The notes under the pieces: generated by a model
Told to the model about the DNA's origin: nothing
The model's database searches: none
Seen by the model: the letters and a program-made list of their open reading frames with translations, nothing else
Made by a program: the position numbers and the translations under genes
Assembly (NCBI RefSeq): GCF_003576455.2
Contig: NZ_CP032869.1
Span: 992,001 to 1,056,000, forward strand
DNA: 64,000 nucleotides
Direction of reading: 5' to 3'
Source: Mucilaginibacter celer
Lineage (GTDB): Bacteria; Bacteroidota; Bacteroidia; Sphingobacteriales; Sphingobacteriaceae
Shown: in pieces, positions 1-64,000 of the stretch
Layout: each line of letters starts with the position of its first letter
Numbering within the stretch: position 1 is the stretch's first letter

Positions 1-24
1 CCTAACGATTCGAGAGGTATTTTA

Positions 25-1476
25 TTGAATGTGGATGAAGTACACGGCCCGCGCTTTTTCGCTTCTAAACGTAAAGCGGCACCTAAACATCAAACCGACC
101 CAAAACTGGTGCGCTTGATTATGTGGTACCTGGGCAGCGCGGCATTGTGGCTGGTACTGGGGACATCTGTAGGAGAGTACATCGGCATCAAATTTGTATC
201 GCCCGATGCCGATCATATCAGCTGGTTAAGCTTTGGCCGCCTCAGGCCGGTGCATACCAATATGGTTTTCTGGGGATGGTCATCCATGGCGATGATTGGG
301 CTTGGGTATTACGTGGTAACCACTGTAAGCAATACGGTTGTTTATAATATCAAATGGGGGTATTACTCTTTAATACTCATCAATTCATCCATAATTATTG
401 GCAGCCTCATGCTCATGGCCGGTATCAACAACGGCGGCGGCGAATACCGCGAATACATCTGGCCGGTAATGGCGCTTTTTGCGGGGGGGATTATTGTAAG
501 CCTGGTTAATTACTTAAAAACCATCGCGCAGCGCAAAACCAAAGAGATTTATATCTCTAACTGGTACATCGTTTCGGCCATGATGTTTTTAACCGTGATA
601 GCTACTGTTGGCTACCTGCCTTTTTACCAGAATGGCCTGGGCGAAACCATTGTGCAGGGTTATTACATGCACCAGGCGGTGGGCATGTGGTTTATGTTTT
701 TTAACCTGGGGCTGGTGTACTACTTTTTGCCGCAGCAGCTGAATACACCTATTTACTCGTATAGTTTGGGTATCCTGGCATTTTGGTCGCAGATATTGTT
801 TTATACGCTGATAGGTACGCATCACTTTATATTCAGCCCGATACCCTGGTGGCTGCAAACGGTGGCTATTGTAGGTAGTATGGGGATGCTGATCCCGGTA
901 TTTTCGGGCACTACCAATTTTTTGATGACGTTTAGGGGCAATTTTAATAAAATTGGCCGCAGTTATACGCTGCCGTTTTACATAGTAGGCATCCTGTTTT
1001 ACTTCACCGGCTCAACCCAGGGCACCGCCGAAGCTTTCAGGGAAACAAACCTCATCTGGCACTTTACCGATTTTACTACCGCCCACTCGCATCTTACCAT
1101 GTACGGCATCATCGCTTTTATGCTTTGGGCCAGCATTTATACCATAGTACCCCGGCTTACGGGTAAAGAGCCTAAACAGGGTTTGGTGGGCGCGCATTTC
1201 TGGATGGCATTAATCGGTTTACTTTTTTATACCATCCCCCTTATGGTAGGCGGAACATTGAAAGGTATTGCCTGGACAGAGGGCAAGCCCTTTATTGATA
1301 GCGTAGTGCTGATGGCCCCGTACTGGTTGTGGCGCGCCATTGGTGGCACGCTGATGTGGGCATCGCACCTGGTTTTTGCCTGGAACATTTATGTAATGTT
1401 TGCCGCCCAAAAAAGCGAGGCCGATATTAAAAACGAAGTTTTTGAGCAATTGGATCAGTTACCTGTTAACGCCTAA
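25..1476 (+). CDS. ccoN: cbb3-type cytochrome c oxidase catalytic subunit I (CcoN-like)
   Basis: Haem-copper oxidase catalytic subunit, a polytopic inner-membrane protein expected to reduce O2. Low-spin haem ligands are seen at His77 (RPVHTN) and His356; haem b3 ligand at His354 (TTAHSH); CuB ligands at His216 (YYMHQAVG) and His266/267 (GTHH). Tyr260 is exactly 44 residues after His216, the spacing of the His-Tyr cross-link in known CcoN, so the O2-reducing site looks intact. In the motif that is FEG in proteobacterial CcoN this protein has TQG (Gln332), an unusual change. The length (483 aa) suits the family. The frame is open to base 1; the first in-window start is TTG at 25 (GTG at 31 is another), so the true 5' end may lie outside. 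The CcoO-like gene follows 11 bp later. Confidence 0.88.
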   Translation: MNVDEVHGPRFFASKRKAAPKHQTDPKLVRLIMWYLGSAALWLVLGTSVGEYIGIKFVSPDADHISWLSFGRLRPVHTNMVFWGWSSMAMIGLGYYVVTTVSNTVVYNIKWGYYSLILINSSIIIGSLMLMAGINNGGGEYREYIWPVMALFAGGIIVSLVNYLKTIAQRKTKEIYISNWYIVSAMMFLTVIATVGYLPFYQNGLGETIVQGYYMHQAVGMWFMFFNLGLVYYFLPQQLNTPIYSYSLGILAFWSQILFYTLIGTHHFIFSPIPWWLQTVAIVGSMGMLIPVFSGTTNFLMTFRGNFNKIGRSYTLPFYIVGILFYFTGSTQGTAEAFRETNLIWHFTDFTTAHSHLTMYGIIAFMLWASIYTIVPRLTGKEPKQGLVGAHFWMALIGLLFYTIPLMVGGTLKGIAWTEGKPFIDSVVLMAPYWLWRAIGGTLMWASHLVFAWNIYVMFAAQKSEADIKNEVFEQLDQLPVNA

Positions 1477-1487
1477 CCCCTGCAATC

Positions 1488-2528
1488 ATGGAAATTTATA
1501 ACGATCATAAAAAGCTTTTTACAGCGGCGCTGTGCCTTTTTTTACTGCTTACTTTTTTTGTAGCGATAGGGCCCGCGTTCACCAGTCAGAATAACAACGC
1601 GCCTTTACCGGGCAGTAAGCCGCTAAGCAGCCTCCAAACCGAAGGTAAAGCTGTGTTTATTGCCGAAGGCTGCGTAGCCTGCCACACCCAGCAGGTGCGC
1701 AACGTAGAGATGGATAAGGTTTGGGGGCCGCGCCCCAACGTAGCTGCCGACTACGCCAACATAACCCGTACGGATGTATGGCGTAATACCGCCACGCTGA
1801 TGGGATCGGAACGTACCGGGCCCGATTTAACCAATATAGGCACCCGCCAACCCGGCGACGATTGGCATTACCTGCATTTGTTTAATCCGCGCTCGGTGGT
1901 GAGCCAGTCGGTTATGCCATCTTATGAGTGGTTGTTTGATATTAAAGATTATGCCTGGCCCAATGATGTGGTAGTTAACGTGCCCGATGATTTTAAAAAA
2001 GGCATCAGCGGTAAAATTGTGGCATCGCACAAGGCTATGGCGTTGGTAGCCTACCTTAAATCATTAAAAGAAGTTACCCTGCCCGATGGTAAACCTGTAC
2101 CGTTGTTTTTATACGGCAAAACCGCTGCCGAAAAAGCAGGTGGCGCTACGAGTAAAGGGGCCGGTACCAAATCCGGGCCCGACGGCGAGGCTTTGTATGC
2201 CACCAATTGCCAAAGCTGCCACCAGGGCAACGGCGAGGGATTGGTTGGCGCGTTCCCGGCGCTTAAGGGCAGCAAGGTGGTGCTTGACGATAACGCCGAA
2301 CTGCAGGTAACCATTATTATGAAAGGCTACAATGGCCGTGTAAGCGAGGGCTACGGTGAAATGCCGCCCGTAGGCACCAATAATAATTTAAAGCCCGAAG
2401 AAGTGGCCGCCATTGTAAATCACGAGCGTTCGAGCTGGGGCAATAACTCCAAAAAGGTAACGGTTGACGATGTGAAAAAGATCATCGCCTCGTTTGATAA
2501 ACCGGCCTCTGTGGCAGCAAAAAAATAA
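1488..2528 (+). CDS. ccoO: CcoO-like cytochrome c with an added C-terminal cytochrome c domain
   Basis: Electron-donating subunit for the preceding oxidase, anchored by one N-terminal membrane helix (about residues 9-29) with haem domains outside the membrane. The first domain carries CVACH near residue 62 and the CcoO signature RTGPDL, DWHYLHLFNPR and SVMPSYEWL. After a Gly/Ala/Lys linker (about 205-225) a second, class I-like domain begins with CQSCH (about 239) and has a later MPP Met-ligand candidate. Ordinary CcoO has one haem and about 200-240 residues; at 346 aa this looks like CcoO joined to a CcoP-type or soluble cytochrome c domain. No separate ccoP follows, so the second domain may stand in for it (inference). 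Confidence 0.85.
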   Translation: MEIYNDHKKLFTAALCLFLLLTFFVAIGPAFTSQNNNAPLPGSKPLSSLQTEGKAVFIAEGCVACHTQQVRNVEMDKVWGPRPNVAADYANITRTDVWRNTATLMGSERTGPDLTNIGTRQPGDDWHYLHLFNPRSVVSQSVMPSYEWLFDIKDYAWPNDVVVNVPDDFKKGISGKIVASHKAMALVAYLKSLKEVTLPDGKPVPLFLYGKTAAEKAGGATSKGAGTKSGPDGEALYATNCQSCHQGNGEGLVGAFPALKGSKVVLDDNAELQVTIIMKGYNGRVSEGYGEMPPVGTNNNLKPEEVAAIVNHERSSWGNNSKKVTVDDVKKIIASFDKPASVAAKK

Positions 2529-2547
2529 TCAACTCAACAATCACAAC

Positions 2548-2808
2548 ATGAAAAAATATATCATACTACTGCTTGTACTGATGATAAGGCTGGATGCTAC
2601 AGCCTGCGAATCGTGCAAAAAATCGGGCGGTTTTACCGGCATAACCCATGGCCCCGGCCCGGACAGCAACTGGGATTACCTTATTGTACTGGTAATGGTA
2701 GTAATTACGCTGTACGTACTGGTGGCCAGTATTAGGTGTTTCATCAAACCCGGCGAAAAGAGTGAGCAACACATTAAACGGATGATTTTAAACAACATGA
2801 AGCCATGA
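2548..2808 (+). CDS. small membrane protein of the oxidase operon
   Basis: An 86-aa protein not recognised as a named family. It has a hydrophobic N-terminus (residues 3-18, signal peptide or helix), then a CESC motif after Ala-Thr-Ala, a Gly-rich stretch and a clear membrane helix at about 44-63, with a basic tail. The ATG at 2548 is chosen because it begins at the hydrophobic segment and clears the ccoO-like gene by 19 bp. Its stop overlaps the next start as ATGA, so the two are probably translationally coupled. Position suggests an accessory (CcoQ/FixH-like) role in oxidase assembly; the CxxC pair could bind metal or haem, which is speculative. Confidence 0.6.
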   Translation: MKKYIILLLVLMIRLDATACESCKKSGGFTGITHGPGPDSNWDYLIVLVMVVITLYVLVASIRCFIKPGEKSEQHIKRMILNNMKP

Positions 2809-3212
2809 GAGATCAAAGTTTTGTAACCCTGTTTATAGATGATGATGCCACCCCAATCGGCGAATTCCCGGCCCCGGTAACCTTCGATCTGGATACCCGC
2901 AAGCTTACCGATGGCAACCATACGCTTAAAGTAGTAAGCAAAGATCACCAGGGTAAGGAGGGCATTAAACTGATCCCGTTTGTAGTGCGCAACGGCCCCG
3001 CCATAGCTATCGAGGGTTTAAAAAAAGACGAGATAGTAGAAGGTGTGCTGCCGTTGATGATAAATGCCTACGGCAAAGGCGATCAGAAAACGTTTATGCT
3101 GCAAGGCAGCGAAACCCCGCAAAGTATCCCCTGGTGGCTGGTGGCAGGCATTATTCTGTTTGTGGCCTGGAGCGGGTATTTTATTATCACATCGCTGGCG
3201 GTGAAGCTGTAA
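2805..3212 (+). CDS. Ig-like domain protein with C-terminal membrane anchor
   Basis: A 135-aa protein with an N-terminal beta-rich, Ig-like region (about 1-95, including DGNHTLKVVSKDHQGKEG, typical of bacterial Ig-like folds) and one C-terminal membrane helix (about 109-131, IPWWLVAGIILFVAWSGYFI). It has no signal peptide. It starts in an ATGA overlap with the small membrane protein and closes the oxidase operon; the next 150 bp hold a repeat element. Co-occurrence with the oxidase genes suggests an accessory or assembly role. I do not recognise a characterised homologue. Confidence 0.6.
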   Translation: MRDQSFVTLFIDDDATPIGEFPAPVTFDLDTRKLTDGNHTLKVVSKDHQGKEGIKLIPFVVRNGPAIAIEGLKKDEIVEGVLPLMINAYGKGDQKTFMLQGSETPQSIPWWLVAGIILFVAWSGYFIITSLAVKL

Positions 3213-3219
3213 GTAGAGA

Positions 3220-3350
3220 TTAGTGATTGGAGGTTAGAGATTAGAGATTAGTTGTCTGAACCATGATTTGGGGGTTAGATAGGATTTCTATTTGGGGATA
3301 GGCAAAAATCCTATTAATCCCAAAAATCCCCCCAAATCCCGGTTCAGAAA
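3220..3350. repeat. intergenic inverted-repeat element, GTCTGAACC...GGTTCAGA family
   Basis: Between the oxidase operon and the globin gene lie tandem AGAGATTAG repeats (3220-3252), then an inverted repeat whose ends are TCTGAACC plus ATTTGGGGG (from 3255) and CCCCCAAATCCC plus GGTTCAGA (to 3348). Closely related ends occur at 9851, 10491-10628 and 38907-39006, and the AGAGATTAG lead-in recurs at 10302 and 58914. It is a dispersed, non-coding, MITE-like or REP-like family; as an RNA it would fold into a long hairpin and could terminate transcription. Confidence 0.75.
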
Positions 3351-3368
3351 AATATAAAAAGGAAAAAA

Positions 3369-3755
3369 ATGAACGATATACAAAACCTCACATCAATCAA
3401 ACTACTGGTTGATGATTTTTACCACAAGGTGCGGCTCGACGGATTATTGGAGCCCGTTTTTGCCGGTGTTATTGAAAACGACTGGCAGCCGCACCTTGAT
3501 AAAATGTACGCCTTTTGGAATACCGTGCTGTTTGGCGTAGCCGGATTTAAGGGTAACCCTTTTGCAAAACATGCGCCGCTTTTAATCAACGCCGATCATT
3601 TTACCCGCTGGCTGGAGCTGTTTAGCCAAACTGTTGATAGCCACTTTGAAGGGCCTGTAGCCGTGGATGCTAAAAGCAGGGCAGGTTTAATGGCGGTGAT
3701 GTTTCAAAGTAAATTGGCCAATATGAAAGGCGGGCCGGGTAGGGTGATTGTGTAA
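3369..3755 (+). CDS. group III truncated haemoglobin
   Basis: A single-domain 2-on-2 globin of 128 aa, the usual length. Signature features are DDFYHKV with Tyr18 near the B helix, WQPHLDKMYAFW (39-50), YKGNP-like FKGNP (60-64), and the proximal histidine His77 in ADHFTRW. Group III globins bind O2 and NO and are linked to nitrosative stress or microaerobic respiration in Campylobacter and other bacteria. The gene sits between the oxidase operon and two cupins plus Hmp, which fits an NO/O2 role. The ATG follows an AAGGAAAAAA stretch. Confidence 0.88.
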   Translation: MNDIQNLTSIKLLVDDFYHKVRLDGLLEPVFAGVIENDWQPHLDKMYAFWNTVLFGVAGFKGNPFAKHAPLLINADHFTRWLELFSQTVDSHFEGPVAVDAKSRAGLMAVMFQSKLANMKGGPGRVIV

Positions 3756-3787
3756 CTGCGTTTATGCTGATAAAAAGATAAAATGTT

Positions 3788-4075
3788 ATGGAACAGCTTC
3801 AAACAAATCAAAACTTCCAGGTAGTTAAAATTGACCTGAAGGCCGATGCAAGCATGCAAAGGCACATCGCTACATGTGATGCCTGCCTGCTGGTTGAAGA
3901 AGGCAGCGCTCTGCTTATTTACGCGGGCGAAACTTACGAGCTAAACAAAGGCGAAACCTATGTAATACCAGCCAACGAACAACACATGCTAAGGGTAATT
4001 AATGATTTTAAAGCCTGGATAGTTTTAGCCAATGGCGCGCAAATCAGGTATGCTGAGCCGGAAGAGGTTAATTAA
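3788..4075 (+). CDS. small cupin-domain protein
   Basis: A 95-aa single cupin barrel. The core GETYELNKGETYVIPANEQHMLRV (residues 52-75) is the second cupin motif, and the first is weakly seen around MQRHIATCDACLLVEEGSALLIY. His24 and His71 are candidate metal ligands; the set is incomplete compared with classical cupins. No catalytic function can be assigned. It lies 32 bp after the truncated haemoglobin and 11 bp before a second cupin of the same size, and all three precede Hmp on the same strand, suggesting a shared transcript responding to NO or redox stress. Confidence 0.75.
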   Translation: MEQLQTNQNFQVVKIDLKADASMQRHIATCDACLLVEEGSALLIYAGETYELNKGETYVIPANEQHMLRVINDFKAWIVLANGAQIRYAEPEEVN

Positions 4076-4086
4076 TATAAAATAAG

Positions 4087-4383
4087 ATGGTAATTGAACA
4101 AGTGCGCGAGCAAATGCAAGAGGCCGCCGGGGCGGTGGTAAAAATTGTAAAACAGGGCGGTAGCTATAAAATGATGGCTATCGGCCTGAAAAAAGGCGCG
4201 GTGCTGAAAGAGCATAAAACGGCCGTTCCGGCAACGCTTATTGTAATTGAAGGCGAGGTGTTATACAACGAGGCCGGGCGATCTGTAGAACTGAAAAAAG
4301 ATACTGATTTTGAAATACCCGTAAACGTGCCACACGGGCTGTTGGCTAATGAGGATAGCATTTGTTTGCTCATCCAGGGTTGA
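4087..4383 (+). CDS. small cupin-domain protein, second copy
   Basis: A 98-aa single-domain cupin. Visible core: LKEHKTAVPATLIVIEGEVLYNEAG (39-63) and the second motif VELKKDTDFEIPVNVPHGLLA (67-87), with His42 and His84 as possible ligands. It differs enough from the neighbouring cupin that recent duplication is unlikely; both are the type often annotated only as 'cupin domain-containing protein'. It ends 39 bp before hmp. A sensor or binding role beside haem proteins is plausible but not shown by the sequence. Confidence 0.75.
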   Translation: MVIEQVREQMQEAAGAVVKIVKQGGSYKMMAIGLKKGAVLKEHKTAVPATLIVIEGEVLYNEAGRSVELKKDTDFEIPVNVPHGLLANEDSICLLIQG

Positions 4384-4422
4384 TTTAAGCAGCATATTCA
4401 TACATATATAATCTGTTAATTT

Positions 4423-5634
4423 ATGATCACTAACAAACAAAAAGAGTTGGTTAAGGCCACAGTGCCGGTATTGAGGGAGCATGGCGTATTATTAACCACT
4501 CATTTTTACAAACGCATGTTTACCCATAATCCCGAACTGAAAAATGTGTTTAACATGGGTAACCAGCAAAACAGTAAGCAGCAAACCGCCCTTGCCATGG
4601 CTGTGCTGGCCTACGCCGAGCATATTGAAAACCCTGCCGTGTTGATGCCCGTTGTTGACGGCATAGGCCAGAAGCACATCAGTTTGGATATCAGGCCCGA
4701 GCATTATGCCATTGTAGGTGGCCACCTCATCGCTTCCATAAGCGAAGTATTAGGCGATGCCGCTACTCCCGAATTATTAGAGGCCTGGACAGTAGCCTAC
4801 AATCAACTGGCGGCCATCATGTCGGGCCACGAAAGTAAACTGTACGCTAAACAGGTGGAGAAAAAAGGCGGCTGGACAGGCTGGCGACCGTTTGTGGTGA
4901 AGGAAAAAGTAAAAGAATCGGCCGAGATCACGTCGTTTTACTTATATCCTACCCATGGTGGCGAAGTGCCAGATTTTACGCCCGGCCAGTTTTTAAGCGT
5001 ACGCTTGTTTTTGCCCGAGCTTAATTTGCTACAGCCACGCCAATACAGTATCTCAAGTGCTCCAAACGGCGAATATTACCGTATTTCGGTAAAACGCGAG
5101 GCTGGTACCCATTTGTTGGCCGATGGCATGATCAGTAACCGCCTACATAATTTTGTTAACGAGGGTGATATTATTGAAGTTTCGGCACCGGCAGGTGGTT
5201 TTGTTTTGAATGCTGATAGCGACCGACCGGTTGTTTTTATAAGCGGTGGCGTTGGGCAAACTCCATTAATGAGCATGCTGGAAAGCCTGGTTGAAAGCGG
5301 CAGCAAACGCCCAAAAACCTGGATTCATGGTTGCAGGGATAATAACGTGCATGCCTTTAAAGAGATGATAGAGTACTGGGAAAGCAAAAACGCCGATGTT
5401 AAAAAGCACATTTTTTACAGCGAAGTAACCGGAGAAGAATCTGCAGACTGGTATAACGGCTGGGTTGACCTTAACCAGTTAGGCGATGAAATTTTCGCGC
5501 ACGAAACGGAGTACTACATCTGCGGCCCGGCCGGTTTTATCGAACTCCATTACCGCGAATTGCTAAGCAAGGGAATTGATAAGCAACTGATCCATTTTGA
5601 AGAGTTCGGCCCGCAAACTTTGCAGTTGAATTAA
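4423..5634 (+). CDS. hmp: flavohaemoglobin, nitric oxide dioxygenase
   Basis: Cytoplasmic enzyme that oxidises NO to nitrate using O2 and NAD(P)H. All diagnostic residues sit at textbook positions: Tyr29 and Gln53 in the distal pocket and proximal His85 (GQKH). The FAD-binding module has RQYSIS (about 206-211), and the NAD-binding module has GGVGQTPLMSML followed by YYICGP. At 403 aa it is full length. It ends a rightward run of oxidase, truncated globin and cupins; a 100-bp inverted repeat right after its stop may end transcription. No NsrR-type regulator gene is adjacent. Confidence 0.95.
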   Translation: MITNKQKELVKATVPVLREHGVLLTTHFYKRMFTHNPELKNVFNMGNQQNSKQQTALAMAVLAYAEHIENPAVLMPVVDGIGQKHISLDIRPEHYAIVGGHLIASISEVLGDAATPELLEAWTVAYNQLAAIMSGHESKLYAKQVEKKGGWTGWRPFVVKEKVKESAEITSFYLYPTHGGEVPDFTPGQFLSVRLFLPELNLLQPRQYSISSAPNGEYYRISVKREAGTHLLADGMISNRLHNFVNEGDIIEVSAPAGGFVLNADSDRPVVFISGGVGQTPLMSMLESLVESGSKRPKTWIHGCRDNNVHAFKEMIEYWESKNADVKKHIFYSEVTGEESADWYNGWVDLNQLGDEIFAHETEYYICGPAGFIELHYRELLSKGIDKQLIHFEEFGPQTLQLN

Positions 5635-5660
5635 TTAGCAAACATATCTAAACTACCGAG

Positions 5661-5760
5661 TGTCATGCCGAACTTGTTTCGGCACCCCACTTGCTAAGCG
5701 GCCATGCTAAGCAAGTAGGCTACTTATCCTGTGGGATGCCGAAACAAGTTCGGCATGACA
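5661..5760. repeat. 100-bp MITE-like inverted repeat (TGTCATGCCGAAC family)
   Basis: Exactly 100 bp with 24-bp perfect terminal inverted repeats: TGTCATGCCGAACTTG...(5661-5684) and its complement ending CGGCATGACA (5737-5760), followed inward by CCCCAC/GTGGG. The centre holds short GCTAAGC repeats. A diverged second copy is at 58994-59091. It lies between the convergent stops of hmp and the leftward lipoprotein gene, so it probably also works as a bidirectional terminator. No coding capacity. Confidence 0.85.
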
Positions 5761-5775
5761 TTTGGATAGTTGTTA

Positions 5776-6300
5776 TTACTTCATGTAAACAAACGAAACA
5801 CTATCCTTTACCGCCAAACCACTCATATTTTGGCCAACATAAACAATAGTATATTTAGCAGGCTTGCTAATATCAAACGCTTTCAACAAATCGGCAGTTA
5901 CCGATAAGCTGTCTTTGGTATTAACTTTAATATAGCTGGCAGCAGGTGGCGGCATAATACGTTTAGCCATTGGGCCTTTGTATTGCATTTCCTGGCCGCT
6001 TTCGTCTTTTACCTCCAGGTATTTGCTCATTAATGGTTCAAAAGGTGTGTGCCATTTGCAAAACTGGCGGGCGGTATCGGCATTGTTATAAACGGTGAAC
6101 TTTAGTTCAACATGCTCACCAACTTTAATGGTGTTTTTAATTTGCATTTTGGCAATTAGGCTATCGCTAACCGTTTCTTTAACAGTTTGATTACCGGCAG
6201 AATCGGCCGATGCCGATGTTTTTTTGGTGTTGTTTACGCTGCAGGCAGACAGAGCCAGTAAAGCTCCGGATAAGATTATTTTGTAGTTTTTCATACGCAA
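5776..6300 (-). CDS. putative lipoprotein with a beta-sandwich domain
   Basis: A 174-aa protein with a lipoprotein signal (LLALSAC, Cys near residue 20) and a Ser/Lys/Thr-rich spacer to about residue 45. The remainder is one beta-rich domain, with the phrases VGEHVELKFTVYNNADTARQFC and YTIVYVG resembling the BsuPI/intracellular proteinase inhibitor type of Ig-like fold; that match is by feel. Two nearby starts exist (Met1 at 6300 and Met3 at 6294). Likely exported and membrane-anchored; function unknown. Confidence 0.7.
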   Translation of the reverse strand: MRMKNYKIILSGALLALSACSVNNTKKTSASADSAGNQTVKETVSDSLIAKMQIKNTIKVGEHVELKFTVYNNADTARQFCKWHTPFEPLMSKYLEVKDESGQEMQYKGPMAKRIMPPPAASYIKVNTKDSLSVTADLLKAFDISKPAKYTIVYVGQNMSGLAVKDSVSFVYMK

Positions 6301-6338
6301 AGGTAACCATTTTGGGCATGGCTCATGTTAAATCAGCG

Positions 6339-7256
6339 TTATTGAAAAGCTTTACGCCTCAAATCTTCCTTCAATTTATCAAACCTCACCCAATAAATGT
6401 GGCAGTGTTTTTCGTCGGTGCCTTTGGTGTAAAACATATACTTCCCATCCGGCGTAACATACTCACCCCACCGGTGCGCATCGCCATCATTAATTAGCGG
6501 ACCGAGATTTTGCGGCACCGTCCACGACTTATCTGGCTTGCGGAAGGTAATACCCAATTCGCATTCATAATCCGGTTTTTCCTTGTAGCTGATAATCATA
6601 AACGATTCATCCGGCGATACATAAAAATCGCCGTCAAAAGCCTGGGTATTAATTACCGGGCCGAGGCTTTTTACCACATCAGGGTTGCCGGGTTTAAAAG
6701 TGCAGAAATCATAATTGCTGTAATCCTTTGTCTTGCCCGTGTCGGTGTTGCTGCCGATGTAAAAAGTGCCGCTTTGCGTAGGCATCAGATCGTACAGGCC
6801 GAAATCCTTTTTCAGGAATAGTTTGGGTTCGGTCCAGCCGGTTTTGTTGCGGTGCGAGATCCAGGTGAAGGCGTGTCTGCCATCGCCTTGCCCGCCGGCC
6901 AGGTACATGCTTTTGCCATCGATAGAAAATGTTGGGGTGTGATAACCGCGATGGAGCACCATCGGCCCAACCCATTTCTTCCCGTCAAATTTAAAATACC
7001 TTATTTTAAGGCCCATGGCATTAAACCAGTGCATGGCATTATCATAATAAAACTCCTTACCATCTGCCGAAAATGCCGACCTGCCCATCGCTATCCCGCT
7101 ATCCGGTATCAGCAGGTGCCGGGCAAAAAGCCGGGGTGTATCATTAGGTGGCGTTTGGCCCAGCCATGCATTGGGGCTATTAAAAAAGCTTTTTTGCGCG
7201 CTGAGCTTATTGCAGATACAGCAAAATAAAAACGATAAGATGAATAATGATTTCAT
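6339..7256 (-). CDS. secreted PD40 beta-propeller protein
   Basis: A 305-aa protein with a signal peptide (MKSLFILSFLFCCICNKLSA). Repeated PD40/WD40-like blades are visible: SAFSADGKEFYYD, PTFSIDGKSMYLA, FYVSPDESFMIISY and EYVTPDGKYMFYT, each with the [FY].S.DG.....Y pattern seen in TolB and peptidyl-dipeptidase propellers. No enzymatic domain is attached. The stop is 38 bp upstream of the lipoprotein start on the same strand, so the two may be co-transcribed. Likely periplasmic or outer-membrane associated; ligand unknown. Confidence 0.75.
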   Translation of the reverse strand: MKSLFILSFLFCCICNKLSAQKSFFNSPNAWLGQTPPNDTPRLFARHLLIPDSGIAMGRSAFSADGKEFYYDNAMHWFNAMGLKIRYFKFDGKKWVGPMVLHRGYHTPTFSIDGKSMYLAGGQGDGRHAFTWISHRNKTGWTEPKLFLKKDFGLYDLMPTQSGTFYIGSNTDTGKTKDYSNYDFCTFKPGNPDVVKSLGPVINTQAFDGDFYVSPDESFMIISYKEKPDYECELGITFRKPDKSWTVPQNLGPLINDGDAHRWGEYVTPDGKYMFYTKGTDEKHCHIYWVRFDKLKEDLRRKAFQ

Positions 7257-7447
7257 AAGGTTTTGAATAAGAGGTCGGTCATTTTAAATTTTTATCGAAG
7301 GTAGGGGATGGTTGGGCCTAAACCGGGTTCAAAGCTGTTCAAGTTTGTGCAAAGCGGGTTCAGGTTGCGGATGAGCAACTAACAGCGGTAAAAATGGCGC
7401 GCCGCCGATTTAACCCAGTCTTAATATAACTTGCGTATTTTTACACC

Positions 7448-8566
7448 ATGGAGCAAATGACAGTAATTTCTTCATTGAAGCACACCACCCCGGTTATCAA
7501 AAAAGATCAGCCCGACGATAGTTATAAATTCCAGGCCGCTCCAGCGGCTTCCGGTAGTTATCCTTACCATTTAAATATTGATAATGTTGTACCCGGTATC
7601 GTGGGGAATAAAATGATATTTCATATGGTGGGTGATACGGGCAGTATCCGCAACCCCGGTTCGCAAAGGCGGATAGCTGCTTTGATGGCAAAGCAGTTTG
7701 AGGCGGTTGCAGAAACTGATCAACCTAAATTTTTATATCATTTAGGCGATGTGGTTTACAATTATGGCGAAGCCAAAAATTATTACGACCAGTTTTTTGA
7801 ACCCTATAGCATATATCCCGGCCCGATATTCGCGATTGCCGGTAACCACGATAGTGATATAAATCCTGCTGCCGAAACGCCCTACCAAAGCCTCGACGCT
7901 TTTACCACCGTATTTTGCGATACCGTTTCGCGCCCTGTAGCCCTGAGCCGTGAAATTGACCGCAAAAGCATCACCCAACCCAATATTTACTGGACGATGG
8001 ATACCCCGCTGGCTACCATCATCGGTCTGCATACCAACGTACCCAAATACGGAGTGGTAACTCGTGAACAACGCGATTGGTTTATAGAGGAGCTCCAAAA
8101 AGCCGATACACAGCGCCCCGATAAAGCTATTATACTTTGTATGCACCACGCGCCGTATTCGGCAGATATTAACCATGGCGCCAGCCTGCCGATGATTGAT
8201 TTTCTGGAAGGGGTTTTTAATGAAACCGGCATCCGTCCCGATGTTGTTTTCAGCGGACACGTGCATAACTATCAGCGTTTTAATAAGCGCTATAATGATT
8301 GTGTGATAATGCCCTATATTGTAGCAGGCACTGGTGGGTTTGACGAATTGCACCCCATTGCATTAACAGATAACGAACGTTTTACTGCTGATGACTACAG
8401 GTTTGACGGTGTTAGCCTTGAATACAATTGCGATACCCGCCACGGATTTTTAAAAGTGAGTGTTGAAAAAGAAAGTGCCGGTATTGCCATCACCGGCGAA
8501 TACTATACCACCGATGAAGCGGGAAGTATTGCAGTTTTAACCGACAGGTTTGTGATAGAGACTTGA
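7448..8566 (+). CDS. calcineurin-like metallophosphoesterase
   Basis: A 372-aa predicted dinuclear-metal phosphoesterase with motifs in order: GDTGS (D at about 63), GDVVYNYG (about 100), GNHDSD (about 137), HHAPYS (about 236) and GHVHNYQRF (about 276), the full ligand set of the family. The GHVHNYxRF version is close to purple acid phosphatase-like enzymes. There is no signal peptide, so it is probably cytoplasmic. It stands alone between a leftward gene and the VOC gene. The substrate cannot be told from sequence. Confidence 0.85.
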   Translation: MEQMTVISSLKHTTPVIKKDQPDDSYKFQAAPAASGSYPYHLNIDNVVPGIVGNKMIFHMVGDTGSIRNPGSQRRIAALMAKQFEAVAETDQPKFLYHLGDVVYNYGEAKNYYDQFFEPYSIYPGPIFAIAGNHDSDINPAAETPYQSLDAFTTVFCDTVSRPVALSREIDRKSITQPNIYWTMDTPLATIIGLHTNVPKYGVVTREQRDWFIEELQKADTQRPDKAIILCMHHAPYSADINHGASLPMIDFLEGVFNETGIRPDVVFSGHVHNYQRFNKRYNDCVIMPYIVAGTGGFDELHPIALTDNERFTADDYRFDGVSLEYNCDTRHGFLKVSVEKESAGIAITGEYYTTDEAGSIAVLTDRFVIET

Positions 8567-8674
8567 AAATTTAATATAACGGTAATCTCATCGGCTTTAA
8601 AATAGTTTAAATTTATCAGCGGTACAGGGCAACTACTCCCAATAAATCAGCAAACTAATTTAAAACAACTAATT

Positions 8675-9061
8675 ATGGATCCTTTAGCAAACGCATTAAA
8701 CTGGTTCGAGATTCCGGTAACGGATATTGAACGCGCGCAGAAATTTTATGAGGGAATTTTCGCTATGCAGATGTTCCCCCTGCCCGAAATGATGGGTATG
8801 AAAATGGCCGGCTTCCCGATGGATATGAATAGCGGTAAAGTTTCGGGAGCCTTGGCACAAAGTGATTTTCACAAATCATCTGCCGAAGGCGTTATCGTTT
8901 ACCTGAATGCCAACCCCGAGATCCAGGCGGTGATTGACCGTGTTGAAGAATTTGGCGGAACAGTAGCCATGCCCCGCACCGAAATCAGTCCCGAAATTGG
9001 CGTTATGGCCTTTTTTATCGATACTGAAGGTAACCGCATTGGTTTGCACGCTCAACAATAA
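8675..9061 (+). CDS. VOC-family (glyoxalase/bleomycin-resistance-like) protein
   Basis: A 128-aa single vicinal-oxygen-chelate domain. Typical opening NWFEIPVTDIERAQKFYEGIF (9-29) and closing GVMAFFIDTEGNRIGLHAQ with the usual D.EGN..GLH pattern. These small Bacteroidota VOC proteins dimerise and bind metals or small molecules; reaction unknown. Transcription ends at a strong hairpin shared with the convergent azoreductase gene. Confidence 0.85.
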   Translation: MDPLANALNWFEIPVTDIERAQKFYEGIFAMQMFPLPEMMGMKMAGFPMDMNSGKVSGALAQSDFHKSSAEGVIVYLNANPEIQAVIDRVEEFGGTVAMPRTEISPEIGVMAFFIDTEGNRIGLHAQQ

Positions 9062-9074
9062 TAGCGGACCAAAA

Positions 9075-9128
9075 TTAACATAGAACAAAGGCGGGAGACT
9101 TTGATCTCCCGTTTTTGTTCTATGTTAA
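9075..9128. terminator. bidirectional intrinsic terminator between VOC and azoR genes
   Basis: A long stem: TTAACATAGAACAAA (9075-9089) pairs with its complement at 9114-9128, and inside it CGGGAGA/TCTCCCG (9092-9098/9105-9111) encloses a 6-nt loop. A T-run follows on the + strand and the matching A-run serves the - strand. The structure reaches into the azoR stop codon (9125-9127). Confidence 0.85.
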
Positions 9129-9721
9129 AGTTCGATGCTTGCAATAGCCCTATCCAAAGCCGTCGCCTGCAGGTCAGGTACTTTGATACCCTCAACGCGG
9201 AAGGCTTTGATATCCGTCATCCCCATAAAGCCTAATACAGCGCGCAGGTACGGCTCGGTAAAATCATAAGCTTTCATAAATCCTTCCGAATACACACCGC
9301 CCGATGCTATGGCCAGGTAAACCTTTTTGTTTTTTACCAAGCCTTCGGGGGCTTTGCCATCGTATTTAAAAGTTTTGCCTGCGCGGGCAATATGATCTAT
9401 CCAGGTTTTCAGGGTTGATGGGATGCTGAAATTGTACATTGGGGTATCAATCACAATGGCATCGGCAGCCATCAATTCGGCAATGGCCTCGTCCGAATGT
9501 TTTACTGCTTCTGCCAGTTCTGGCGTACGTTTTTCTTCGGGAGTATAAAAAGATGTAAGGTGCGCTTCTTCCAGGTGTGGATAAGGTGTCGCGCTTAAAT
9601 CGTGCGTAGTTAGTGTATTATCCGGGTTGGCCGATTGCAATTCTTTCACCACCGCGTTACCAAGCTTTACGCTGAATGAAGCTTCGCCCTGCGGGCTGCT
9701 TATTAAATGTAGTATTTTCAT
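9125..9721 (-). CDS. azoR: FMN-dependent NADH-azoreductase
   Basis: A 198-aa flavodoxin-fold quinone/azo reductase. Family features: MKILHLISSPQGEASFSVKLGNAV (FMN phosphate loop at the N-terminus), PMYNFSIPSTLKTWIDHIARAGKTFKY (about 98-124), and IASGGVYSEG (about 143-152). The ATG at 9721 is chosen because the core begins there; a longer start at 9766 would add residues unlike the family and overlap the promoter. Upstream on the same strand is a TAnnTTTG promoter and two palindromes, suggesting repression relieved by electrophiles or quinones, as for azoreductases under HxlR/MarR-type repressors elsewhere (inference). Confidence 0.9.
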   Translation of the reverse strand: MKILHLISSPQGEASFSVKLGNAVVKELQSANPDNTLTTHDLSATPYPHLEEAHLTSFYTPEEKRTPELAEAVKHSDEAIAELMAADAIVIDTPMYNFSIPSTLKTWIDHIARAGKTFKYDGKAPEGLVKNKKVYLAIASGGVYSEGFMKAYDFTEPYLRAVLGFMGMTDIKAFRVEGIKVPDLQATALDRAIASIEL

Positions 9722-9741
9722 TTCTGTGTGTTTTGTGAAAG

Positions 9742-9813
9742 CAAAATTACTTGGGTTTAGTATCAAAAAGATACTACTATCCTGTAGGATACCGGTATCC
9801 TACAGGATAGTAG
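9742..9813 (-). promoter_or_regulatory. azoR promoter with two palindromic operator candidates
   Basis: Reading leftward, TAATTTTG (9742-9749 on the + strand as CAAAATTA) matches the Bacteroidota -7 box TAnnTTTG and lies 20 nt from the azoR ATG. Just upstream is AGTATC-N5-GATACT (9759-9775), spanning the -33 area, and then a perfect 40-bp palindrome (9774-9813, centred on ACCGGT, half TATCCTGTAGGATACC with four more outer bases). Both palindromes contain GTATC/GATAC half-sites, consistent with one dimeric repressor binding several sites. No regulator gene is adjacent. Confidence 0.65.
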
Positions 9814-9850
9814 GGCAGTTAGCAGTTTTGAGTAGGCAGTTTGCAGTTGG

Positions 9851-9905
9851 TTTGTCTGAACCGGGATTTGGGGGGATTAGTTGGATGGGCAGGATTATTG
9901 TCTGA
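9851..9905. repeat. partial copy of the GTCTGAACC repeat
   Basis: TTTGTCTGAACCGGGATTTG at 9851 matches the left end of the dispersed inverted repeat seen at 3255 and 10491; a second TTGTCTGAAT start occurs at 9898. A right arm is not present, so this looks like a broken copy. Confidence 0.55.
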
Positions 9906-9927
9906 ATTAAAATTCCCTTTTCGGTAC

Positions 9928-10132
9928 CGTTCCAGTTTTAAAGGTGGAACACTTTGAGTGAAATTAAAAAATGGAACACCTGATAATCAGTATCTTGCAA
10001 AATTGTAAAAAAATCAAAAAATACAATTGGAACACTTTGGTATTGATAATCAGTTGTTTATAAAAAGTAAAAATCAAAAGTGGAACACCCTGTTTTTAAA
10101 AGTGGAACACTGACAAGATCTTGTCAGTAGAT
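9928..10132. repeat. iterated GTGGAACAC motifs, possible IS end remnant
   Basis: Five copies of (G/A/T)TGGAACAC start near 9944, 9971, 10027, 10080 and 10102, all in one orientation; an inverted GTTCCA lies at 9929. Copies 2 and 3 are both followed by TGATAATCAG, and copies 3 and 4 are both preceded by AAAATCAAAA. The block ends in a 20-bp perfect palindrome ACTGACAAGATCTTGTCAGT. Multiple short repeats at one end are a feature of IS21-type elements, but no transposase gene is here, so this may be a solo end or a protein-binding array. Confidence 0.6.
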
Positions 10133-10149
10133 AGTGAATTTAATTGCTA

Positions 10150-10310
10150 CAAATGGTGCTTAACGGTGCGTTTTTAATGCCTGAGCGGGGGCCGCGTTAA
10201 GGATTGCAGTGAAAAGCCCGGAGCGCGCGGGGGGGCTGTGGGCAGGCAAGGCGAGGACTTGTAACGGAAAGCCCGCCCGTTGGCTAACGGGAACGCCCTG
10301 ACTTAGAGAT
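10150..10310. repeat. GC-rich dispersed-repeat-like block
   Basis: Composition jumps from AT-rich to strongly GC-rich between about 10160 and 10303. Two similar phrases, TTGCAGTGAAAAGCCCG and TTGTAACGGAAAGCCCG, are about 60 bp apart, with GCGCGCGGGGGGG between. From memory, 'gcagcggaaagccc / gaggacttgtagcg' phrases recur between genes in many Bacteroidota genomes; I see no other copy in this window. No reading frame is evident. Confidence 0.5.
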
Positions 10311-10628
10311 TAGTGATTAGAGATTAGTTGTTTTATGGAGAATTATACTGGTTGATTTTTATTTTTTGGGATTACACCGATTGATTTTTGATTACACCGA
10401 TTTGAACCGTTGATTTTTTTGACTACGTTGATTTCGCTGATTTTTTCTTTGGTGATAAAATTGATTTTTAATTACACCGATTTTGTCTGAATCGGAATTT
10501 ATAGAATGAAGGAATTACCCGAATGCTTTTCAAATTCTATAAATTCAAATAATTCCCCCAAATTCGGGTTCAGACAAAAAGTAAATCCTGTATATCCAAC
10601 TAATCCCCCAAATCCCGGTTCAGAAATT
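10302..10628. repeat. AT-rich degenerate repeats followed by a complete inverted-repeat element
   Basis: AGAGATTAGTGATTAGAGATTAG (10304-10328) is followed by degenerate units of GATTACACCGATT/TTGATTTTT (10340-10490). Then comes an inverted-repeat element beginning TTTTGTCTGAATCGGAATTT (10491) whose complement AAATTCGGGTTCAGACAAAA ends near 10580, trailed by another right-type end CCCCCAAATCCCGGTTCAGA (to about 10627). The same type of element sits just past the other edge of the injection-system cluster (38907-39006). Nothing coding is seen here. Confidence 0.65.
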
Positions 10629-10638
10629 TAACCGCCAG

Positions 10639-10711
10639 TAAATTTGTTTTTTAACCATAAATTAAAGGTTTTGCGTTGAATTAACCCATTCAGCCATACG
10701 TATTTATACGT
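10639..10711 (+). promoter_or_regulatory. possible promoter and operator upstream of the eCIS operon
   Basis: TAAATTTG (10639-10646) matches the Bacteroidota -7 box but has no clear -33 TTTG at 19-21 bp. About 50 bp on is an inverted repeat ACGTAT-TT-ATACGT (10698-10711). The first eCIS ATG is at 10837, so the leader would be about 180 nt. This 200-bp stretch is the only sizeable gap before 18 closely spaced genes, so the main promoter should be in it; the exact assignment is weak. Confidence 0.3.
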
Positions 10712-10836
10712 TTTTCAATAGCGTAGATACACGCGGGCAATTACGTGCAGGCACTTGCAAATTATAAAAGCCTGATAGCCAACTTTACATCAACATCAGC
10801 GGGTTACCGCAGCCACCTATAAACACATCTATTATC

Positions 10837-11421
10837 ATGATTTACCAGGCCGTAAGTTTTTTAGCCGAGCAGTTAAATAATTATCTCAAAACCACCGACG
10901 GTAATTCGACACTTGCCTCAAATTTTACGCAACTTAAAAATGTTGCGCACCTGAGCGACGACGAAATCAAGAACCTGGAAAATGTCCTGGTAACGCTGGT
11001 AAACATCTCCGAAGAGTTTACCATGAAAAACATTCCCAACTATGTGCGCGATGGCGACAACATCAATTACCGCAACGCGCCTATGTACCTTAACCTGTAT
11101 GTGCTGTTTTCGGCTTGTTTGCATACCTCGTACGAAAAATCGCTCATCTTCCTGTCGCACATTGTAGAGTTTTTCCAGGGGAAGAACACGTTCACCAAAC
11201 AAAACAGTCCCACTACGAAAGTTGGCCTTGGCGATTTTCGCCTCATACTGGATATCTATTCGCCCACATTTGAGCAGGCCAACTACCTGTGGAGCACGCT
11301 GGGCGGCAAGCAGTTTCCTTATGTACTGTACCGGGTTAGGCTGGTAGAGATCCTGAGGGATAACGTAAGCGAAACACGCGGCATCATCAAGAAAATTGAA
11401 CTGAGCGAGAAACTGAGTTAA
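10837..11421 (+). CDS. eCIS cap / tail terminator protein (Pvc16/Afp16-like, DUF4255)
   Basis: A 194-aa protein with the Pvc16 N-terminal domain pattern: a helical start (IYQAVSFLAEQLNNYL), an internal NISEEFTMKN, then YRNAPMYLNLYVLFSACL and YEKSLIFLSHIVEFFQGKNTFT, the usual 'PP(I/M)YLNLYVLFSA ... SLxxLSxVIxFFQ' block. In Afp, PVC and AlgoCIS this family caps the tube and sheath at the end opposite the baseplate and stops tail growth. It is the first gene of the operon, as in many Bacteroidota eCIS loci. Confidence 0.85.
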   Translation: MIYQAVSFLAEQLNNYLKTTDGNSTLASNFTQLKNVAHLSDDEIKNLENVLVTLVNISEEFTMKNIPNYVRDGDNINYRNAPMYLNLYVLFSACLHTSYEKSLIFLSHIVEFFQGKNTFTKQNSPTTKVGLGDFRLILDIYSPTFEQANYLWSTLGGKQFPYVLYRVRLVEILRDNVSETRGIIKKIELSEKLS

Positions 11422-11459
11422 TGATTTGTGCGGGAGATTGACCTGTAAATTATAACCTT

Positions 11460-12650
11460 ATGACACTCAACCTGAACTACGAAACGCTTTTCGAGATCAA
11501 TATCCGTCACCATTATCACCTGGACGATGGAGATAAGCTCTTCGATACACTTACCGCCGATGCGCAGGTAAACCTGTTGAAACGCTATGATATCGGCAGC
11601 TTTTTGTACATCGTGCCAACCAAAGCTACCCGCGCAAAGTTTGCCGGTTTGCATGTGGTTTATAAGCAAACACCAACCGGCATCATCACCGGTGTGCCCT
11701 ATACTTTAGACGCGGGAAAAGAAAAACCGCAGCTGGTACCGGCAGATAATGACGTATTCAGTTTTAACCTAAGCATTACTGATGGCCTGTTTGCAAACTA
11801 TAGCTCATTGCCTTTGCAGGCACCGGCCGGCATGGTGTATTATTTTACCAATGATCCTTCGTATTTGCCACGTGTATCGCCGGCATTAACTGCCACGCCA
11901 AACGTGTACAAGGCAGCAACCGATTATTACCCCGGCGATATGCTGGTTGATAACCAGGCCGCACCAACAAAGCTCTTCATTGCACAAAAGAAAAATAACC
12001 TCGATCCGGCTGCAGGAGGGACACCGGCAGGCAACTGGATCACCGACACGCTGGTAGGCGGCAAACCTTTGGCTTACGCCGGGAATAACGACCTGATCCA
12101 ACAGTTCGGTCGGATTTTCATCTACCAGGTAACCGTAGCCGGCAAAGCGCCCGATCTGATAATTAAAGACCGCCTCGGCAACACCGTAAACGTGCTTACC
12201 AGCATGGAAAGCGGCGACTTAAATATCATCAAAGCCGATATGGGCGATTTGCCCGAAGGTTTATACACAGCACATTTAAGCACCGCCGATGCCAGTTATA
12301 AAGATGATTTTGCTTTTTACTACAGCCAGGATGCATCGGCCTGGGCATTTATCGATATCTGTGTAAAAACAGGTAACGCGGTTTATAACCTGTTGCAGGG
12401 CGATACTACACTGAAATCGCCGGTGTTTAGTTTGCGGTTTAAAAACCGGGCAACCTACTGGCGCTACATCGGTAAAACTTTCGGCGCGGCATCGGTAAGT
12501 GATAACCCGCTGCCATTAACCCGGCAGGGCTTTTTAAGTGTAAAAGTAAAAGACAAAGACAATAAGCCTACAACGGTCGACCTGCCCAACGCAACAGCCT
12601 CGCTTATAAAACCAGAAACCAACCAGATTTTTTCAGACATATTTTTTTAG
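11460..12650 (+). CDS. unknown eCIS-associated protein (cap-adjacent)
   Basis: A 396-aa protein without recognised family. The start (NYETLFEINIRHHYHLDDG, then LLKRYDIGSFLYIVPT) and several beta-strand phrases (VYKAATDYYPGDMLVDNQ, LFIAQKKNN) suggest a beta-rich structural protein; residues 150-200 resemble short carbohydrate-binding/'chitinase A N-terminal' type motifs (Y-Y-x-G-D-x-V). It lies 38 bp after the cap gene and 18 bp before the first sheath, so a virion structural part such as a cap adaptor is likely (AlgoCIS has one) but not shown. No signal peptide or membrane helix. Confidence 0.6.
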   Translation: MTLNLNYETLFEINIRHHYHLDDGDKLFDTLTADAQVNLLKRYDIGSFLYIVPTKATRAKFAGLHVVYKQTPTGIITGVPYTLDAGKEKPQLVPADNDVFSFNLSITDGLFANYSSLPLQAPAGMVYYFTNDPSYLPRVSPALTATPNVYKAATDYYPGDMLVDNQAAPTKLFIAQKKNNLDPAAGGTPAGNWITDTLVGGKPLAYAGNNDLIQQFGRIFIYQVTVAGKAPDLIIKDRLGNTVNVLTSMESGDLNIIKADMGDLPEGLYTAHLSTADASYKDDFAFYYSQDASAWAFIDICVKTGNAVYNLLQGDTTLKSPVFSLRFKNRATYWRYIGKTFGAASVSDNPLPLTRQGFLSVKVKDKDNKPTTVDLPNATASLIKPETNQIFSDIFF

Positions 12651-12668
12651 GATTTAAAAAACAGTAAT

Positions 12669-14120
12669 ATGGCAACAACATACAAAACTCCGGGTGTTTA
12701 CGTGGAAGAGATTCCGCTCCTACCTCCATCGGTGGCCGAGGTTGAAACGGCTATCCCTGCCTTTATAGGCTACACACAAAACATTACTTACAACGGGGCG
12801 TCATTGCAATACAACCCTGTAAGGATTAAATCGCTTAAAGAGTATGAACAGATTTTTGGTTTCCCTGAAAATACAGTGTTCATAACCACAGGCGCAGCGG
12901 GTGTTAAAATTAACAAAAGCGGTACAGCCTTTACATTGGATACCGTGCTTACCGATCCGTACACCACCTTAAAATTCAGGATGTACTATTGTTTGCAGCT
13001 TTATTTTGCAAACGGCGGTGGGCCGTGCTACATTTCTTCGGCCGGGCAAACCGGTTCGGCGGTAGTTCCGAGCGAAGTTGACCTGGGTAAGGCGCTTGAT
13101 GCCGTTCAGAAAGAAGATGAACCAACCATTATTTTATATACCGATGCGGTAAATATTACAGATCCTACCAAATATTACGGTCTGTTTACCAGTGCACTAA
13201 CACAAGCAGCCTTTTTGCAGGACAGGGTGGTATTGATAGACCCATTGATTGCCGCTGCCGACAAGGGAAAAAAAGCCTTCGCCGATATAGCAACCGAGTT
13301 TCGCGGTAAAATAGGTGTAAACAACCTGAGCTATGGTGCCGCCTACTATCCATGGCTGCAAACCAGCATCAGCTATTTTTTAGACGAAACCAAGCAGAAG
13401 GTTATTGCCGGATCGGGCGTAACAACAGCCGACATTCCGAATAATTCGGTACTGCGCGATGATAAAAACACCGGGACATCCATCTACCACCTCAACAGCG
13501 ATCTGTACAATACCATCAAACAGCAAATTGATCAGTTCGCCCTTATTTTGCCACCTGCTGCAGCTATAGCCGGTGTTTATGCCTCGGTAGATAATACCCG
13601 CGGTGTTTGGAAAGCACCTGCCAACCTGAGCCTTAACATGGTAGCCGCGCCAATGGTAAAAATTGACGATGCCGACCAGGAAGATATGAATGTTACCAGC
13701 ACCGGTAAATCGGTAAATGCTATCAGGACTTTCTCGGGCAAAGGTGTGTTGGTTTGGGGTGCGCGCACGCTGGCCGGTAATGATAACGAGTGGCGTTACA
13801 TATCGGTAAGGCGTTTCTTTAATATGGTTGAAGAATCGGTTAAAAATTCAACCCAGCCATTTGTATTTGAGCCTAACGATGGCAATACCTGGGCCAAAGT
13901 GCGCGGTATGATAGCCAATTTTTTAATACTGCAATGGCGTGCCGGTGCTTTACAGGGTGCCAAACCGGAGGACGCGTTTTTTGTACACGTTGGCCTTGGC
14001 GAAACCATGACCTCGCTGGATATACTGGAAGGCCGCCTCATAGTTGAAGTGGGCATGGCAGTGGTACGCCCGGCCGAGTTCATTATCCTGAAGTTCAGTC
14101 ATAAAATGGTTCAATCTTAA
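12669..14120 (+). CDS. contractile tail sheath protein 1 (Afp2-4/Pvc2-4-like)
   Basis: A 483-aa sheath subunit whose contraction drives the inner tube. It has the N-terminal arm TYKTPGVYVEEIPLLPPSV (3-21) and a highly conserved C-terminal domain: RGVWKAPAN, WGARTLAGNDNEWRYISVRRFFNM, NTWAKVRGMIANFLILQWRAGALQGAKPEDAF and a final IILKFSHKM. Both ends are the segments that weave neighbouring subunits together in contractile sheaths. The following gene is a longer paralogue with near-identical ends. Confidence 0.95.
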   Translation: MATTYKTPGVYVEEIPLLPPSVAEVETAIPAFIGYTQNITYNGASLQYNPVRIKSLKEYEQIFGFPENTVFITTGAAGVKINKSGTAFTLDTVLTDPYTTLKFRMYYCLQLYFANGGGPCYISSAGQTGSAVVPSEVDLGKALDAVQKEDEPTIILYTDAVNITDPTKYYGLFTSALTQAAFLQDRVVLIDPLIAAADKGKKAFADIATEFRGKIGVNNLSYGAAYYPWLQTSISYFLDETKQKVIAGSGVTTADIPNNSVLRDDKNTGTSIYHLNSDLYNTIKQQIDQFALILPPAAAIAGVYASVDNTRGVWKAPANLSLNMVAAPMVKIDDADQEDMNVTSTGKSVNAIRTFSGKGVLVWGARTLAGNDNEWRYISVRRFFNMVEESVKNSTQPFVFEPNDGNTWAKVRGMIANFLILQWRAGALQGAKPEDAFFVHVGLGETMTSLDILEGRLIVEVGMAVVRPAEFIILKFSHKMVQS

Positions 14121-14131
14121 ATCAATTAATC

Positions 14132-16126
14132 ATGGCTTATAAAACACCCGGCGTTTATGTGCAGGAAATTGCACTTTTTCCGCCATCAGTAGCCCAGGTT
14201 GAAACCGCAATCCCGGCCTTTATCGGTTACACGGCCTTTGCCCTAACGCCCGATGGCAAAACATTGGCCAATACCCCAACGCGTATCAAATCGCTGCTGG
14301 AGTTTGAGAGCCTTTTTGGCACGGCATACATCCAGGTGGCGTATAACGTAACCATCGATCCTGCCAATAACCATATTCTGGGCGTGTTGCCTGATAAGCG
14401 CTTTCATTTATACAATGCCTTAAGACAGTATTTTGATAATGGCGGCGGTCCTTGTTATATCGTTTCGGTAGGTAGTTTTGCCGATACTATAGGTTTTCAA
14501 CCGTTATCAGATGGTATTGCCACGCTCAGCGCTTACGATGAACCGACACTGATCCTTTTCCCGGACGCGGTTGAACTGCTGGACGCTACCAAAAAGCCCG
14601 ACCTGCTTAAATTCAGCTCACTGCAAACTCAGGCTCTGGCCTTGTGCGCCCGAATGCAGGACAGGTTTTCGATCCTCGATGTTTTGCAGGGCGATAAACC
14701 GCAGAATGTAAGCTACAAACCTATTGATGATTTCCGTAATTCTGTTGGCCTCAATAACCTTAATTATGGCGCGGCTTATTATCCGTGGATCATTACCAGC
14801 TATGCCGTAAATGTGGATTTCAGGCAGTTGGTATTTTGGGATAATGCCAATCCAACACCCAATAAAATCACCAATTATGATGCCTTTTCAAAAAGCCAGG
14901 CCGAAAAAGATCTGGTAACTGCTCTGCAAAATGCAATGAGCGACACCGATAAGGTAATAGCCCAGGTTTTCAGCACCCAGGCCGATAAGGATGCACTAAG
15001 GTTAGGCGGTATTGACGCTATTAAGGCCAAACTATCGGTTTTTGTAAATAACCTGATCAAAAATGTTACTGCCGATACACAGACAACCGGTTACATGAAT
15101 CTGGTATCCTCAGTTGCTGTAGCTTTCAAAAAAGCAAAAGCAGCTATTCCGGCAAATTCTCCGCTTAATGTGGATATCGACCGGATGGCCAAGGATAAAA
15201 AATTGACCGATGCCATTGTAAAGCTGGTATCCATCGAAAAAAATGTAACCGTAAAACCAAACATGCCCGGCCGCGATCCCAAAACCATTTATGGCGTTTT
15301 AGACGGAACCGATTGGCTGCAGGGCTTAACTTTTGATACAGCCCCGATTACGCCGGATGTGTACACCCATAATGCGGTTGGCGGCCTTAACATCGTCAAG
15401 GCGGTTACAGATACCCTGAATACCATCCTCAGCTATTTTGCGGCATTACTTAGCGGCGCGCAGTTTTATGAAAATCAGGCCGAGCAGGCCCTGTTTGCGG
15501 GTAACGCCTTTTTTAACGGTGTAAATGTGGCTACCGGACTTGAAATGAGCACCATGCCGCCATCCGGTTCCATTGCCGGTGTATATGCTAATGTTGATGG
15601 TGCTCGCGGCGTTTGGAAAGCACCTGCCAATGTAAGCCTTAACAACGTGGTAGGCCCGGTAGTTAAAATAGATAACAGCGATCAGGATGATATGAACGTT
15701 ACCTCAACCGGTAAATCAATCAATGCCATCAGGGCGTTTGCAGGTCGTGGTACCCTGGTTTGGGGGGCGCGTACGTTGGCCGGTAATGATAACGAGTGGC
15801 GTTACATCCCGGTAAGGCGTTTCTTTATCATGGTTGAAGAATCGGTAAAAAAAGCTACCTACCCATTTGTGTTTGAAAACAATGATGCCAACACCTGGAC
15901 AAAAATGCGGGTAATGGTTCAAAACTTTTTAACACTGCAATGGCGTGCGGGAGCGCTGCAAGGTGCCAAACCCGAAGACGCGTTTTTTGTACACGTAGGC
16001 CTTAACGAAACCATGACTGCCCAGGACATATTGGAGGGCCGCATGATAGTTGAAATAGGTATGGCTGTAGTAAGGCCGGCCGAGTTTATCATTCTGCGCT
16101 TTATGCACAAAATGATGGAGAGTTAA
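14132..16126 (+). CDS. contractile tail sheath protein 2, with large middle insertion
   Basis: A 664-aa paralogue of the preceding sheath: same N-arm (YKTPGVYVQEIALFPPSV) and same C-terminal block (RGVWKAPANVSLNN, WGARTLAGNDNEWRYIPVRRFF, LQWRAGALQGAKPEDAFFVHVG). It is 181 residues longer; extra sequence lies between about 240 and 480, after the shared NLNYGAAYYPW, and is helical and Lys/Asp-rich. In multi-sheath eCIS the longer version often forms the ring next to the baseplate or a decorated surface, which is inferred here. 11 bp after sheath 1. Confidence 0.95.
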   Translation: MAYKTPGVYVQEIALFPPSVAQVETAIPAFIGYTAFALTPDGKTLANTPTRIKSLLEFESLFGTAYIQVAYNVTIDPANNHILGVLPDKRFHLYNALRQYFDNGGGPCYIVSVGSFADTIGFQPLSDGIATLSAYDEPTLILFPDAVELLDATKKPDLLKFSSLQTQALALCARMQDRFSILDVLQGDKPQNVSYKPIDDFRNSVGLNNLNYGAAYYPWIITSYAVNVDFRQLVFWDNANPTPNKITNYDAFSKSQAEKDLVTALQNAMSDTDKVIAQVFSTQADKDALRLGGIDAIKAKLSVFVNNLIKNVTADTQTTGYMNLVSSVAVAFKKAKAAIPANSPLNVDIDRMAKDKKLTDAIVKLVSIEKNVTVKPNMPGRDPKTIYGVLDGTDWLQGLTFDTAPITPDVYTHNAVGGLNIVKAVTDTLNTILSYFAALLSGAQFYENQAEQALFAGNAFFNGVNVATGLEMSTMPPSGSIAGVYANVDGARGVWKAPANVSLNNVVGPVVKIDNSDQDDMNVTSTGKSINAIRAFAGRGTLVWGARTLAGNDNEWRYIPVRRFFIMVEESVKKATYPFVFENNDANTWTKMRVMVQNFLTLQWRAGALQGAKPEDAFFVHVGLNETMTAQDILEGRMIVEIGMAVVRPAEFIILRFMHKMMES

Positions 16127-16165
16127 TCAAATTAATCAATTGAATTTCATTTAATAACAAATAAA

Positions 16166-16597
16166 ATGGCAAATTATCCTCTACCAAAATTCCATTTCCA
16201 GGTTGACTGGGGTGGCACACGTATCGGTTTTACCGAAGTTACCGGCTTACAGATTGAAACCGAAGTGGTTGAATACCGCGAAGGCAGCAGCAAGGAGTAC
16301 AACAAGGTAAAAATGCCCGGTATGCGTAAATACGGCAACATCACCCTTAAACGGGGCACCTTTGCCAACGATAATGAGTTTTATGATTGGATGAACACCG
16401 TAAAACTAAACCAGATAGAACGCCGCGACCTTACCATCAACCTGTTGAATGAAGAGCACCAGCCGGTAGTTACCTGGTCGGTTAAAAATGCCTTCCCGGT
16501 TAAGATCCAGTCGGCCGATTTAAAGGCAGATGCTAACGAGGCTGCTATTGAAACTTTGGAAGTTGCACACGAAGGTTTAACCATTAAAAACGGCTAA
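16166..16597 (+). CDS. inner tube protein 1 (T4 gp19 family, Afp1/Pvc1-like)
   Basis: A 143-aa tube subunit. Signature: YPLPKFHFQVDWGGTRIGFTEVTGLQIETEVVEYREG (4-40), PGMRKYGNITLKRG (51-64) and NEFYDWMN. Hexameric rings of this protein stack to make the tube that is pushed through the target membrane and carries cargo in its lumen. It is probably the bulk tube protein, being followed by a single shorter-run paralogue. RBS is weak as usual for the phylum. Confidence 0.95.
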   Translation: MANYPLPKFHFQVDWGGTRIGFTEVTGLQIETEVVEYREGSSKEYNKVKMPGMRKYGNITLKRGTFANDNEFYDWMNTVKLNQIERRDLTINLLNEEHQPVVTWSVKNAFPVKIQSADLKADANEAAIETLEVAHEGLTIKNG

Positions 16598-16599
16598 AC

Positions 16600-17058
16600 A
16601 TGGCCTTCGACGCTAAATCGGGTTATCCGCCTTTAGGCTTCCACTTTAAAGTGACGTTTACTGGCATTGGCGAGGAAGAGATCGACAGCCGTTTCCAGAA
16701 TGTATCGGGCCTATCTATGGAGATGGAAACCGAGAGCAGAAAGGAGGGCGGTGAAAACCGCTTTGAGCACGCCTTACCGGTACGGGCCAAGTTCCCGGCG
16801 CTGGTATTGAAGCGCGGGCTGATCACCGAATCGAAACTACTGGTGGATTGGTGTAATAACGTGTTCAATAATTTTATTATCGAACCAAAAGACCTCACCG
16901 TTAGCCTGCTTAACGAAGAGCACGACCCGCTTTTAACCTGGAATGTAGTGCAGGCCTGGCCAAAAAAATGGAGCCTGAGCGATTTGAATGCCGAGCAAAA
17001 CAGCATCGCTATTGAAAGCTTTGAGTTGCAGTACCAGTATTACACCCTTCAAACCTGA
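16600..17058 (+). CDS. inner tube protein 2 (gp19 family, Afp5-like)
   Basis: A 152-aa second tube-family protein, starting 2 bp after the first. Shared pattern: YPPLGFHFKVTFTGIGEEEIDSRFQNVSGLSMEMETE, FPALVLKRGL and SLLNEEHDPLLTWNVVQAWP. Differences such as RKEGGENRFEHALP match Afp5/Pvc5, which sits at the baseplate end as an initiator ring between spike and main tube. Confidence 0.92.
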   Translation: MAFDAKSGYPPLGFHFKVTFTGIGEEEIDSRFQNVSGLSMEMETESRKEGGENRFEHALPVRAKFPALVLKRGLITESKLLVDWCNNVFNNFIIEPKDLTVSLLNEEHDPLLTWNVVQAWPKKWSLSDLNAEQNSIAIESFELQYQYYTLQT

Positions 17059-17062
17059 TGTT

Positions 17063-17239
17063 ATGCCTATCGAGATCAGAGAACTCAACATCCGCGTAAG
17101 CGTAAACCAAAGCCCTGCCGAACAGGATGCAAAACCAAGCGGAAGCAGCGGCGGTGGCGGCGGTGCCGACAAGGACGAGATCATTGCCGAATGCGTGGAG
17201 CAGATTTTGGAAATATTGAAAAATAAAAACGAACGCTGA
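17063..17239 (+). CDS. small DUF5908-type eCIS protein
   Basis: A 58-aa protein: MPIEIRELNIRVSVN, a low-complexity SGSSGGGGG linker (about 27-37) and a helical acidic end (DEIIAECVEQILEIL). 'PIEIREL' start plus Ser/Gly linker is what I know as DUF5908, found between tube and LysM genes in eCIS loci (Afp6 position). The ATG at 17063 is chosen over upstream in-frame starts because it clears the tube gene by 4 bp. Its stop overlaps the next start (TGATG). Role unknown. Confidence 0.75.
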   Translation: MPIEIRELNIRVSVNQSPAEQDAKPSGSSGGGGGADKDEIIAECVEQILEILKNKNER

Positions 17240-17910
17240 TGCCTGATAACGTAACCAAAATGAAGATTGTGGCCTGGTCCGATCCTCAGAACAAAAAGGA
17301 GGAAGGCTCCATGTTTGTGCAGGTGAATCCTGAAAGCTACAGCCAGAAAATTGAGATCAAATATTCTGACAAGCAGGCGCAAGGCACATCGGGTAAGCTG
17401 CCCAAATTCTCCAAGATCGAGCCGCAGAAAATGGATTTTGAACTGATGTTTGATCGTACCGGGGTGATCAACGGCGCTACTGCCGGCGAACTGGGGGTTG
17501 ACGAGGATATCGAGAACCTGCAAAAGCTCATCATTGAGTACCAGGGCGATAAGCACCGGCCACGCTTTGTAAGCATTTACTGGGGAACGTTGCAATTTGA
17601 TGGCGCGCTCGAATCGATGGACATCAGCTATAAACTGTTTGATAGCCAGGGCAGGCCCCTGAGGGCGATAGTGAAAACATCGTTCATCGGCTCGGTTGAA
17701 GATAAAAAGCGGGTAGCTAAAGAAAACGCCCAATCGCCCGATTTGATGAAAGTACGGGTAATTAACGAGGGTGATACCCTGCCGCTGCTCTGCTACGAAA
17801 TGTATGGCGATTCGAAGTATTACATTGAAGTAGCCCGTGTAAACGGCCTTAACGATTTCAGGTACTTAACCACAGGTTCAAAGATCAAGTTTCCACCATT
17901 AAACCAATAA
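17239..17910 (+). CDS. baseplate hub LysM protein (Afp7/Pvc7-like CIS tube protein)
   Basis: A 223-aa protein with an N-terminal CIS tube-protein domain (QVNPESYSQKIEIKYS, MDFELMFDRTGVI) and a C-terminal LysM-like module (VRVINEGDTLPLLCYEMYGDSKYYIEVARVNGLNDFRYLTTGSKIKFPP). In the family it links tube initiator, spike and baseplate wedges, like T4 gp53/gp54 functions. It overlaps the DUF5908 stop by one base and precedes the spike gene by 7 bp. Confidence 0.9.
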   Translation: MPDNVTKMKIVAWSDPQNKKEEGSMFVQVNPESYSQKIEIKYSDKQAQGTSGKLPKFSKIEPQKMDFELMFDRTGVINGATAGELGVDEDIENLQKLIIEYQGDKHRPRFVSIYWGTLQFDGALESMDISYKLFDSQGRPLRAIVKTSFIGSVEDKKRVAKENAQSPDLMKVRVINEGDTLPLLCYEMYGDSKYYIEVARVNGLNDFRYLTTGSKIKFPPLNQ

Positions 17911-17917
17911 TAACATC

Positions 17918-19669
17918 ATGGCCGATAGCCGCACCATAGAAACCACCAGGCCCGGTACCGTTGTTACCCCCGTTGTAAAAATTGAGGGTACCGAAATACC
18001 GCGTACCATGCAGGTGGAAGCTATTGTGATTGATAAAGGCGTGAACCGCATAGCCGCCGCCAAACTGGTAATTATGGATGGCGACAGCTCGGCCCAAAAG
18101 TTTGATGCCAGCAACGGCGACCTGTTTGTGCCGGGAAAAAGTATCGAGATACTGTGCGGTTATCAATCTGATAACTACACCCTGTTTAAAGGTGTGGTGA
18201 TAAAACATAGCATCAAGCTGCGCAATAGCGGCTCGCAACTGGTAATTGAATGCCGTGATAAGGCCATAGCCATGACTCTGGCCCGCCACAGCAAATACTT
18301 TGGCGAAAAGGTGAAGGACAGTGATGCTATTACAACTCTGGCTGGCAATTACAGCGGTTTAACCGCTGATGTAGCCACCATGAACGTAACCACAAGCGAT
18401 TTGGTACAATACGAGGCCACCGACTGGGATTTCATCACCGCCCGTGCCGAAGCAAACGGCATGCTGGTTTACACTGATGATAATACGCTATCCATCAAAG
18501 CCCCTGAATTAAGCGGCAGCCCGGTTGTAGAGTTATCATTTGGTGCCACCATGCTGGAGTTGGATGCCGAGATCGATTCACGGATCCAGTTCCCGTCCGT
18601 AACCGGCCGCACCTGGAACCCGGCCTCGCAGGAGATTGAAAAGGTTGATGCCAATCCGCCATCAAGCGAGATGAACGGCAACCTTACGGCCGATGACCTG
18701 GCAGGTGTGTTTAACGAAAAGGATTTTCACCTGAACCATGGAGGCAAGCTTACCCAACCCGAGCTACAGGCCTGGGCAACAGGCATGAAACTGAAACAGG
18801 TGCTCTCCAAAGTACGCGGCAGGGTGAAATTTAAAGGCATCCACACCGTAAAACCCGGTATGATCATTAAGCTGAGCAACCTAAGCGACCGCTTTAACGG
18901 CAACGCTTTTGTAAGCCACATCCAACACCATGTATCCGCCGGAGACTGGCAACTGGAAGTACAGTTTGGATTAGATCCGCAATGGTTTGCCGAAAAATTT
19001 GAGACCAGTATCAAACCAGCCTCAGCATTGATCCAGGCGGTACCCGGCTTGCAGATAGGGGTAGTAACCCAACTGGAAAGCGACCCGGATGGCGAATGCC
19101 GCATACTGGTACGGATGCCGGTAATCAGCCCGGACGAGCAGGGCATCTGGGCCCGGGTAGCCACCTTAGATGCCGGTAAAGAACGTGGCAGTTTCTTTTT
19201 GCCCGAGGTGGGCGATGAAGTGGTAGTAGGCTTTTTAAACAGTGATCCCCGCAAACCCGTGGTACTGGGCATGCTGAACAGCAGCAACAAAACCGCGCCG
19301 CTACAGGCTGCCGATGCCAATAACCAAAAAGGCTTTGTAACCCGCAGCAAAATGAAAATGATTTTTGATGATGATAAAAAATCAGTCACTATCGAAACGC
19401 CTGCCGGGAAAAAAATAACGATGGATGAAGATGCCGGGGCGATTGAGCTGAAGGACGAAAACAACAACTCCATCAAAATGAACAGCGACGGGATCACCAT
19501 CGAAACCAAAGGAAAACTGGTTTTAAAAGCCCAGCAGGATTTTAATGCCGAGGGAATGAATGTAAGCCTGAAAGCCAATACCTCGTTCGCGGCCGAAGGA
19601 TCGGCCGGTGTGGAGGTGAAATCGAGCGGAACGGCAACGCTTAAAGGTGCAATTGTACAAATAAACTAA
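17918..19669 (+). CDS. VgrG-like spike protein (Afp8/Pvc8-like)
   Basis: A 583-aa trimeric spike/hub. N-terminal gp27-like region (1-365) with QLVIECRDKAIAMT and YEATDWDFITARAEANGMLVYTDD; an OB-fold gp5 domain (about 378-455: VVTQLESDPDGECRILVRMP ... FFLPEVGDEVVVGFLNSDPRKPVVLG); and a C-terminal triple-beta-helix needle of short repeats (GKKITMDEDAGAIELKDEN, GITIETKGKLVLKA). No toxin domain extends past the needle, which ends at AIVQIN and is capped by the next gene's PAAR protein. Confidence 0.93.
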   Translation: MADSRTIETTRPGTVVTPVVKIEGTEIPRTMQVEAIVIDKGVNRIAAAKLVIMDGDSSAQKFDASNGDLFVPGKSIEILCGYQSDNYTLFKGVVIKHSIKLRNSGSQLVIECRDKAIAMTLARHSKYFGEKVKDSDAITTLAGNYSGLTADVATMNVTTSDLVQYEATDWDFITARAEANGMLVYTDDNTLSIKAPELSGSPVVELSFGATMLELDAEIDSRIQFPSVTGRTWNPASQEIEKVDANPPSSEMNGNLTADDLAGVFNEKDFHLNHGGKLTQPELQAWATGMKLKQVLSKVRGRVKFKGIHTVKPGMIIKLSNLSDRFNGNAFVSHIQHHVSAGDWQLEVQFGLDPQWFAEKFETSIKPASALIQAVPGLQIGVVTQLESDPDGECRILVRMPVISPDEQGIWARVATLDAGKERGSFFLPEVGDEVVVGFLNSDPRKPVVLGMLNSSNKTAPLQAADANNQKGFVTRSKMKMIFDDDKKSVTIETPAGKKITMDEDAGAIELKDENNNSIKMNSDGITIETKGKLVLKAQQDFNAEGMNVSLKANTSFAAEGSAGVEVKSSGTATLKGAIVQIN

Positions 19670-19678
19670 TAGCAAAAA

Positions 19679-19969
19679 ATGGGAGCAGCAGCACGGATAG
19701 GCGATATGCACGTATGCCCTATGTTTAACGGTCCGGCACCTCATGTAGGTGGGCCTGTGATGGGGCCGGGGGTACCAACGGTACTTATTGGCGGCATGCC
19801 TGCCGTTTGCGTGGGCGATATGTGTACTTGTGCCGGTCCGCCCGATTCGATCATCAAGGGCTCGGCAACGGTGATGATAGGCGGAAAGCCCGCCGCCCGT
19901 ATGGGCGATAGCACAGCCCACGGCGGATCGATAGTGTTAGGCTGCCCAACAGTAATCATCGGAGGCTGA
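19679..19969 (+). CDS. PAAR-domain spike tip (Afp10-like)
   Basis: A 96-aa protein that is almost only a PAAR domain: MGAAARIGDMHVCPMFNG, a Gly/Pro-rich core (GPGVPTVLIGGMPAVCVGD, VMIGGKPAARMGDSTAHGG) and a CPTVIIGG end. His and Cys residues (His11, Cys13, Cys50/52, His83, Cys91) are candidates for binding the metal at the tip. It sharpens the VgrG-like needle; no effector extension is fused. Confidence 0.93.
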   Translation: MGAAARIGDMHVCPMFNGPAPHVGGPVMGPGVPTVLIGGMPAVCVGDMCTCAGPPDSIIKGSATVMIGGKPAARMGDSTAHGGSIVLGCPTVIIGG

Positions 19970-19974
19970 AGAAA

Positions 19975-20397
19975 ATGGAACCAAAAATAGCTTTTATAGG
20001 CAGGGGCTGGAGTTTTCCGCCCAGTTTTGATAACCACGGCGGTAAAGTAGAAATGCTTACCGACGAGGCCGATATCGAAAGCAGCCTCGGCATATTGTTC
20101 ACTACCCGCCTGGGCGAGCGCGTAATGCAGCCAACTTTTGGCTGCGATTTACAAAATGTAGTTTTTGAGGCCGTGAACCTCACCCTTAAAACCTACATCA
20201 AAGATTTGATTGAAACCGCCGTACTGTACTTTGAACCAAGGATAACGCTTAACAGCACCGACGTTGACAGCAGTATGGATAATGAAGGGATTTTGCTTAT
20301 CAAGCTTAATTACACGGTGCGTACCACCAATTCGAGGTACAATTACGTGTTCCCTTTTTATAAAAATGACCTTACCAGTATCATGACCAACAAATAG
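19975..20397 (+). CDS. gp25-like baseplate protein (Afp9/Pvc9, GPW/gp25 family)
   Basis: A 140-aa baseplate wedge protein. Core pattern: IAFIGRGWSFPPSF (5-18), DIESSLGILFTTRLGERVMQPTFGCDLQNVVFE (35-67), with the family's RPGER-like RLGER, and EPRITLNSTDVD. In T4 and relatives it joins the wedge and starts sheath polymerisation. It sits 5 bp after PAAR and 8 bp before the baseplate J-like gene, the usual Afp9-Afp11 order. Confidence 0.92.
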   Translation: MEPKIAFIGRGWSFPPSFDNHGGKVEMLTDEADIESSLGILFTTRLGERVMQPTFGCDLQNVVFEAVNLTLKTYIKDLIETAVLYFEPRITLNSTDVDSSMDNEGILLIKLNYTVRTTNSRYNYVFPFYKNDLTSIMTNK

Positions 20398-20405
20398 AAC
20401 TAACC

Positions 20406-23400
20406 ATGGCCTGTAACGATAAAAATCCGCTTCAACGTGATGGCTCAAGCCAGTCGCAGCGCTTTCTGAAAGCGCTCGATCCAGCCTACGCCCCAATTGA
20501 GGAATTGGGCATGGAAGATTGGCTAACGTTCGCGGCCGCTTATGCTGATAAACTTAACTACTACTCGCTTAAAGACAGCGACCACCCGCAGGGCGACTGG
20601 AAACCCTTCTTTATCCAGGATAAAAAAGCCCTGCAGGATTTTCTGAAACAGGTTGAAGTAAAAATACAGAATGCTGATCTGGGCTTTCCCGATTCGAGCA
20701 TCAAAAGCGATGTAGAGCCACACCTGGCGCTGTTCATGAGCTTTATTATGCTCCTCCAGCACTCAAAAGATGCCCTGAACCAGTTTACCGGCCGCCACCT
20801 CGATTTTTATTTTAAGCAGGTATTACAACTCCGTAATCGCCCCGAGGTACCCGATAAGGTACACGTAATATTTGAACTGGCCCGCAACCTAACCGGTTTC
20901 CTTTTGCCGCAAGGCACCGCGCTTGATGCCGGGAAGGATAAAAGCACTAAACCGCGGCCCATAGTATTTAAAACCAACAGCGAACTGGCCGTAAACAGCG
21001 CCACCATAGCCGCCATGAAAAGCTGGTACAGGGCTGATGCTGATAAACGGGTTGCTTATGCCGATGTAAGTTTTTCGGCAGATGGTTTGGGTACGCCTTT
21101 TAAGGATGATGTGCCTAAATGGAACCCTTTTGGCAATGTTAGCTGGCCAACGGCTTCGATGGGTTTTGCCTTTGCATCAAAAGTTTTATTGATGAACGAG
21201 GGCGACCGGACCATCACCCTAACGCTTAACTTTAACGCGCTGGATACCATTGATGCGACCGCGCTGCCGAAATTGTTTAAAGCATTTGTAACCTCCGAGA
21301 AAGACTGGATCCAGGCAGATTTTCCAACCACAGATGCTTTTGTGGTTAAAAGCAACCAGTTGATTATTACGGTAAACATCCCCGCAAAGGCCAAGGCTAT
21401 AGTACCGTACGACCCGGCAATTCATAAAGAACATTACAAAACCGATTTTCCGGTTATCCGCCTGCTGATGAATGTGCAGGATAAGGCTTACCCGGTTTAC
21501 CAGGCGCTGCGCAAAGCCAAGCTTAACAATGTAACTATTGATGTGCAGGTAAAAGGGATGAAAAACCTTTCGGTAGAGAACGATAACGGCAAAGTTGATC
21601 CATCCAAACCGTTTTTTCCTTACGGGGCACTTCCGCAGGCCGGTTCAAACCTGTATATCGGCAACGCCGAAATCTTCCAAAAAAACTGGACACAGATCAC
21701 CCCAAATATTGAATGGAAGGGTGTACCTGCCGATTTGAAAAGTTATTACACCGCGTACCGTGTAAACTATCTGCTGCCAACCTTAACGCCCAGCGGCTAT
21801 GATATTACTGCGGCCGCGAGCAGCGAACCTAAAGATGAAACCGGTGGCGGCAGGGTAATAACCGGGAGCGATAGTTTCAAAGCAAAAGTTTATTATATCA
21901 AAGAGGGCAAATGGGTAGCCCCGGCAGTGAGCGAGGTAAATGCGCTGAGCAACACATTTAATATTGATCAGCCTAACAATAATCCGTCTGTAAACACCGC
22001 CGCGCCTTTCATTAATAAATACCTGTATTTTAATGTATCCGGCAGTTATAATCACGGCAGCGGTCCGCTGGCCGAAAAGGCTTTGGTGCAGCAGTATGTG
22101 CAGCCTATGCAGGCCTTTTTTCCGGTGGTTGGGTTTATCGGCTTTCAGCGGGCAAGTACCCCGGTGCAAACCCAAACCGAAAATTTTTCGGGTGCGGTAA
22201 AGGATAATTACATCCGCCTGAGCCTGCAGCGCGATTTTTTGCATAACGCGTACCCGCAATTATTTGCTATCGCGCTTACCGATACATCAAAAACAAAAAT
22301 AATCCCGAAGCAACCTTATACGCCGGAGATTTCATCGTTAACCCTTGATTACAAAGCATCGGCCAGCAATAAAATTGACGAGCTAACAGGCACTAACGAC
22401 AATTCTGGTTTGTTGACGGACTACATTAACCACAGCGTACAGTTTTTTCATGAAACCCCTTTTGGCCAGGCCGAGCAGCATGCTTTCCTTAAAAAACAAT
22501 ATCACGGTTTAATTGCCGATAATATCAGCGCCATGCCTAAAGTGCCTGATCTGGCCGGGTTTTATATTGGTATCGCGGATATAGAAACCGGCTCGGTAGC
22601 CAGCATTTTATTCCAGGTTGCTGAGGGGAGTGAAGATGCGCTTTCGCCATCCTTTACCGATACTATCCAACCTAAATGGTACTACCTATCAGGCAATGAA
22701 TGGCTGGCTTTGGATAAGAAAAATATCATCAGCGATGATACCAACGATTTTTTACGATCAGGCATTATCCGGTTTTTGATCCCCGAAGGTGCTACTACCA
22801 ATAACACTTTTCTTAACCAAAGCCTTACCTGGCTCGGCGTAGAGTTACCCGCTTCGGTGAGTATCAATTCGGTTTGTAAATTCATAAACGTACATATCCA
22901 GGCCGCAGAAGCTGAGTTTGATGATAATGACAATGAGTTATCGCACCTGGCAAGCGGCCTGCCCGCAGGCACCATCAGTAAATTGGTGGACAGGCTGCCG
23001 CAGATCAAATCCATCACACAGCCTTATGCGTCCTTTGGTGGATTGTTGCCTGAAGATGATGGAGCTTTCAGATTGAGAGTGAGCGAAAGGCTTAGGCATA
23101 AACACCGGGCCATCACCATTTGGGATTATGAGCATCTGGTAATGGCACAATTCCCGCAGGTGTTCAGGGTAAAATGCCTTAACCATACTGATGATAGCAG
23201 CGAGGTGGCACCCGGCAGCGTGCGGGTGGTGGCTATCCCTGATATCCGCAATCAGATCAGTTTTGATCCTTTTAAACCCCGCGTAAGCAAAAACACTTTG
23301 AGCGAGATCACCAAATACCTCTCGGGCCTCAACTCGCAGCATGTTGATTTGCTTACGATCAACCCCGATTATGAAGAAGTGATCCTATCCTTTAAAGTGA

Positions 23401-23708
23401 AATTTTATTTCGGACTGGATGAAAACCTGTACGCGGCCAAACTGAATACCGACCTGATCAATTACCTGTCGCCCTGGGCTTTTAACCAGAACGCCGATAT
23501 TGATTTTGGCGGCACGCTGTACAAAAGCGTAATGATCCGCTTTATTGAAGAACTATCTTATGTTGATTATATAGCCGATTTTAAAATGTACTTCACCGCC
23601 ACCGGGCCCGCAAATCCCGATGTGCTGGAGGCAGGCAACTCGAAAGCCATCCTGGTATCGGCCAAACAACACATTATTGATACCCAAACCGTACCCGTAT
23701 GCCCATGA
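20406..23708 (+). CDS. baseplate J-like wedge protein (Afp11/Pvc11-like)
   Basis: An 1100-aa wedge component. The N-terminal third is typical of Afp11-type proteins (MEDWLTFAAAYADKLNYY, HLALFMSFIMLLQHSKDALNQFTGRHLDFYFKQVL). The conserved gp6/J-type end is at about 870-1075: FRLRVSERLRHKHRAITIWDYEHLVMAQFPQVFRVKCLN followed by a ferredoxin-like VILSFKVKFYFGLDE segment. The middle (about 180-850) has beta-rich insertions. Its last codons overlap the start of the Afp12-like gene. Confidence 0.9.
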   Translation: MACNDKNPLQRDGSSQSQRFLKALDPAYAPIEELGMEDWLTFAAAYADKLNYYSLKDSDHPQGDWKPFFIQDKKALQDFLKQVEVKIQNADLGFPDSSIKSDVEPHLALFMSFIMLLQHSKDALNQFTGRHLDFYFKQVLQLRNRPEVPDKVHVIFELARNLTGFLLPQGTALDAGKDKSTKPRPIVFKTNSELAVNSATIAAMKSWYRADADKRVAYADVSFSADGLGTPFKDDVPKWNPFGNVSWPTASMGFAFASKVLLMNEGDRTITLTLNFNALDTIDATALPKLFKAFVTSEKDWIQADFPTTDAFVVKSNQLIITVNIPAKAKAIVPYDPAIHKEHYKTDFPVIRLLMNVQDKAYPVYQALRKAKLNNVTIDVQVKGMKNLSVENDNGKVDPSKPFFPYGALPQAGSNLYIGNAEIFQKNWTQITPNIEWKGVPADLKSYYTAYRVNYLLPTLTPSGYDITAAASSEPKDETGGGRVITGSDSFKAKVYYIKEGKWVAPAVSEVNALSNTFNIDQPNNNPSVNTAAPFINKYLYFNVSGSYNHGSGPLAEKALVQQYVQPMQAFFPVVGFIGFQRASTPVQTQTENFSGAVKDNYIRLSLQRDFLHNAYPQLFAIALTDTSKTKIIPKQPYTPEISSLTLDYKASASNKIDELTGTNDNSGLLTDYINHSVQFFHETPFGQAEQHAFLKKQYHGLIADNISAMPKVPDLAGFYIGIADIETGSVASILFQVAEGSEDALSPSFTDTIQPKWYYLSGNEWLALDKKNIISDDTNDFLRSGIIRFLIPEGATTNNTFLNQSLTWLGVELPASVSINSVCKFINVHIQAAEAEFDDNDNELSHLASGLPAGTISKLVDRLPQIKSITQPYASFGGLLPEDDGAFRLRVSERLRHKHRAITIWDYEHLVMAQFPQVFRVKCLNHTDDSSEVAPGSVRVVAIPDIRNQISFDPFKPRVSKNTLSEITKYLSGLNSQHVDLLTINPDYEEVILSFKVKFYFGLDENLYAAKLNTDLINYLSPWAFNQNADIDFGGTLYKSVMIRFIEELSYVDYIADFKMYFTATGPANPDVLEAGNSKAILVSAKQHIIDTQTVPVCP

Positions 23709-26416
23709 CCGATCAGTTAACCATACCCAAAGAAATTGATACCAGCCTTGGGCCTGAGTACAATACCCTGCGCACCGAGGGCATGCAGCACATCCGCGAC
23801 CTCGCCAGCGCCATCTGGACGGATTATAACGTGCACGATCCGGGCATCACCACGCTCGAGATGCTGTGCTACGCCCTTACCGATCTTAACTATCGCATCA
23901 CCCTGCCGGTAGAAAACATAGTTGCTGTTGACCATGACAACACCACCAGCATGCACCGGCAATTTCTATCGGCCATTAAAATATTACCAACCTACCCGGT
24001 TACCGCCGATGATTACCGCCAGCTTTTTGTGCGGATTGATGGGGTACGCAATGCCTGGATAAAAAAATCACCGCACAGTATAATCGCCAATTATAAACAA
24101 CCGGATGGTAAAGCTTTACTGCGCTACGCCAAACCCGCAGAAGCTGCAAAAAGCGGTGAAGAAGTGAAATTTGATCTGAAAGGCATCAACGATATCCTGA
24201 TAGATTTTGAAGATTTTCCCGAATTGGAAGGTGATGAAACCAAAATAAAAGCCAGGCAGGATGGCATCATCAAACAAATAAAATCGGTTTATCACTATTT
24301 CCGCGAGTTGTGCGAAGATCTTGACCAGGTTAAAGCCGTTGATAAACAGGAAATAGTGGTTTGTGCCGAGATAGAGCTGCAACCCCAGGCCGATCCGGAA
24401 ATGATCTGGGCGCAGATCATGTTCAACATCGAGCAGTATTTAACACCCGATATCCGCTTTTACCTATTGCAGGAATTGTTGGACAAAGGCATGCAGCCCG
24501 ACGAGATATTTGAAGGCCCGGTAATGGATTTTGCCAACCTGCAAGGCATCGATACCCAGTTTGCTAAACAGGGTTTTATTATCCCTGCCGAGCTTGCCGC
24601 TTCGCAATTGCGTACCGAAGTCCGCCTGTCTGATCTATACCGTATCATTATGGAGATTGACGGCGTGCGGCTGGTAAAACGCATCTCATTCGGTTTCTGC
24701 GGATGTACCGCGCCGCAGAGTGAGGTAGCCGATAAAATCTACAAATCAAACGAATGGCTGCTTTGCGTAGCCGCCGGGTATAAACCGGTGCTTTGCGAAA
24801 CCAACTCATCCTTCACTTTTTATAAAGATGTTGTCCCCATCGAACTAAAACAAAACGAAGCCGATGCCGACCTGGATAAACTCCGCAAGGATTGGCAGGA
24901 AAGCGTTGAAGCGAAAAAAATAGTTGACCTGCCCGTACCCGAAGGCGATTACCGCGACATAGGCCACTACGAAACCCTGCAAAACCAGTTCCCCGAAAAC
25001 TATGGCGTCTCGCCGCTGGGCTTATCAGACACCGCCACTACCGAGCAACGCTCGCTGGCGCTGCAACTGAAAGCTTACCTGTTATTTTATGATCAGGTGC
25101 TGGCTAACTATTTCGCTCAGTTATCAAACGCCAGGGTGCTTTTAACAGCCGATGACAGCATCCGCAAAACCTATTTCGGCAACGTAGTGAACAGCGTGCG
25201 CGATGCTGATAAAATTGTAGAGGGCTACGCGCAATGGCAGCAAATGGTTGATGGTGTGATTACCGATATACGCCAGGACAACTATCCCGAAAGGAAAAAC
25301 AAATTTTTGGATCATTTACTGGCCCGCTTTGCCGAGCAGTTTAACGAGTACGTATTTTTAATGTACCGTATTTATGGCGAGGATTACCAGCGCAACATCA
25401 TCAGGCATAAAGTAAAGTTTTTGAAAGACTACGACCAGATGAGCATTTGCCGCGGCGCCGGGATGGACCTCTACAACACCAAAACCACCGATGAGCAACT
25501 GGTAAACGTATCGGGCATGGAAAAACGCATCTCTATGCAATTGGGCTTCTCTAACTATAAAATGCAGCAACTGGCCGTTGAAGATTACCTGCTCTTTAAA
25601 TCGGATGCTACTCATTACAACTGGACTATCTCGCAGCTGGGCGTGGTGAAATTTAAAGGCAATGCCAATTTTTCCAAAGAGATTGATGCCTATGAAGATC
25701 TGGGCCTGGTATCTGTTCTGGCTTGCGATAGGGAAAATTACCGCTTAAGTCCGGGTGCTACGGCAGGCAAATATGTTTACAACATTGCCAACGCGAAGGG
25801 TACGCTGCTTACTAATAATGATATGGAGTTTAGCGCCGCGGCTATTGAAACCGAGATTGCCTACATCATCAAATTTATGCAGAACGATTTTAAGATGGAG
25901 GGCATGTACGTGATTGAAAACATCCTGCTTCGCCCGCCATTTGATTACGCCGGCGATGATAAAACCAATCACCAGTTTATGCCGGTTTGCCTTGATCCCA
26001 ACGGCGAGTTCTGTAAACCGCTTGATCCGTATTCGTTCCGCGTTTGTGTGGTATTGCCGGGCTACAGCGTAAGGCTGCGTGATACCGCGTTCCGGGCCTA
26101 TGCCGAGCGGCTGATCCGTACTGAAACACCCGCGCATATCTTACCAAGGATTTGCTTTATCGGCCACGACCAGATGGTGGATTTTGAAAAGCTTTACAAA
26201 GAATGGCTTGCCGCCAAACATATAGCCGTAAGCACCGATACCTCGATGGACCCGGTACTGAACAGCAAATTTATCGACCTGATAGAAAAACTGTACACCG
26301 TTTACCAGCAGGGCCAGCTAAGCGATTGCGACGATGATACCCAGGAAACCAACCCGATCATATTGAATAAAACCAGCCTTGGCACCTTGCAGGGTGGTAC
26401 AAATAAAAACAGTTAA
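23705..26416 (+). CDS. baseplate wedge protein (Afp12/Pvc12-like)
   Basis: A 903-aa partner of the preceding wedge protein. Family hallmark near the start: IRDLASAIWTDYNVHDPGITTLEMLCYALTDLNYRI (about 27-62), then two further repeats of a baseplate fold and a C-terminal IENILLRPPFDY...CVVLPGYSVRLRDTAFRAYAERLIRTETPAHILPRICFI, typical of these proteins. The ATG at 23705 overlaps the upstream stop as ATGA, suggesting coupling; ATG at 23699 would add two residues. Confidence 0.88.
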   Translation: MTDQLTIPKEIDTSLGPEYNTLRTEGMQHIRDLASAIWTDYNVHDPGITTLEMLCYALTDLNYRITLPVENIVAVDHDNTTSMHRQFLSAIKILPTYPVTADDYRQLFVRIDGVRNAWIKKSPHSIIANYKQPDGKALLRYAKPAEAAKSGEEVKFDLKGINDILIDFEDFPELEGDETKIKARQDGIIKQIKSVYHYFRELCEDLDQVKAVDKQEIVVCAEIELQPQADPEMIWAQIMFNIEQYLTPDIRFYLLQELLDKGMQPDEIFEGPVMDFANLQGIDTQFAKQGFIIPAELAASQLRTEVRLSDLYRIIMEIDGVRLVKRISFGFCGCTAPQSEVADKIYKSNEWLLCVAAGYKPVLCETNSSFTFYKDVVPIELKQNEADADLDKLRKDWQESVEAKKIVDLPVPEGDYRDIGHYETLQNQFPENYGVSPLGLSDTATTEQRSLALQLKAYLLFYDQVLANYFAQLSNARVLLTADDSIRKTYFGNVVNSVRDADKIVEGYAQWQQMVDGVITDIRQDNYPERKNKFLDHLLARFAEQFNEYVFLMYRIYGEDYQRNIIRHKVKFLKDYDQMSICRGAGMDLYNTKTTDEQLVNVSGMEKRISMQLGFSNYKMQQLAVEDYLLFKSDATHYNWTISQLGVVKFKGNANFSKEIDAYEDLGLVSVLACDRENYRLSPGATAGKYVYNIANAKGTLLTNNDMEFSAAAIETEIAYIIKFMQNDFKMEGMYVIENILLRPPFDYAGDDKTNHQFMPVCLDPNGEFCKPLDPYSFRVCVVLPGYSVRLRDTAFRAYAERLIRTETPAHILPRICFIGHDQMVDFEKLYKEWLAAKHIAVSTDTSMDPVLNSKFIDLIEKLYTVYQQGQLSDCDDDTQETNPIILNKTSLGTLQGGTNKNS

Positions 26417-26434
26417 AACCTAAATGAAAAAGCC

Positions 26435-29400
26435 ATGCCTCCAGTAACCAACATAAAGCTTACCGATATCACTTTAGAGTATAACTCCTTTGTTGATAGC
26501 CAGGTGCTTACCGCCAAGCAGTTAAATGATATTGTAGATTTTTTTGAAGATCAGCAGCGCCTTACCCGTACCTGCTTAATAGGGGTGGGCCTGGTATGCG
26601 GTTTAAGTTTTAAAGGCGATGCCAATGGCATTACCGTCTGCAAAGGCTGCGGCGTAACCACTGATGGCGACCTGCTGTACCTGCCCGAAACCGTTTACAA
26701 AAACTTCAGGGCTTATGATAATTCGCTTATTAAATACCCGCCATTTTATCCCCTGGGTACAGATAGTGCCCAGATGGATTTATGGGAGTTGGTTGCTGCC
26801 GATGATAAAGGAGCGTTCCCGGCAGATAGCAGTCCGCTTACCACTTTTAAAACCAAAACCGGTAACGAGCTTTTAGAAATGTATGGTTTGCTGTATCTGG
26901 AATACTACTCCAAAGACCCCGATGCCTGTACCGCGATAGATTGCGATAACCAGGGCCGCAAACAGGTGGCGCGGCCAAAAGTGCTGCTGGTATCGCAGGC
27001 CAACATGAACCAGATTATTGAGCAAAGCGGGTCGGAGGTTATTTATGATGATATTTATAAAAAGTACTTCAACGCCTATAATTCGTATATCGATGCGCCG
27101 GTACTGGCCGCCCGCCGGGTGTTTTTAAACTCGCAAAATATAGCCTCATCATCAACACTTACAGCGGCTTTTGCCAATACGGCCAAAAACGGTGCATCGG
27201 CATTGGTGAACGCCATCAAATCATTGTACGGCACTTTCAAGTTTGTGCTCGATCCGCAGTCGGCTTATTCTATAGATGGTATTGCCGCTATCATTAATGC
27301 CACCTTGAGTATTTCAACCGCGCCGTTGCAGGCTCAGTACCTGTACGATTTTTATAAGGATCTGTTAGCCACCTATAATGAGTTGCGCGCCTTGCTGGTT
27401 GACATTGTTTACCAGTGTTGCCCTAATATTTACGCTTTTCCTAAGCATATTATGCTGGGGGCATTAACAGCTACGCCAACCGCAAGGCCAACGGCATATC
27501 GTCACCGGTTTTACGCCTCGCCTGCGGTGAGTGTCAACCGCGAGAAACTGAACGCGGCTATCAACCTGTTGGATAGGTTGAGCATCATGAGCAGTGCCTT
27601 TGCGCCATCGGCAAACGCGGGCGTAAAAATTACCCCATCGGTTGATAACAGCAAACCTGTTGAAGCAAGGGCTATCCCTTTTTATTACGGTAAAACTGTG
27701 GCCCTCGCCCAAAAATGGAGCTATAGCCGTTGGCTGCAAGGTACCGATAAACTGATATTAGGCTATAACGCCAGCCAGTATTCTCCGGCTAACGACGCGG
27801 TGGTGAACCCTTTAAGTTATTCGATTGACGGCAATAACTTTTTCAGGATAGAGGGGCACATTGGTAAAACGTATACCGATGCCATGGAAGCGGTAGAAAA
27901 GATCAGAACGGAAACCAATTTGCCTTTTGATGTGGCCGCCATTCGCCTGGGCAATGTAACACTTGATGATATCGACATAAACGATTATGCCTGCCAGTTT
28001 AACGATCTGGAGGCGACACTGCGCGCTTTCCAGGCCGAACAAAACTGCCTTTATGGCGATGTGAGCCAGTTTTTTTCAAGCTTCAATACCAAAACCGGTT
28101 ATGCCGTAGCCAAAGAGGTAAAATACGAAATACAGGGCCAGGTACTTGAATTTGCCAACGAAGAAGAAGCGGCTGCGCCCGTTGTTACGGAAAAGCGCGC
28201 AGCCAAGGCAGAGGACACCGGTGCGCAACCTGCTGCTGCCCAGCAGGAGGTAACTACCGGGTATGCCATCAATAAAAAGTATGTGATGGATGGCGGTATC
28301 GACGCGGTTGATAACAATATTAATAAAGTGCAGGGTGCCCTGGGCTCGTATATTGATCTCATCCGGCAGAAGGGAGCGGTTAGTATATCAGATTATGCCC
28401 AGGCCGTTGGCGTACTTGTTGATGTTTCGCAAACAGGTTCGTACGAGCAGGCTATAGCGGTTGATATCCCTATCCGGATGATCGCCGGAACACGCAACAT
28501 CAGCCAATGGCTGCCCGACAGGCTGGTGGATATTGACGAAGACACCATCGATAACTTTACCGCCAAATTGGACGAACTGTGCGACGAAGTAAGATCGGCA
28601 GCCAAAAAAAGCCGCGAAATATTTGCCAAGCCCGATTATGTGCGCAAAGGTTATGAAGACGACTATGAGTTGCAACTATGGCGCTTATCAGAAAACTGTT
28701 GCGCCGGCCAGGCATTGGCCGTGATATTAAAAGAGATACAAGACCGCAAAACCAAGCTGCTGCAACAGCTTACTTTCGCGGCATACTCGGCCAGTCATAC
28801 CGGTTTGGAGCATTTGGCCGGGGTACCTGCCGGGGGCACTTTTGTAATGGTGTATGCCGCTACTGCGAATACACCTAAGCCCACCACGGCTCCGGATAAA
28901 CGCTTTGGAGATGAGCGGTTTTCGCCCTTGCAAGACGACAAACGCTTTGTTAAAGGCTTTGAGGATGATAGGGACATGATGGAGTATGTAGCGAAAAATG
29001 TAGATTATGAGGATATACCGGATGCGATAAAATACTACGAAAACCTATCCAAACGGAGATATAACCCCAAAAACGAAGCCGTTATAATTGCAAAAACGCA
29101 GGAACTGGCGAGGAGGTACGGCAAGGAAAGGGAGGTAGCCGCCACCCCCGATGTACCCGTGGATGTGGTATTTGCTGATTTCTGCCTGCCATATATGTGC
29201 TGTTCGGATTGCCCGCCGGTGGGCTTTATTATGCCTAAGCCGCAGGTTGGTTTGAGCCTGCCTAAAGCCGTGGCCTGCTCGGATGAAGGTTTGTTGCCGT
29301 TTAAGGTAAGTCCTGTTGATGGTATTATTAAAGCCTCGGCCGGTTTTGAGGATACTGTGGTGAGTAAAGAGGGGGATAAGATCACCTACTTTGATACCAC

Positions 29401-30451
29401 CAAAGTTAAAGACGGCTCATTTGGCCAGGCCATTAAGTTCACCGTGAACGAACAGCCAACCGAATGTACCATCACCGTATTTAAACACCCCGAAGTTACG
29501 CCAACTGCCGATCCGAGCGATACCACCAGCTATGCCGTTTACATCCGCCTGGGGGCAGATACCAACCAAAAAGAAGGTGATTCGTTTGCTTACACCTGGA
29601 CATTGCCTGATGGGCAGGTACATGCCAACCTAACTTCGCCGGATGATTTGGCGATATTACAGTACGATTTTCTCCGTAAAAACTTCCCTGATGGTAAAAT
29701 TACCTTTAAACTTTCGGTAACCAATCACGATTGTACCGATACTAAAACGGTTGATTATACGGTAGAGATTCCGGAAGAACCTGTTGTGCTGCAACTGGAT
29801 AAGGGCGAAGTATGCTCGGACGAGGGGAACGTGAACTTTACAACCGTACAGCCCGAAGGTGGTATAGTTACCTCCAAAACTTTGGGCGAGCAGGTGAAAT
29901 TACTGGGTAGCCAATGGGTTGTGGATCCATCCAAAGGTCCGTTCGAGAAAAAGATAAGCGACTTTATGGTGAATGATAAACCCGCGCCAGATTGCGCCAT
30001 CCTGATCCACGAGCACCCGGTTGCTGCCTTTGAATATAAAGTGGTTACGGATGCGGCCAAGGGAGTGGCTACGGTAACGCTTACCAACAAAACGGCTAAT
30101 GCAGCGAATTTCAAATTTATCTGGCAGTTTGATGATGGCACAACCAGCACCGAAGTTAACATGGTGAAAACATTCCCGATGGCTAATTATCCGCGCGGCC
30201 GCAATACCACCATTATACTTACCGCTATTAACGGCAAGTTTGATAAATGCCGCTCAACCTTTAACCCGGGGCCGATAGCACTGCCTGCCGGCATAAGCCA
30301 AACCTTTGTTACCCGTTTACCTGCAAGTGAAACAACCATCCAGGATCCGGCACCAAAACTTACGGTAAAACAAGACCCGACAATAAAAGCGGAGACAACC
30401 CCAAAGATCGATCCCACAACAATCAAAAAAGATCCGGGAGCAACCAAATAA
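26435..30451 (+). CDS. large PKD-domain protein, candidate eCIS fibre or baseplate appendage
   Basis: A 1338-aa protein. Its N-terminus (FVDSQVLTAKQLNDIVDFFEDQQRLTRTCLIGVGLVCGL, 16-54) follows the 'F.G..LTA..L......Y....R.....L.G.G.V.GL' pattern seen in proteins bolted to baseplates. The middle is mostly unassigned. A Cys-rich patch CLPYMCCSDCPP lies near 917, then two related beta units each starting (A/V)CSDEG (about 947 and 1126) and one PKD-like domain (FKFIWQFDDGTTSTEVNMVKTF, about 1228). The tail is Thr/Lys/Pro repeats with DPT/KxDP. No other tail-fibre gene is seen, so I infer a receptor-binding or adhesive role. Confidence 0.65.
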   Translation: MPPVTNIKLTDITLEYNSFVDSQVLTAKQLNDIVDFFEDQQRLTRTCLIGVGLVCGLSFKGDANGITVCKGCGVTTDGDLLYLPETVYKNFRAYDNSLIKYPPFYPLGTDSAQMDLWELVAADDKGAFPADSSPLTTFKTKTGNELLEMYGLLYLEYYSKDPDACTAIDCDNQGRKQVARPKVLLVSQANMNQIIEQSGSEVIYDDIYKKYFNAYNSYIDAPVLAARRVFLNSQNIASSSTLTAAFANTAKNGASALVNAIKSLYGTFKFVLDPQSAYSIDGIAAIINATLSISTAPLQAQYLYDFYKDLLATYNELRALLVDIVYQCCPNIYAFPKHIMLGALTATPTARPTAYRHRFYASPAVSVNREKLNAAINLLDRLSIMSSAFAPSANAGVKITPSVDNSKPVEARAIPFYYGKTVALAQKWSYSRWLQGTDKLILGYNASQYSPANDAVVNPLSYSIDGNNFFRIEGHIGKTYTDAMEAVEKIRTETNLPFDVAAIRLGNVTLDDIDINDYACQFNDLEATLRAFQAEQNCLYGDVSQFFSSFNTKTGYAVAKEVKYEIQGQVLEFANEEEAAAPVVTEKRAAKAEDTGAQPAAAQQEVTTGYAINKKYVMDGGIDAVDNNINKVQGALGSYIDLIRQKGAVSISDYAQAVGVLVDVSQTGSYEQAIAVDIPIRMIAGTRNISQWLPDRLVDIDEDTIDNFTAKLDELCDEVRSAAKKSREIFAKPDYVRKGYEDDYELQLWRLSENCCAGQALAVILKEIQDRKTKLLQQLTFAAYSASHTGLEHLAGVPAGGTFVMVYAATANTPKPTTAPDKRFGDERFSPLQDDKRFVKGFEDDRDMMEYVAKNVDYEDIPDAIKYYENLSKRRYNPKNEAVIIAKTQELARRYGKEREVAATPDVPVDVVFADFCLPYMCCSDCPPVGFIMPKPQVGLSLPKAVACSDEGLLPFKVSPVDGIIKASAGFEDTVVSKEGDKITYFDTTKVKDGSFGQAIKFTVNEQPTECTITVFKHPEVTPTADPSDTTSYAVYIRLGADTNQKEGDSFAYTWTLPDGQVHANLTSPDDLAILQYDFLRKNFPDGKITFKLSVTNHDCTDTKTVDYTVEIPEEPVVLQLDKGEVCSDEGNVNFTTVQPEGGIVTSKTLGEQVKLLGSQWVVDPSKGPFEKKISDFMVNDKPAPDCAILIHEHPVAAFEYKVVTDAAKGVATVTLTNKTANAANFKFIWQFDDGTTSTEVNMVKTFPMANYPRGRNTTIILTAINGKFDKCRSTFNPGPIALPAGISQTFVTRLPASETTIQDPAPKLTVKQDPTIKAETTPKIDPTTIKKDPGATK

Positions 30452-30459
30452 TATAAGCA

Positions 30460-32034
30460 ATGGGCAAGGGTAAACATATCATCCATAAGCTGGTACTGCA
30501 AATTGAAGTGCCGCGGCGTAATACTGCCCAACAGGTGCAGGACGATGCCGTACGCCACTTTGAGCAGGTACTGTTGAAGCAACTGCAAAAACTGCTGGAT
30601 GAAATGGATGTGCCCGGCCACGTGCTGATAGATAAAATAGACCTCGACCTCGGTTCGGGGAAGCTGGAAACTGTTTTTGAGCAGCTAACAGCAAGCCTTG
30701 GCAAGGCGCTTGATCCGGTGGTAAATCCTTCGGCATTACCCAGTAACGAAGAGGAAGAAGCAGAGATCCTACACCTTACACTAACCGAAGAGCAAAAGGC
30801 ATTTAATGTGTTTATGCATTTTATCAGCACCGGCAGGTTGCCCTGGTACGCAGCTACGGATACCGATTGGCTGCAACAGGAAGCGCTGTGGTTTAGTAAC
30901 CTATTATCGGTTTTAGTAAGAGATAGTGTTTCAAAATCAAAACTGATCAGGCTGTTTAATGCCTCATCAGTAGCCCTGAGCAGGTTGTTTAAGCAATTTG
31001 ATATAGTATCTGTAAAAAAACTAATTGTTGTTTTATTGGCGATAGATGAGCAACAGGTACAGAAAACCGTTGAAGCAATTGCACAGCAAATCCGGTTAAT
31101 TGTTAGGGGAGAAGCGGGAGCGGATGAGCAGCAAACAATAGCTTTGTTAAAGGATGATAGCGGGAACGATAAAGAGAGTGATAAAAACAACCAGGGGGAG
31201 AATGACCCTATATCAATCGGGCATAAAAAAGCCGGTACAAATCTGAATTTTGAGCAGGCTGAATTATCTGAAGTTATTGAAAAAACGCTTCTTGCGCTTT
31301 GGCTCCGTATGGGTACCACTTCTCTTACCTCGGAAGGGTTGGGAAGCAAGATTGCGCTATTAATAATCGATCTGCTGCAAACATCAGCTCGGCCATCTAT
31401 ATCAAAACTGATTGAAATTGCCGATTCTGTAGTCAAAACAGAAACTCCATTACCGGCCTCTCCGCAGAAAAACAAACCAACACTAACTCCCCACAGGGAT
31501 GAGGAAACTAACCCGGTGCAAAAAGAAGACGAAGGCGGCATTTATGTAAGCCAGGCCGGTTTGGTGATCCTGCACCCGTTTTTAGAATACTTTTTTAAAG
31601 ATTTCGGTTTGTTGCAGGATAATGATTTCGTAGATCTGCCGGCGAGGCAACTGGCCGTTCACCTGTTGCATTACCTCGGTACTGGCAATACCAACGCTTT
31701 TGAATACGACTTGTATTTCGAAAAGTTTTTATGCCGATGGCCCGCAGATGAGCCCCTGGAGCGCGAAGTGGAAATCCCTCAAAGGATGCTTGAAGAAGGC
31801 GACAATATGCTGCGCACGGTAATTAAATACTGGAAAGCGCTGAAAAACACCTCGACTGAAGGCCTGCGCGAAGGTTTCCTGAACCGGAACGGAAAACTGA
31901 TAGAAGCCGAACAGCCCGCCCGATTGATTGTGGAACGGATGGATATGGATATCCTGCTATCAACCCTGCCCTGGGGAATGGGCGTAGTTAAATTACCATG
32001 GATGGTTGAACCTTTTTACGTGGAATGGCAATGA
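30460..32034 (+). CDS. eCIS tape measure protein (Afp14/Pvc14-like, CIS_TMP)
   Basis: A 524-aa protein with the start typical of the family, HIIHKLVLQIEVPRRN...LDEMDVPGHVLIDKIDLDLG (6-65), a long helical and variable middle (about 75-340), and a conserved C-terminal block GLVILHPFLEYFFKDFGLL ... ARQLAVHLLHYLGTG ... NGKLIEAEQPARLIVERMDMDILLSTLPWGM. Tape measures set tube length; at roughly 0.15 nm per residue for extended helix the tail would be well under 100 nm (rough inference). The end overlaps the DUF4157 gene. Confidence 0.85.
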   Translation: MGKGKHIIHKLVLQIEVPRRNTAQQVQDDAVRHFEQVLLKQLQKLLDEMDVPGHVLIDKIDLDLGSGKLETVFEQLTASLGKALDPVVNPSALPSNEEEEAEILHLTLTEEQKAFNVFMHFISTGRLPWYAATDTDWLQQEALWFSNLLSVLVRDSVSKSKLIRLFNASSVALSRLFKQFDIVSVKKLIVVLLAIDEQQVQKTVEAIAQQIRLIVRGEAGADEQQTIALLKDDSGNDKESDKNNQGENDPISIGHKKAGTNLNFEQAELSEVIEKTLLALWLRMGTTSLTSEGLGSKIALLIIDLLQTSARPSISKLIEIADSVVKTETPLPASPQKNKPTLTPHRDEETNPVQKEDEGGIYVSQAGLVILHPFLEYFFKDFGLLQDNDFVDLPARQLAVHLLHYLGTGNTNAFEYDLYFEKFLCRWPADEPLEREVEIPQRMLEEGDNMLRTVIKYWKALKNTSTEGLREGFLNRNGKLIEAEQPARLIVERMDMDILLSTLPWGMGVVKLPWMVEPFYVEWQ

Positions 32035-35000
32035 AAACACCGCAAAAGGCAGCACCCGCCAATACCAAACAAGCGCAACCCGGCAATCAGCAGGCTTCGA
32101 AAGATAATTTCTTTTCGGCCACGCATGAAGCCGAACAGGCCAAAGAGTCGCCTTTTTTTGAAGGTCCCCGCGTACAGCGCAAAATGACAGTTAACGAACC
32201 TGGCGATCATTTCGAAAAGCAAGCCGACCAGGTTGCCGATAAGGTCGTGCAACACATCAATCAGCCCAAAACACCAACTGCAACTGCTGCTGCCACTGCA
32301 ACTAATTCCACCCCTGCTACTGCAACTGCCACTGCTACTACCCCTGCAGTTCAAAAAAAGGAAGATAAAAAGGAAGATAGACAGGAAAAAGAGCAAAACA
32401 GCGGCGATAAGGAACTACAGCGCCGCCCCATTTTTGAAAGCGACGGCGACCCGAACGAGGGCAATACATTAAAACGCAGCAGCCAGGCCGCCGTGCCCGA
32501 CGTATCGCCTCAAACCCAGCAAAAAATTGAAAGCAGCAAAGGCGGTGGCGAACCGCTGCCCGCCAACACCCGCGAAGAAATGGAAGGCGCCATGGGTACG
32601 GATTTAAGCGCGGTACGCATCCATAACAACAGCGAGGCTGCCGGGTTGAGTAAAAACCTGCAGGCCCAGGCTTTTACTCATGGTAATGATATTTACTTTG
32701 ATTCGGGCAAGTATGATACGCAGAGTAAACAGGGCCAGCATTTGCTGGCGCATGAGGTGGCGCATACCGTGCAGCAAAGCGGTGGTGGGGTGCAGAAAAA
32801 GGCTATTCAACGGGCGCCAACCATGGGAGTAGCATCTCCGGTTATAGGAGCTGGTATCAAAGCAGATGCTGCCAATCCTATTAACACGCTTTCGCAGGCC
32901 ATCTTTATACCTTCCGTTCAAATTCCCGATCTGAAATATAATATGATGCCTTCAACAAGCAATTACACTTTCAGAAAGGTTAATGGCGGAGGAAAACATA
33001 TAGATGAATGGAACAAGATTGCGGCAACCGGAGGAACCTTTGCAACCGAGTTTGAAACTAAGCGGCAGACTGAGTTAGGTGCGGCGGCAACCTCTGCTAC
33101 GTATTTCTTAACATTGCCAAACGAAAAGAAAGGCACCTCTTTAAGCCATATTATTACCGGCGATGTGGCCGCTATTCAGGCCACCGCGGCGCGGCCATTT
33201 TGGGATGCAGCAGGTGCTAATGTAGATGGCGGTTATGATGTTGACCATAAAGTTGAAACGCAATTAGGCGGGGTGGATGGTACCGAGAACTTCTGGATGC
33301 TGGAATCGGCTACAAACCGGTCGTCGGGCTCAAAGATAGATAAAGAGCTTACTGCGAAAATAACATTGGCTTTATCAACAATGACGATGCCTGCCGGTCA
33401 AACTGCTCCTGATGTTGATACAATTCAAAAAACTTATGCAATTACTGTAGGTAGTTTTACCAAAGGCCTTCCTATTACCGGCCAGGGTAGGGGCTGGGAA
33501 AAAACCGAGATTCAAAATGGCGCGCATTTGAAAGGGCTTTCGTTCCTTTCAACTGCAGAGCAAAATAAATTCAAATTATCTGATGCGCACCGCCTGCAGT
33601 TAATCACCAGCGAAAGGTTTGGTGCGATGGACGGCATACAAGTCCCTTCGGGCACGGTGCAAACAGCAGGCGCCTCTTTTGATATCAAGGGCGTGCAGCG
33701 TAAATTCGGGGCAATAAGTACCAGGAGCGCGCACGTTGAAGTTAAAGATGTAAAGTACACGCACCAGGATCAGCCTGTTATCATGAGTACAGGATCAAAG
33801 GGAAGTGCCACCTTAGAGGCTTTTCAAAATAATGCTTTCTTAGCTCCTGTGGTGCTTGCTGATCATGAAATTACTCCTGTGCCTGGTATTTATGGTGGGC
33901 GTTTCAACAAGGCATCGCTCAAATCCAAGTTAAGCGCAGGGCTTACCGCCAAAGGTTTTAGTCCTATTACAATAGATGATATTGATCTCGATCCAGGCGC
34001 AGGTTTTGTTGGATTTGGTAAGATCAATACAGATGTGCCCTTCATTAAAGGCTCGGCCATTGATATCATATTTGATGCCGATGGGATCAAGATCAGAAAA
34101 GTATTTGATACCGGCGAGTTGAAGGTGCCTCCACCCTTTAAGGTAACCGCGTCATCGTTGGAGGTTTATGCTGCTACATCCGGAATCGGGGTGAAAGGCA
34201 TGGCCAATTTTGAAATAAAAGGTTTAGGAAAAGGTCAGGTGGGGGCCAAAGCTAATTCTGCGGGTGAGTTCGCGCTCGACGGATCTTTTGATTTCGATTC
34301 AAAAACTTTTAACCCGGCGCAAATAAAGGCATCATACGCAAATGGTGAGTTCAGCGCCTCAGGAGATATTGGCATTCCGGCAGGTAAAGTAAAGGGCTTA
34401 AAATCTGCACATATCAAAATTGATTATGCCAAAGGCGTTTTCAATGCTTCGGGCACCGCCGAACCGGATATCAAAGGCGTAAAAAGCGCCGAGATTCATG
34501 TTACTTACGCTAATGAAACACTGGTAATTGGCGGCAGCTTTGTGCTGGATGAAAACATCCCCGGTATCCAAAGCGGCAGCGGTTCGGTGGAGGTTACCCG
34601 CGGGCCTGATGAAATTTACCATGTTAAGGCCAATGGTATTGCCGTACCTAAAATACCAAAAATCAATTCGCAGCTTACCATCGCTTACGATGATGGGGCG
34701 TTAACCATCGAAGGCAAAGCGTCCTATACGGCCGAAAGGGTATCGGGCGATGTAACTGTAGGCGCAACAAACCGTGCCATTGCTGCCGACGGCACACCAT
34801 CGGGACCTGCCGGAGATAAGTTTACCGCTTATGGTTCGGGCAAATTAACCCTTAAAGTTACCGATTGGCTGCAGGCCTCGGCCAGTGTAAAAGTAACTCC
34901 GGCTGGGGAGATCGAAGTTGTGGGTAGGTTAGAGCTGCCATCGGCGGTTGATATCTTCCCGCAAAAATCTATCGATAAACAACTGTTTAAAGCGCCAACT

Positions 35001-35645
35001 ATCGAGATCCCGCTGTTTGCTATCCCATTGGGCCCACGTAGTATCGGCGTGGTGGCAACCATTAACGGCGGGTTGGATTTTAAAGCCAGCGTAGGGCCGG
35101 GGCAGTTAAAAGATGTTTTCGGGCAAATTCAGTTCAATCCTTCGCATCCTGAAGATACGGTGATCTCGGGCGGGGCCAAATTCTCTATCCCGGCTAAGGC
35201 GGGCATCCAGCTACATGCCGATTTGGGTGTGGGCCTGAGTATTGGCGTGGCCAGTGTTACCGGTGGTATTGAGGTGCGGGGTGGTCTGGGTTTGGAGGGA
35301 GAGGCGAGCGCGGCTGTTGATCTGGCCTGGTCGCCAACCAAAGGTTTTGAGTTTAATGCCCTGGGCGAGATAGAGGTACACCCTAAATTCACCTTTGATG
35401 TAAATGCCTTGCTGAGAGCCTCGCTTGATCTGGGCTTGTTCGATATCTCGAAAGAATGGCGTAAAAACCTGGCCTCATTTAGCTATGGTCCTGATCTGCA
35501 GGTGAAAGTGTCGCTGCCTGTTCATTATAAAGACGGCGAACCGTTTGATGTTAAAACCGACGATATAAAAGTTACCTACCCGGATATCAATATCCCCGAA
35601 ATAGCGGGTGGCATAGCCGATAAAGTTAAAGAAGAAATGTTATGA
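32025..35645 (+). CDS. DUF4157 (eCIS core) protein with HNH-like motif and long beta-repeat region; candidate cargo
   Basis: A 1206-aa protein. Residues 1-110: disordered and Thr/Ala-rich, with VQRK and PGDHFEKQADQVADKV, the usual lead-in of eCIS DUF4157 proteins. DUF4157 domain at about 175-255: PLPANTREEMEGAMGTDLSAVRIH, AFTHGNDIYFDSGKYD, and HEVAH (His243-His247), a zinc-peptidase-like HExxH. At 405-440, DVDHKVETQLGG (His408), then GTENFWML and NRSSGSK, resembling HNH/His-Me finger nucleases. From about 640 there are repeated beta segments (FxASGxxxxDIKGVKSAEI). Overlaps the tape measure gene (ATG at 32031 gives a tighter ATGA overlap). Best guess: loaded effector; activity unproven. Confidence 0.75.
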   Translation: MAMKTPQKAAPANTKQAQPGNQQASKDNFFSATHEAEQAKESPFFEGPRVQRKMTVNEPGDHFEKQADQVADKVVQHINQPKTPTATAAATATNSTPATATATATTPAVQKKEDKKEDRQEKEQNSGDKELQRRPIFESDGDPNEGNTLKRSSQAAVPDVSPQTQQKIESSKGGGEPLPANTREEMEGAMGTDLSAVRIHNNSEAAGLSKNLQAQAFTHGNDIYFDSGKYDTQSKQGQHLLAHEVAHTVQQSGGGVQKKAIQRAPTMGVASPVIGAGIKADAANPINTLSQAIFIPSVQIPDLKYNMMPSTSNYTFRKVNGGGKHIDEWNKIAATGGTFATEFETKRQTELGAAATSATYFLTLPNEKKGTSLSHIITGDVAAIQATAARPFWDAAGANVDGGYDVDHKVETQLGGVDGTENFWMLESATNRSSGSKIDKELTAKITLALSTMTMPAGQTAPDVDTIQKTYAITVGSFTKGLPITGQGRGWEKTEIQNGAHLKGLSFLSTAEQNKFKLSDAHRLQLITSERFGAMDGIQVPSGTVQTAGASFDIKGVQRKFGAISTRSAHVEVKDVKYTHQDQPVIMSTGSKGSATLEAFQNNAFLAPVVLADHEITPVPGIYGGRFNKASLKSKLSAGLTAKGFSPITIDDIDLDPGAGFVGFGKINTDVPFIKGSAIDIIFDADGIKIRKVFDTGELKVPPPFKVTASSLEVYAATSGIGVKGMANFEIKGLGKGQVGAKANSAGEFALDGSFDFDSKTFNPAQIKASYANGEFSASGDIGIPAGKVKGLKSAHIKIDYAKGVFNASGTAEPDIKGVKSAEIHVTYANETLVIGGSFVLDENIPGIQSGSGSVEVTRGPDEIYHVKANGIAVPKIPKINSQLTIAYDDGALTIEGKASYTAERVSGDVTVGATNRAIAADGTPSGPAGDKFTAYGSGKLTLKVTDWLQASASVKVTPAGEIEVVGRLELPSAVDIFPQKSIDKQLFKAPTIEIPLFAIPLGPRSIGVVATINGGLDFKASVGPGQLKDVFGQIQFNPSHPEDTVISGGAKFSIPAKAGIQLHADLGVGLSIGVASVTGGIEVRGGLGLEGEASAAVDLAWSPTKGFEFNALGEIEVHPKFTFDVNALLRASLDLGLFDISKEWRKNLASFSYGPDLQVKVSLPVHYKDGEPFDVKTDDIKVTYPDINIPEIAGGIADKVKEEML

Positions 35646-36628
35646 GCAACCAAAGCCAACTAACCGAACTGATAAACCTTGGTGCTATGCACCACCTTAA
35701 CGGCAATTTTGTGGTTGCCGACGAGTACTACGCGAAAGCCGCGGATTTGAATCAGCCAAGTGTAACCCTGCTGAATAACCGGGGCATGCTATTATACCAG
35801 CAACATAAATTTACCGAAGCCTTGCCACTGTTTGAACGGGCTATTGAAATAGATGCGGAGAACGCCACCGCCTGGCTCAATCTTGCCAATACTAAAGTGT
35901 TACTGGCTCAATATGAGGATGCCTATAATGCCTTTAAGCAAAGTATTCGGCTTAAAAATGAGCAGTTTGAAGCCTGGGAAGGGCTTGCTAAATTATATAT
36001 GCTTTCGGCCGATATGGAAAGTGCTGAAACGTGCTGGTTACGGGCCATCGAACTTAGTCCGGCTAATTTAAACCTGTTGATGGGAGTCGCCCAGGTTTAC
36101 CTGTCTACCGGAAAATATAACGAGGCTTTTGATTTGGCAGGGCATGTTTTATCCGAAAATCCACAGCATGGCCGGGCTTGGCAAACCGCAGGGTTGGCGC
36201 AGTTAATGGTAAAAAACTATGCTTCGGCAAAAGCTTACCTCAATCAGTATTTATTGTTTTTTCCTGCGGATGTTGCTGTGCGAAACCATTTGGCCGTAGC
36301 CTGCCTGCAAAGCGGCGATATGCTTGAAGGTGCCGCCGAGTATGAGCGGATATTGGAATATGACCCGGATAATGAAGATGTACGCTTAAATACGGGTGTG
36401 CTTTGTTTGGGTTTTGATCGTTTTGTTGATGCCTTGCAGCATTTTGATCTGCTGCTTGAAAAACATCCGGATAATAACAAAGGGAAGCTATACCGGGGCA
36501 TCGCGTTAGCAAACCTCAGCGAAAAAGCCAGGGCCAGGCAGGTGTTTGAAGATTTGCTGAACAACCAACCCGGCGAATGGGCCGCTCATGCCCAAAAACA
36601 ACTCGATCTGTTAAATAACTTAAACTAA
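35642..36628 (+). CDS. tetratricopeptide repeat protein
   Basis: A 328-aa soluble protein made almost wholly of about nine TPR units (e.g. NNRGMLLYQQHKFTEALPLFERAIEID, AWLNLANTKVLLAQYEDAYNAFKQSI, VRLNTGVLCLGFDRFVDALQHFDLLL). No signal peptide. Its start overlaps the stop of the 1206-aa candidate cargo (ATGA), so the two are made together. TPR proteins commonly act as chaperones or adaptors; a role in loading or holding the cargo is my inference. An immunity role cannot be excluded. Confidence 0.85.
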   Translation: MSNQSQLTELINLGAMHHLNGNFVVADEYYAKAADLNQPSVTLLNNRGMLLYQQHKFTEALPLFERAIEIDAENATAWLNLANTKVLLAQYEDAYNAFKQSIRLKNEQFEAWEGLAKLYMLSADMESAETCWLRAIELSPANLNLLMGVAQVYLSTGKYNEAFDLAGHVLSENPQHGRAWQTAGLAQLMVKNYASAKAYLNQYLLFFPADVAVRNHLAVACLQSGDMLEGAAEYERILEYDPDNEDVRLNTGVLCLGFDRFVDALQHFDLLLEKHPDNNKGKLYRGIALANLSEKARARQVFEDLLNNQPGEWAAHAQKQLDLLNNLN

Positions 36629-36636
36629 CCTATCTC

Positions 36637-37548
36637 ATGAAATCAATCCATACCCGGCAGCCGCTTAACCAGCCACAGGCCGATAAAGCAGAAAAACCTT
36701 TTTTTAACGGCAGCCGCGAAAAAGCCAAACAGGATAACGATGCCTTTTTTCAGGCCCGTAAAATAGATGGTAACCAGGATACCGCCCTCGAGCAGGAAGC
36801 CGATGCCGTTGCCCATAAAGTAACCATGGCGCAGCAGGAACCTACCAAATCATCGCAACGCATGGGCCAGATGAGCGTACAGAAAAAAGGTGCGGATGAA
36901 GAAAAAGATGCCAAGGCCGGGCAGAAAAAGGAGAAGAAAGACGAAAAAGAAGAAGGTAAGCCGCAGAAAAAAGACGAGAAAAAGGAAGAAGAAAAACCAC
37001 AGAAAAAAGAGGAAGAGAAAAAAGATAAAGAGCCGCAGAAAAAGGAAGAGGACAAGAAGGACAAGGAGGGTGTGCAGAAAAAAGAAGAAGAAAAGAAAGA
37101 TAAAGAGCCTCAGAAAAAAGGCGAGGAAGATAAAAAAGACGAAGGCAAGCCGCAGAAAAAAGAAAAAGGCGATGAAAAAGATGATAAGGTCGCCGCGCAA
37201 AAGAAAGAAGAAAAAGGCGGAGGCGTAGAAAAAACGGAAGGAAAGCCCGAGGCACCGGAGGCCAAATTTGATAGGTTACTGAACGAGAGCAAAGGCGGCG
37301 GCAGCCCGCTGCCGGCCAAGGTGCGCGCGCAATTGGAACGCCAGATGAATGCCAATTTTGAGCAGGTAAAGATCCATACCGGGCAGCAGGCGGTTGAGCT
37401 TTGCAACTTATCTAAAGCACATGCCTTTACGCATGGTAATGATGTTTATTTCAATGCCGCCAAGTTTGATCCGGAAAGTACAGCAGGCATGAACCTGTTG
37501 GCGCACGAGTTAACCCATGTTATACAGCAAAACGGTCCGCGTAAATAG
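36637..37548 (+). CDS. second DUF4157 protein with Lys/Glu-rich repeat linker
   Basis: A 303-aa protein in three parts: an N-terminal segment (1-70) with an LEQEADAVAHKV lead-in; a highly charged linker (about 80-215) of Lys/Glu/Asp with a QKK triplet recurring about ten times (PQKKEEEKKDKE-type units); and a C-terminal DUF4157 domain (SPLPAKVRAQLERQMNANFEQVKIHTG, AFTHGNDVYFNAAKF) with HELTH (His290-His294). No toxin domain follows the DUF4157 part, so this may be a core or processing factor rather than cargo. Nucleotide repeats make this stretch prone to slippage. Confidence 0.8.
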   Translation: MKSIHTRQPLNQPQADKAEKPFFNGSREKAKQDNDAFFQARKIDGNQDTALEQEADAVAHKVTMAQQEPTKSSQRMGQMSVQKKGADEEKDAKAGQKKEKKDEKEEGKPQKKDEKKEEEKPQKKEEEKKDKEPQKKEEDKKDKEGVQKKEEEKKDKEPQKKGEEDKKDEGKPQKKEKGDEKDDKVAAQKKEEKGGGVEKTEGKPEAPEAKFDRLLNESKGGGSPLPAKVRAQLERQMNANFEQVKIHTGQQAVELCNLSKAHAFTHGNDVYFNAAKFDPESTAGMNLLAHELTHVIQQNGPRK

Positions 37549-37550
37549 TT

Positions 37551-38879
37551 ATGGTTACAGATTTGAAACAGATAAAAGCGTTATTGCAATATACGGCGGG
37601 CTATCTCAAAGCCAGGCTGCAGGCCGTATTGGGGAGTGAGGTGACTTTTTTACCTCCGTTACTACCCCGGCTAAACCGTGACGGCAGCGGTATCGAAAAG
37701 CTGATTAGCGATTATAACCTGGATAGCAATGAAGTGATCATACTGATGATGGCTTTAGCCCCGCATTTACAGGTTGATTTTTTTGATGAGATCATTCAGC
37801 CCTTTATGCAGGAATCGGGCGATTTTCAGCAACTGGGCGGCGTGCGCAGCCGTAACGGGCGCAGCTTTTTGCCAACCGGGCAAACCGCCGCTTTTATTTT
37901 GGCAGGTGATGACATGGAAAAGCGCCTGGAAATAGCGGCCCTGTTTCACCACCAAAGCAACTTTGCCAAACAGCACATTTTATATCTTGAAGATGTGCCG
38001 GAGGGAGAGCCCGCATTATCCGGCCGGATTGTACTGCAACCGGAATACCTTGAATTGCTGATTACCGGCACGCAATCCATCCCCAAACTAAGCATGAACT
38101 TCCCGGCCCAACACCTCGAAACTACCTATAACTGGGACGACCTGGTGCTTGGCGACACCACCCGCCAGCAAATTGCCGAACTGGAAAACTGGGTAAACTA
38201 TCAGCAGGTTTTAATGACGGATTGGGGCATGGAACGCAAGCTGAAACCGGGCTACCGGGCTCTATTCCATGGGCCGCCGGGAACGGGTAAAACACTTACG
38301 GCTTCGTTGTTAGGTAAATACACCGGCAAGCATGTATTCAGGATCGATCTATCCATGATCGTATCCAAATTTATAGGTGAGACCGAAAAAAATCTATCCA
38401 AGTTATTCGAGAAGGCCGATAATAAAAACTGGATCCTGTTTTTTGACGAAGCCGACGCGTTGTTTGGCAAGCGTACCAATGTAAAAGACGCGCATGATAA
38501 ATATGCCAACCAGGAAGCCTCATACCTGCTGCAAAGGGTTGAACAACACAACGGATTGGTGATATTGGCTACCAACTTTAAAAACAATATCGACGAGGCC
38601 TTTATGCGCCGCTTTCAGTCGGTTATCCATTTCCCGCTACCCAATGCCGAGGAAAGGCATATCATCTGGCAGAAAACATTTCCACCCAAGGCCAATCTTA
38701 ACGGGCATATAAACCTCGAGCAAATTTCGCGTAAGTATGAACTGAGCGGGTCGGGTATTTTAAATGTGGTGCAGTTTGCCTGCCTGCAAATGCTGGCCCG
38801 TAAGGAAGCTAAAATCTCCAACGAGTTGATTTTAGAAGGGATTGAGCGGGAGTATACTAAAGAGAACCGGGTTTGGTAA
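37551..38879 (+). CDS. AAA+ ATPase of the eCIS (Afp15/Pvc15-like)
   Basis: A 442-aa protein with an N-terminal eCIS-specific region (1-200) and an AAA+ module: Walker A GPPGTGKT (about 240-247), Walker B ILFFDEADALFGKR (about 290-303), sensor ATN (about 340) and an arginine-rich FMRRFQSVIHFPLP second region. The family ATPase is conserved in eCIS but not in phages and is thought to help assembly or cargo loading. It is the last gene of the operon, 2 bp after the DUF4157 gene. Confidence 0.93.
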   Translation: MVTDLKQIKALLQYTAGYLKARLQAVLGSEVTFLPPLLPRLNRDGSGIEKLISDYNLDSNEVIILMMALAPHLQVDFFDEIIQPFMQESGDFQQLGGVRSRNGRSFLPTGQTAAFILAGDDMEKRLEIAALFHHQSNFAKQHILYLEDVPEGEPALSGRIVLQPEYLELLITGTQSIPKLSMNFPAQHLETTYNWDDLVLGDTTRQQIAELENWVNYQQVLMTDWGMERKLKPGYRALFHGPPGTGKTLTASLLGKYTGKHVFRIDLSMIVSKFIGETEKNLSKLFEKADNKNWILFFDEADALFGKRTNVKDAHDKYANQEASYLLQRVEQHNGLVILATNFKNNIDEAFMRRFQSVIHFPLPNAEERHIIWQKTFPPKANLNGHINLEQISRKYELSGSGILNVVQFACLQMLARKEAKISNELILEGIEREYTKENRVW

Positions 38880-39354
38880 AGCTCTGAAAAAGAATGTCCG
38901 CTTGTTTTTGTCTGAACCCGAATTTGTCGAATTTATGGAATGGACAAAACGCGAAGCAAATTCGATGAATTCTCATAATTCCTTAAAATTCGAGTTCAGA
39001 CAAAACCATACGACCAATAAACGCAATACGCTAAACATCCCATTCGCCTTGTTTTGCAATTTTATTCGCTGTAAAAATAATGTCACACCCAACTCATCAA
39101 AGGATAATCCATACAACAAAAACCGTAAAAAATACATTGGATTCGGTACCCACAACCGATAGTTTTAATCAAACTGAAGTGATACTTTTCTTAATAGCCG
39201 CACCTTAAACGCATACCAAATAAATAAGGCTGATTTGACCAAAAATGAATAAATTTACTGATCAAAACCTGTCATAGTTCCGCTGTATTTACCGGGGTGA
39301 GCAGGGTTGTTGGGTTGTTTATAAGTGTCTTTTTTACAATAAAATACGCTGTTC
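38880..39354. other. intergenic region with an inverted-repeat element
   Basis: The first part (38907-39006) is an inverted repeat: TTTTGTCTGAACCCGAATTTG...CAAATTC at the left and AAAATTCGAGTTCAGACAAAA at the right, related to the element at 10491-10628. It may terminate the eCIS operon. The remaining ~350 bp is AT-rich with no gene or convincing promoter seen; it holds the leader of the kinase gene. Confidence 0.6.
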
Positions 39355-41670
39355 ATGTTTAAATATATAACGTTATGTTTTATTGTTGTTTTTTTTGCGA
39401 CAGGCTCGCTGGCGCAAAAAAAGATGGACGTTGCTACCATTAAACTAAGTCTCGATAATCAAAAAAATAAGGTAGATACCAATACCATTAAACTGCAGAT
39501 CAGGCTCGGGAGTTATTACCTCAATAAAATAGGCGATCATAAAGAGGTTCTGGACAGCGGTATAACCGCTTTTAATAAAGCCATACAAATGAGTATGGCT
39601 ATCCGGTCAATAAAATGGCTTAACGAGGCCCTGATGCTTAAAGGCGCGGCATACTTTAAACAAACCGATTTAAAACAGGGTAAGGCTGCTTTTATGCAGG
39701 TAGTTAGCTATTACCGCAAAACCGGCGATACCTATGCCGAAGGCCAAACCTGGGCACGCCTGGGCGATAATATTTCGGTTGATCTTACGGATGCGCAAGC
39801 TATTCCTGATAAAATAAGCAGCTACGGGCAGGCCCGCGCTTTATTTAAGCAAAACGGCAAAAAAGTAGATGAGGCCGATATGATCCGCAGTATTGCCGAT
39901 ATCCATCTCAACCAAAAAAAGCTTGATCTTGCCGAGGGCGAACTGAAGCAGGCTTTGAAACAATATCAATCTGTTGGTTATAAGCGGTTGGCTACTACCT
40001 ATCATTCTCTTGCCGAAATAAGCAAGCAAAAAATCGATCTGCACAATGAACTTCGTTACAGGTTGGAAGTAATTAAAACCATGGAAGGAACAGCCGATAC
40101 CGCCCTGGCCGATTTTTATTACGCGAAAGTAGCCCTGGTTTATGCCGATCTGAACAAGTACGATCAAAGCCTTACGTACATCCTCAAATCGGCCGAAATA
40201 TTAAAACAGCGCAAGCAATACGAGGATTTTTACGGTTACCTGAGCCTCATTATTTACGATTATATTACGGCAAAGCGCCCGAAAGAGGCATTGGCCTACC
40301 TGAAAAAAGCGGTAAATGATGTACCGCCGGTTATTCTTGCGCAACAGGTGGATATGTACGAGGCATTCGGTAATATTTACGTGGCCCTGAAAGATTACCC
40401 CAAGGCCGAGCTGTATTACCTGAAGATGATGGAGGTGTATAAAACAACCACCTTTAATAAAGATTTTTACACTACCAACGAGCAAATGGTGACCGATTTT
40501 GTTCACTATAATGAAACCATGGGTGGTTTTTACCTGCTCACCCGGCAGTTTAAAAAGGCGGGCGTTTATACCGAACAAATCCTGAAGTTAAAGCCCGAAT
40601 CTATCCGGCCAATTACGCTTACCAAAATACACCGGATGCAGTTTAGGGTTGATTCGGCGGCTGGTAATTATGTATCGGCTATAAAGCATTTCGAGATCAA
40701 TAAACGGATTGACGATTCGCTGTTTAACGCTATTAAAAATAAACAGATAGAAGAGCTTGATTTTACTTATAAAACCAACGCTACAAAGCAGCAAATAAAA
40801 CTTTTGCAAATGCAAACCAACAGCCAGAAGGCCGAGATCCAAAAAGCCAATATGCAGCGTAATATCACCTTTGCGGGTGTGGCCATGCTGCTTGCCATAG
40901 CCGGGTTTGCGTTTAACGGCTACAGGCTTAAACAGCAAAGTAACCGTCAATTGCAACTAAAGCAGGCGGAAATTAATGCGCAAAATACCTCGCTGCAAAA
41001 GCTTGTTCACGAAAAAGATAACCTGCTTGATGAAAAAGACTGGCTGTTGAAAGAGGTGCATCACCGGGTAAAAAACAACCTGCAAATTGTAATGAGCCTG
41101 CTTAACACGCAATCGGCATTTTTAAAAAACAACGCGGCGCTGGCTGCCATTCGCGAAAGCCAGAACCGGGTGCAGGCCATAGCTTTAATTCACCAAAAGT
41201 TGTATAGCAATTCGGGCGTGGCTTATATCGATATGTCGGTGTATATTAATGAACTGATCAGTTACCTGGCCGATTGCTATAATCCATCAGGCCGGGGCAT
41301 CCGTTTTGAGCAAACAGTTCAGCCCATAAAACTTGATGTTGGCCAGGCGGTGCCGGTTGGTCTTATTTTAAATGAGGCTATAACCAACTCCATTAAATAC
41401 GCGTTTGAAGGGCGTGGCGGTGAAATAAAAATAGCCCTGCAACTTGCCGAAGAAACTATTGTACTCACCATAGCCGATAACGGGAACGGATTGCCGCCGG
41501 GCTTTGATGTACGCCAGGCAAACTCACTGGGTATGGAGATGATGAAAGCCCTGAGCAAACAGCTTGGCGGCTATTTTAAAATTGAGAATTGCCAGGGCGC
41601 CGTTATTACGGTTGAGTTTAAAGCCGAGACCATATTAAGCAAGATAGAAACAAATACTTTATATAGTTAA
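39355..41670 (+). CDS. TPR sensor histidine kinase (HisKA_2 family)
   Basis: A 771-aa membrane kinase. A signal peptide (1-20) is followed by a large, presumably periplasmic, TPR region (about 30-480), a coiled stretch, one membrane helix (about 503-522, [17 protein letters not shown]), a second short coiled coil, then the HisKA_2 box [21 protein letters not shown] (His569/570) and an HATPase domain with [21 protein letters not shown] and LGMEMM. It lies 7 bp before a sigma-54 response regulator, its obvious partner. Adjacency to the eCIS operon suggests, but does not prove, control of it. Confidence 0.92.
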
Positions 41671-41677
41671 TTTACTT

Positions 41678-43627
41678 ATGAGCAGAAAAATATTAATAGT
41701 TGAGGATGAATCGCTGGTGGCGTACGACTTGAAATTAATATTGACACGCGCAGGATACCGGGTTTGTGGTATTGCCGATTCGGTGGCCGAAGCACTGGAA
41801 ATTATTGAAGAGCAAAAGCCCGAAATGGTGTTGCTCGATATATTTTTAAAAGGAAATTTAAACGGTATTGACCTGGCCGGTATCCTCACATCAAAAAATA
41901 TTGCCTTTGTTTACCTCTCGGCTAATTTCCAGGAAAGTATTCTGGAAAAGGCAAAAGCCACCCAGCCTTATGGTTTCCTGGTTAAACCCTTCCGCGAAAA
42001 AGAATTGTTGATTACGCTTGATGTTGCTTTTTACCGTCACCAAAACAGCATCGAATCAAAATTACGCCGGGAACAGGCGCTGGAGCAGGTTTTTAAAAAT
42101 ATAGTGGCCGAGCCTATAACCTGGAAACAGAAACTGCTTAAAATTTCGACAAGTTTACAGCCACATGCCCCCTTCGATTATTTAACTATTATTGTTAAAA
42201 CCGCCGCCGGCTTCTCTGAAGAAGCCATTTCATTTTTACGTACAGGTTTTGATGAATACCAGGTTATTGGCACCGACGAGTTTTTAAATGTAACCAAAGT
42301 TAGTAAAGCCCAGTTAAAACAAATGCAGGCTGATAGTCCGCTGGTTACTAAAACCGGTTTTTATAACGGGGCCGATTTTATCAGGCTGCAATCGCAGTTT
42401 CCGGTTAAAAAGCTGCTGGCGCATTCCTTTAACATGCAATCGTTTTTGGCAATACCTTTAATTACTTCGAAGGGCGATAACATATCGTTTTCGTTTTACA
42501 GCCGCAAAGCCGATTGTTATAGTAATGATCATGCTGTACTGCTGGATAGGTTGCACCGGTCGCTCTTAACCGCCATTGAAGAGATTATGCCGGTAGACCA
42601 CAGCGAAATAGAGGCTGCAAAAAATGATAAGTATGCAGGCAAAGAATTGACTGAAAAAAATAAAGCAGCGGGCTTTCAGGGTATTATCGGCAAAAGCCAC
42701 CAGATGCTCACCGTGCTTGATCATATTGGCATAGTGGCCCCGCTTGATACATCGGTGTTGGTTTTAGGTGAAAGCGGTACAGGCAAGGAACGTATTGCAA
42801 AAAGCATTCATTATTTATCGCCCCGTAAAAATAAGCCCCTTGTGGTGGTTAATTGCGCCTCTATGCCGGCTACCCTCATCGAATCGGAATTATTTGGGCA
42901 CGAAAAGGGAGCTTTTACCGGGGCTGTTGAAAAGCGTACAGGCAAATTTGAACTGGCCGATGGCGGCACCATTTTTTTGGATGAGATAGGTGAGATGCCT
43001 GCGGAGCTGCAGGTAAAGCTGCTGCGTGTTTTGCAGGAGCAGGAAATTGAACGTATTGGCGGCAAGGGGCCCATCAAAATAGATGTGCGCATAGTAGCTG
43101 CTACCAACCGCAATCTTGAAAAAGAGGTTGAGGAAGGCCGTTTCAGGCTTGATCTGTATTATCGCTTATTTGTGTTTCCGATTATTATACCGCCCTTACG
43201 CGAGCGTAAAGACGATATCCCGGTTTTAGCCAATCATTTTTTAGACCGTTACGCGCAAAAAAGCGGGAAGAAAATTACCGGTATATCAACCGATGTTATG
43301 GCGCAATTGCGTGATTACCACTGGCCCGGCAATGTTCGCGAACTGGAGCATTTTATAGAGCGAAGCGTATTACTTACCGATGGCCCCCTGATTAAACAGG
43401 CTTACCTGCCCAAAATGCAAAATAAAAAGGAGAGCCCCGTTTATGAAGATGCAGCTACCGACCGGTTAAAAACCATTGATGAACACGCACGAGAGCATAT
43501 TTTGGAAGTTTTAAGGCGTTGTAACGGAAAGATAAGCGGAAAGGATGGGGCGGCTTCAAAGCTGGGCTTGCCGCCGTCAACATTGCATTCAAAAATGCAG
43601 AAGCTGGGGATAAAGAAGTGGGAGTAG
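41678..43627 (+). CDS. sigma-54-dependent response regulator (REC-GAF-like-AAA-HTH)
   Basis: A 649-aa enhancer-binding protein. REC domain at 1-120 with phospho-acceptor Asp54 (VLLDIF) and acidic pair Glu9/Asp10. The middle (about 130-310) looks like a GAF-type sensor insertion. The AAA+ sigma-54 domain begins near 335 with Walker A GESGTGKE and carries GAFTGA, the loop that contacts sigma-54, and FLDEIGEM. A Fis-type HTH closes the protein ([34 protein letters not shown]). Partner of the upstream kinase. Confidence 0.93.
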
Positions 43628-43828
43628 ATAAAATAAATGACTTCTCAAACGGATGTATATTATTAGGCTATAAACCAAATCAACAGGTAAAACCTTAGTT
43701 ATTCTTACCCGAATGGCTGGCTTTGTTTCTTTTCTTCCCTAATTTATAAATAAATGTTAAATATTTTGATTAAAAAGAAAATATGTCAATTGTTATGAGT
43801 ATATTGCACACTTATTAACAATAATAAA

Positions 43829-44017
43829 ATGCAAGGAATAGTAAAATTTTTTAATGAAACAAAAGGTTTCGGATTTATCACACCAGATGCTGGTGGCAAC
43901 GAGATATTTGTTCATTCAACAGGTCTGATTGACAACATTCGCGAAAACATCGCTGTTAGTTATGACGTTGAAGAAGGTCGTAAAGGCCCAAACGCAGTAA
44001 ATGTTAAAGTAGCTTAA
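43829..44017 (+). CDS. cold-shock protein (CspA family)
   Basis: A 62-aa single cold-shock domain with both RNP motifs, KGFGFIT (RNP1) and EIFVHST (RNP2), and the opening QGIVKFFNETKG. It binds single-stranded RNA/DNA and melts RNA hairpins. A 200-nt AT-rich gap upstream could hold a long leader. An intrinsic terminator follows immediately (44040-44069), before a second cold-shock-domain gene. Confidence 0.95.
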   Translation: MQGIVKFFNETKGFGFITPDAGGNEIFVHSTGLIDNIRENIAVSYDVEEGRKGPNAVNVKVA

Positions 44018-44039
44018 TACACTATATAATCATTGTGAG

Positions 44040-44069
44040 AGCATCCCCCATTCGGGGGATGCTTTTTTT
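44040..44069 (+). terminator. intrinsic terminator between the two cold-shock genes
   Basis: AGCATCCCCC (44040-44049) pairs perfectly with GGGGGATGCT (44054-44063) across a 4-nt loop, followed by seven T residues. It ends the first gene 20 nt after its stop. The second gene starts 20 nt further on, with no promoter recognised between them. Confidence 0.9.
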
Positions 44070-44088
44070 GTTACACTTAATCAAAAAC

Positions 44089-44541
44089 ATGGGTAGATCC
44101 ACAGAAACATTTAGTAAAAAAGAGCGCGAGAAGAAAAAGCTCAAAAAACAACAAGACAAAAAGGAAAGGTCTGACGATCGTAAAACTAACGCTGTTAAAG
44201 GGCAAGGTTTAGCAGATATGATGGCTTACGTTGATGGAAGCGGCAACCTCACCTCCGTGCCTCAAGAGCAGGGTAACCGGAAAAAAGTATTGGCCGAAGA
44301 CATCCAAATCGGTACCCCTAAACAGGAAGATATCGAAGTAGAAACCGTAAGAAAAGGCACAGTAACCTTCTTTAATGAATCTAAAGGCTTTGGTTTTATC
44401 AAAGACCTGCAAACTCAGGAAAGCATTTTCGTACATATCAACTCAGTCAGCTTCGCGATCAAAGAAAATGACAAAGTTACTTTCGAGGTAGAGCAAGGTC
44501 AAAAAGGACCTACCGCTGTAAAAGTCGCGAAAGCTAATTAA
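44089..44541 (+). CDS. cold-shock-domain protein with basic N-terminal extension
   Basis: A 150-aa protein: residues 1-30 are very basic (SKKEREKKKLKKQQDKKER), 30-85 a polar linker, and 86-150 a cold-shock domain with KGTVTFFNESKGFGFIKD and SIFVHINSV. The ATG at 44089 is preferred; the frame stays open back to a GTG at 44035, but that would read through the terminator hairpin. The two-part layout is common in Bacteroidota, where the basic arm may tie the domain to ribosomes or RNA (inference). Confidence 0.9.
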   Translation: MGRSTETFSKKEREKKKLKKQQDKKERSDDRKTNAVKGQGLADMMAYVDGSGNLTSVPQEQGNRKKVLAEDIQIGTPKQEDIEVETVRKGTVTFFNESKGFGFIKDLQTQESIFVHINSVSFAIKENDKVTFEVEQGQKGPTAVKVAKAN

Positions 44542-44820
44542 CGACGGAAACAGAAATGAAAACTGAAGATCTGAAAATAGAATTACGTTAGCTGACCAAA
44601 GATGATTACTTTATCGCCGTTGTTGGTGTTGTCACTGTTGACAATACCAACAGCGGCGCTGGATCACAAGTCATCCACCCACAATACCACCTCACAAGAC
44701 TTGCGCTAACGACCAACAAAAAATCTTCCGAACACCTGTGGTAACAAATACCAACAACGGAGCGGCTGTTTCTTCCCACGGGTTACGCTATTCCTAAACC
44801 CGCGGTAGCTTTTTTTTAAA
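44542..44820 (+). ncRNA. structured 3' region or small RNA after the cold-shock gene
   Basis: A stem-loop at 44615-44658 has a 20-bp stem with a 4-nt loop; its only two non-Watson-Crick positions are G-U pairs on the + strand transcript (they would be A-C on the other), which supports a + strand RNA. The left arm (core CCGTTGTTGGTGTT) can pair instead with AATACCAACAACGG at about 44747-44760, so two exclusive folds exist. A weak CGGGTT/AACCCG stem (44780-44805) followed by eight T residues (about 44812) may end the RNA. No reading frame is evident. Confidence 0.5.
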
Positions 44821-44842
44821 TGACTTCTGTTAATCAATAGTT

Positions 44843-44877
44843 TATCATTTTGATAATATAATTCTACCAAAATGATA
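44843..44877. other. 10-bp inverted repeat in an otherwise plain intergenic stretch
   Basis: TATCATTTTG (44843-44852) and CAAAATGATA (44868-44877) are perfect complements with a 15-nt spacer. It could be a weak hairpin or an operator for the small gene at 45003. The rest of 44820-45002 shows nothing recognisable. Confidence 0.4.
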
Positions 44878-45002
44878 GGCAGTGGTTAACCATCCAATAT
44901 CGATAAATAACAATTTTAACGTAGATGGGGCATGTATGGTGACTTTATGAGCTTTTTGGCACAGGTTTAGTTTGCCCTGGGCATTACAATAAAGTTAAAA
45001 TA

Positions 45003-45185
45003 ATGGATTCGTTTTATATCGTACTCGAAATTACCGCTTTAATAGCCGTAATTATCATTCCGCTGGCTGGCCCAAAAAAGGAAAAAGCATCCCCCAAAAC
45101 AGAAATGAGCGCGCTTGCCGTAAATGCCGATGGCTATCTTGAAAATTTTAAAAGCAGCCCGGAGTATCAACAGCCGGTTGAATAA
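45003..45185 (+). CDS. small single-helix membrane protein
   Basis: A 60-aa protein with one hydrophobic segment (FYIVLEITALIAVIIIPLAG, 4-23), a Lys-rich turn, and a polar tail. No known family. Support for it being real: a sensible start, phylum-typical codons, and a clear intrinsic terminator 29 nt after its stop. Function unknown. Confidence 0.5.
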   Translation: MDSFYIVLEITALIAVIIIPLAGPKKEKASPKTEMSALAVNADGYLENFKSSPEYQQPVE

Positions 45186-45213
45186 ACATCAAAATATCTT
45201 GTTTTGAAAATAG

Positions 45214-45241
45214 AAGCCTTTCATTTTGATAGGCTTTTTTT
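45214..45241 (+). terminator. intrinsic terminator after the small membrane protein
   Basis: AAGCCT (45214-45219) and AGGCTT (45231-45236) form a stem with an 11-nt loop, followed by a run of T residues to 45241. Confidence 0.75.
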
Positions 45242-45393
45242 ATGCGGATAGATCAGCCGCAAACTTAAAATCTTCATTTACATCATCTAAACCCATAAAT
45301 GGCTTGGGTGTGCCACAACGGGCATTCTTTTGGCATTGGGGTATGTACAGTTATTCAACAAATCCGTGCTGGTAACTGAAATAAACATTTAAA

Positions 45394-45939
45394 ATGGAAG
45401 ATGAACGAATTATTGTGAGGCCGGCCATCCCGGCCGATGTGGTATTTGCCGACGAGATCATCAAAGAAATGGAAACCTCGGCCATAGCAAGGGGCTCAGG
45501 CATTTCAAAAAGATCGGCCGCCTCAGTAATTGAAAAGATCGACGAAGGCAAGGCCATCGTAGCCGTAACCGAAACCGGCGAATGGGTAGGTTTTTCGTAC
45601 ATCGAAACCTGGGATAACGGCGAATTTGTATCCAACAGCGGTTTAATTGTATCGCCAAAACACCGTAACCAGGGTGTGGCGTCCGAAATCAAGAACCGGA
45701 TTTTTAACCTGTCGCGCAGCAAATATCCTTGGGCAAAAATCTTTAGTATCACCTCCGGACTGGCTATCATGAAAATGAATACCCGTTTAGGTTTCGAGCC
45801 GGTAACGTATTCGGAAGTGGCGCGCGAAACCCGTTTTTGGGATGCCTGCAAAAGCTGTGTGAACTATGATGTACTGCAAAATAAAAACCGCTGTAACTGT
45901 CTGTGTACAGCCATGTTGTTTGATCCTCAATTAAACTAA
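45394..45939 (+). CDS. GNAT-family acyltransferase with Cys-rich tail
   Basis: A 181-aa acyl-CoA-dependent transferase. The acetyl-CoA loop is seen as LIVSPKHRNQGVASEIKN (Arg/Gln-x-x-Gly pattern) at about 84-101, preceded by VAVTETGEWVGFSYIE. The C-terminus has six cysteines in a short span (CKSC ... CNCLC), possibly metal-binding. It resembles the GNAT protein at the head of Bacteroidota arginine clusters that acylates glutamate (from memory). Here the next gene, 6 bp on, is an ArgE-like deacylase, but no other arg gene is present. Confidence 0.82.
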   Translation: MEDERIIVRPAIPADVVFADEIIKEMETSAIARGSGISKRSAASVIEKIDEGKAIVAVTETGEWVGFSYIETWDNGEFVSNSGLIVSPKHRNQGVASEIKNRIFNLSRSKYPWAKIFSITSGLAIMKMNTRLGFEPVTYSEVARETRFWDACKSCVNYDVLQNKNRCNCLCTAMLFDPQLN

Positions 45940-45945
45940 CCTGTT

Positions 45946-47121
45946 ATGATAAAAACATTAAGCGAACAGCAGCCGGCCATAGCCCCGCCAGTGCAAACGC
46001 TGCCCTTAAACCCCCATTTTTTTAGCGAAAGTGTTGTGCTGCTGCAAAAAATGATCAAAACGCAATCCTTTAGCGGTAATGAATCGGCAGTTGCCGATAT
46101 CATTCACCAGTATCTGTACGAATACTCGGTAAAGGTGCACCGCAAGGGAAATAATATCTGGTGCTTTAATAAATACTACGATGAAACTAAACCGACAATA
46201 CTGCTTAACTCTCATGTGGATACGGTTGTGCCAAACGAGGGTTATACAAAAGATCCGTTCTGCCCGGAAATAGCCGATGGCAAACTTTATGGCCTTGGCA
46301 GTAACGATGCCGGTGGTTGCGTGGTATCATTGATAGCAGCCTTTCTGCATTTTTACAGCTACCATGGCCTGGGCTTTAACCTTTGCCTGGCCATTACCGC
46401 CGAGGAGGAAAACTCGGGCGAAAACGGTATTAAATCAATCCTGCCTTTGCTGGGTACTTGCGAGCTGGCCATAGTTGGCGAACCTACGCTGTTGCAAATG
46501 GCCATTGCCGAAAAAGGCAACCTGGTTATTGATTGTGTAAGTAACGGCCGCCCCGGCCATGCCGCACGCGAGGAGGGAGATAACGCCATCCATAAATGCC
46601 TGCGCGATTTGGAATGGTTTAGCCTTTACCAGTTTCCGCAGCAATTGAAAGGTTTGCCGCCCGTAAAAATGACGGTGACTACCATTAAAGCGGGTTCGCA
46701 ACACAATATTGTGCCGGGGCGTTGCGAGTTTACGGTGGATATCAGGCACGATGATACTTTTTCGCAAAAAGAGATTGTGGATATTATCAGGCGAAATGTT
46801 TCCTGCCAGGTAAATCCGCGTCCGGGTTCGTTGGGTGCATCATCAGTTTCGCCCGAGCATCCTATTGTTAAGGCCGGTATTGCAATTGGCTGCAAAACTT
46901 ATATTTCGCCTACCACCTCAGATCAGGCCTGGTTATCTATCCCCTCGGTTAAGATTGGTCCCGGCGATTCGGCCCGCTCGCACTCGGCAGATGAATTTAT
47001 TTACCTCGAAGAAATTAAGAAAGGTACCGGCCTGTATGTAAGGCTGCTTGAAATGCTGCCGCTGATGCTCATCAATAATCCTAACAAATACAAAAATGAA
47101 ATCAGGCATATTAATAATTGA
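45946..47121 (+). CDS. M20 metallohydrolase, ArgE/DapE-like deacylase
   Basis: A 391-aa zinc amidohydrolase. Ligand motifs: LLNSHVDTVVP (His and Asp), GLGSNDAGGC (bridging Asp), TAEEENSG (catalytic Glu-Glu), VGEPT, and C-terminal SHSADEFI (His). The lid/dimer domain is at about 185-290 (NGRPGHAAREEGDNAI). Closest in style to N-acyl-ornithine deacylases of Bacteroidota. It sits between a GNAT acyltransferase and a sigma-54 regulator; its last 26 bp overlap the regulator gene. Confidence 0.88.
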   Translation: MIKTLSEQQPAIAPPVQTLPLNPHFFSESVVLLQKMIKTQSFSGNESAVADIIHQYLYEYSVKVHRKGNNIWCFNKYYDETKPTILLNSHVDTVVPNEGYTKDPFCPEIADGKLYGLGSNDAGGCVVSLIAAFLHFYSYHGLGFNLCLAITAEEENSGENGIKSILPLLGTCELAIVGEPTLLQMAIAEKGNLVIDCVSNGRPGHAAREEGDNAIHKCLRDLEWFSLYQFPQQLKGLPPVKMTVTTIKAGSQHNIVPGRCEFTVDIRHDDTFSQKEIVDIIRRNVSCQVNPRPGSLGASSVSPEHPIVKAGIAIGCKTYISPTTSDQAWLSIPSVKIGPGDSARSHSADEFIYLEEIKKGTGLYVRLLEMLPLMLINNPNKYKNEIRHINN

Positions 47122-48436
47122 TGATGAGGTTAAGCTAAGCGAGCTGATGGCCCGCATCCTAATGCTTGAAGGTTATGATGTGATCCAGGCACCCAATGCT
47201 AAAGCCGGTTTGCGCATTATTGAGCGGGAGGATATCCGTGTGGTTTTAAGCGATGTGAAGCTGCCCGACGCCAATGGCGTTGAATTGGTGCAGCGCATCA
47301 AGCAAATAAAACCTTATATCGAGATTATAAACTTAACAGCTTTTGGGTCGATAAGTGATGGCGTGCTGGCCATAAAGAACGGTGCTTTTGATTATTTAAC
47401 CAAGGGCGATGATAATGATAAAATACTGCCGCTGGTAAGTAAGGCGCTGGACAAGGCTAATCTGCAATACCACATCAGCGAAATGCAGAATGAGGTGGAA
47501 ACGCAGCATGGTTTCCCGATAGTGCTGGGCAATTCGCCTGCTATTCTGGAGGCGGTAGAGCTGGCAAAAAAAGTGGCGCGCACTGATGCTACCGTTTTGC
47601 TTTTGGGCGAAACAGGCACAGGTAAAGAGGTATTTGCCGAAGCCATTCACTACGAAAGCCTGCGTAAAGAAAAGCCCTTTGTTGCAGTTAACTGCAGCGC
47701 CTTTAGCAAAGAGTTGTTGGAGAGCGAACTGTTTGGTTACAAAGCAGGTGCCTTTACCGGGGCCCTTAAGGATAAAAAAGGCCTGTTTGAAGAAGCCAGC
47801 GGCGGTACCATTTTTTTGGATGAACTGGGCGAAATGAGCCACGATTTGCAGGCTAAGCTTTTGCGGGTGCTGGAAAACGGCACATTTATAAAAATAGGCG
47901 AAACCAAAACCATCAAGGTTAACGTGCGCCTGATAGCCGCTACCAACCGCGATTTGCAAAAAGAATCGGAAGAGGGGCATTTCAGGCTCGATTTGTTTTA
48001 CCGTCTGTCGGGTTTTTCTATTGTATTGCCGCCCCTGAGGGATAGGATAGGGGATATTGAAGTGCTGGCCCGGCATTTTATCAAACTATACTCGGCCAAG
48101 GTGAAAAAGAAACAGCCCGATGTAGATGCCGGTTTTTTTAAGCTGCTTAACCAGCATAAATGGAACGGCAATATCCGCGAGCTAAAAAACGTGATTGAGC
48201 GGGTTATTATCCTGATGGACGAGCCGGTACTTACCCCCAAACTACTCCCCAATGAGTTTCATAACGGAGGCTATTATGACCTGGTTGCGCTTGATCTGGA
48301 TAGCGTAGAGAAACACCACATCCGCCGGATATTGAAGTATGTTAAAGGCAATAAGTCTGAGGCGGCGAGGGTGCTGGGGATTGGCCTGGCTACGCTTTAC
48401 CGAAAGATTGATGAGTATCATATACTGATGAATTAA
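47096..48436 (+). CDS. sigma-54-dependent response regulator (NtrC-like)
   Basis: A 446-aa NtrC-type activator. REC domain with Asp9/Asp10 and phospho-acceptor Asp53 (VVLSDVKLPD), switch region LTKG; AAA+ domain with GETGTGKE, GAFTGA and FLDELGEM; C-terminal Fis-type HTH (NKSEAARVLGIGLATLYRKIDEYHI). Its first 26 bp lie inside the M20 gene, so the three genes from 45394 form one unit. No kinase is adjacent. Followed by 740 bp of repeats. Confidence 0.92.
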   Translation: MKSGILIIDDEVKLSELMARILMLEGYDVIQAPNAKAGLRIIEREDIRVVLSDVKLPDANGVELVQRIKQIKPYIEIINLTAFGSISDGVLAIKNGAFDYLTKGDDNDKILPLVSKALDKANLQYHISEMQNEVETQHGFPIVLGNSPAILEAVELAKKVARTDATVLLLGETGTGKEVFAEAIHYESLRKEKPFVAVNCSAFSKELLESELFGYKAGAFTGALKDKKGLFEEASGGTIFLDELGEMSHDLQAKLLRVLENGTFIKIGETKTIKVNVRLIAATNRDLQKESEEGHFRLDLFYRLSGFSIVLPPLRDRIGDIEVLARHFIKLYSAKVKKKQPDVDAGFFKLLNQHKWNGNIRELKNVIERVIILMDEPVLTPKLLPNEFHNGGYYDLVALDLDSVEKHHIRRILKYVKGNKSEAARVLGIGLATLYRKIDEYHILMN

Positions 48437-49174
48437 TTGATCATGATAAATCCTCTTTGTCATGCTGAGTAAATAAAAGCCGCGGCCTCTGAAGGATATA
48501 TGACATTTTCACCTTTGTCATGCTAAGGAACGAAGCATCTTCTTCGTTCTGCATAGCCGCCATGCTTGTCATGGGTAGGAACGAAGGATCTTCTTCTTAC
48601 GCTGCCGCAAGCGTCCTCGCTTGTGGCCCGTGTTTAGGTCTGCGACTTGATGAGATGGTTAGCTTAGAACCACAAGCGAGGACGCCATAGCCGTTAACTT
48701 AAGGGTTAAATCGTTAAAAAGCAGGGGAATTTGCGATTCCCCTCTTGAGAGGGGTGGAGGGGTGTGTTATTCTGCATGCGGCTTATCGCTTGTATAACAC
48801 ACCCCTTCTCCCACTCTTTCCCATCGCGCCCCCTCTTGAGAGGGGATTTTAAACGCGATTAGGCTAAAATATTCGCTTAAGTTAACGGCTATGGCGAGGA
48901 CGCTTGCGATAGCGTTGAGCAATGACTTTAATCATAAAGTTTTCACACTCACCATGAGAAAATCACCATCTCAAAATGAGATACTTTATCAAACTATCGC
49001 TCAACGGAAAATAAAATAAAAATTAATAGAGGTCTGATAATCAAATCAACCACAAAATATTGCAACCACTTGGTATAGCAATTGGCAGGCGTGCCATAAT
49101 TAACGCAGGCCGGGGCAAATTAAATTAAACACTGCTAACTGCCCCTGTCGCGAACAATTAATATCATATTTAAA
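48437..49174. repeat. 738-bp gene-free region of nested inverted repeats
   Basis: Three TGTCATG(C/G) repeats with AACGAAG(C/G)ATCTTC (48455-48600). Then GCGTCCTCGCTTGTGG (48610) faces CCACAAGCGAGGACGC (48670). Next, ATAGCCGTTAACTTAAG (about 48687) faces CTTAAGTTAACGGCTAT (about 48877), enclosing an inner pair based on GATTCCCCTCTTGAGAGGGG and GTGTGTTAT/ATAACACAC. So one MITE-like unit appears inserted in another. The final 200 bp contains TTGGTATA-N4-TTGGC (49070-49086) upstream of the porin gene, a weak sigma-54-like site. Confidence 0.7.
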
Positions 49175-50566
49175 ATGAAAAAACTTCTCTTATTTATTGC
49201 TTTAGGCCTTACATTACTTTTAGCTTATGCACAGGCAAACGCTGCATCTTTAACCGATACTACCGCCGTTAAAGACACCGTAAAAACCAAACCCGAACCA
49301 TTTGCCTTTGGCGATTTTACTTGGCTTAACGGTAACGACCGCCGCCACAAAGCCCTGTTGGATACCAAATACTTCACCGGTCGTTTTTTGTTGGATTTTA
49401 ACTATACAGCCTCAAACCATAACCCGGTTGACCATACCGTGGTAGGTTCAACCGCCCTGGCCCGCGATCATGAATTTGAGATCTCGACAGTGGCTTTAGG
49501 CGGCGACTTTCATTATGATAATGTACGTGCCAGCGTGCTTACGCAGTTCGGCACCCGCTCAACCGTAGTGCCCCGTAATGATTTCAGCGTTACCCGCGGC
49601 CAGTTCGATCTGGCAACGGCTTACCGTTATTTAAGCGAGGCCAATGCCGGTTACCACTTTGATGTACTGAATGGTATTAACGTTGACGCAGGTATTTTTA
49701 TGTCATACATTGGTTTGTTCTCTTATTACAATGCCGAAAACTGGGCCTATCAGCCATCATTTACCAGCGATAATACGCCATGGTTTTTTAACGGTGTAAG
49801 GATCCAGATCTTCGTATCAGATAAATTGAAGATAGAGCCCTGGATTATCAACGGCTGGCAATCGTATGGCATGTTTAACAGCAGGCCGGGTATTGGCGGC
49901 CAAATTTTGTGGAGACCAAAAGAGTGGTTACAGGTATTATCAAACAACTATTACGGTGCCGATACGCAGGATAAACCAGGTCGTAAACGCTTCCATACCG
50001 ATAACAGTGTGGAGGTACGCTACTATAAAAATAAAAACACATTTGTAAACAGTTCGGCCTTTTCTATCACGGGCGATTTGGGTTACGAAAAAGGTGATGG
50101 TGTAAACGGTTTTAAATCAGACCCGGTTAAAGGCCCTGAACAATATTTTGCAAGCGCGATGGTGTACCACCGCATGGTAATGGCCAAAGGGCACCTGGGC
50201 TGGACGGTTGGCGGTGGAGTAATGAACAACCCCGGCCGTTACCTTGTGCTTTACCCAACAGGCGATGCCAACCCTATTCCGGCCGTGGGTACGGGCAATA
50301 TCGGCACACATCCATTTTCGGCAAATCCGGGCGATAAATTTCATGGTTACGATTACTCAACCACAATCGATTTAATGCCTAACGATTACCTTACCTTCAG
50401 GATGGAAGTGGTACATCGCCATGCCGATGTGCCTTACTTTGCCGGTCACGGTGGTGTTACATCGCCGGATGGTTACAATACCACACCACTTGGCGGTACT
50501 AATTTTGTACCTGATCTGGTAAACTCAGAAACGAGGTTTATAGCTGCTTTGCTGGTTAGGTTTTAA
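49175..50566 (+). CDS. outer-membrane beta-barrel porin (BBP2/OmpL-like)
   Basis: A 463-aa exported protein: signal peptide (1-24), short spacer rich in Asp/Thr/Lys, then alternating aromatic beta strands throughout, ending in a C-terminal phenylalanine (FIAALLVRF), the outer-membrane barrel signature. Phrases such as FTWLNGNDRR, GIFMSYIGLFSYYNAENWAYQPSF and DYLTFRMEVVHRHADVPYFAG are those of the BBP2 (OmpL-like) family. Likely a diffusion channel; substrate unknown. A hairpin terminator follows. Confidence 0.85.
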   Translation: MKKLLLFIALGLTLLLAYAQANAASLTDTTAVKDTVKTKPEPFAFGDFTWLNGNDRRHKALLDTKYFTGRFLLDFNYTASNHNPVDHTVVGSTALARDHEFEISTVALGGDFHYDNVRASVLTQFGTRSTVVPRNDFSVTRGQFDLATAYRYLSEANAGYHFDVLNGINVDAGIFMSYIGLFSYYNAENWAYQPSFTSDNTPWFFNGVRIQIFVSDKLKIEPWIINGWQSYGMFNSRPGIGGQILWRPKEWLQVLSNNYYGADTQDKPGRKRFHTDNSVEVRYYKNKNTFVNSSAFSITGDLGYEKGDGVNGFKSDPVKGPEQYFASAMVYHRMVMAKGHLGWTVGGGVMNNPGRYLVLYPTGDANPIPAVGTGNIGTHPFSANPGDKFHGYDYSTTIDLMPNDYLTFRMEVVHRHADVPYFAGHGGVTSPDGYNTTPLGGTNFVPDLVNSETRFIAALLVRF

Positions 50567-50653
50567 GCCGCGGACTTTTATATAAACGTACTTTGAAACC
50601 GCGATAACTTATTCCTTTTTCATTGTGGAGGATAGGTTTAGTAGAGGTTGGAG

Positions 50654-50679
50654 GCCGGGTTTTGCCGCCCGGCTTTTTT
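50654..50679 (+). terminator. intrinsic terminator after the porin gene
   Basis: GCCGGG (50654-50659) and CCCGGC (50668-50673) form a stem with an 8-nt loop followed by T residues. The remaining 225 bp before the next gene shows only a small AAACAT/ATGTTT hairpin (50816-50835) and no clear promoter. Confidence 0.85.
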
Positions 50680-50904
50680 ATGCCCTTAATTTCGCCGGAT
50701 GCAGTACCGGACAGATTGATAAAAGGTTTTACCTAAAAAGTAAAATTTAATCTGCTGATGCATAATGTGCTGGCTTTTTTGACAGGAAAGGCGAAGGGAA
50801 CAATATTGTGTGTTTAAACATTTTTTTCAATGTTTGCGCCAAAATAAAATAGTATGCCTGTTTAAGGGGGCTATTTAACTTTAATTACAATACATAATAA
50901 TAAA

Positions 50905-51495
50905 ATGAAAAATTCAATTAAAATCATCATCCTGATGGTGTTGATCGGGATGCAGGCAGGAAGGGTAAATGCCCAGGGTAATGAAACGGGAATATATTTA
51001 ACCGCCGCAGATTACAAGGCCGGGAAACTAAGCTATGCCAACGCAACCAACCTTAAACTTAACGGGTTTTTGGGTGGAAGCCGTGTTAGCTTCACCGATC
51101 AGGGAAAAAAAGTGAAACTGAAAAAAGCAGGAATTTATGGTTATCGCGTTAACGGTGCCGATTACAGGTACCAGGGTAACCAGGCCTATCGGATCCTGGA
51201 TACAGCCGGCTTCACCATTTACAGCCGCGAGCGTTTGGTGCCGCAGGGTAAAGGTTATGCAACTACCATCCAATACTATTATAGTGTTGATGGTGCGTCG
51301 GTTGTTAATGATTTAACTGTGGCCAATATCGGCAAAAGTTTCGCGGGCCAAACCGAATTCAGGTATAATCTTGAGGGATCTTTCCGCGGAGATGCTGATC
51401 TGGCCGCCTACGATAAGCTGAGCAAACAATACAAAATAAAATACCTGTATTTTGAGCAACAGCGCCACGCTGCCCAACAGCACGCATCCATTTAA
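50905..51495 (+). CDS. secreted protein of unknown function
   Basis: A 196-aa exported protein with a signal peptide (1-24, ends NAQG). The body is beta-rich (GIYLTAADYKAGKLSYAN; GIYGYRVNGADYRYQG) and ends in a Gln/His-rich tail (EQQRHAAQQHA). It resembles the many small secreted Bacteroidota proteins that begin 'giYlTaaDy..gkls'. No catalytic motif. Confidence 0.65.
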   Translation: MKNSIKIIILMVLIGMQAGRVNAQGNETGIYLTAADYKAGKLSYANATNLKLNGFLGGSRVSFTDQGKKVKLKKAGIYGYRVNGADYRYQGNQAYRILDTAGFTIYSRERLVPQGKGYATTIQYYYSVDGASVVNDLTVANIGKSFAGQTEFRYNLEGSFRGDADLAAYDKLSKQYKIKYLYFEQQRHAAQQHASI

Positions 51496-51554
51496 TAAAT
51501 AACTATTAACTATTTGATTAAATCCCCCCGGTTCGGCATTGTCCGGATCAAAAC

Positions 51555-51582
51555 AAAAGTCCCGGCGCAAGGCCGGGCTTTT
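51555..51582. terminator. bidirectional terminator between convergent genes
   Basis: CCCGGC (51561-51566) pairs with GCCGGG (51572-51577) over a 5-nt loop, flanked by AAAAG/CTTTT, serving both the rightward secreted-protein gene and the leftward PLP-enzyme gene. Confidence 0.8.
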
Positions 51583-51586
51583 GTGT

Positions 51587-52747
51587 TTAGATGCTGTTAA
51601 GGGCCTGCTCCAGGTCGGCAATGAGGTATTGCGGCTCTTCGAGGCCGATGTACATCCTGATGAGCTGGTGGCGCTCATCGTGTTCGTTATACTGATCTTC
51701 ATTAACTGAGGCTATAGCCGGTACTACCAAACTTTCGTGCCCTCCCCATGATACCGCCAGTAGAATATGTTTCAGGCTGTTGCAAAACGTTTCTATTTTA
51801 TCAAACGAGCTGTTTTTTAAGGTGATGCTGAATAGGCCGCCGCAACCCTGCATTTGCTTCCGGACCAATTCGCGCTGTTCAAAATCGGGACTGAAGGGCC
51901 ATATCACTTTTTGCACTTTAGGATGGTTTGCAAGCCATTGGGTAACGGTTTTGGTACTCTCAAAACTTCGCTGTAAACGTAGTGGGAGGGTGCGCAGGCC
52001 ACGTAGCAGCAGCCAGGCTGCGGGCGGCGAAAGTGCGGGGCCAAGGTTCATAAATTCATGCTCAAAAATATATTTAAGCATTGCTTTATTGCCGGTAAGC
52101 ACACCTGCTACCACATCCGAGTGCCCACCAATATATTTTGTTGCTGATTGCGCTACCAGATCTACACCCAACGATATGGGCTGTTGAAAAAGCGGGCTGC
52201 AATAACTGTTATCAATTAAGGTTGTTATGTTTTTTGAACGGGCCAGCGTGGTTACGCGTTTTATATCCTGCAAATCGTAACAAAAAGTGTTGGGGCTTTC
52301 CAGGTAAATCAGCCGTGTTTGTGGCTGTATTGCTGCTTCGAAATTTTCGAAAACTGTTCCGTCGATAAAAGTAGTGGTGATGCCGAATTTGGGCAGCAAA
52401 TCCTGAAAAAGCTTGATGGTCCAGCTGTAAATATTATCAACTGCGATAATATGATCGCCCGATTTTAATAGCGAGAGGATAGGGATACTGATGGCGCTTA
52501 TCCCGCTGCTGAATAATAGCGCGTCTTCAGCACCATCAAGGGCTGCCAGTTTTTTTCGTAAAATATTAAGTGTGGGGTTTTGTCCGCGCGAATAAAGGTT
52601 GCCCTCAAACTCGTCTTTCATGGCGGTTCTCAGTCCGGCAACATCTTTAAAACAAAAGTTGCTGCTTTGCATAATAGGCGGCGAAACGGCGTTGAAGTAC
52701 TGATCTCTTTCTTCTCCCAGTTCATTTAATATAAATGAAATATCCAT
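51587..52747 (-). CDS. PLP-dependent trans-sulfuration enzyme (Cys/Met metabolism family)
   Basis: A 386-aa enzyme. Fold-type I features: LYSRGQNPTLNILRKKLAALDGAEDALLFSSGISAI (substrate and cofactor loop), LIDNSYCSPLFQQP (cofactor Asp), and SATKYIGGHSDVVAG with the Schiff-base Lys. The C-terminal domain carries SWGGHESLV. It could be a cystathionine gamma-synthase, beta-lyase or methionine gamma-lyase. The ATG at 52747 is 2 bp after the permease stop; longer starts would run into that gene. Pairing with an amino-acid permease favours uptake plus breakdown or conversion. Confidence 0.88.
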   Translation of the reverse strand: MDISFILNELGEERDQYFNAVSPPIMQSSNFCFKDVAGLRTAMKDEFEGNLYSRGQNPTLNILRKKLAALDGAEDALLFSSGISAISIPILSLLKSGDHIIAVDNIYSWTIKLFQDLLPKFGITTTFIDGTVFENFEAAIQPQTRLIYLESPNTFCYDLQDIKRVTTLARSKNITTLIDNSYCSPLFQQPISLGVDLVAQSATKYIGGHSDVVAGVLTGNKAMLKYIFEHEFMNLGPALSPPAAWLLLRGLRTLPLRLQRSFESTKTVTQWLANHPKVQKVIWPFSPDFEQRELVRKQMQGCGGLFSITLKNSSFDKIETFCNSLKHILLAVSWGGHESLVVPAIASVNEDQYNEHDERHQLIRMYIGLEEPQYLIADLEQALNSI

Positions 52748-52749
52748 AG

Positions 52750-54078
52750 TTAAGGTGTAGTGAAGGTTTTTTGGCTTCGTTTTGTAATAAAATAGATGAT
52801 AAGGCCGGCAATGAACGCCAAAATGCATATTAACGCTGCCCGCGGATTTTCGATAAAAATACTGATGGTTACAAACCAGTAGGTAGTTATAAAAATGATA
52901 GGTATTAAAGGATACCATTTCATGCTGTAAATACCTGTATCGTTTAAATGTTTGGTTTTTCTGCGTAAAATAAAAATGCTCACCGCGGCGGTGGATAGGC
53001 CTATCGTATCAAAAAACATTACATAACTTAAAATTTTTTGAAACGAACCGGCAAAAAGCAATATAATAAGTACTGCTGCCACAAAAAAGCTAAGCCCAAA
53101 CTCCTGTACCTGGGTTTGGCGGTTAACATGTTTAAACTTTGCCGGCAAAATCCCGTCTTCGGCCATGGCGTAGTAAACGCGCGGGTTAGCCATAATATTT
53201 ACATTAACAAAGGCCAGCACCGAAACAAACATCAATAGCGATACTATTTTATACCCCGCAGCGCCAAATAAAACACCTGCCAGCGTAGCCGCCAGCGTGG
53301 TTTTTTGCTGTAAGCCGTTAATCCCCAAAACCGAATAATAGGCAAAGTTGATAAGCATATATAATGCTATCACAGTAGCTATTCCAAAAAAAATAGCCTT
53401 GGGGATATTGGTTTTAGCGTTTATAATGTCTCCTCCAAAATTTATGGTTTGCTGATAGCCTCCATAGGTAAAAAAAACAGCCACCAGGCTTAGTCCGAAC
53501 GCACTTATGCCGTTATTATTATGGTATTCAATCACTTTATCTGCCCGCACTATATTTCCTTTAAAAACTGCGGCGCATATAATCAATATCATGCCTATTT
53601 TAAATAGCGTAAGCACGTTTTGCGTACGTGCGCTCATTTTAATACCCAGGTAATTTATTATATACAATATCAGTACCGAACTGATGGTCATGATTTTTAC
53701 GCCCACATCGTTTTGCAAACTTTGCGGCATAATAACCGGGTTAATGTATTCGGCGCCTATTAATGCTACGGCGGCAACCGATGCAGCGTTGCTTATCACC
53801 AACACCCAGTTAATCATAAAAGCAAAGGCCGGGTGAAAGCAGAATGAAAAAACCTTGTAAAAGCCGCCGGTGGTAGGGTAGCGGGCACCAATTTCGGCAA
53901 AGGTTAAGGCGCCGCACAGGCTTACCGCGCCGCCAAGCAGCCATGCGCCAAAGTAAAGGTAGGGATTGCTGGAGCTTTTGGCCACCTCGGCCGGTGCCGC
54001 AAAAATACCCATGCCTATCACCAGGCTTATAACAATCATGGTAAGATCAAAACGGGTAAGTTTGGGCGTTATGCTCAT
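52750..54078 (-). CDS. APC-family amino acid permease
   Basis: A 442-aa inner-membrane transporter with about 12 helices. The first helix has the family signature GMGIFAAPAEVAKSS (about 21-35), and helix 2 GALTFAEIGARYPTTGGFYK (about 57-76). Leftward, directly ahead of the PLP enzyme, in a two-gene operon. Upstream is a 343-bp divergent region to the LacI-type gene. Substrate is not predictable; sulfur amino acids are suggested by the partner gene. Confidence 0.88.
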   Translation of the reverse strand: MSITPKLTRFDLTMIVISLVIGMGIFAAPAEVAKSSSNPYLYFGAWLLGGAVSLCGALTFAEIGARYPTTGGFYKVFSFCFHPAFAFMINWVLVISNAASVAAVALIGAEYINPVIMPQSLQNDVGVKIMTISSVLILYIINYLGIKMSARTQNVLTLFKIGMILIICAAVFKGNIVRADKVIEYHNNNGISAFGLSLVAVFFTYGGYQQTINFGGDIINAKTNIPKAIFFGIATVIALYMLINFAYYSVLGINGLQQKTTLAATLAGVLFGAAGYKIVSLLMFVSVLAFVNVNIMANPRVYYAMAEDGILPAKFKHVNRQTQVQEFGLSFFVAAVLIILLFAGSFQKILSYVMFFDTIGLSTAAVSIFILRRKTKHLNDTGIYSMKWYPLIPIIFITTYWFVTISIFIENPRAALICILAFIAGLIIYFITKRSQKTFTTP

Positions 54079-54421
54079 GCAGTTTTCAAATCAATTAACA
54101 GGGATAAACACGGAAGTTAAATTTAATATTTTTAAACCACAATTAATAACCCGGTGCTTTGATATACTGCTTGCGGATTATTTATAGCAATAAGGAGTAA
54201 CTATTCCCGTTTTTTATCCTGTTTTGTAACAATTAATTAGTGTTAGCCTCAAAATAAGGAGGAAAAGGTATCTTTAGCCCTCAATAACATATAATTTGGT
54301 TGTCTGGAATTAATTTAACCTGTTTTGACGCAGGGATAACCGCTAATTGAATGGTTAAAAGGAGATTAACAACCACTTCAAATTTTAAAACGTAAATAAC
54401 CTAATACCTGAAGTTAATAAA
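54079..54421. other. divergent control region, permease operon and LacI-type gene
   Basis: A 343-bp AT-rich gap. TTTAAAACGTAAA at 54385-54397, 25 bp before the LacI-type start, matches half of the operator TAAAACGTTTTA found at 55501 and 55722, so autoregulation is possible. No full promoter match was found for either gene. Confidence 0.4.
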
Positions 54422-55453
54422 ATGATGAAAAAAAAGATATCCATTAAGGATATAGCCAAACTTACAGATACCTCAATTACCACCGTATCTTTTGTTTTAA
54501 ACGGTAAAGGCCGGATAAGTAAAGAGATCAGTAAAAAGATATTGGATGTTGCCCAAAAAAACGGCTACGAGCCTAATCGTATGGCTGTTGGCCTGCGTAC
54601 AGGGGTATCAAAAGTTATTGGTTTGATAGTTGAAAACATAGGCGGCCCTTTTTTTGGAGAAATGGCCAAGGTAATTGAAGAGGAAGCCGAAAAAGACGGA
54701 TACCGGATTATATATTGCAGCACCAACAATAACCTGCAAAAAGGCAAGGATATGATCAGGATGCTATCGCAGCAACTGGTTGACGGTTATATTATTACCC
54801 CGATGAAAGGCCTTGAAAAAGAGATTCAAAGCCTGGTTGATAATGAAAAGCCGGTGGTGCTGATTGACGGATATTTTCCCGGTATTGATATACCGCACGT
54901 ATTGGTTAACAATTATGAAAGTGCTTACAGTGCGGTTAGTTGTTTTGTAAAATCGGGCTATAAAAATATCGGCCTGGTTACTGCCGATCTGGGTTTGGTG
55001 CAGTTAAACGATCGTGTGGCAGGCTACAAGGCGGCCTTGACAGATCATCATTTAAAAGAAAATAACAAAATGGTACTGAAGGTGCCCTTTGATGTAAATA
55101 AGAATGATGGCGCTGCATTGATCAAAGAATTTATCGGTAAGCAAAAGCAGATGGATGCCATTTTCTTTACCACCAATTACCTGGGCACCATGGGGCTGCA
55201 GAGCATCCGCGATCTTGGACTTAGCATCCCCGATGATTTGGCGGTGATCAGCTTTGATGATAATGAGATTTTTAACCTGTACCCGCCGGGCATCACCACC
55301 ATACAGCAGCCCACTTATGAAATAGCCAAATCGGCAATTGATATTTTAATGGAGCAGATTAACAGCCGCCAGCTTGATGCATCAAAAATCGATCTCCAGA
55401 TCCCCTCGAAACTGATTGAGCGTGGATCGACGGCAGCAAAGATTACGGCTTAG
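54422..55453 (+). CDS. LacI-family transcriptional regulator
   Basis: A 343-aa repressor-type protein. N-terminal HTH and hinge: ISIKDIAKLTDTSITTVSFVLNGKGRISKEISKKILDVAQKNGYEPNRMA (6-55). The rest is a periplasmic-binding-like sugar sensor (KVIGLIVENIGGPFF; GYIITPMKG; FTTNYLGTMGLQSIRDLGLSIPDDLAVISFDDNEIF). It is followed by two promoters with TAAAACGTTTTA operators and a GH92 gene, so it probably senses a mannose-type sugar or oligosaccharide (inference). Confidence 0.93.
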   Translation: MMKKKISIKDIAKLTDTSITTVSFVLNGKGRISKEISKKILDVAQKNGYEPNRMAVGLRTGVSKVIGLIVENIGGPFFGEMAKVIEEEAEKDGYRIIYCSTNNNLQKGKDMIRMLSQQLVDGYIITPMKGLEKEIQSLVDNEKPVVLIDGYFPGIDIPHVLVNNYESAYSAVSCFVKSGYKNIGLVTADLGLVQLNDRVAGYKAALTDHHLKENNKMVLKVPFDVNKNDGAALIKEFIGKQKQMDAIFFTTNYLGTMGLQSIRDLGLSIPDDLAVISFDDNEIFNLYPPGITTIQQPTYEIAKSAIDILMEQINSRQLDASKIDLQIPSKLIERGSTAAKITA

Positions 55454-55495
55454 TTAGGGCTGCTTAAATTTAGGCGATAAGGAATTTTAAAACAA

Positions 55496-55526
55496 TTTGG
55501 TAAAACGTTTTATTTGTTTAGATTTG
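55496..55526 (+). promoter_or_regulatory. promoter with LacI-type operator in its spacer
   Basis: TTTG (55496-55499), 19 bp, then TAGATTTG (55519-55526): a textbook Bacteroidota -33/-7 pair. The spacer contains the perfect palindrome TAAAACGTTTTA (55501-55512). Binding there would block RNA polymerase. Transcription would start near 55533 and meet a strong terminator at 55631. Confidence 0.75.
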
Positions 55527-55532
55527 AAAAGA

Positions 55533-55667
55533 TTTAAGGTACTGAGTAATCTCCGGGGGAGTTATATTCCCTGCCTTTATCTTCAAATGCTTCATAGTTC
55601 TTTTTCCCTTAATATTGTTTAATTAATTATAAAAACGCCTGTTGTTGAAGCAACAGGCGTTTTTTTG
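55533..55667 (+). ncRNA. candidate small RNA under LacI-type control
   Basis: Between the promoter ending at 55526 and the terminator at 55631-55667 there is no reading frame of useful length, so the expected product is an RNA of about 135 nt. The central part is pyrimidine-rich (CTTCATAGTTCTTTTTCCC). It could instead be just the 3' end of the LacI-type transcript with a chance promoter. Confidence 0.35.
55631..55667 (+). terminator. strong intrinsic terminator
   Basis: AAAAACGCCTGTTG (55631-55644) pairs over 14 bp with its complement (55651-55664) across a 6-nt loop, with T residues to 55666. It ends either the LacI-type mRNA or the short RNA starting near 55533. Confidence 0.92.
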
Positions 55668-55721
55668 AGGTAATTGGAGCGAATAATTAGCAATAATATT
55701 ACAATATATAGGCCCGGTACC

Positions 55722-55745
55722 GATAAAACGTTTTATCTATATTTG
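55722..55745 (+). promoter_or_regulatory. operator and -7 box for the BSP peptidase gene
   Basis: GATAAAACGTTTTATC (55722-55737) is a perfect 16-bp palindrome sharing TAAAACGTTTTA with the site at 55501. It abuts TATATTTG (55738-55745), a TAnnTTTG -7 box, about 40 nt before the ATG at 55786. No -33 TTTG is evident. Repression by the upstream LacI-type protein is likely. Confidence 0.7.
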
Positions 55746-55785
55746 GCTGTTTCGGCGTTTTTAGCCGATTTTATCTTAATCGTCA

Positions 55786-56445
55786 ATGAAAAAAATTACT
55801 ATTCTGTTTGCACTGCTAATTTCGGGTTTGTTTGCTGCGGCCCAGGACGTTTATAAGCAAAAAGGTTATGAAGTTACCTTTATCAGCAAAGATCCATCTT
55901 TTAGCCCGGCGCTGAAGGACCGGCTTATCAAAACCTTTTTCGAGGTATATCCTAAACTGGCTAAAGAGTACAATAAAAAAACATCAAAAAAAGTAACCTT
56001 TGTTATTGATACAGCTTATGATGGCGTAGCTGCCACCGGTAATGATACTGTTGTTTTCAGCGCTAAATATATGGCGAAATATCCGGGAGATATTGACGTG
56101 GTTACGCACGAGGTAATGCACATTGTACAGGCTTACGGCAACAGCGACGGACCCGGCTGGCTAACCGAGGGTATTGCCGATTATGCCCGCAATAAATTTG
56201 GTGTTGACAATGCGGGCGCCAAATGGGCCTTACCTGCTTTTAAATCAACCCAAAATTATGATAACGCCTACCGCGTAACTGCACGCTTTTTAGTGTGGAT
56301 AGAAAAGAACGTAAAACCCGGCCTGGTAAAAACGCTGGATAAACAACTGCGCGACCATACTTTTACCAACGATAGCTGGAAAAACCTTACCGGCAAAACA
56401 GTTGACGAATTATGGGCCGCTTACGCAGCCAACCCGACAATTTAA
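55786..56445 (+). CDS. secreted basic-secretory-protein (BSP)-type metallopeptidase
   Basis: A 219-aa exported protein: signal peptide (1-19, AAAQ), then a gluzincin-like domain with HEVMH (His108-His112) and GPGWLTEGIADYAR (third ligand region), the pattern of the plant-type 'basic secretory protein' family. Length and layout match bacterial members. It lies between two LacI-type operators and is 178 bp upstream of the GH92 gene; polymer breakdown outside the cell is the likely theme. Confidence 0.85.
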   Translation: MKKITILFALLISGLFAAAQDVYKQKGYEVTFISKDPSFSPALKDRLIKTFFEVYPKLAKEYNKKTSKKVTFVIDTAYDGVAATGNDTVVFSAKYMAKYPGDIDVVTHEVMHIVQAYGNSDGPGWLTEGIADYARNKFGVDNAGAKWALPAFKSTQNYDNAYRVTARFLVWIEKNVKPGLVKTLDKQLRDHTFTNDSWKNLTGKTVDELWAAYAANPTI

Positions 56446-56455
56446 TTAAAGCCGG

Positions 56456-56473
56456 TACAAAAACGTTTGTGTA
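56456..56473 (+). promoter_or_regulatory. third LacI-type operator candidate, upstream of GH92
   Basis: TACAAAAACGTTTGTGTA is an 18-bp palindrome with one mismatched pair; its AAAACGTTT core matches the operators at 55501 and 55722. It sits 150 bp before the GH92 ATG. No clear -7 box follows. Confidence 0.5.
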
Positions 56474-56623
56474 ACAAATGGGGTTACAGGTTATTGAACC
56501 ACCCGTTTTACATAAATTAGCAACCTTATCACAAAATCAAATCAAAAGTCTGTAATTAATTAAGAGCGGGCGGGTGATGATAAAAAAATTCCTGTTAAAG
56601 GGAATACTGATATACTAAAACAA

Positions 56624-58912
56624 ATGAAGCGATTACTTACAGCATTATTAATGGCATCGGCCGTATACGCACAGGGCCAAACCAAAACAGAAAAGCTGGT
56701 TAACTATGTAAACCCAATTATTGGCACCCAGCGCATGGGGCATACTTATCCGGGTGCAACCGTACCTTTTGGTATGGTACAGCTTAGCCCCGAAACAGAT
56801 ACCGCCAGTTATGAAAAGGATGGGCACTACAATCCCGACGTTTATAAATACTGTGCCGGCTACCAGTACGATGATAAAACCATAGTGGGCTTTAGCCATA
56901 CACACTTTAGCGGTACAGGCCACTCAGACCTGGGCGACTTTTTGATTATGCCTACCGTTGGGCAATTGAAGCTTAACCCCGGTACTGCCGATAAACCGGG
57001 CAGTGGTTACCGCTCGGCCTTTTCGCACCAGAACGAGGTAAGCCAGGCCAACTATTACAAGGTAAAGCTTGATGACAATAACATCACCGCCGAATTAACT
57101 ACCACGACAAGGGTTGGCTTCCACCAGTATACCTTCCCCAAATCAGATCAGTCGCATATTATATTGGATTTGATGGCCGGCATTTATAACTATCCGGATA
57201 AAAACATCTGGACTTACCTGAAAGTGGTTAACGATTCAACCGTTGTTGGTTTCCGCGAAACCAATGGCTGGGCACGTACCCGTACCTTGTATTTTGCCAT
57301 GAGCTTTTCAAAGCCTTTTTATCAGCACGGTTATAAAAAGTATGATAAACGCGAAGTTTACGGCGGTTTCTGGGGCAAATTTAACCAGGTTAAAAACTTC
57401 CCCGAAATTGCCGGAAGGCAGCTGCGCACTTACTTCGATTTTAAAACCGAAGAAGGGGAGAAGATCAAAATTAAATTCGCTATCTCGCCTGTAAGTATGG
57501 ATGGCGCGCTGAATAACATGCGCACCGAAGCACCGGGCTGGGATTTTGATAAAGTGAAAAACGATGGCCAGCAGCTTTGGGAAACAGAACTGCACAAAAT
57601 TGAAATTGCCGGAAGTAAAGAAACCAAACAAAATTTCTATACTTCCATGTACCATACCATGATTAACCCAACCGTTTACATGGATGCCGATGGCCAGTAC
57701 AAAGGCCTCGATCAGAACGTACATAAGGCCGATGGTTTTACCAATTACACTACTTTCTCGCTTTGGGATACCTATCGTGCACTGCATCCGCTATTCAATA
57801 TCATCGAGCCGAAACGGAATGCGGATATGATTCAATCGATGCTGGCTCATTACGATCAGAGTCCGGAGCACATGCTGCCGGTATGGTCAAACTCGGGTAA
57901 CGAAAACTGGTGTATGAGCGGCTACCACAGTGTTGCTGTTATTGCCGACGCTGTGATAAAAGGCAACGTAAATTTTGATGCCAACAAAGCACTTGATGCC
58001 TGCGTAGCCACCGCCCGTCATCGCGATTACGAAGGTATTGGCGAGTATATGGATAAAGGTTATATCCCCGATGAAAGAAGCGGCGTATCAGTATCATCAA
58101 CTGTTGAATATGCTTTTGACGATTGGGCTATCGCGCAGTTAGCCAAAAAGCTGAACCGTAACGATATTTATGAGGAGTTCATCAAACGATCGGAAAATTA
58201 TAAGCATGTTTACGACGCTTCGATAGGCTTTATGCGCCCTAAATCGGCAAGCGGTGCATTTCGCGCTAAGTTCGATCCGTTGAGCACTATTAACGAAGGT
58301 TTTATTGAAGGCAACAGCTGGAACTACACGCTGTTTGCACCGCAGGATCCTGAAGGTTTGATCAAATTGATGGGGGGCGATAAACGTTTTGTACGTTACC
58401 TGGATTCGTTATTCACCATGAACCTGCCCGATAAATACTTTGCCGAAACCGAGGATATTACCCGCGACGGGATCATAGGCAACTACGTGCATGGCAACGA
58501 GCCATCGCATCACGTAGCCTACCTGTACAACTGGACAGATAAGCCATGGAAAACCCAGGAACGTGTACGCATGATTTTGCCAATGATGTACAAGCCAACT
58601 CCTGATGGTTTAGGTGGCAATGATGATACCGGCCAGATGAGCGCCTGGTACATATTTACCTCGCTTGGTTTTTACCCGGTAGCACCAGGATCAGACGAGT
58701 ACTCAACCGGTAGCCCGGCTGTTGATCATGCGGTGATTAACCTTGATAACGGCAAAACATTTACCGTTAACGTTAAAAACCAGGGCCCTAAGAATGTTTA
58801 CGTACAAAAAATGGTGTTGAATGGCAAACCGCTTGATAAGCCGTTTATCAGCCATGCCGATATTATGAATGGCGGCGAGATCACGTTTTACATGAGCGCG
58901 AAGCATAAGTAA
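56624..58912 (+). CDS. GH92 alpha-mannosidase, secreted
   Basis: A 762-aa glycoside hydrolase of family 92 (calcium-dependent exo-alpha-mannosidases). Signal peptide (1-17), N-terminal beta-sandwich starting VNYVNPIIGTQRMGHTYPGATVPFGMVQLSP, and an (alpha/alpha)6 catalytic domain with SLWDTYRALHPLF, NSGNENWCMSGYHSV, HGNEPSHHVAYLYNW and GNDDTGQMSAWYIFTSLGFYPV, the family's active-site blocks. It trims mannose from glycans. A LacI-type operator upstream suggests sugar-induced expression. No SusC/D pair is in the window. Confidence 0.95.
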   Translation: MKRLLTALLMASAVYAQGQTKTEKLVNYVNPIIGTQRMGHTYPGATVPFGMVQLSPETDTASYEKDGHYNPDVYKYCAGYQYDDKTIVGFSHTHFSGTGHSDLGDFLIMPTVGQLKLNPGTADKPGSGYRSAFSHQNEVSQANYYKVKLDDNNITAELTTTTRVGFHQYTFPKSDQSHIILDLMAGIYNYPDKNIWTYLKVVNDSTVVGFRETNGWARTRTLYFAMSFSKPFYQHGYKKYDKREVYGGFWGKFNQVKNFPEIAGRQLRTYFDFKTEEGEKIKIKFAISPVSMDGALNNMRTEAPGWDFDKVKNDGQQLWETELHKIEIAGSKETKQNFYTSMYHTMINPTVYMDADGQYKGLDQNVHKADGFTNYTTFSLWDTYRALHPLFNIIEPKRNADMIQSMLAHYDQSPEHMLPVWSNSGNENWCMSGYHSVAVIADAVIKGNVNFDANKALDACVATARHRDYEGIGEYMDKGYIPDERSGVSVSSTVEYAFDDWAIAQLAKKLNRNDIYEEFIKRSENYKHVYDASIGFMRPKSASGAFRAKFDPLSTINEGFIEGNSWNYTLFAPQDPEGLIKLMGGDKRFVRYLDSLFTMNLPDKYFAETEDITRDGIIGNYVHGNEPSHHVAYLYNWTDKPWKTQERVRMILPMMYKPTPDGLGGNDDTGQMSAWYIFTSLGFYPVAPGSDEYSTGSPAVDHAVINLDNGKTFTVNVKNQGPKNVYVQKMVLNGKPLDKPFISHADIMNGGEITFYMSAKHK

Positions 58913-59100
58913 GAGAGATTAGCGCTTGGAGATCAGAGATTAGTTGTCTCAAGGCTAATTTCTGATCTTTCTGCTCGCGACATAATAAAAAAGGTCATGT
59001 TGAACTTGTTTCAACACCCCACTCGCTAAGCAACCATGCTAAGCAAATCGCCCACTTGTCCTGTGGGATGCCGAAACAAGTTCGGCATGACGGTGACAGG
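58913..59100. repeat. AGAGATTAG repeat plus second TGTCATGCCGAAC-type element
   Basis: AGAGATTAGCGCTTGGAGATCAGAGATTAGTTGTCT (58914-58949, given in part) matches the lead-in at 3220. Then a 98-bp inverted repeat (58994-59091) runs from GTCATGTTGAACTTGTTTCA to TGCCGAAACAAGTTCGGCAT plus GAC; the left arm has diverged (TTGA/TCAA for CCGA/TCGG). Same central CTAAGCAACCATGCTAAGC as the copy at 5661. Confidence 0.8.
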
Positions 59101-59172
59101 AATAGCGGCTAAAGAGGCTCAATCTTCTTCGCTTTAAAAAAAAGCATTTTAATCCTACAAAATCTATAAAAC

Positions 59173-60138
59173 GTGTATAGTAACAAGAAATCTATCCTTG
59201 TAATTGGTGCATTGGGTCAAATTGGTACTGAGTTGACCATTGCCCTGCGTGCAAAATATGGCGTTGATGCGGTTATCGCTTCAGATCGTCATCCGGCAAA
59301 TGAAAAAACAACAGAGGCGGGGCCTTATGCGCAGTTAAATGTGCTTGATAAAGCGGCCCTGCAAACTTTGGTTCAGGAAAAAAGTATCACATATATATAT
59401 CACCTCGCGGCTGTATTATCGGCAACAGGCGAGCAAAATCCATTAATGGCCTGGGATATCAATATGCAGGGCCTGTTAAACGTGCTTGAGGTAGCCCGCG
59501 AAGAAAAGCTGGAGCAGATTTTCTGGCCAAGCAGCATAGCCGTTTTTGGCCCGGATGCGCCTAAGGTTGATTGCCCGCAGGATGGGGTTACCAATCCATC
59601 TACTGTTTACGGGATCAGTAAAATAGCCGGCGAGCAATGGTGCCGTTATTATTTTGAAAAATACGGCCTCGATGTACGCAGCATCCGTTATCCGGGCCTC
59701 ATCAGTTATTCGGCCCCTCCGGGCGGCGGTACTACTGATTATGCTGTTGCTATATTTCACGAAGCGATAAAAACCGGAAGCTACGAATGCTTTTTGGCTG
59801 AGGATACCCGCTTACCGATGTTATACATGGACGATGCTATCCGCGGCACGCTCGAACTAATGGAAGCACCTGCCGAAAGTATCAGCATCCGTACCTCCTA
59901 TAATCTGTCAGGCTTAAGCTTCAGCGCCGCCGAACTTGCTGCCGAAATACAGAAACACAAGCCTGAGCTACAGGTAACCTACAAACCGGACAGCCGCCAG
60001 GCTATTGCCGATAGCTGGCCGCAAAGCATTGATGATGCCGTAGCGCGTAAGGATTGGGGTTGGAAACCGAAATTTGATGTTGGATTGATGACCGAGGATA
60101 TGCTGCAAAACCTGGGCGAACTGTATGCGAATGCATAA
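59173..60138 (+). CDS. NAD-dependent SDR, L-threonine 3-dehydrogenase-like
   Basis: A 321-aa extended short-chain dehydrogenase. Rossmann loop GALGQIGTEL (12-21); catalytic YGISK (about 142-146, Tyr/Lys); a UDP-sugar-epimerase-like C-terminal half without hexose-binding signatures. The pattern IGALGQIGTEL..ALR, YPGLISY and TTDYAVAIFHEA is that of the SDR-type threonine dehydrogenases (threonine to 2-amino-3-oxobutyrate). GTG at 59173 must be the start region: an in-frame TAA is 6 bp upstream and there is no nearby ATG. CTATA...TATAG palindrome overlaps the start. Confidence 0.85.
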   Translation: MYSNKKSILVIGALGQIGTELTIALRAKYGVDAVIASDRHPANEKTTEAGPYAQLNVLDKAALQTLVQEKSITYIYHLAAVLSATGEQNPLMAWDINMQGLLNVLEVAREEKLEQIFWPSSIAVFGPDAPKVDCPQDGVTNPSTVYGISKIAGEQWCRYYFEKYGLDVRSIRYPGLISYSAPPGGGTTDYAVAIFHEAIKTGSYECFLAEDTRLPMLYMDDAIRGTLELMEAPAESISIRTSYNLSGLSFSAAELAAEIQKHKPELQVTYKPDSRQAIADSWPQSIDDAVARKDWGWKPKFDVGLMTEDMLQNLGELYANA

Positions 60139-60157
60139 AATATTTTGATAATAAAAT

Positions 60158-60190
60158 AAAAAGGGTTTCTGGGCAAGGAACCCTTTTTTA
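60158..60190 (+). terminator. intrinsic terminator after the SDR gene
   Basis: AAAAAGGGTT and AACCCTTTTTT form a stem with an 11-nt loop and T-run. The next 190 bp to the large gene shows no clear promoter. Confidence 0.85.
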
Positions 60191-60378
60191 TTTTAAAACC
60201 AGCCGATAGGTAACGCAAGCACCAGTTGTAAATACTGGTGCTTAAAGGATTCTTTTTAATGTTTAATTAACTATTTGTGTAAATTTTTTAATATGAATTA
60301 GTGAAAGAAATGTGTTAAATTAGCAAACACAAAACGCCGAGGCCCCCGGCACTAAACTATCACTATAATTCTTCTTGT

Positions 60379-63300
60379 ATGCAAAAAACATTTCCCTCCC
60401 GGGTAAACATCAGTGGTATGCTATATCACATTAAATGTACTTTATTGCTGGTTGCCTTTTTGTTATTAGCTATTTCACAAACGCTGGCTAAGCCACCCAA
60501 ATCTGTCCACAAAAAAATAAAAAACACAGCCCGAACTAATACTGCGTCTGCCGCGCCTACCATAAGTTATAGCGGCCCGCAAAACTATGTTACAAACAGG
60601 CCTATAACGCCGCTTGTGCCTACCAGTACCGGAGTTGCACCTTTTGGTTTCAGTACAACCCGTGTTCAGGTGGGTTCGGGCTTTACCAGGCCCATGGGAT
60701 TGACGGTTGATGCGCAGGGTAATATATATGTAACTGACAACACCGCAGCTCCGGGAAACGGCATGGTAAAAAAAATTCTTGCAGACGGAAGTTCTACTGT
60801 AACCATTGCAACCGGCCTTGTTGGCCCCAGGGGCTTAACTTTGAGCGATGATGGGAATATTGCTGTTGCAGATATGGGTGGCCACTCAATAAAAAAAGTA
60901 TTACTAAGCAACGGTAGCATACAAGTAGTAAGTTCTAATTTAGCTAACCCGGTTAGTGTATCCTATGATGGCTCGTGGGCTTATATTGCCGATTTAACCT
61001 ATTCAGACATACTTTACGCTGACGGTTCTGCGTTACCAATGAATGGTGTTACCAATCCTACCTTTATTGTTGTTAAAGATAAGTATCAATACATAGCAGC
61101 AAATGACGGTATCCACTCATTTTCAACTTTTGAAGTAGGGAGAGTTGTAGGAAAGGATATCGTTGGCCCATTGTCTCTGGCTGCTGATTTTCAGGACAAT
61201 ATATATGTATATGATCATGTTAATAAAGCATTAAAACTTTTCCCTGCCGATGGGTCGGCTGCGAAAGTGCTTGCTTCTGATTTTGGCGCGTCTCCCGCTG
61301 GTTATGCACCCGGCGGGGTAGCCATTGATTATGCAGGCAATGTTTATGTGGCTGATACCTATAACAACAGGGTGGATAAAATAGTGCCTGTGGGTGGATA
61401 TTTTTTAAGTCCCGCATCATTGCCACCCGGTTTACATTTTGATAGTAATACCGGTATTATAAGCGGTACTCCGATTGGCGGCGATTACGCCCCTCAAGTT
61501 TACACCATTACAGCTTATAACAGTACCGGCAGTACATCAACAACGGTTACTATAGGCGAAAGCTATGATCGCGCTCAGTTGAGAAGTGTTACGCCGAGCA
61601 AGGGGAGCTCTACTCTGACTCCGTCTTTCCGTTTCCCGGATACTACAAGAAACTATAGGATAACCGTTCCCTATATCGATTCTGTTATTTCATTTACGCC
61701 AATAGCCTCCTCTTCTGGCAGTACTATAAAAGTAAACGGCATAGCTGTGGCATCTGGTAACGCAAGTGCCGGTATTCCGTTAATAGCCGGCAGAAATGAT
61801 ATAACTGTTACTTGCGATAATGGCACCTGGAGCAATACCTATATTTTTAGGGTATCGAGAGCACCGGCGTTAGCCTCATTAACGCCAGATGAAGGCTTTT
61901 TAACGCCGGGTTTTAACAAGGATATTTTCAGTTACCGTTACAATGTGCCAAATTTGGCAGGCAGCACCAGGCTAAAGCCGGTAGTGTCTGATACCAGCCA
62001 GCGGATTAAGGTAAATGGGGTAGCTGTTGCCTCAGGTTCTTTTTCGGCAAGTATACCTTTAGACGTAGGCAATAATATTATCAACACAGAGGTAACCTCG
62101 CGCGATGGTTCGGTTTCAACAATATACAGTACAACTGTGTCAAGAGCCCCGTTACCTCCAACGGTAAGCTACGCCGGTCCGCAAACCTTTTTTACAGGAA
62201 CAGCAATATCACCCTTAACACCAAATACCAGCGGGGGCGCTAATTTCGCATTCAGCTCGATCCCTATACCGTATAATATACAGGGTAAAGCTTTAGCTAT
62301 CGATACGGGCGGAAATTTATATTATAATAATACACAAACCAACAATATAGATAAATTGCCTCCGGGCGGTAATATACCGGTTACCATAGCCACTAATTTT
62401 CCGGCAGTGGCCATTACAGTTGATTTGGCCGGAAACGTATATGTAGCAAACAGCACCCAGGTATCCCGAATTGCGGCAGGTGGTGGCGCTCCTGTGTTGA
62501 TTGCGACAGGCCTTAGCAGCATCACCGGTATGGCGATCGACCGCACCGGGAGTCTTTACCTGATAAGCAGCACATCTCAGTCAATAATTAAAATACCGGC
62601 AGGCGGAGGTGCCCAAACTTTAATTGCAACCGGAAAACAGCCCATATACATAACAAAAGATAACGATGATACGCTGTACATTCTTGCTAATAATGGAGAT
62701 ATAGTAAAGTACTACCCTGTTACCACAAAAATGCAAACCATACCAGCAGCCGAGGGATATACCGCTGTTACTGCAATAGCCGTTGATGCCAGCTATAATA
62801 TATTTTTGCGTTTAGGTGCCAATATATCCATGCTTCGCCCGGGAGCTTCATATCCTTCCTCGGTGCTCAACCCTGTTCTCACATCCGGAAAATTATACAT
62901 AGCAACCGATAATAAGGATAACCTTTATATTAACGGTAATAACGGCCTGCAAAAAATCCCGCTGTTTGGCGGCTATTTAATAAGGCCTATATTGCCCGAT
63001 GGTTTAAGTATGGACAAAAACACGGGTATAATAAGCGGTAACGCAACGGTCGGCAGCCCGGCAACCGATTATACGGTTACGTCCTTTAACCCGGGAGGGA
63101 GCGCATCGGCAGTAGTTAATATTAAAGTGGTATCAACTATAGCCAGCCTTAGTGCTTTAAAAATCAACAAAGGTTTACTGAATTTTGTAAGCCAAACCAG
63201 TGTTTATAATATTACGGTGCCAAATTCTGTATCTGCAATTACATTAACGCCCACAGCTACCGATAGCACAGCCAACATCCTGGTAAATGGTAGCCCGGTT

Positions 63301-64000
63301 TTTAGTGGCAAAGTATCGCCGGCAGTGCCGCTTAGCGTAGGTAACAATACGGTAACCGTAAAAGTTACCGCTCCGGATGGTGTTACAACCCGCACATACA
63401 CCTTAAATATAACCAGGCTGGCTTCGCCTGCAATTAATTATTCAAGCCCTCATTTATATACCACTAATACCGCCATAGCACCTTTAACACCAAGCAGCAG
63501 TAATATAGGTGCTTTAGGTTTTAGTAATACCGATCCGGCAGTTGTTTACAGCGGCAAGGCGGTTGACGTAAGAACAGACTTTGCCGGTAATGTATATTTT
63601 GCCGGTATTACAAGCACAACTCCGGCGGCACCAACGGGGATTTTTAAAATTAACGCAAGCAGTGGGGTTATTGACACGGTGGCAAAAAATTTTGGAGATG
63701 GGGGCAATCACATCAACTATGATTTTACTATAGATCCTGCCGGTAATATCTACGTTTTACAACTTAGTGCTAATAACGTACTGAAAATACCTGCCGGGGG
63801 CGGTGCCCGGGTTAATATTCCTGTTACTTCGCCTATAGCTATCACTACCGATCCTAAAGGCAATATTTATGTAATAAATAACATCAGCAAGCTTTATAAA
63901 ATTCCGGTTAATGGTACAAGCCCTATTTTGGTTACCACCCCGGCTACAACTTTGTTTGGAGGGCTGGCAGCAGATGCGCTGGGAAATATTTACCTGGCTA
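60379..64000 (+). CDS. giant secreted modular protein, NHL propeller / Ig / cadherin-like repeats (3' end outside window)
   Basis: Open from ATG 60379 to the window end (at least 1207 aa). Signal peptide (about 20-38, LLLVAFLLLAISQTLA). The body is tandem modules, each opening with (P)xISYSGPQxYxT...ITPLxP (near residues 62, 592 and 1017), then NHL-type blades (GLTVDAQGNIYVTD, GVAIDYAGNVYVADTYNNRVDKI), an Ig-like segment (LPPGLHFDSNTGIISGTP...YTITAYNSTGS) and one or two cadherin-like beta-sandwich units (IKVNGIAVASGNASAGIPL). Likely cell-surface or secreted by type IX; a sorting domain would be beyond the window. Confidence 0.85.
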   Translation, partial: MQKTFPSRVNISGMLYHIKCTLLLVAFLLLAISQTLAKPPKSVHKKIKNTARTNTASAAPTISYSGPQNYVTNRPITPLVPTSTGVAPFGFSTTRVQVGSGFTRPMGLTVDAQGNIYVTDNTAAPGNGMVKKILADGSSTVTIATGLVGPRGLTLSDDGNIAVADMGGHSIKKVLLSNGSIQVVSSNLANPVSVSYDGSWAYIADLTYSDILYADGSALPMNGVTNPTFIVVKDKYQYIAANDGIHSFSTFEVGRVVGKDIVGPLSLAADFQDNIYVYDHVNKALKLFPADGSAAKVLASDFGASPAGYAPGGVAIDYAGNVYVADTYNNRVDKIVPVGGYFLSPASLPPGLHFDSNTGIISGTPIGGDYAPQVYTITAYNSTGSTSTTVTIGESYDRAQLRSVTPSKGSSTLTPSFRFPDTTRNYRITVPYIDSVISFTPIASSSGSTIKVNGIAVASGNASAGIPLIAGRNDITVTCDNGTWSNTYIFRVSRAPALASLTPDEGFLTPGFNKDIFSYRYNVPNLAGSTRLKPVVSDTSQRIKVNGVAVASGSFSASIPLDVGNNIINTEVTSRDGSVSTIYSTTVSRAPLPPTVSYAGPQTFFTGTAISPLTPNTSGGANFAFSSIPIPYNIQGKALAIDTGGNLYYNNTQTNNIDKLPPGGNIPVTIATNFPAVAITVDLAGNVYVANSTQVSRIAAGGGAPVLIATGLSSITGMAIDRTGSLYLISSTSQSIIKIPAGGGAQTLIATGKQPIYITKDNDDTLYILANNGDIVKYYPVTTKMQTIPAAEGYTAVTAIAVDASYNIFLRLGANISMLRPGASYPSSVLNPVLTSGKLYIATDNKDNLYINGNNGLQKIPLFGGYLIRPILPDGLSMDKNTGIISGNATVGSPATDYTVTSFNPGGSASAVVNIKVVSTIASLSALKINKGLLNFVSQTSVYNITVPNSVSAITLTPTATDSTANILVNGSPVFSGKVSPAVPLSVGNNTVTVKVTAPDGVTTRTYTLNITRLASPAINYSSPHLYTTNTAIAPLTPSSSNIGALGFSNTDPAVVYSGKAVDVRTDFAGNVYFAGITSTTPAAPTGIFKINASSGVIDTVAKNFGDGGNHINYDFTIDPAGNIYVLQLSANNVLKIPAGGGARVNIPVTSPIAITTDPKGNIYVINNISKLYKIPVNGTSPILVTTPATTLFGGLAADALGNIYLA

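Follow-up and report, generated by a model that had tools for sequence, protein, structure and literature searches.

A probable cargo gene in a contractile injection system cluster

Within the window, by which we mean the whole 64,000-nucleotide stretch of Mucilaginibacter celer DNA analysed here, an open reading frame at 32025..35645 (+) encodes a predicted eCIS cargo protein of 1,206 amino acids (computed mass 127 kDa, pI 5.9), situated between tape-measure and TPR genes. The eCIS tape-measure gene (30460..32034, +; PF19268, E 2.9e-109) shares 10 nt at its 3' end with the start of the cargo gene, and the TPR gene (35642..36628, +), a likely loading factor, overlaps the cargo stop by 4 nt. 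Downstream lie genes for a second DUF4157 protein of 303 aa (36637..37548, +), whose PF13699 match (E 1.5e-27) occupies residues 224-301 at its extreme C-terminus, and for an AAA ATPase (37551..38879, +; PF00004, E 2.2e-29), which by analogy with the effector-loading PVC ATPase Pvc15 (PMC11495950, in part) may be an eCIS ATPase of the same type. Upstream, Pfam assigns a cap, two sheaths, two gp19 tubes, CIS_tube, a VgrG-like spike and gp25 to the structural genes at 10837..23708 (+), together with a weak baseplate J match (20.8 bits, just under the cut-off of 21.1); positions 11460-12650 returned no match in the Pfam search. A baseplate-like protein follows at 23699..26416 (+), with a weak TIGR02243 match (E 7.6e-05, 21.4 bits against a cut-off of 155.8).

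By the Pfam assignments of its neighbours the cargo gene lies in an eCIS cluster, and gene order elsewhere agrees: in our gene-neighbourhood comparison, tape-measure, cargo, TPR, (second DUF4157) and AAA genes recur in this order in many other genomes fetched. Among 149 genomes from the genus, 13 contain a full-length relative at about 45% identity or more and a fourteenth has one at 32%. A point against the cargo reading is that two sphingomonad loci (L024 and L038) carry a full-length relative beside neighbours that the eCIS proteins of the window do not recognise at E<=1e-8. Searches with the cargo protein gave nothing above cut-offs in NCBIfam and a single match, at E 1.2, among the sequences of solved structures, against which a full-length cargo profile found two proteasome rows (E 0.23 and 0.29).

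The protein opens with a Gln/Lys/Thr/Ala-rich lead-in (residues 1-172; 32025..32540, +), presumably an eCIS loading signal, which is 79-88% identical in the close homologs P0002-P0006, P0009 and P0011-P0015. It continues into the eCIS core (DUF4157) domain at residues 177-254 (32553..32786, +; PF13699, E 1.9e-29), which scores 102.1 bits against a Pfam cut-off of 22 and contains HEVAH at residues 243-247, so that the lead-in and HExxH domain named in the preliminary description are both borne out. Conservation was read from an alignment of 69 rows, comprising the window and 68 of 91 hits from a protein search that scored the 7,998 candidates with the most words in common; it leaves out P0001 (the window's own protein), the short P0017 and P0061, and P0072-P0091, which differ in architecture or match in DUF4157 alone. 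H243, E244 and H247 are unchanged in 69/69 rows, as would be expected were the HExxH a peptidase and the protein mainly a protease. We nevertheless regard that reading as very improbable, since the toxicity of the AlgoCIS cargo Cgo1 is independent of its HExxH motifs (PMC8894135, in part) and DUF4157 accompanies many kinds of putative toxins (PMC8213781, in part).

Cluster position, recurring gene order and the DUF4157 domain support the earlier proposal of a candidate payload, and on these sequence grounds the protein is likely to be a cargo of the adjoining contractile injection system. The preliminary description had called the arrangement unusual for cargo that must fit the tube; this finds no support, given the full-length relatives within the genus and the effectors of over 1,100 aa found packaged in PVC particles (PMC11297309, in part).

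The middle domain and its motif

Residues 279-545 (32859..33659, +) make up a predicted HNH-like nuclease domain, for which an AF2 model and weak HNH-directed matches are the evidence. At its centre the alignment defines a motif, VDHK-E-QLGG ... N-F-W-M-L ... N-x-S-S-G (residues 404-437; 33234..33335, +), which in the window reads YDVDHKVETQLGG at 404-416, NFWML at 422-426 and NRSSGSK at 431-437. H408, Q413, N422, N431 and G435 are kept in all 69 rows, window included, and the locus alignment likewise shows no change at them in any of its 28 rows. At position 407, 67 of the 69 rows have D and 2 have E, an acidic residue in every case. Identity across residues 279-545 drops to 16-25% in many rows, yet the motif is unchanged. 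(L013, L014 and L044, which nearly duplicate other loci, are excluded from alignments A5 and A6.) HNH and His-Me nucleases share the spacing D-H ... N ... metal ligand, and the His-Me finger residue set D-H ... N ... H/N is found in the alignment of the middle domain. D407, H408, N422 and N431 are its presumed catalytic residues: following HNH-family roles, we take D407 and N431 to be metal-ion ligands, H408 the general base and N422 the residue that orients H408.

The AF2 model of residues 279-545 (pLDDT 92.6, pTM 0.86) places a strand at 404-408, a strand at 423-427 and a helix at 428-451 around the motif. A nuclease or peptidase fold had been named earlier as the outcome to look for in a structure prediction; the strand-strand-helix order is indeed predicted, whereas the whole 267-residue domain matched no solved fold in the fold search, an absence in VIA carrying little weight. 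Against BFVD, 16 of 39 weak fold matches, the first five included, are named HNH, and one HNH-named match aligns 30 columns at an rmsd of 0.8 Å; no match in this search reaches 0.001.

Sequence profiles point the same way. Among 177,635 distinct PDB sequences, the domain profile found only three at E<=10, all Cas8f-HNH and all covering the motif (E 0.74 to 0.85). Across 28 domain members, Pfam HNH matches eight and HNH_5 two (best E 0.0024), while five other families match one member each. The window protein and its domain match 0 nuclease families at E<=1, the single RuvC row (E 0.24) belonging to the tape-measure protein and not to the cargo; since the window domain misses the curated cut-off of PF01844, it is not filed as a member of that family. 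In a reverse test, which is to be read as a ranking test because its 18 HNH loci were picked for PF01844, the motif profile matched 8/186 ORFs at E<=10, all eight at the PF01844 place and two at E < 0.05, with an additional second segment elsewhere in the ORF of L098. No free-standing relative of the middle domain appeared at E<=0.001 in a single-sequence search in which 7,996 candidates were scored.

Proteins of related loci carry recognised nucleases. In L183, Endonuclea_NS_2 (E 8e-07, above cut-off) lies between DUF4157 and the same β-tail, and behind the β-tail we find Endonuclea_NS_2 in L186 (E 3e-09) and L045 (2.1e-7) and WHH in L036 (4.7e-11). Judged by these profile matches, the same slot, or the C-terminus after the β-tail, is occupied by recognised His-Me nucleases in other DUF4157 proteins. 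On the other side, several β-tail proteins that lack the middle domain match no recognised toxin family, and a search of five related β-tail proteins against NCBIfam gave nothing at E<=0.1.

The preliminary description had seen a nuclease-type motif here, and the invariant residues, the strand-strand-helix order of the model and the weak HNH-directed sequence and fold matches together support it. Residues 279-545 are labelled a predicted DNA- or RNA-cutting HNH-like domain. A non-catalytic domain whose role is binding, be it of nucleic acid or of some other ligand, would fit the missing nuclease-family match of the window domain and the Asn in place of the third HNH histidine. It would leave unexplained why every presumed catalytic residue is kept at 16-25% domain identity, and in L183 a recognised nuclease family fills the same slot; we consider it quite unlikely. 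As far as we searched, the HNH-like middle domain belongs to a family for which the open-licence PMC literature offered no description, and neither the nuclease cassette nor the β-tail was found described there, which is weak evidence of novelty given the scope of that literature.

Apparent exchange of an internal cassette

The predicted nuclease lies within an apparently exchangeable cassette at about residues 266-800 (edges approximate; 32820..34424, +), recognised from the mosaic homolog P0009 and its conflicting trees. In its flanks P0009 is 97% identical to the window and paired with it at 100/100 in the flank tree; in the cassette it is 91% identical to P0015 and paired with that protein at 100/100 in the cassette tree. 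The two trees disagree (p 2.85e-39 and 0.0018 in AU tests, for groups chosen after the identities were known, as the cassette types also were). Conserved residues 841-1206 come after the cassette. The nuclease region thus appears to be an internal cassette traded between strains, with the presumed loading end and predicted β-tail largely constant. Such a protein has the varying toxin domain and constant delivery part of polymorphic toxins, but its variable part is internal, at about residues 266-800, rather than at the C-terminus. Variation of this kind between strains would be expected of a warhead on which targets or immunity exert pressure.

The adjoining TPR gene was examined as a candidate immunity partner. 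Of 28 nuclease-bearing relatives, 21 are followed immediately by it and seven lack it next door, whereas none of 11 β-tail proteins that lack the middle domain has it behind them; these counts include close kin and exclude L001, L029 and L033 as the window's own or truncated, and L023 shows only 410 nt downstream. In a comparison of 12 distinct genomes (66 pairs), the identity of the TPR protein correlates with that of the AAA ATPase at r 0.98, of DUF4157 at 0.97 and of the cassette at 0.66; the last value becomes 0.71 when the duplicates L026 = L148 and L005 = L155 are included (14 rows, 91 pairs), and 0.46 when the comparison is confined to the 36 pairs whose AAA identity is at least 85%. 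As TPR identity tracks the AAA/DUF4157 backbone rather than the cassette, cassette-specific immunity is disfavoured and the TPR protein is more likely a loading factor. No immunity partner following cassette type was identified in this examination.

The predicted β-sheet tail, a proposed course and known systems

Residues 641-1206 (33945..35642, +) are predicted from DSSP of the AF2 model to form a β-sheet tail, an antiparallel meander, antiparallel β-strands being predicted for most of the final ~560 residues. Self-alignment reveals β-hairpin repeats of 27-30 residues at about residues 747-905 (34263..34739, +), the best self-match (765 versus 795) scoring 44 against a maximum in 60 shuffles of mean 29.2, sd 4.4 and highest 43; beyond this region the tail is β-rich with no clear sequence repeats. 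The more than 500 residues of β repeats described earlier therefore stand as predicted β-strands, while the sequence repeats are modest and confined to about 747-905. Three predicted strands of 28-29 residues (1046-1073, 1076-1103 and 1107-1135; 35160..35429, +, AF2 model) are hydrophobic on one face and polar on the other, and the β-amphipathicity of the tail, 1.43 against 1.07 for the next, ranks first among 95 ORFs called mechanically from ten 20 kb stretches, L176 among them having been picked for a second eCIS-like locus. A search of the tail against solved-structure sequences returned one row, at E 0.27.

The tail may be a shell or translocation stalk, as was first suggested. In another reading the tail is itself the main toxin, entering a membrane as a pore or disrupting it as a sheet, and the nuclease adds a second activity. 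Strong alternation would, however, also be seen in a sandwich or roll that is soluble, or in a sheet that binds lipid, and the top Foldseek row is ApoB100. Barrel matches superpose badly: TM-scores are at most 0.30 among the 50 Foldseek matches listed, and the rmsd is 12-24 Å among the 50 rows of a further listing. With superposition this poor and a tail-fragment model at pTM 0.49, action of the tail at the target membrane is something we infer. Moreover, a tail common to cargos with different nucleases fits a carrier better, and we find the main-toxin reading rather unlikely. Somewhat doubtful, too, is the view of the tail as purely a scaffold for packing or a filler of the lumen, elongating cargo in the tube and playing no part in the target. 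This view accords with conservation of the tail in records titled to several phyla, with its occurrence after DUF4157 in cargos whose nucleases differ, and with AlgoCIS cargo occupying the whole tube lumen (PMC8894135, in part); a filler would, however, have no need of the entirely hydrophobic face suggested by the strands.

We consider it probable that the protein is a cargo with a predicted HNH-like, apparently exchangeable cassette, flanked on one side by a presumed loading end (DUF4157) and on the other by a predicted long amphipathic β-tail. Made in the cytoplasm, it would enter the tube lumen by means of its lead-in and DUF4157 domain. The AAA ATPase and TPR protein probably assist in this step, which is proposed by analogy with AlgoCIS Cgo1/Cgo2 and PVC. 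The tail, strongly alternating between hydrophobic and polar, likely holds the cargo extended in the tube; sheath contraction would set it free into the target, where the tail would probably engage the membrane and enable nuclease action (the weakest step). Nucleic acid would then be cut through a metal ion on D407/N431, H408 serving as general base in an orientation set by N422. That the tail travels in the tube, forms a sheet or barrel in the target membrane and passes a swappable internal HNH-like nuclease to nucleic acid is, as a complete sequence of events, a tentative proposal that we rate as doubtful.

Since 983 of 1,130 predicted DUF4157 toxins have no further annotated domain (PMC11297309, in part), one such unannotated family here gains a candidate active site (D407, H408, N422, N431) and a modular map of presumed loading end, nuclease cassette and shared β-tail, with evidence of internal exchange. 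A swappable internal nuclease, if true, would make this a polymorphic toxin whose variable part is mid-protein instead of at the tip. A β-tail acting at membranes would bear on the route of eCIS cargo from tube tip to substrate, and one serving as packing scaffold would help to explain how a tube can be loaded with very large cargo.

The predicted cargo resembles AlgoCIS Cgo1/Cgo2, proteins shown to fill the tube lumen, in its DUF4157 domain, disordered N-terminus, eCIS-encoded gene and occurrence as two per cluster. Compared by description, the C-terminal part of Cgo1 differs as a putative metalloprotease, and the portion of that report available to us describes no nuclease cassette or β-tail in either protein (PMC8894135, in part). 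The middle domain is like the HNH/His-Me nucleases (PF01844, WHH, Endonuclea_NS_2) in D-H...N spacing and predicted strand-strand-helix order, and unlike them in having Asn for the last histidine, no Pfam family match, and a motif embedded in 267 residues with no solved relative matched. The tail can be likened, by description, to MACs Mif1, an eCIS cargo with an outer-membrane-barrel-like model that disrupts membranes; Mif1 differs in its phospholipase activity and length of 943 aa (PMC11796346, in part). Unlike in EATs (PMC8213781 and PMC11297309, in part), the window nuclease is internal and a conserved β-part follows it. TANFOR/BaCT polymorphic toxins differ in their C-terminal toxin and adjacent immunity gene, BaCT being PD-(D/E)xK and not HNH, but share with the cargo a constant delivery part and varying toxin domain, and BaCT is likewise found behind DUF4157 (PMC7073777, in part).

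The probable cargo gene and its cluster

The probable cargo ORF (window 32025-35645, + strand), which encodes a protein of 1,206 aa and 127 kDa, lies within an extracellular contractile injection system (eCIS) cluster in which Pfam recognises a cap, two sheaths, gp19 and CIS_tube proteins, a spike and gp25, together with a baseplate J match slightly under the cut-off. The structural genes are followed by tape measure, cargo, TPR, second DUF4157 and AAA ATPase genes in that order; the cargo gene shares 10 nt with the tape-measure gene and 4 nt with the TPR gene. The product of 26435-30451, a protein of the baseplate region 1,338 aa long, matches no NCBIfam family over the cut-off, and its position is kept in many clusters. 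The nearest named homologs of the cargo protein recovered by homolog search come from Mucilaginibacter.

Immediately behind the cluster stand a TPR histidine kinase and a sigma-54 response regulator (39355-43627), which may control the eCIS, since homologs of these genes also lie behind the cluster in L026 and L059, two loci of other genomes carrying relatives. The genome holding the window (7.15 Mb, one contig) has a second eCIS-like locus (C1:6867792-6881090), with two same-frame tape-measure matches and one eCIS core match. Two sphingomonad loci, L024 and L038, carry full-length cargo relatives, and in the DNA fetched around them the window's eCIS proteins recognise no neighbour at E<=1e-8.

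A conserved motif in the middle domain

The DUF4157 domain (PF13699, residues 177-254) is the only Pfam family over the cut-off in the cargo protein. Its HExxH is retained in 69/69 rows of an alignment of the window with 68 homologs; its second conserved histidine, H219, is N, S or V in six of these (P0022, P0029, P0030, P0031, P0034 and P0057).

Within the middle domain (residues 279-545), the same alignment of 69 sequences (the window and 68 of 91 homolog-search matches) leaves H408, Q413, N422, N431, G435, W329, G379 and W393 invariant, with residue 407 D in 67 sequences and E in two, while identity to the window over this fragment falls to 16-25% in many. In a locus alignment of 28 rows (the window and 27 loci, with several phyla named in record titles), the W, W, H, Q, N, N and G positions likewise show no variation. 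Two AlphaFold2 models were made, of residues 173-1206 (mean pLDDT 80.9, pTM 0.49) and of residues 279-545 (pLDDT 92.6, pTM 0.86); in the latter, strand 404-408, containing VDHK, leads through a loop to strand 423-427 and helix 428-451, and strand-strand-helix is the element order of the ββα-metal (HNH) core. The predicted β-sheet tail (β-tail, residues 641-1206) is amphipathic in sequence.

Apparent cassette exchange and nucleases in the slot

The cargo protein and its close homologs show a mosaic pattern. Comparison of 22 close rows, the window among them, gives 231 pairs whose identity averages 79% for DUF4157, 72% for the tail and 38% for the middle domain; in 229 of these pairs the middle domain is less conserved than the tail. 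In 40-residue bins, the homolog P0009 matches the window at 90-98% over 121-240, 15-41% over 281-680 and 92-100% over 841-1206, and matches a second homolog, P0015, at 80-98% over 281-680. Trees of 21 rows pair P0009 with the window in the flanks (97% identity, support 100/100) and with P0015 in the cassette (residues ~266-800; 91% identity, support 100/100), the cassette tree carrying a long-branch warning. With groups chosen post hoc, once identities were known, AU tests rejected, for the flanks, a single clade made up of cassette type II (p 2.85e-39) and, for the cassette, a clade joining the window and P0009 (p 0.0018). The flank tree, several of whose forks are poorly supported, requires at least 10 changes of cassette type, or 7 counting types I and II alone. 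Since a single public sequence stands behind P0009, its mosaic is a possible assembly artefact; the mixture of types nonetheless appears in several rows. Cluster-level identities to the window (L144-L153, L155) agree with the mosaic pattern, at 24-46% in the middle while DUF4157 is at 72-86% and the AAA ATPase at 73-88%.

A pattern search of genome contigs matched at least 589 stretches, 556 of which encode a relative. Middle-domain and β-tail profiles co-occur in the window's order in 30 of the best 80 loci, which were fetched; these 30 include, by title, Nitrospira, Chlorobiaceae, Crocosphaera, Novosphingobium, Sphingosinicella and Polyangiaceae, some as MAGs. In a phylum survey of 395 genomes, the β-tail occurs in 12 and the middle domain in 11 (full-length in six). 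One of the 12, L183, has Endonuclea_NS_2 between DUF4157 and β-tail (29.8 bits, cut-off 27), the very slot of the window's middle domain; in L186 it is C-terminal to the β-tail (37.6 bits), and in L188 the match is weak and under the cut-off (13.8 bits). Eleven ORFs carry the β-tail (E<1e-10) without the middle domain and have C-termini unlike each other. Among those scanned, L036 ends in WHH and Colicin-DNase matches and L045 in Endonuclea_NS_2, and no toxin family passed the cut-off in the others (L031, L032, L034, L080, P0073, P0074 and two L030 ORFs). In these cases, the β-tail is thus coupled to His-Me nucleases placed either in the slot (L183) or behind the tail (L036, L045, L186). Four other DUF4157 proteins (L050, L059, L077, L081) have a motif-like stretch near the C-terminus (E 9e-3 to 5e-7). 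P0072, a 1,852-aa relative, has a peptidoglycan-binding domain at 1394-1454 (1.4e-8); at 1577-1665 it matches Aspzincin below threshold.

Partner genes and proposed mode of action

Counting rows that include close kin, 21 of 28 nuclease-bearing relatives are directly followed by the TPR gene, compared with none of the 11 β-tail proteins that lack the middle domain. Sequence identity of the TPR protein varies with that of the backbone rather than that of the cassette, and this favours a role as loader or chaperone over one in immunity; all of the TPR protein's listed NCBIfam matches (the best 25 of 29), type III chaperone models included, are under the cut-off. In the second DUF4157 protein (36637-37548), the core domain stops two residues short of the C-terminus, so that no toxin part lies behind it. 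Eight relatives (L144-L151) carry this protein at 91-92% identity, and it may serve in trans as a free-standing accessory. No immunity gene was identified at the next gene, the position examined; this absence would be compatible with a target that is eukaryotic or with lysis as the route of release.

Sheath contraction would release the cargo protein, whose β-tail would engage a membrane and whose predicted nuclease domain would cut nucleic acid. Prior loading into the eCIS tube is suggested by analogy with the AlgoCIS cargos (PMC8894135) and Pvc15 (PMC11495950).
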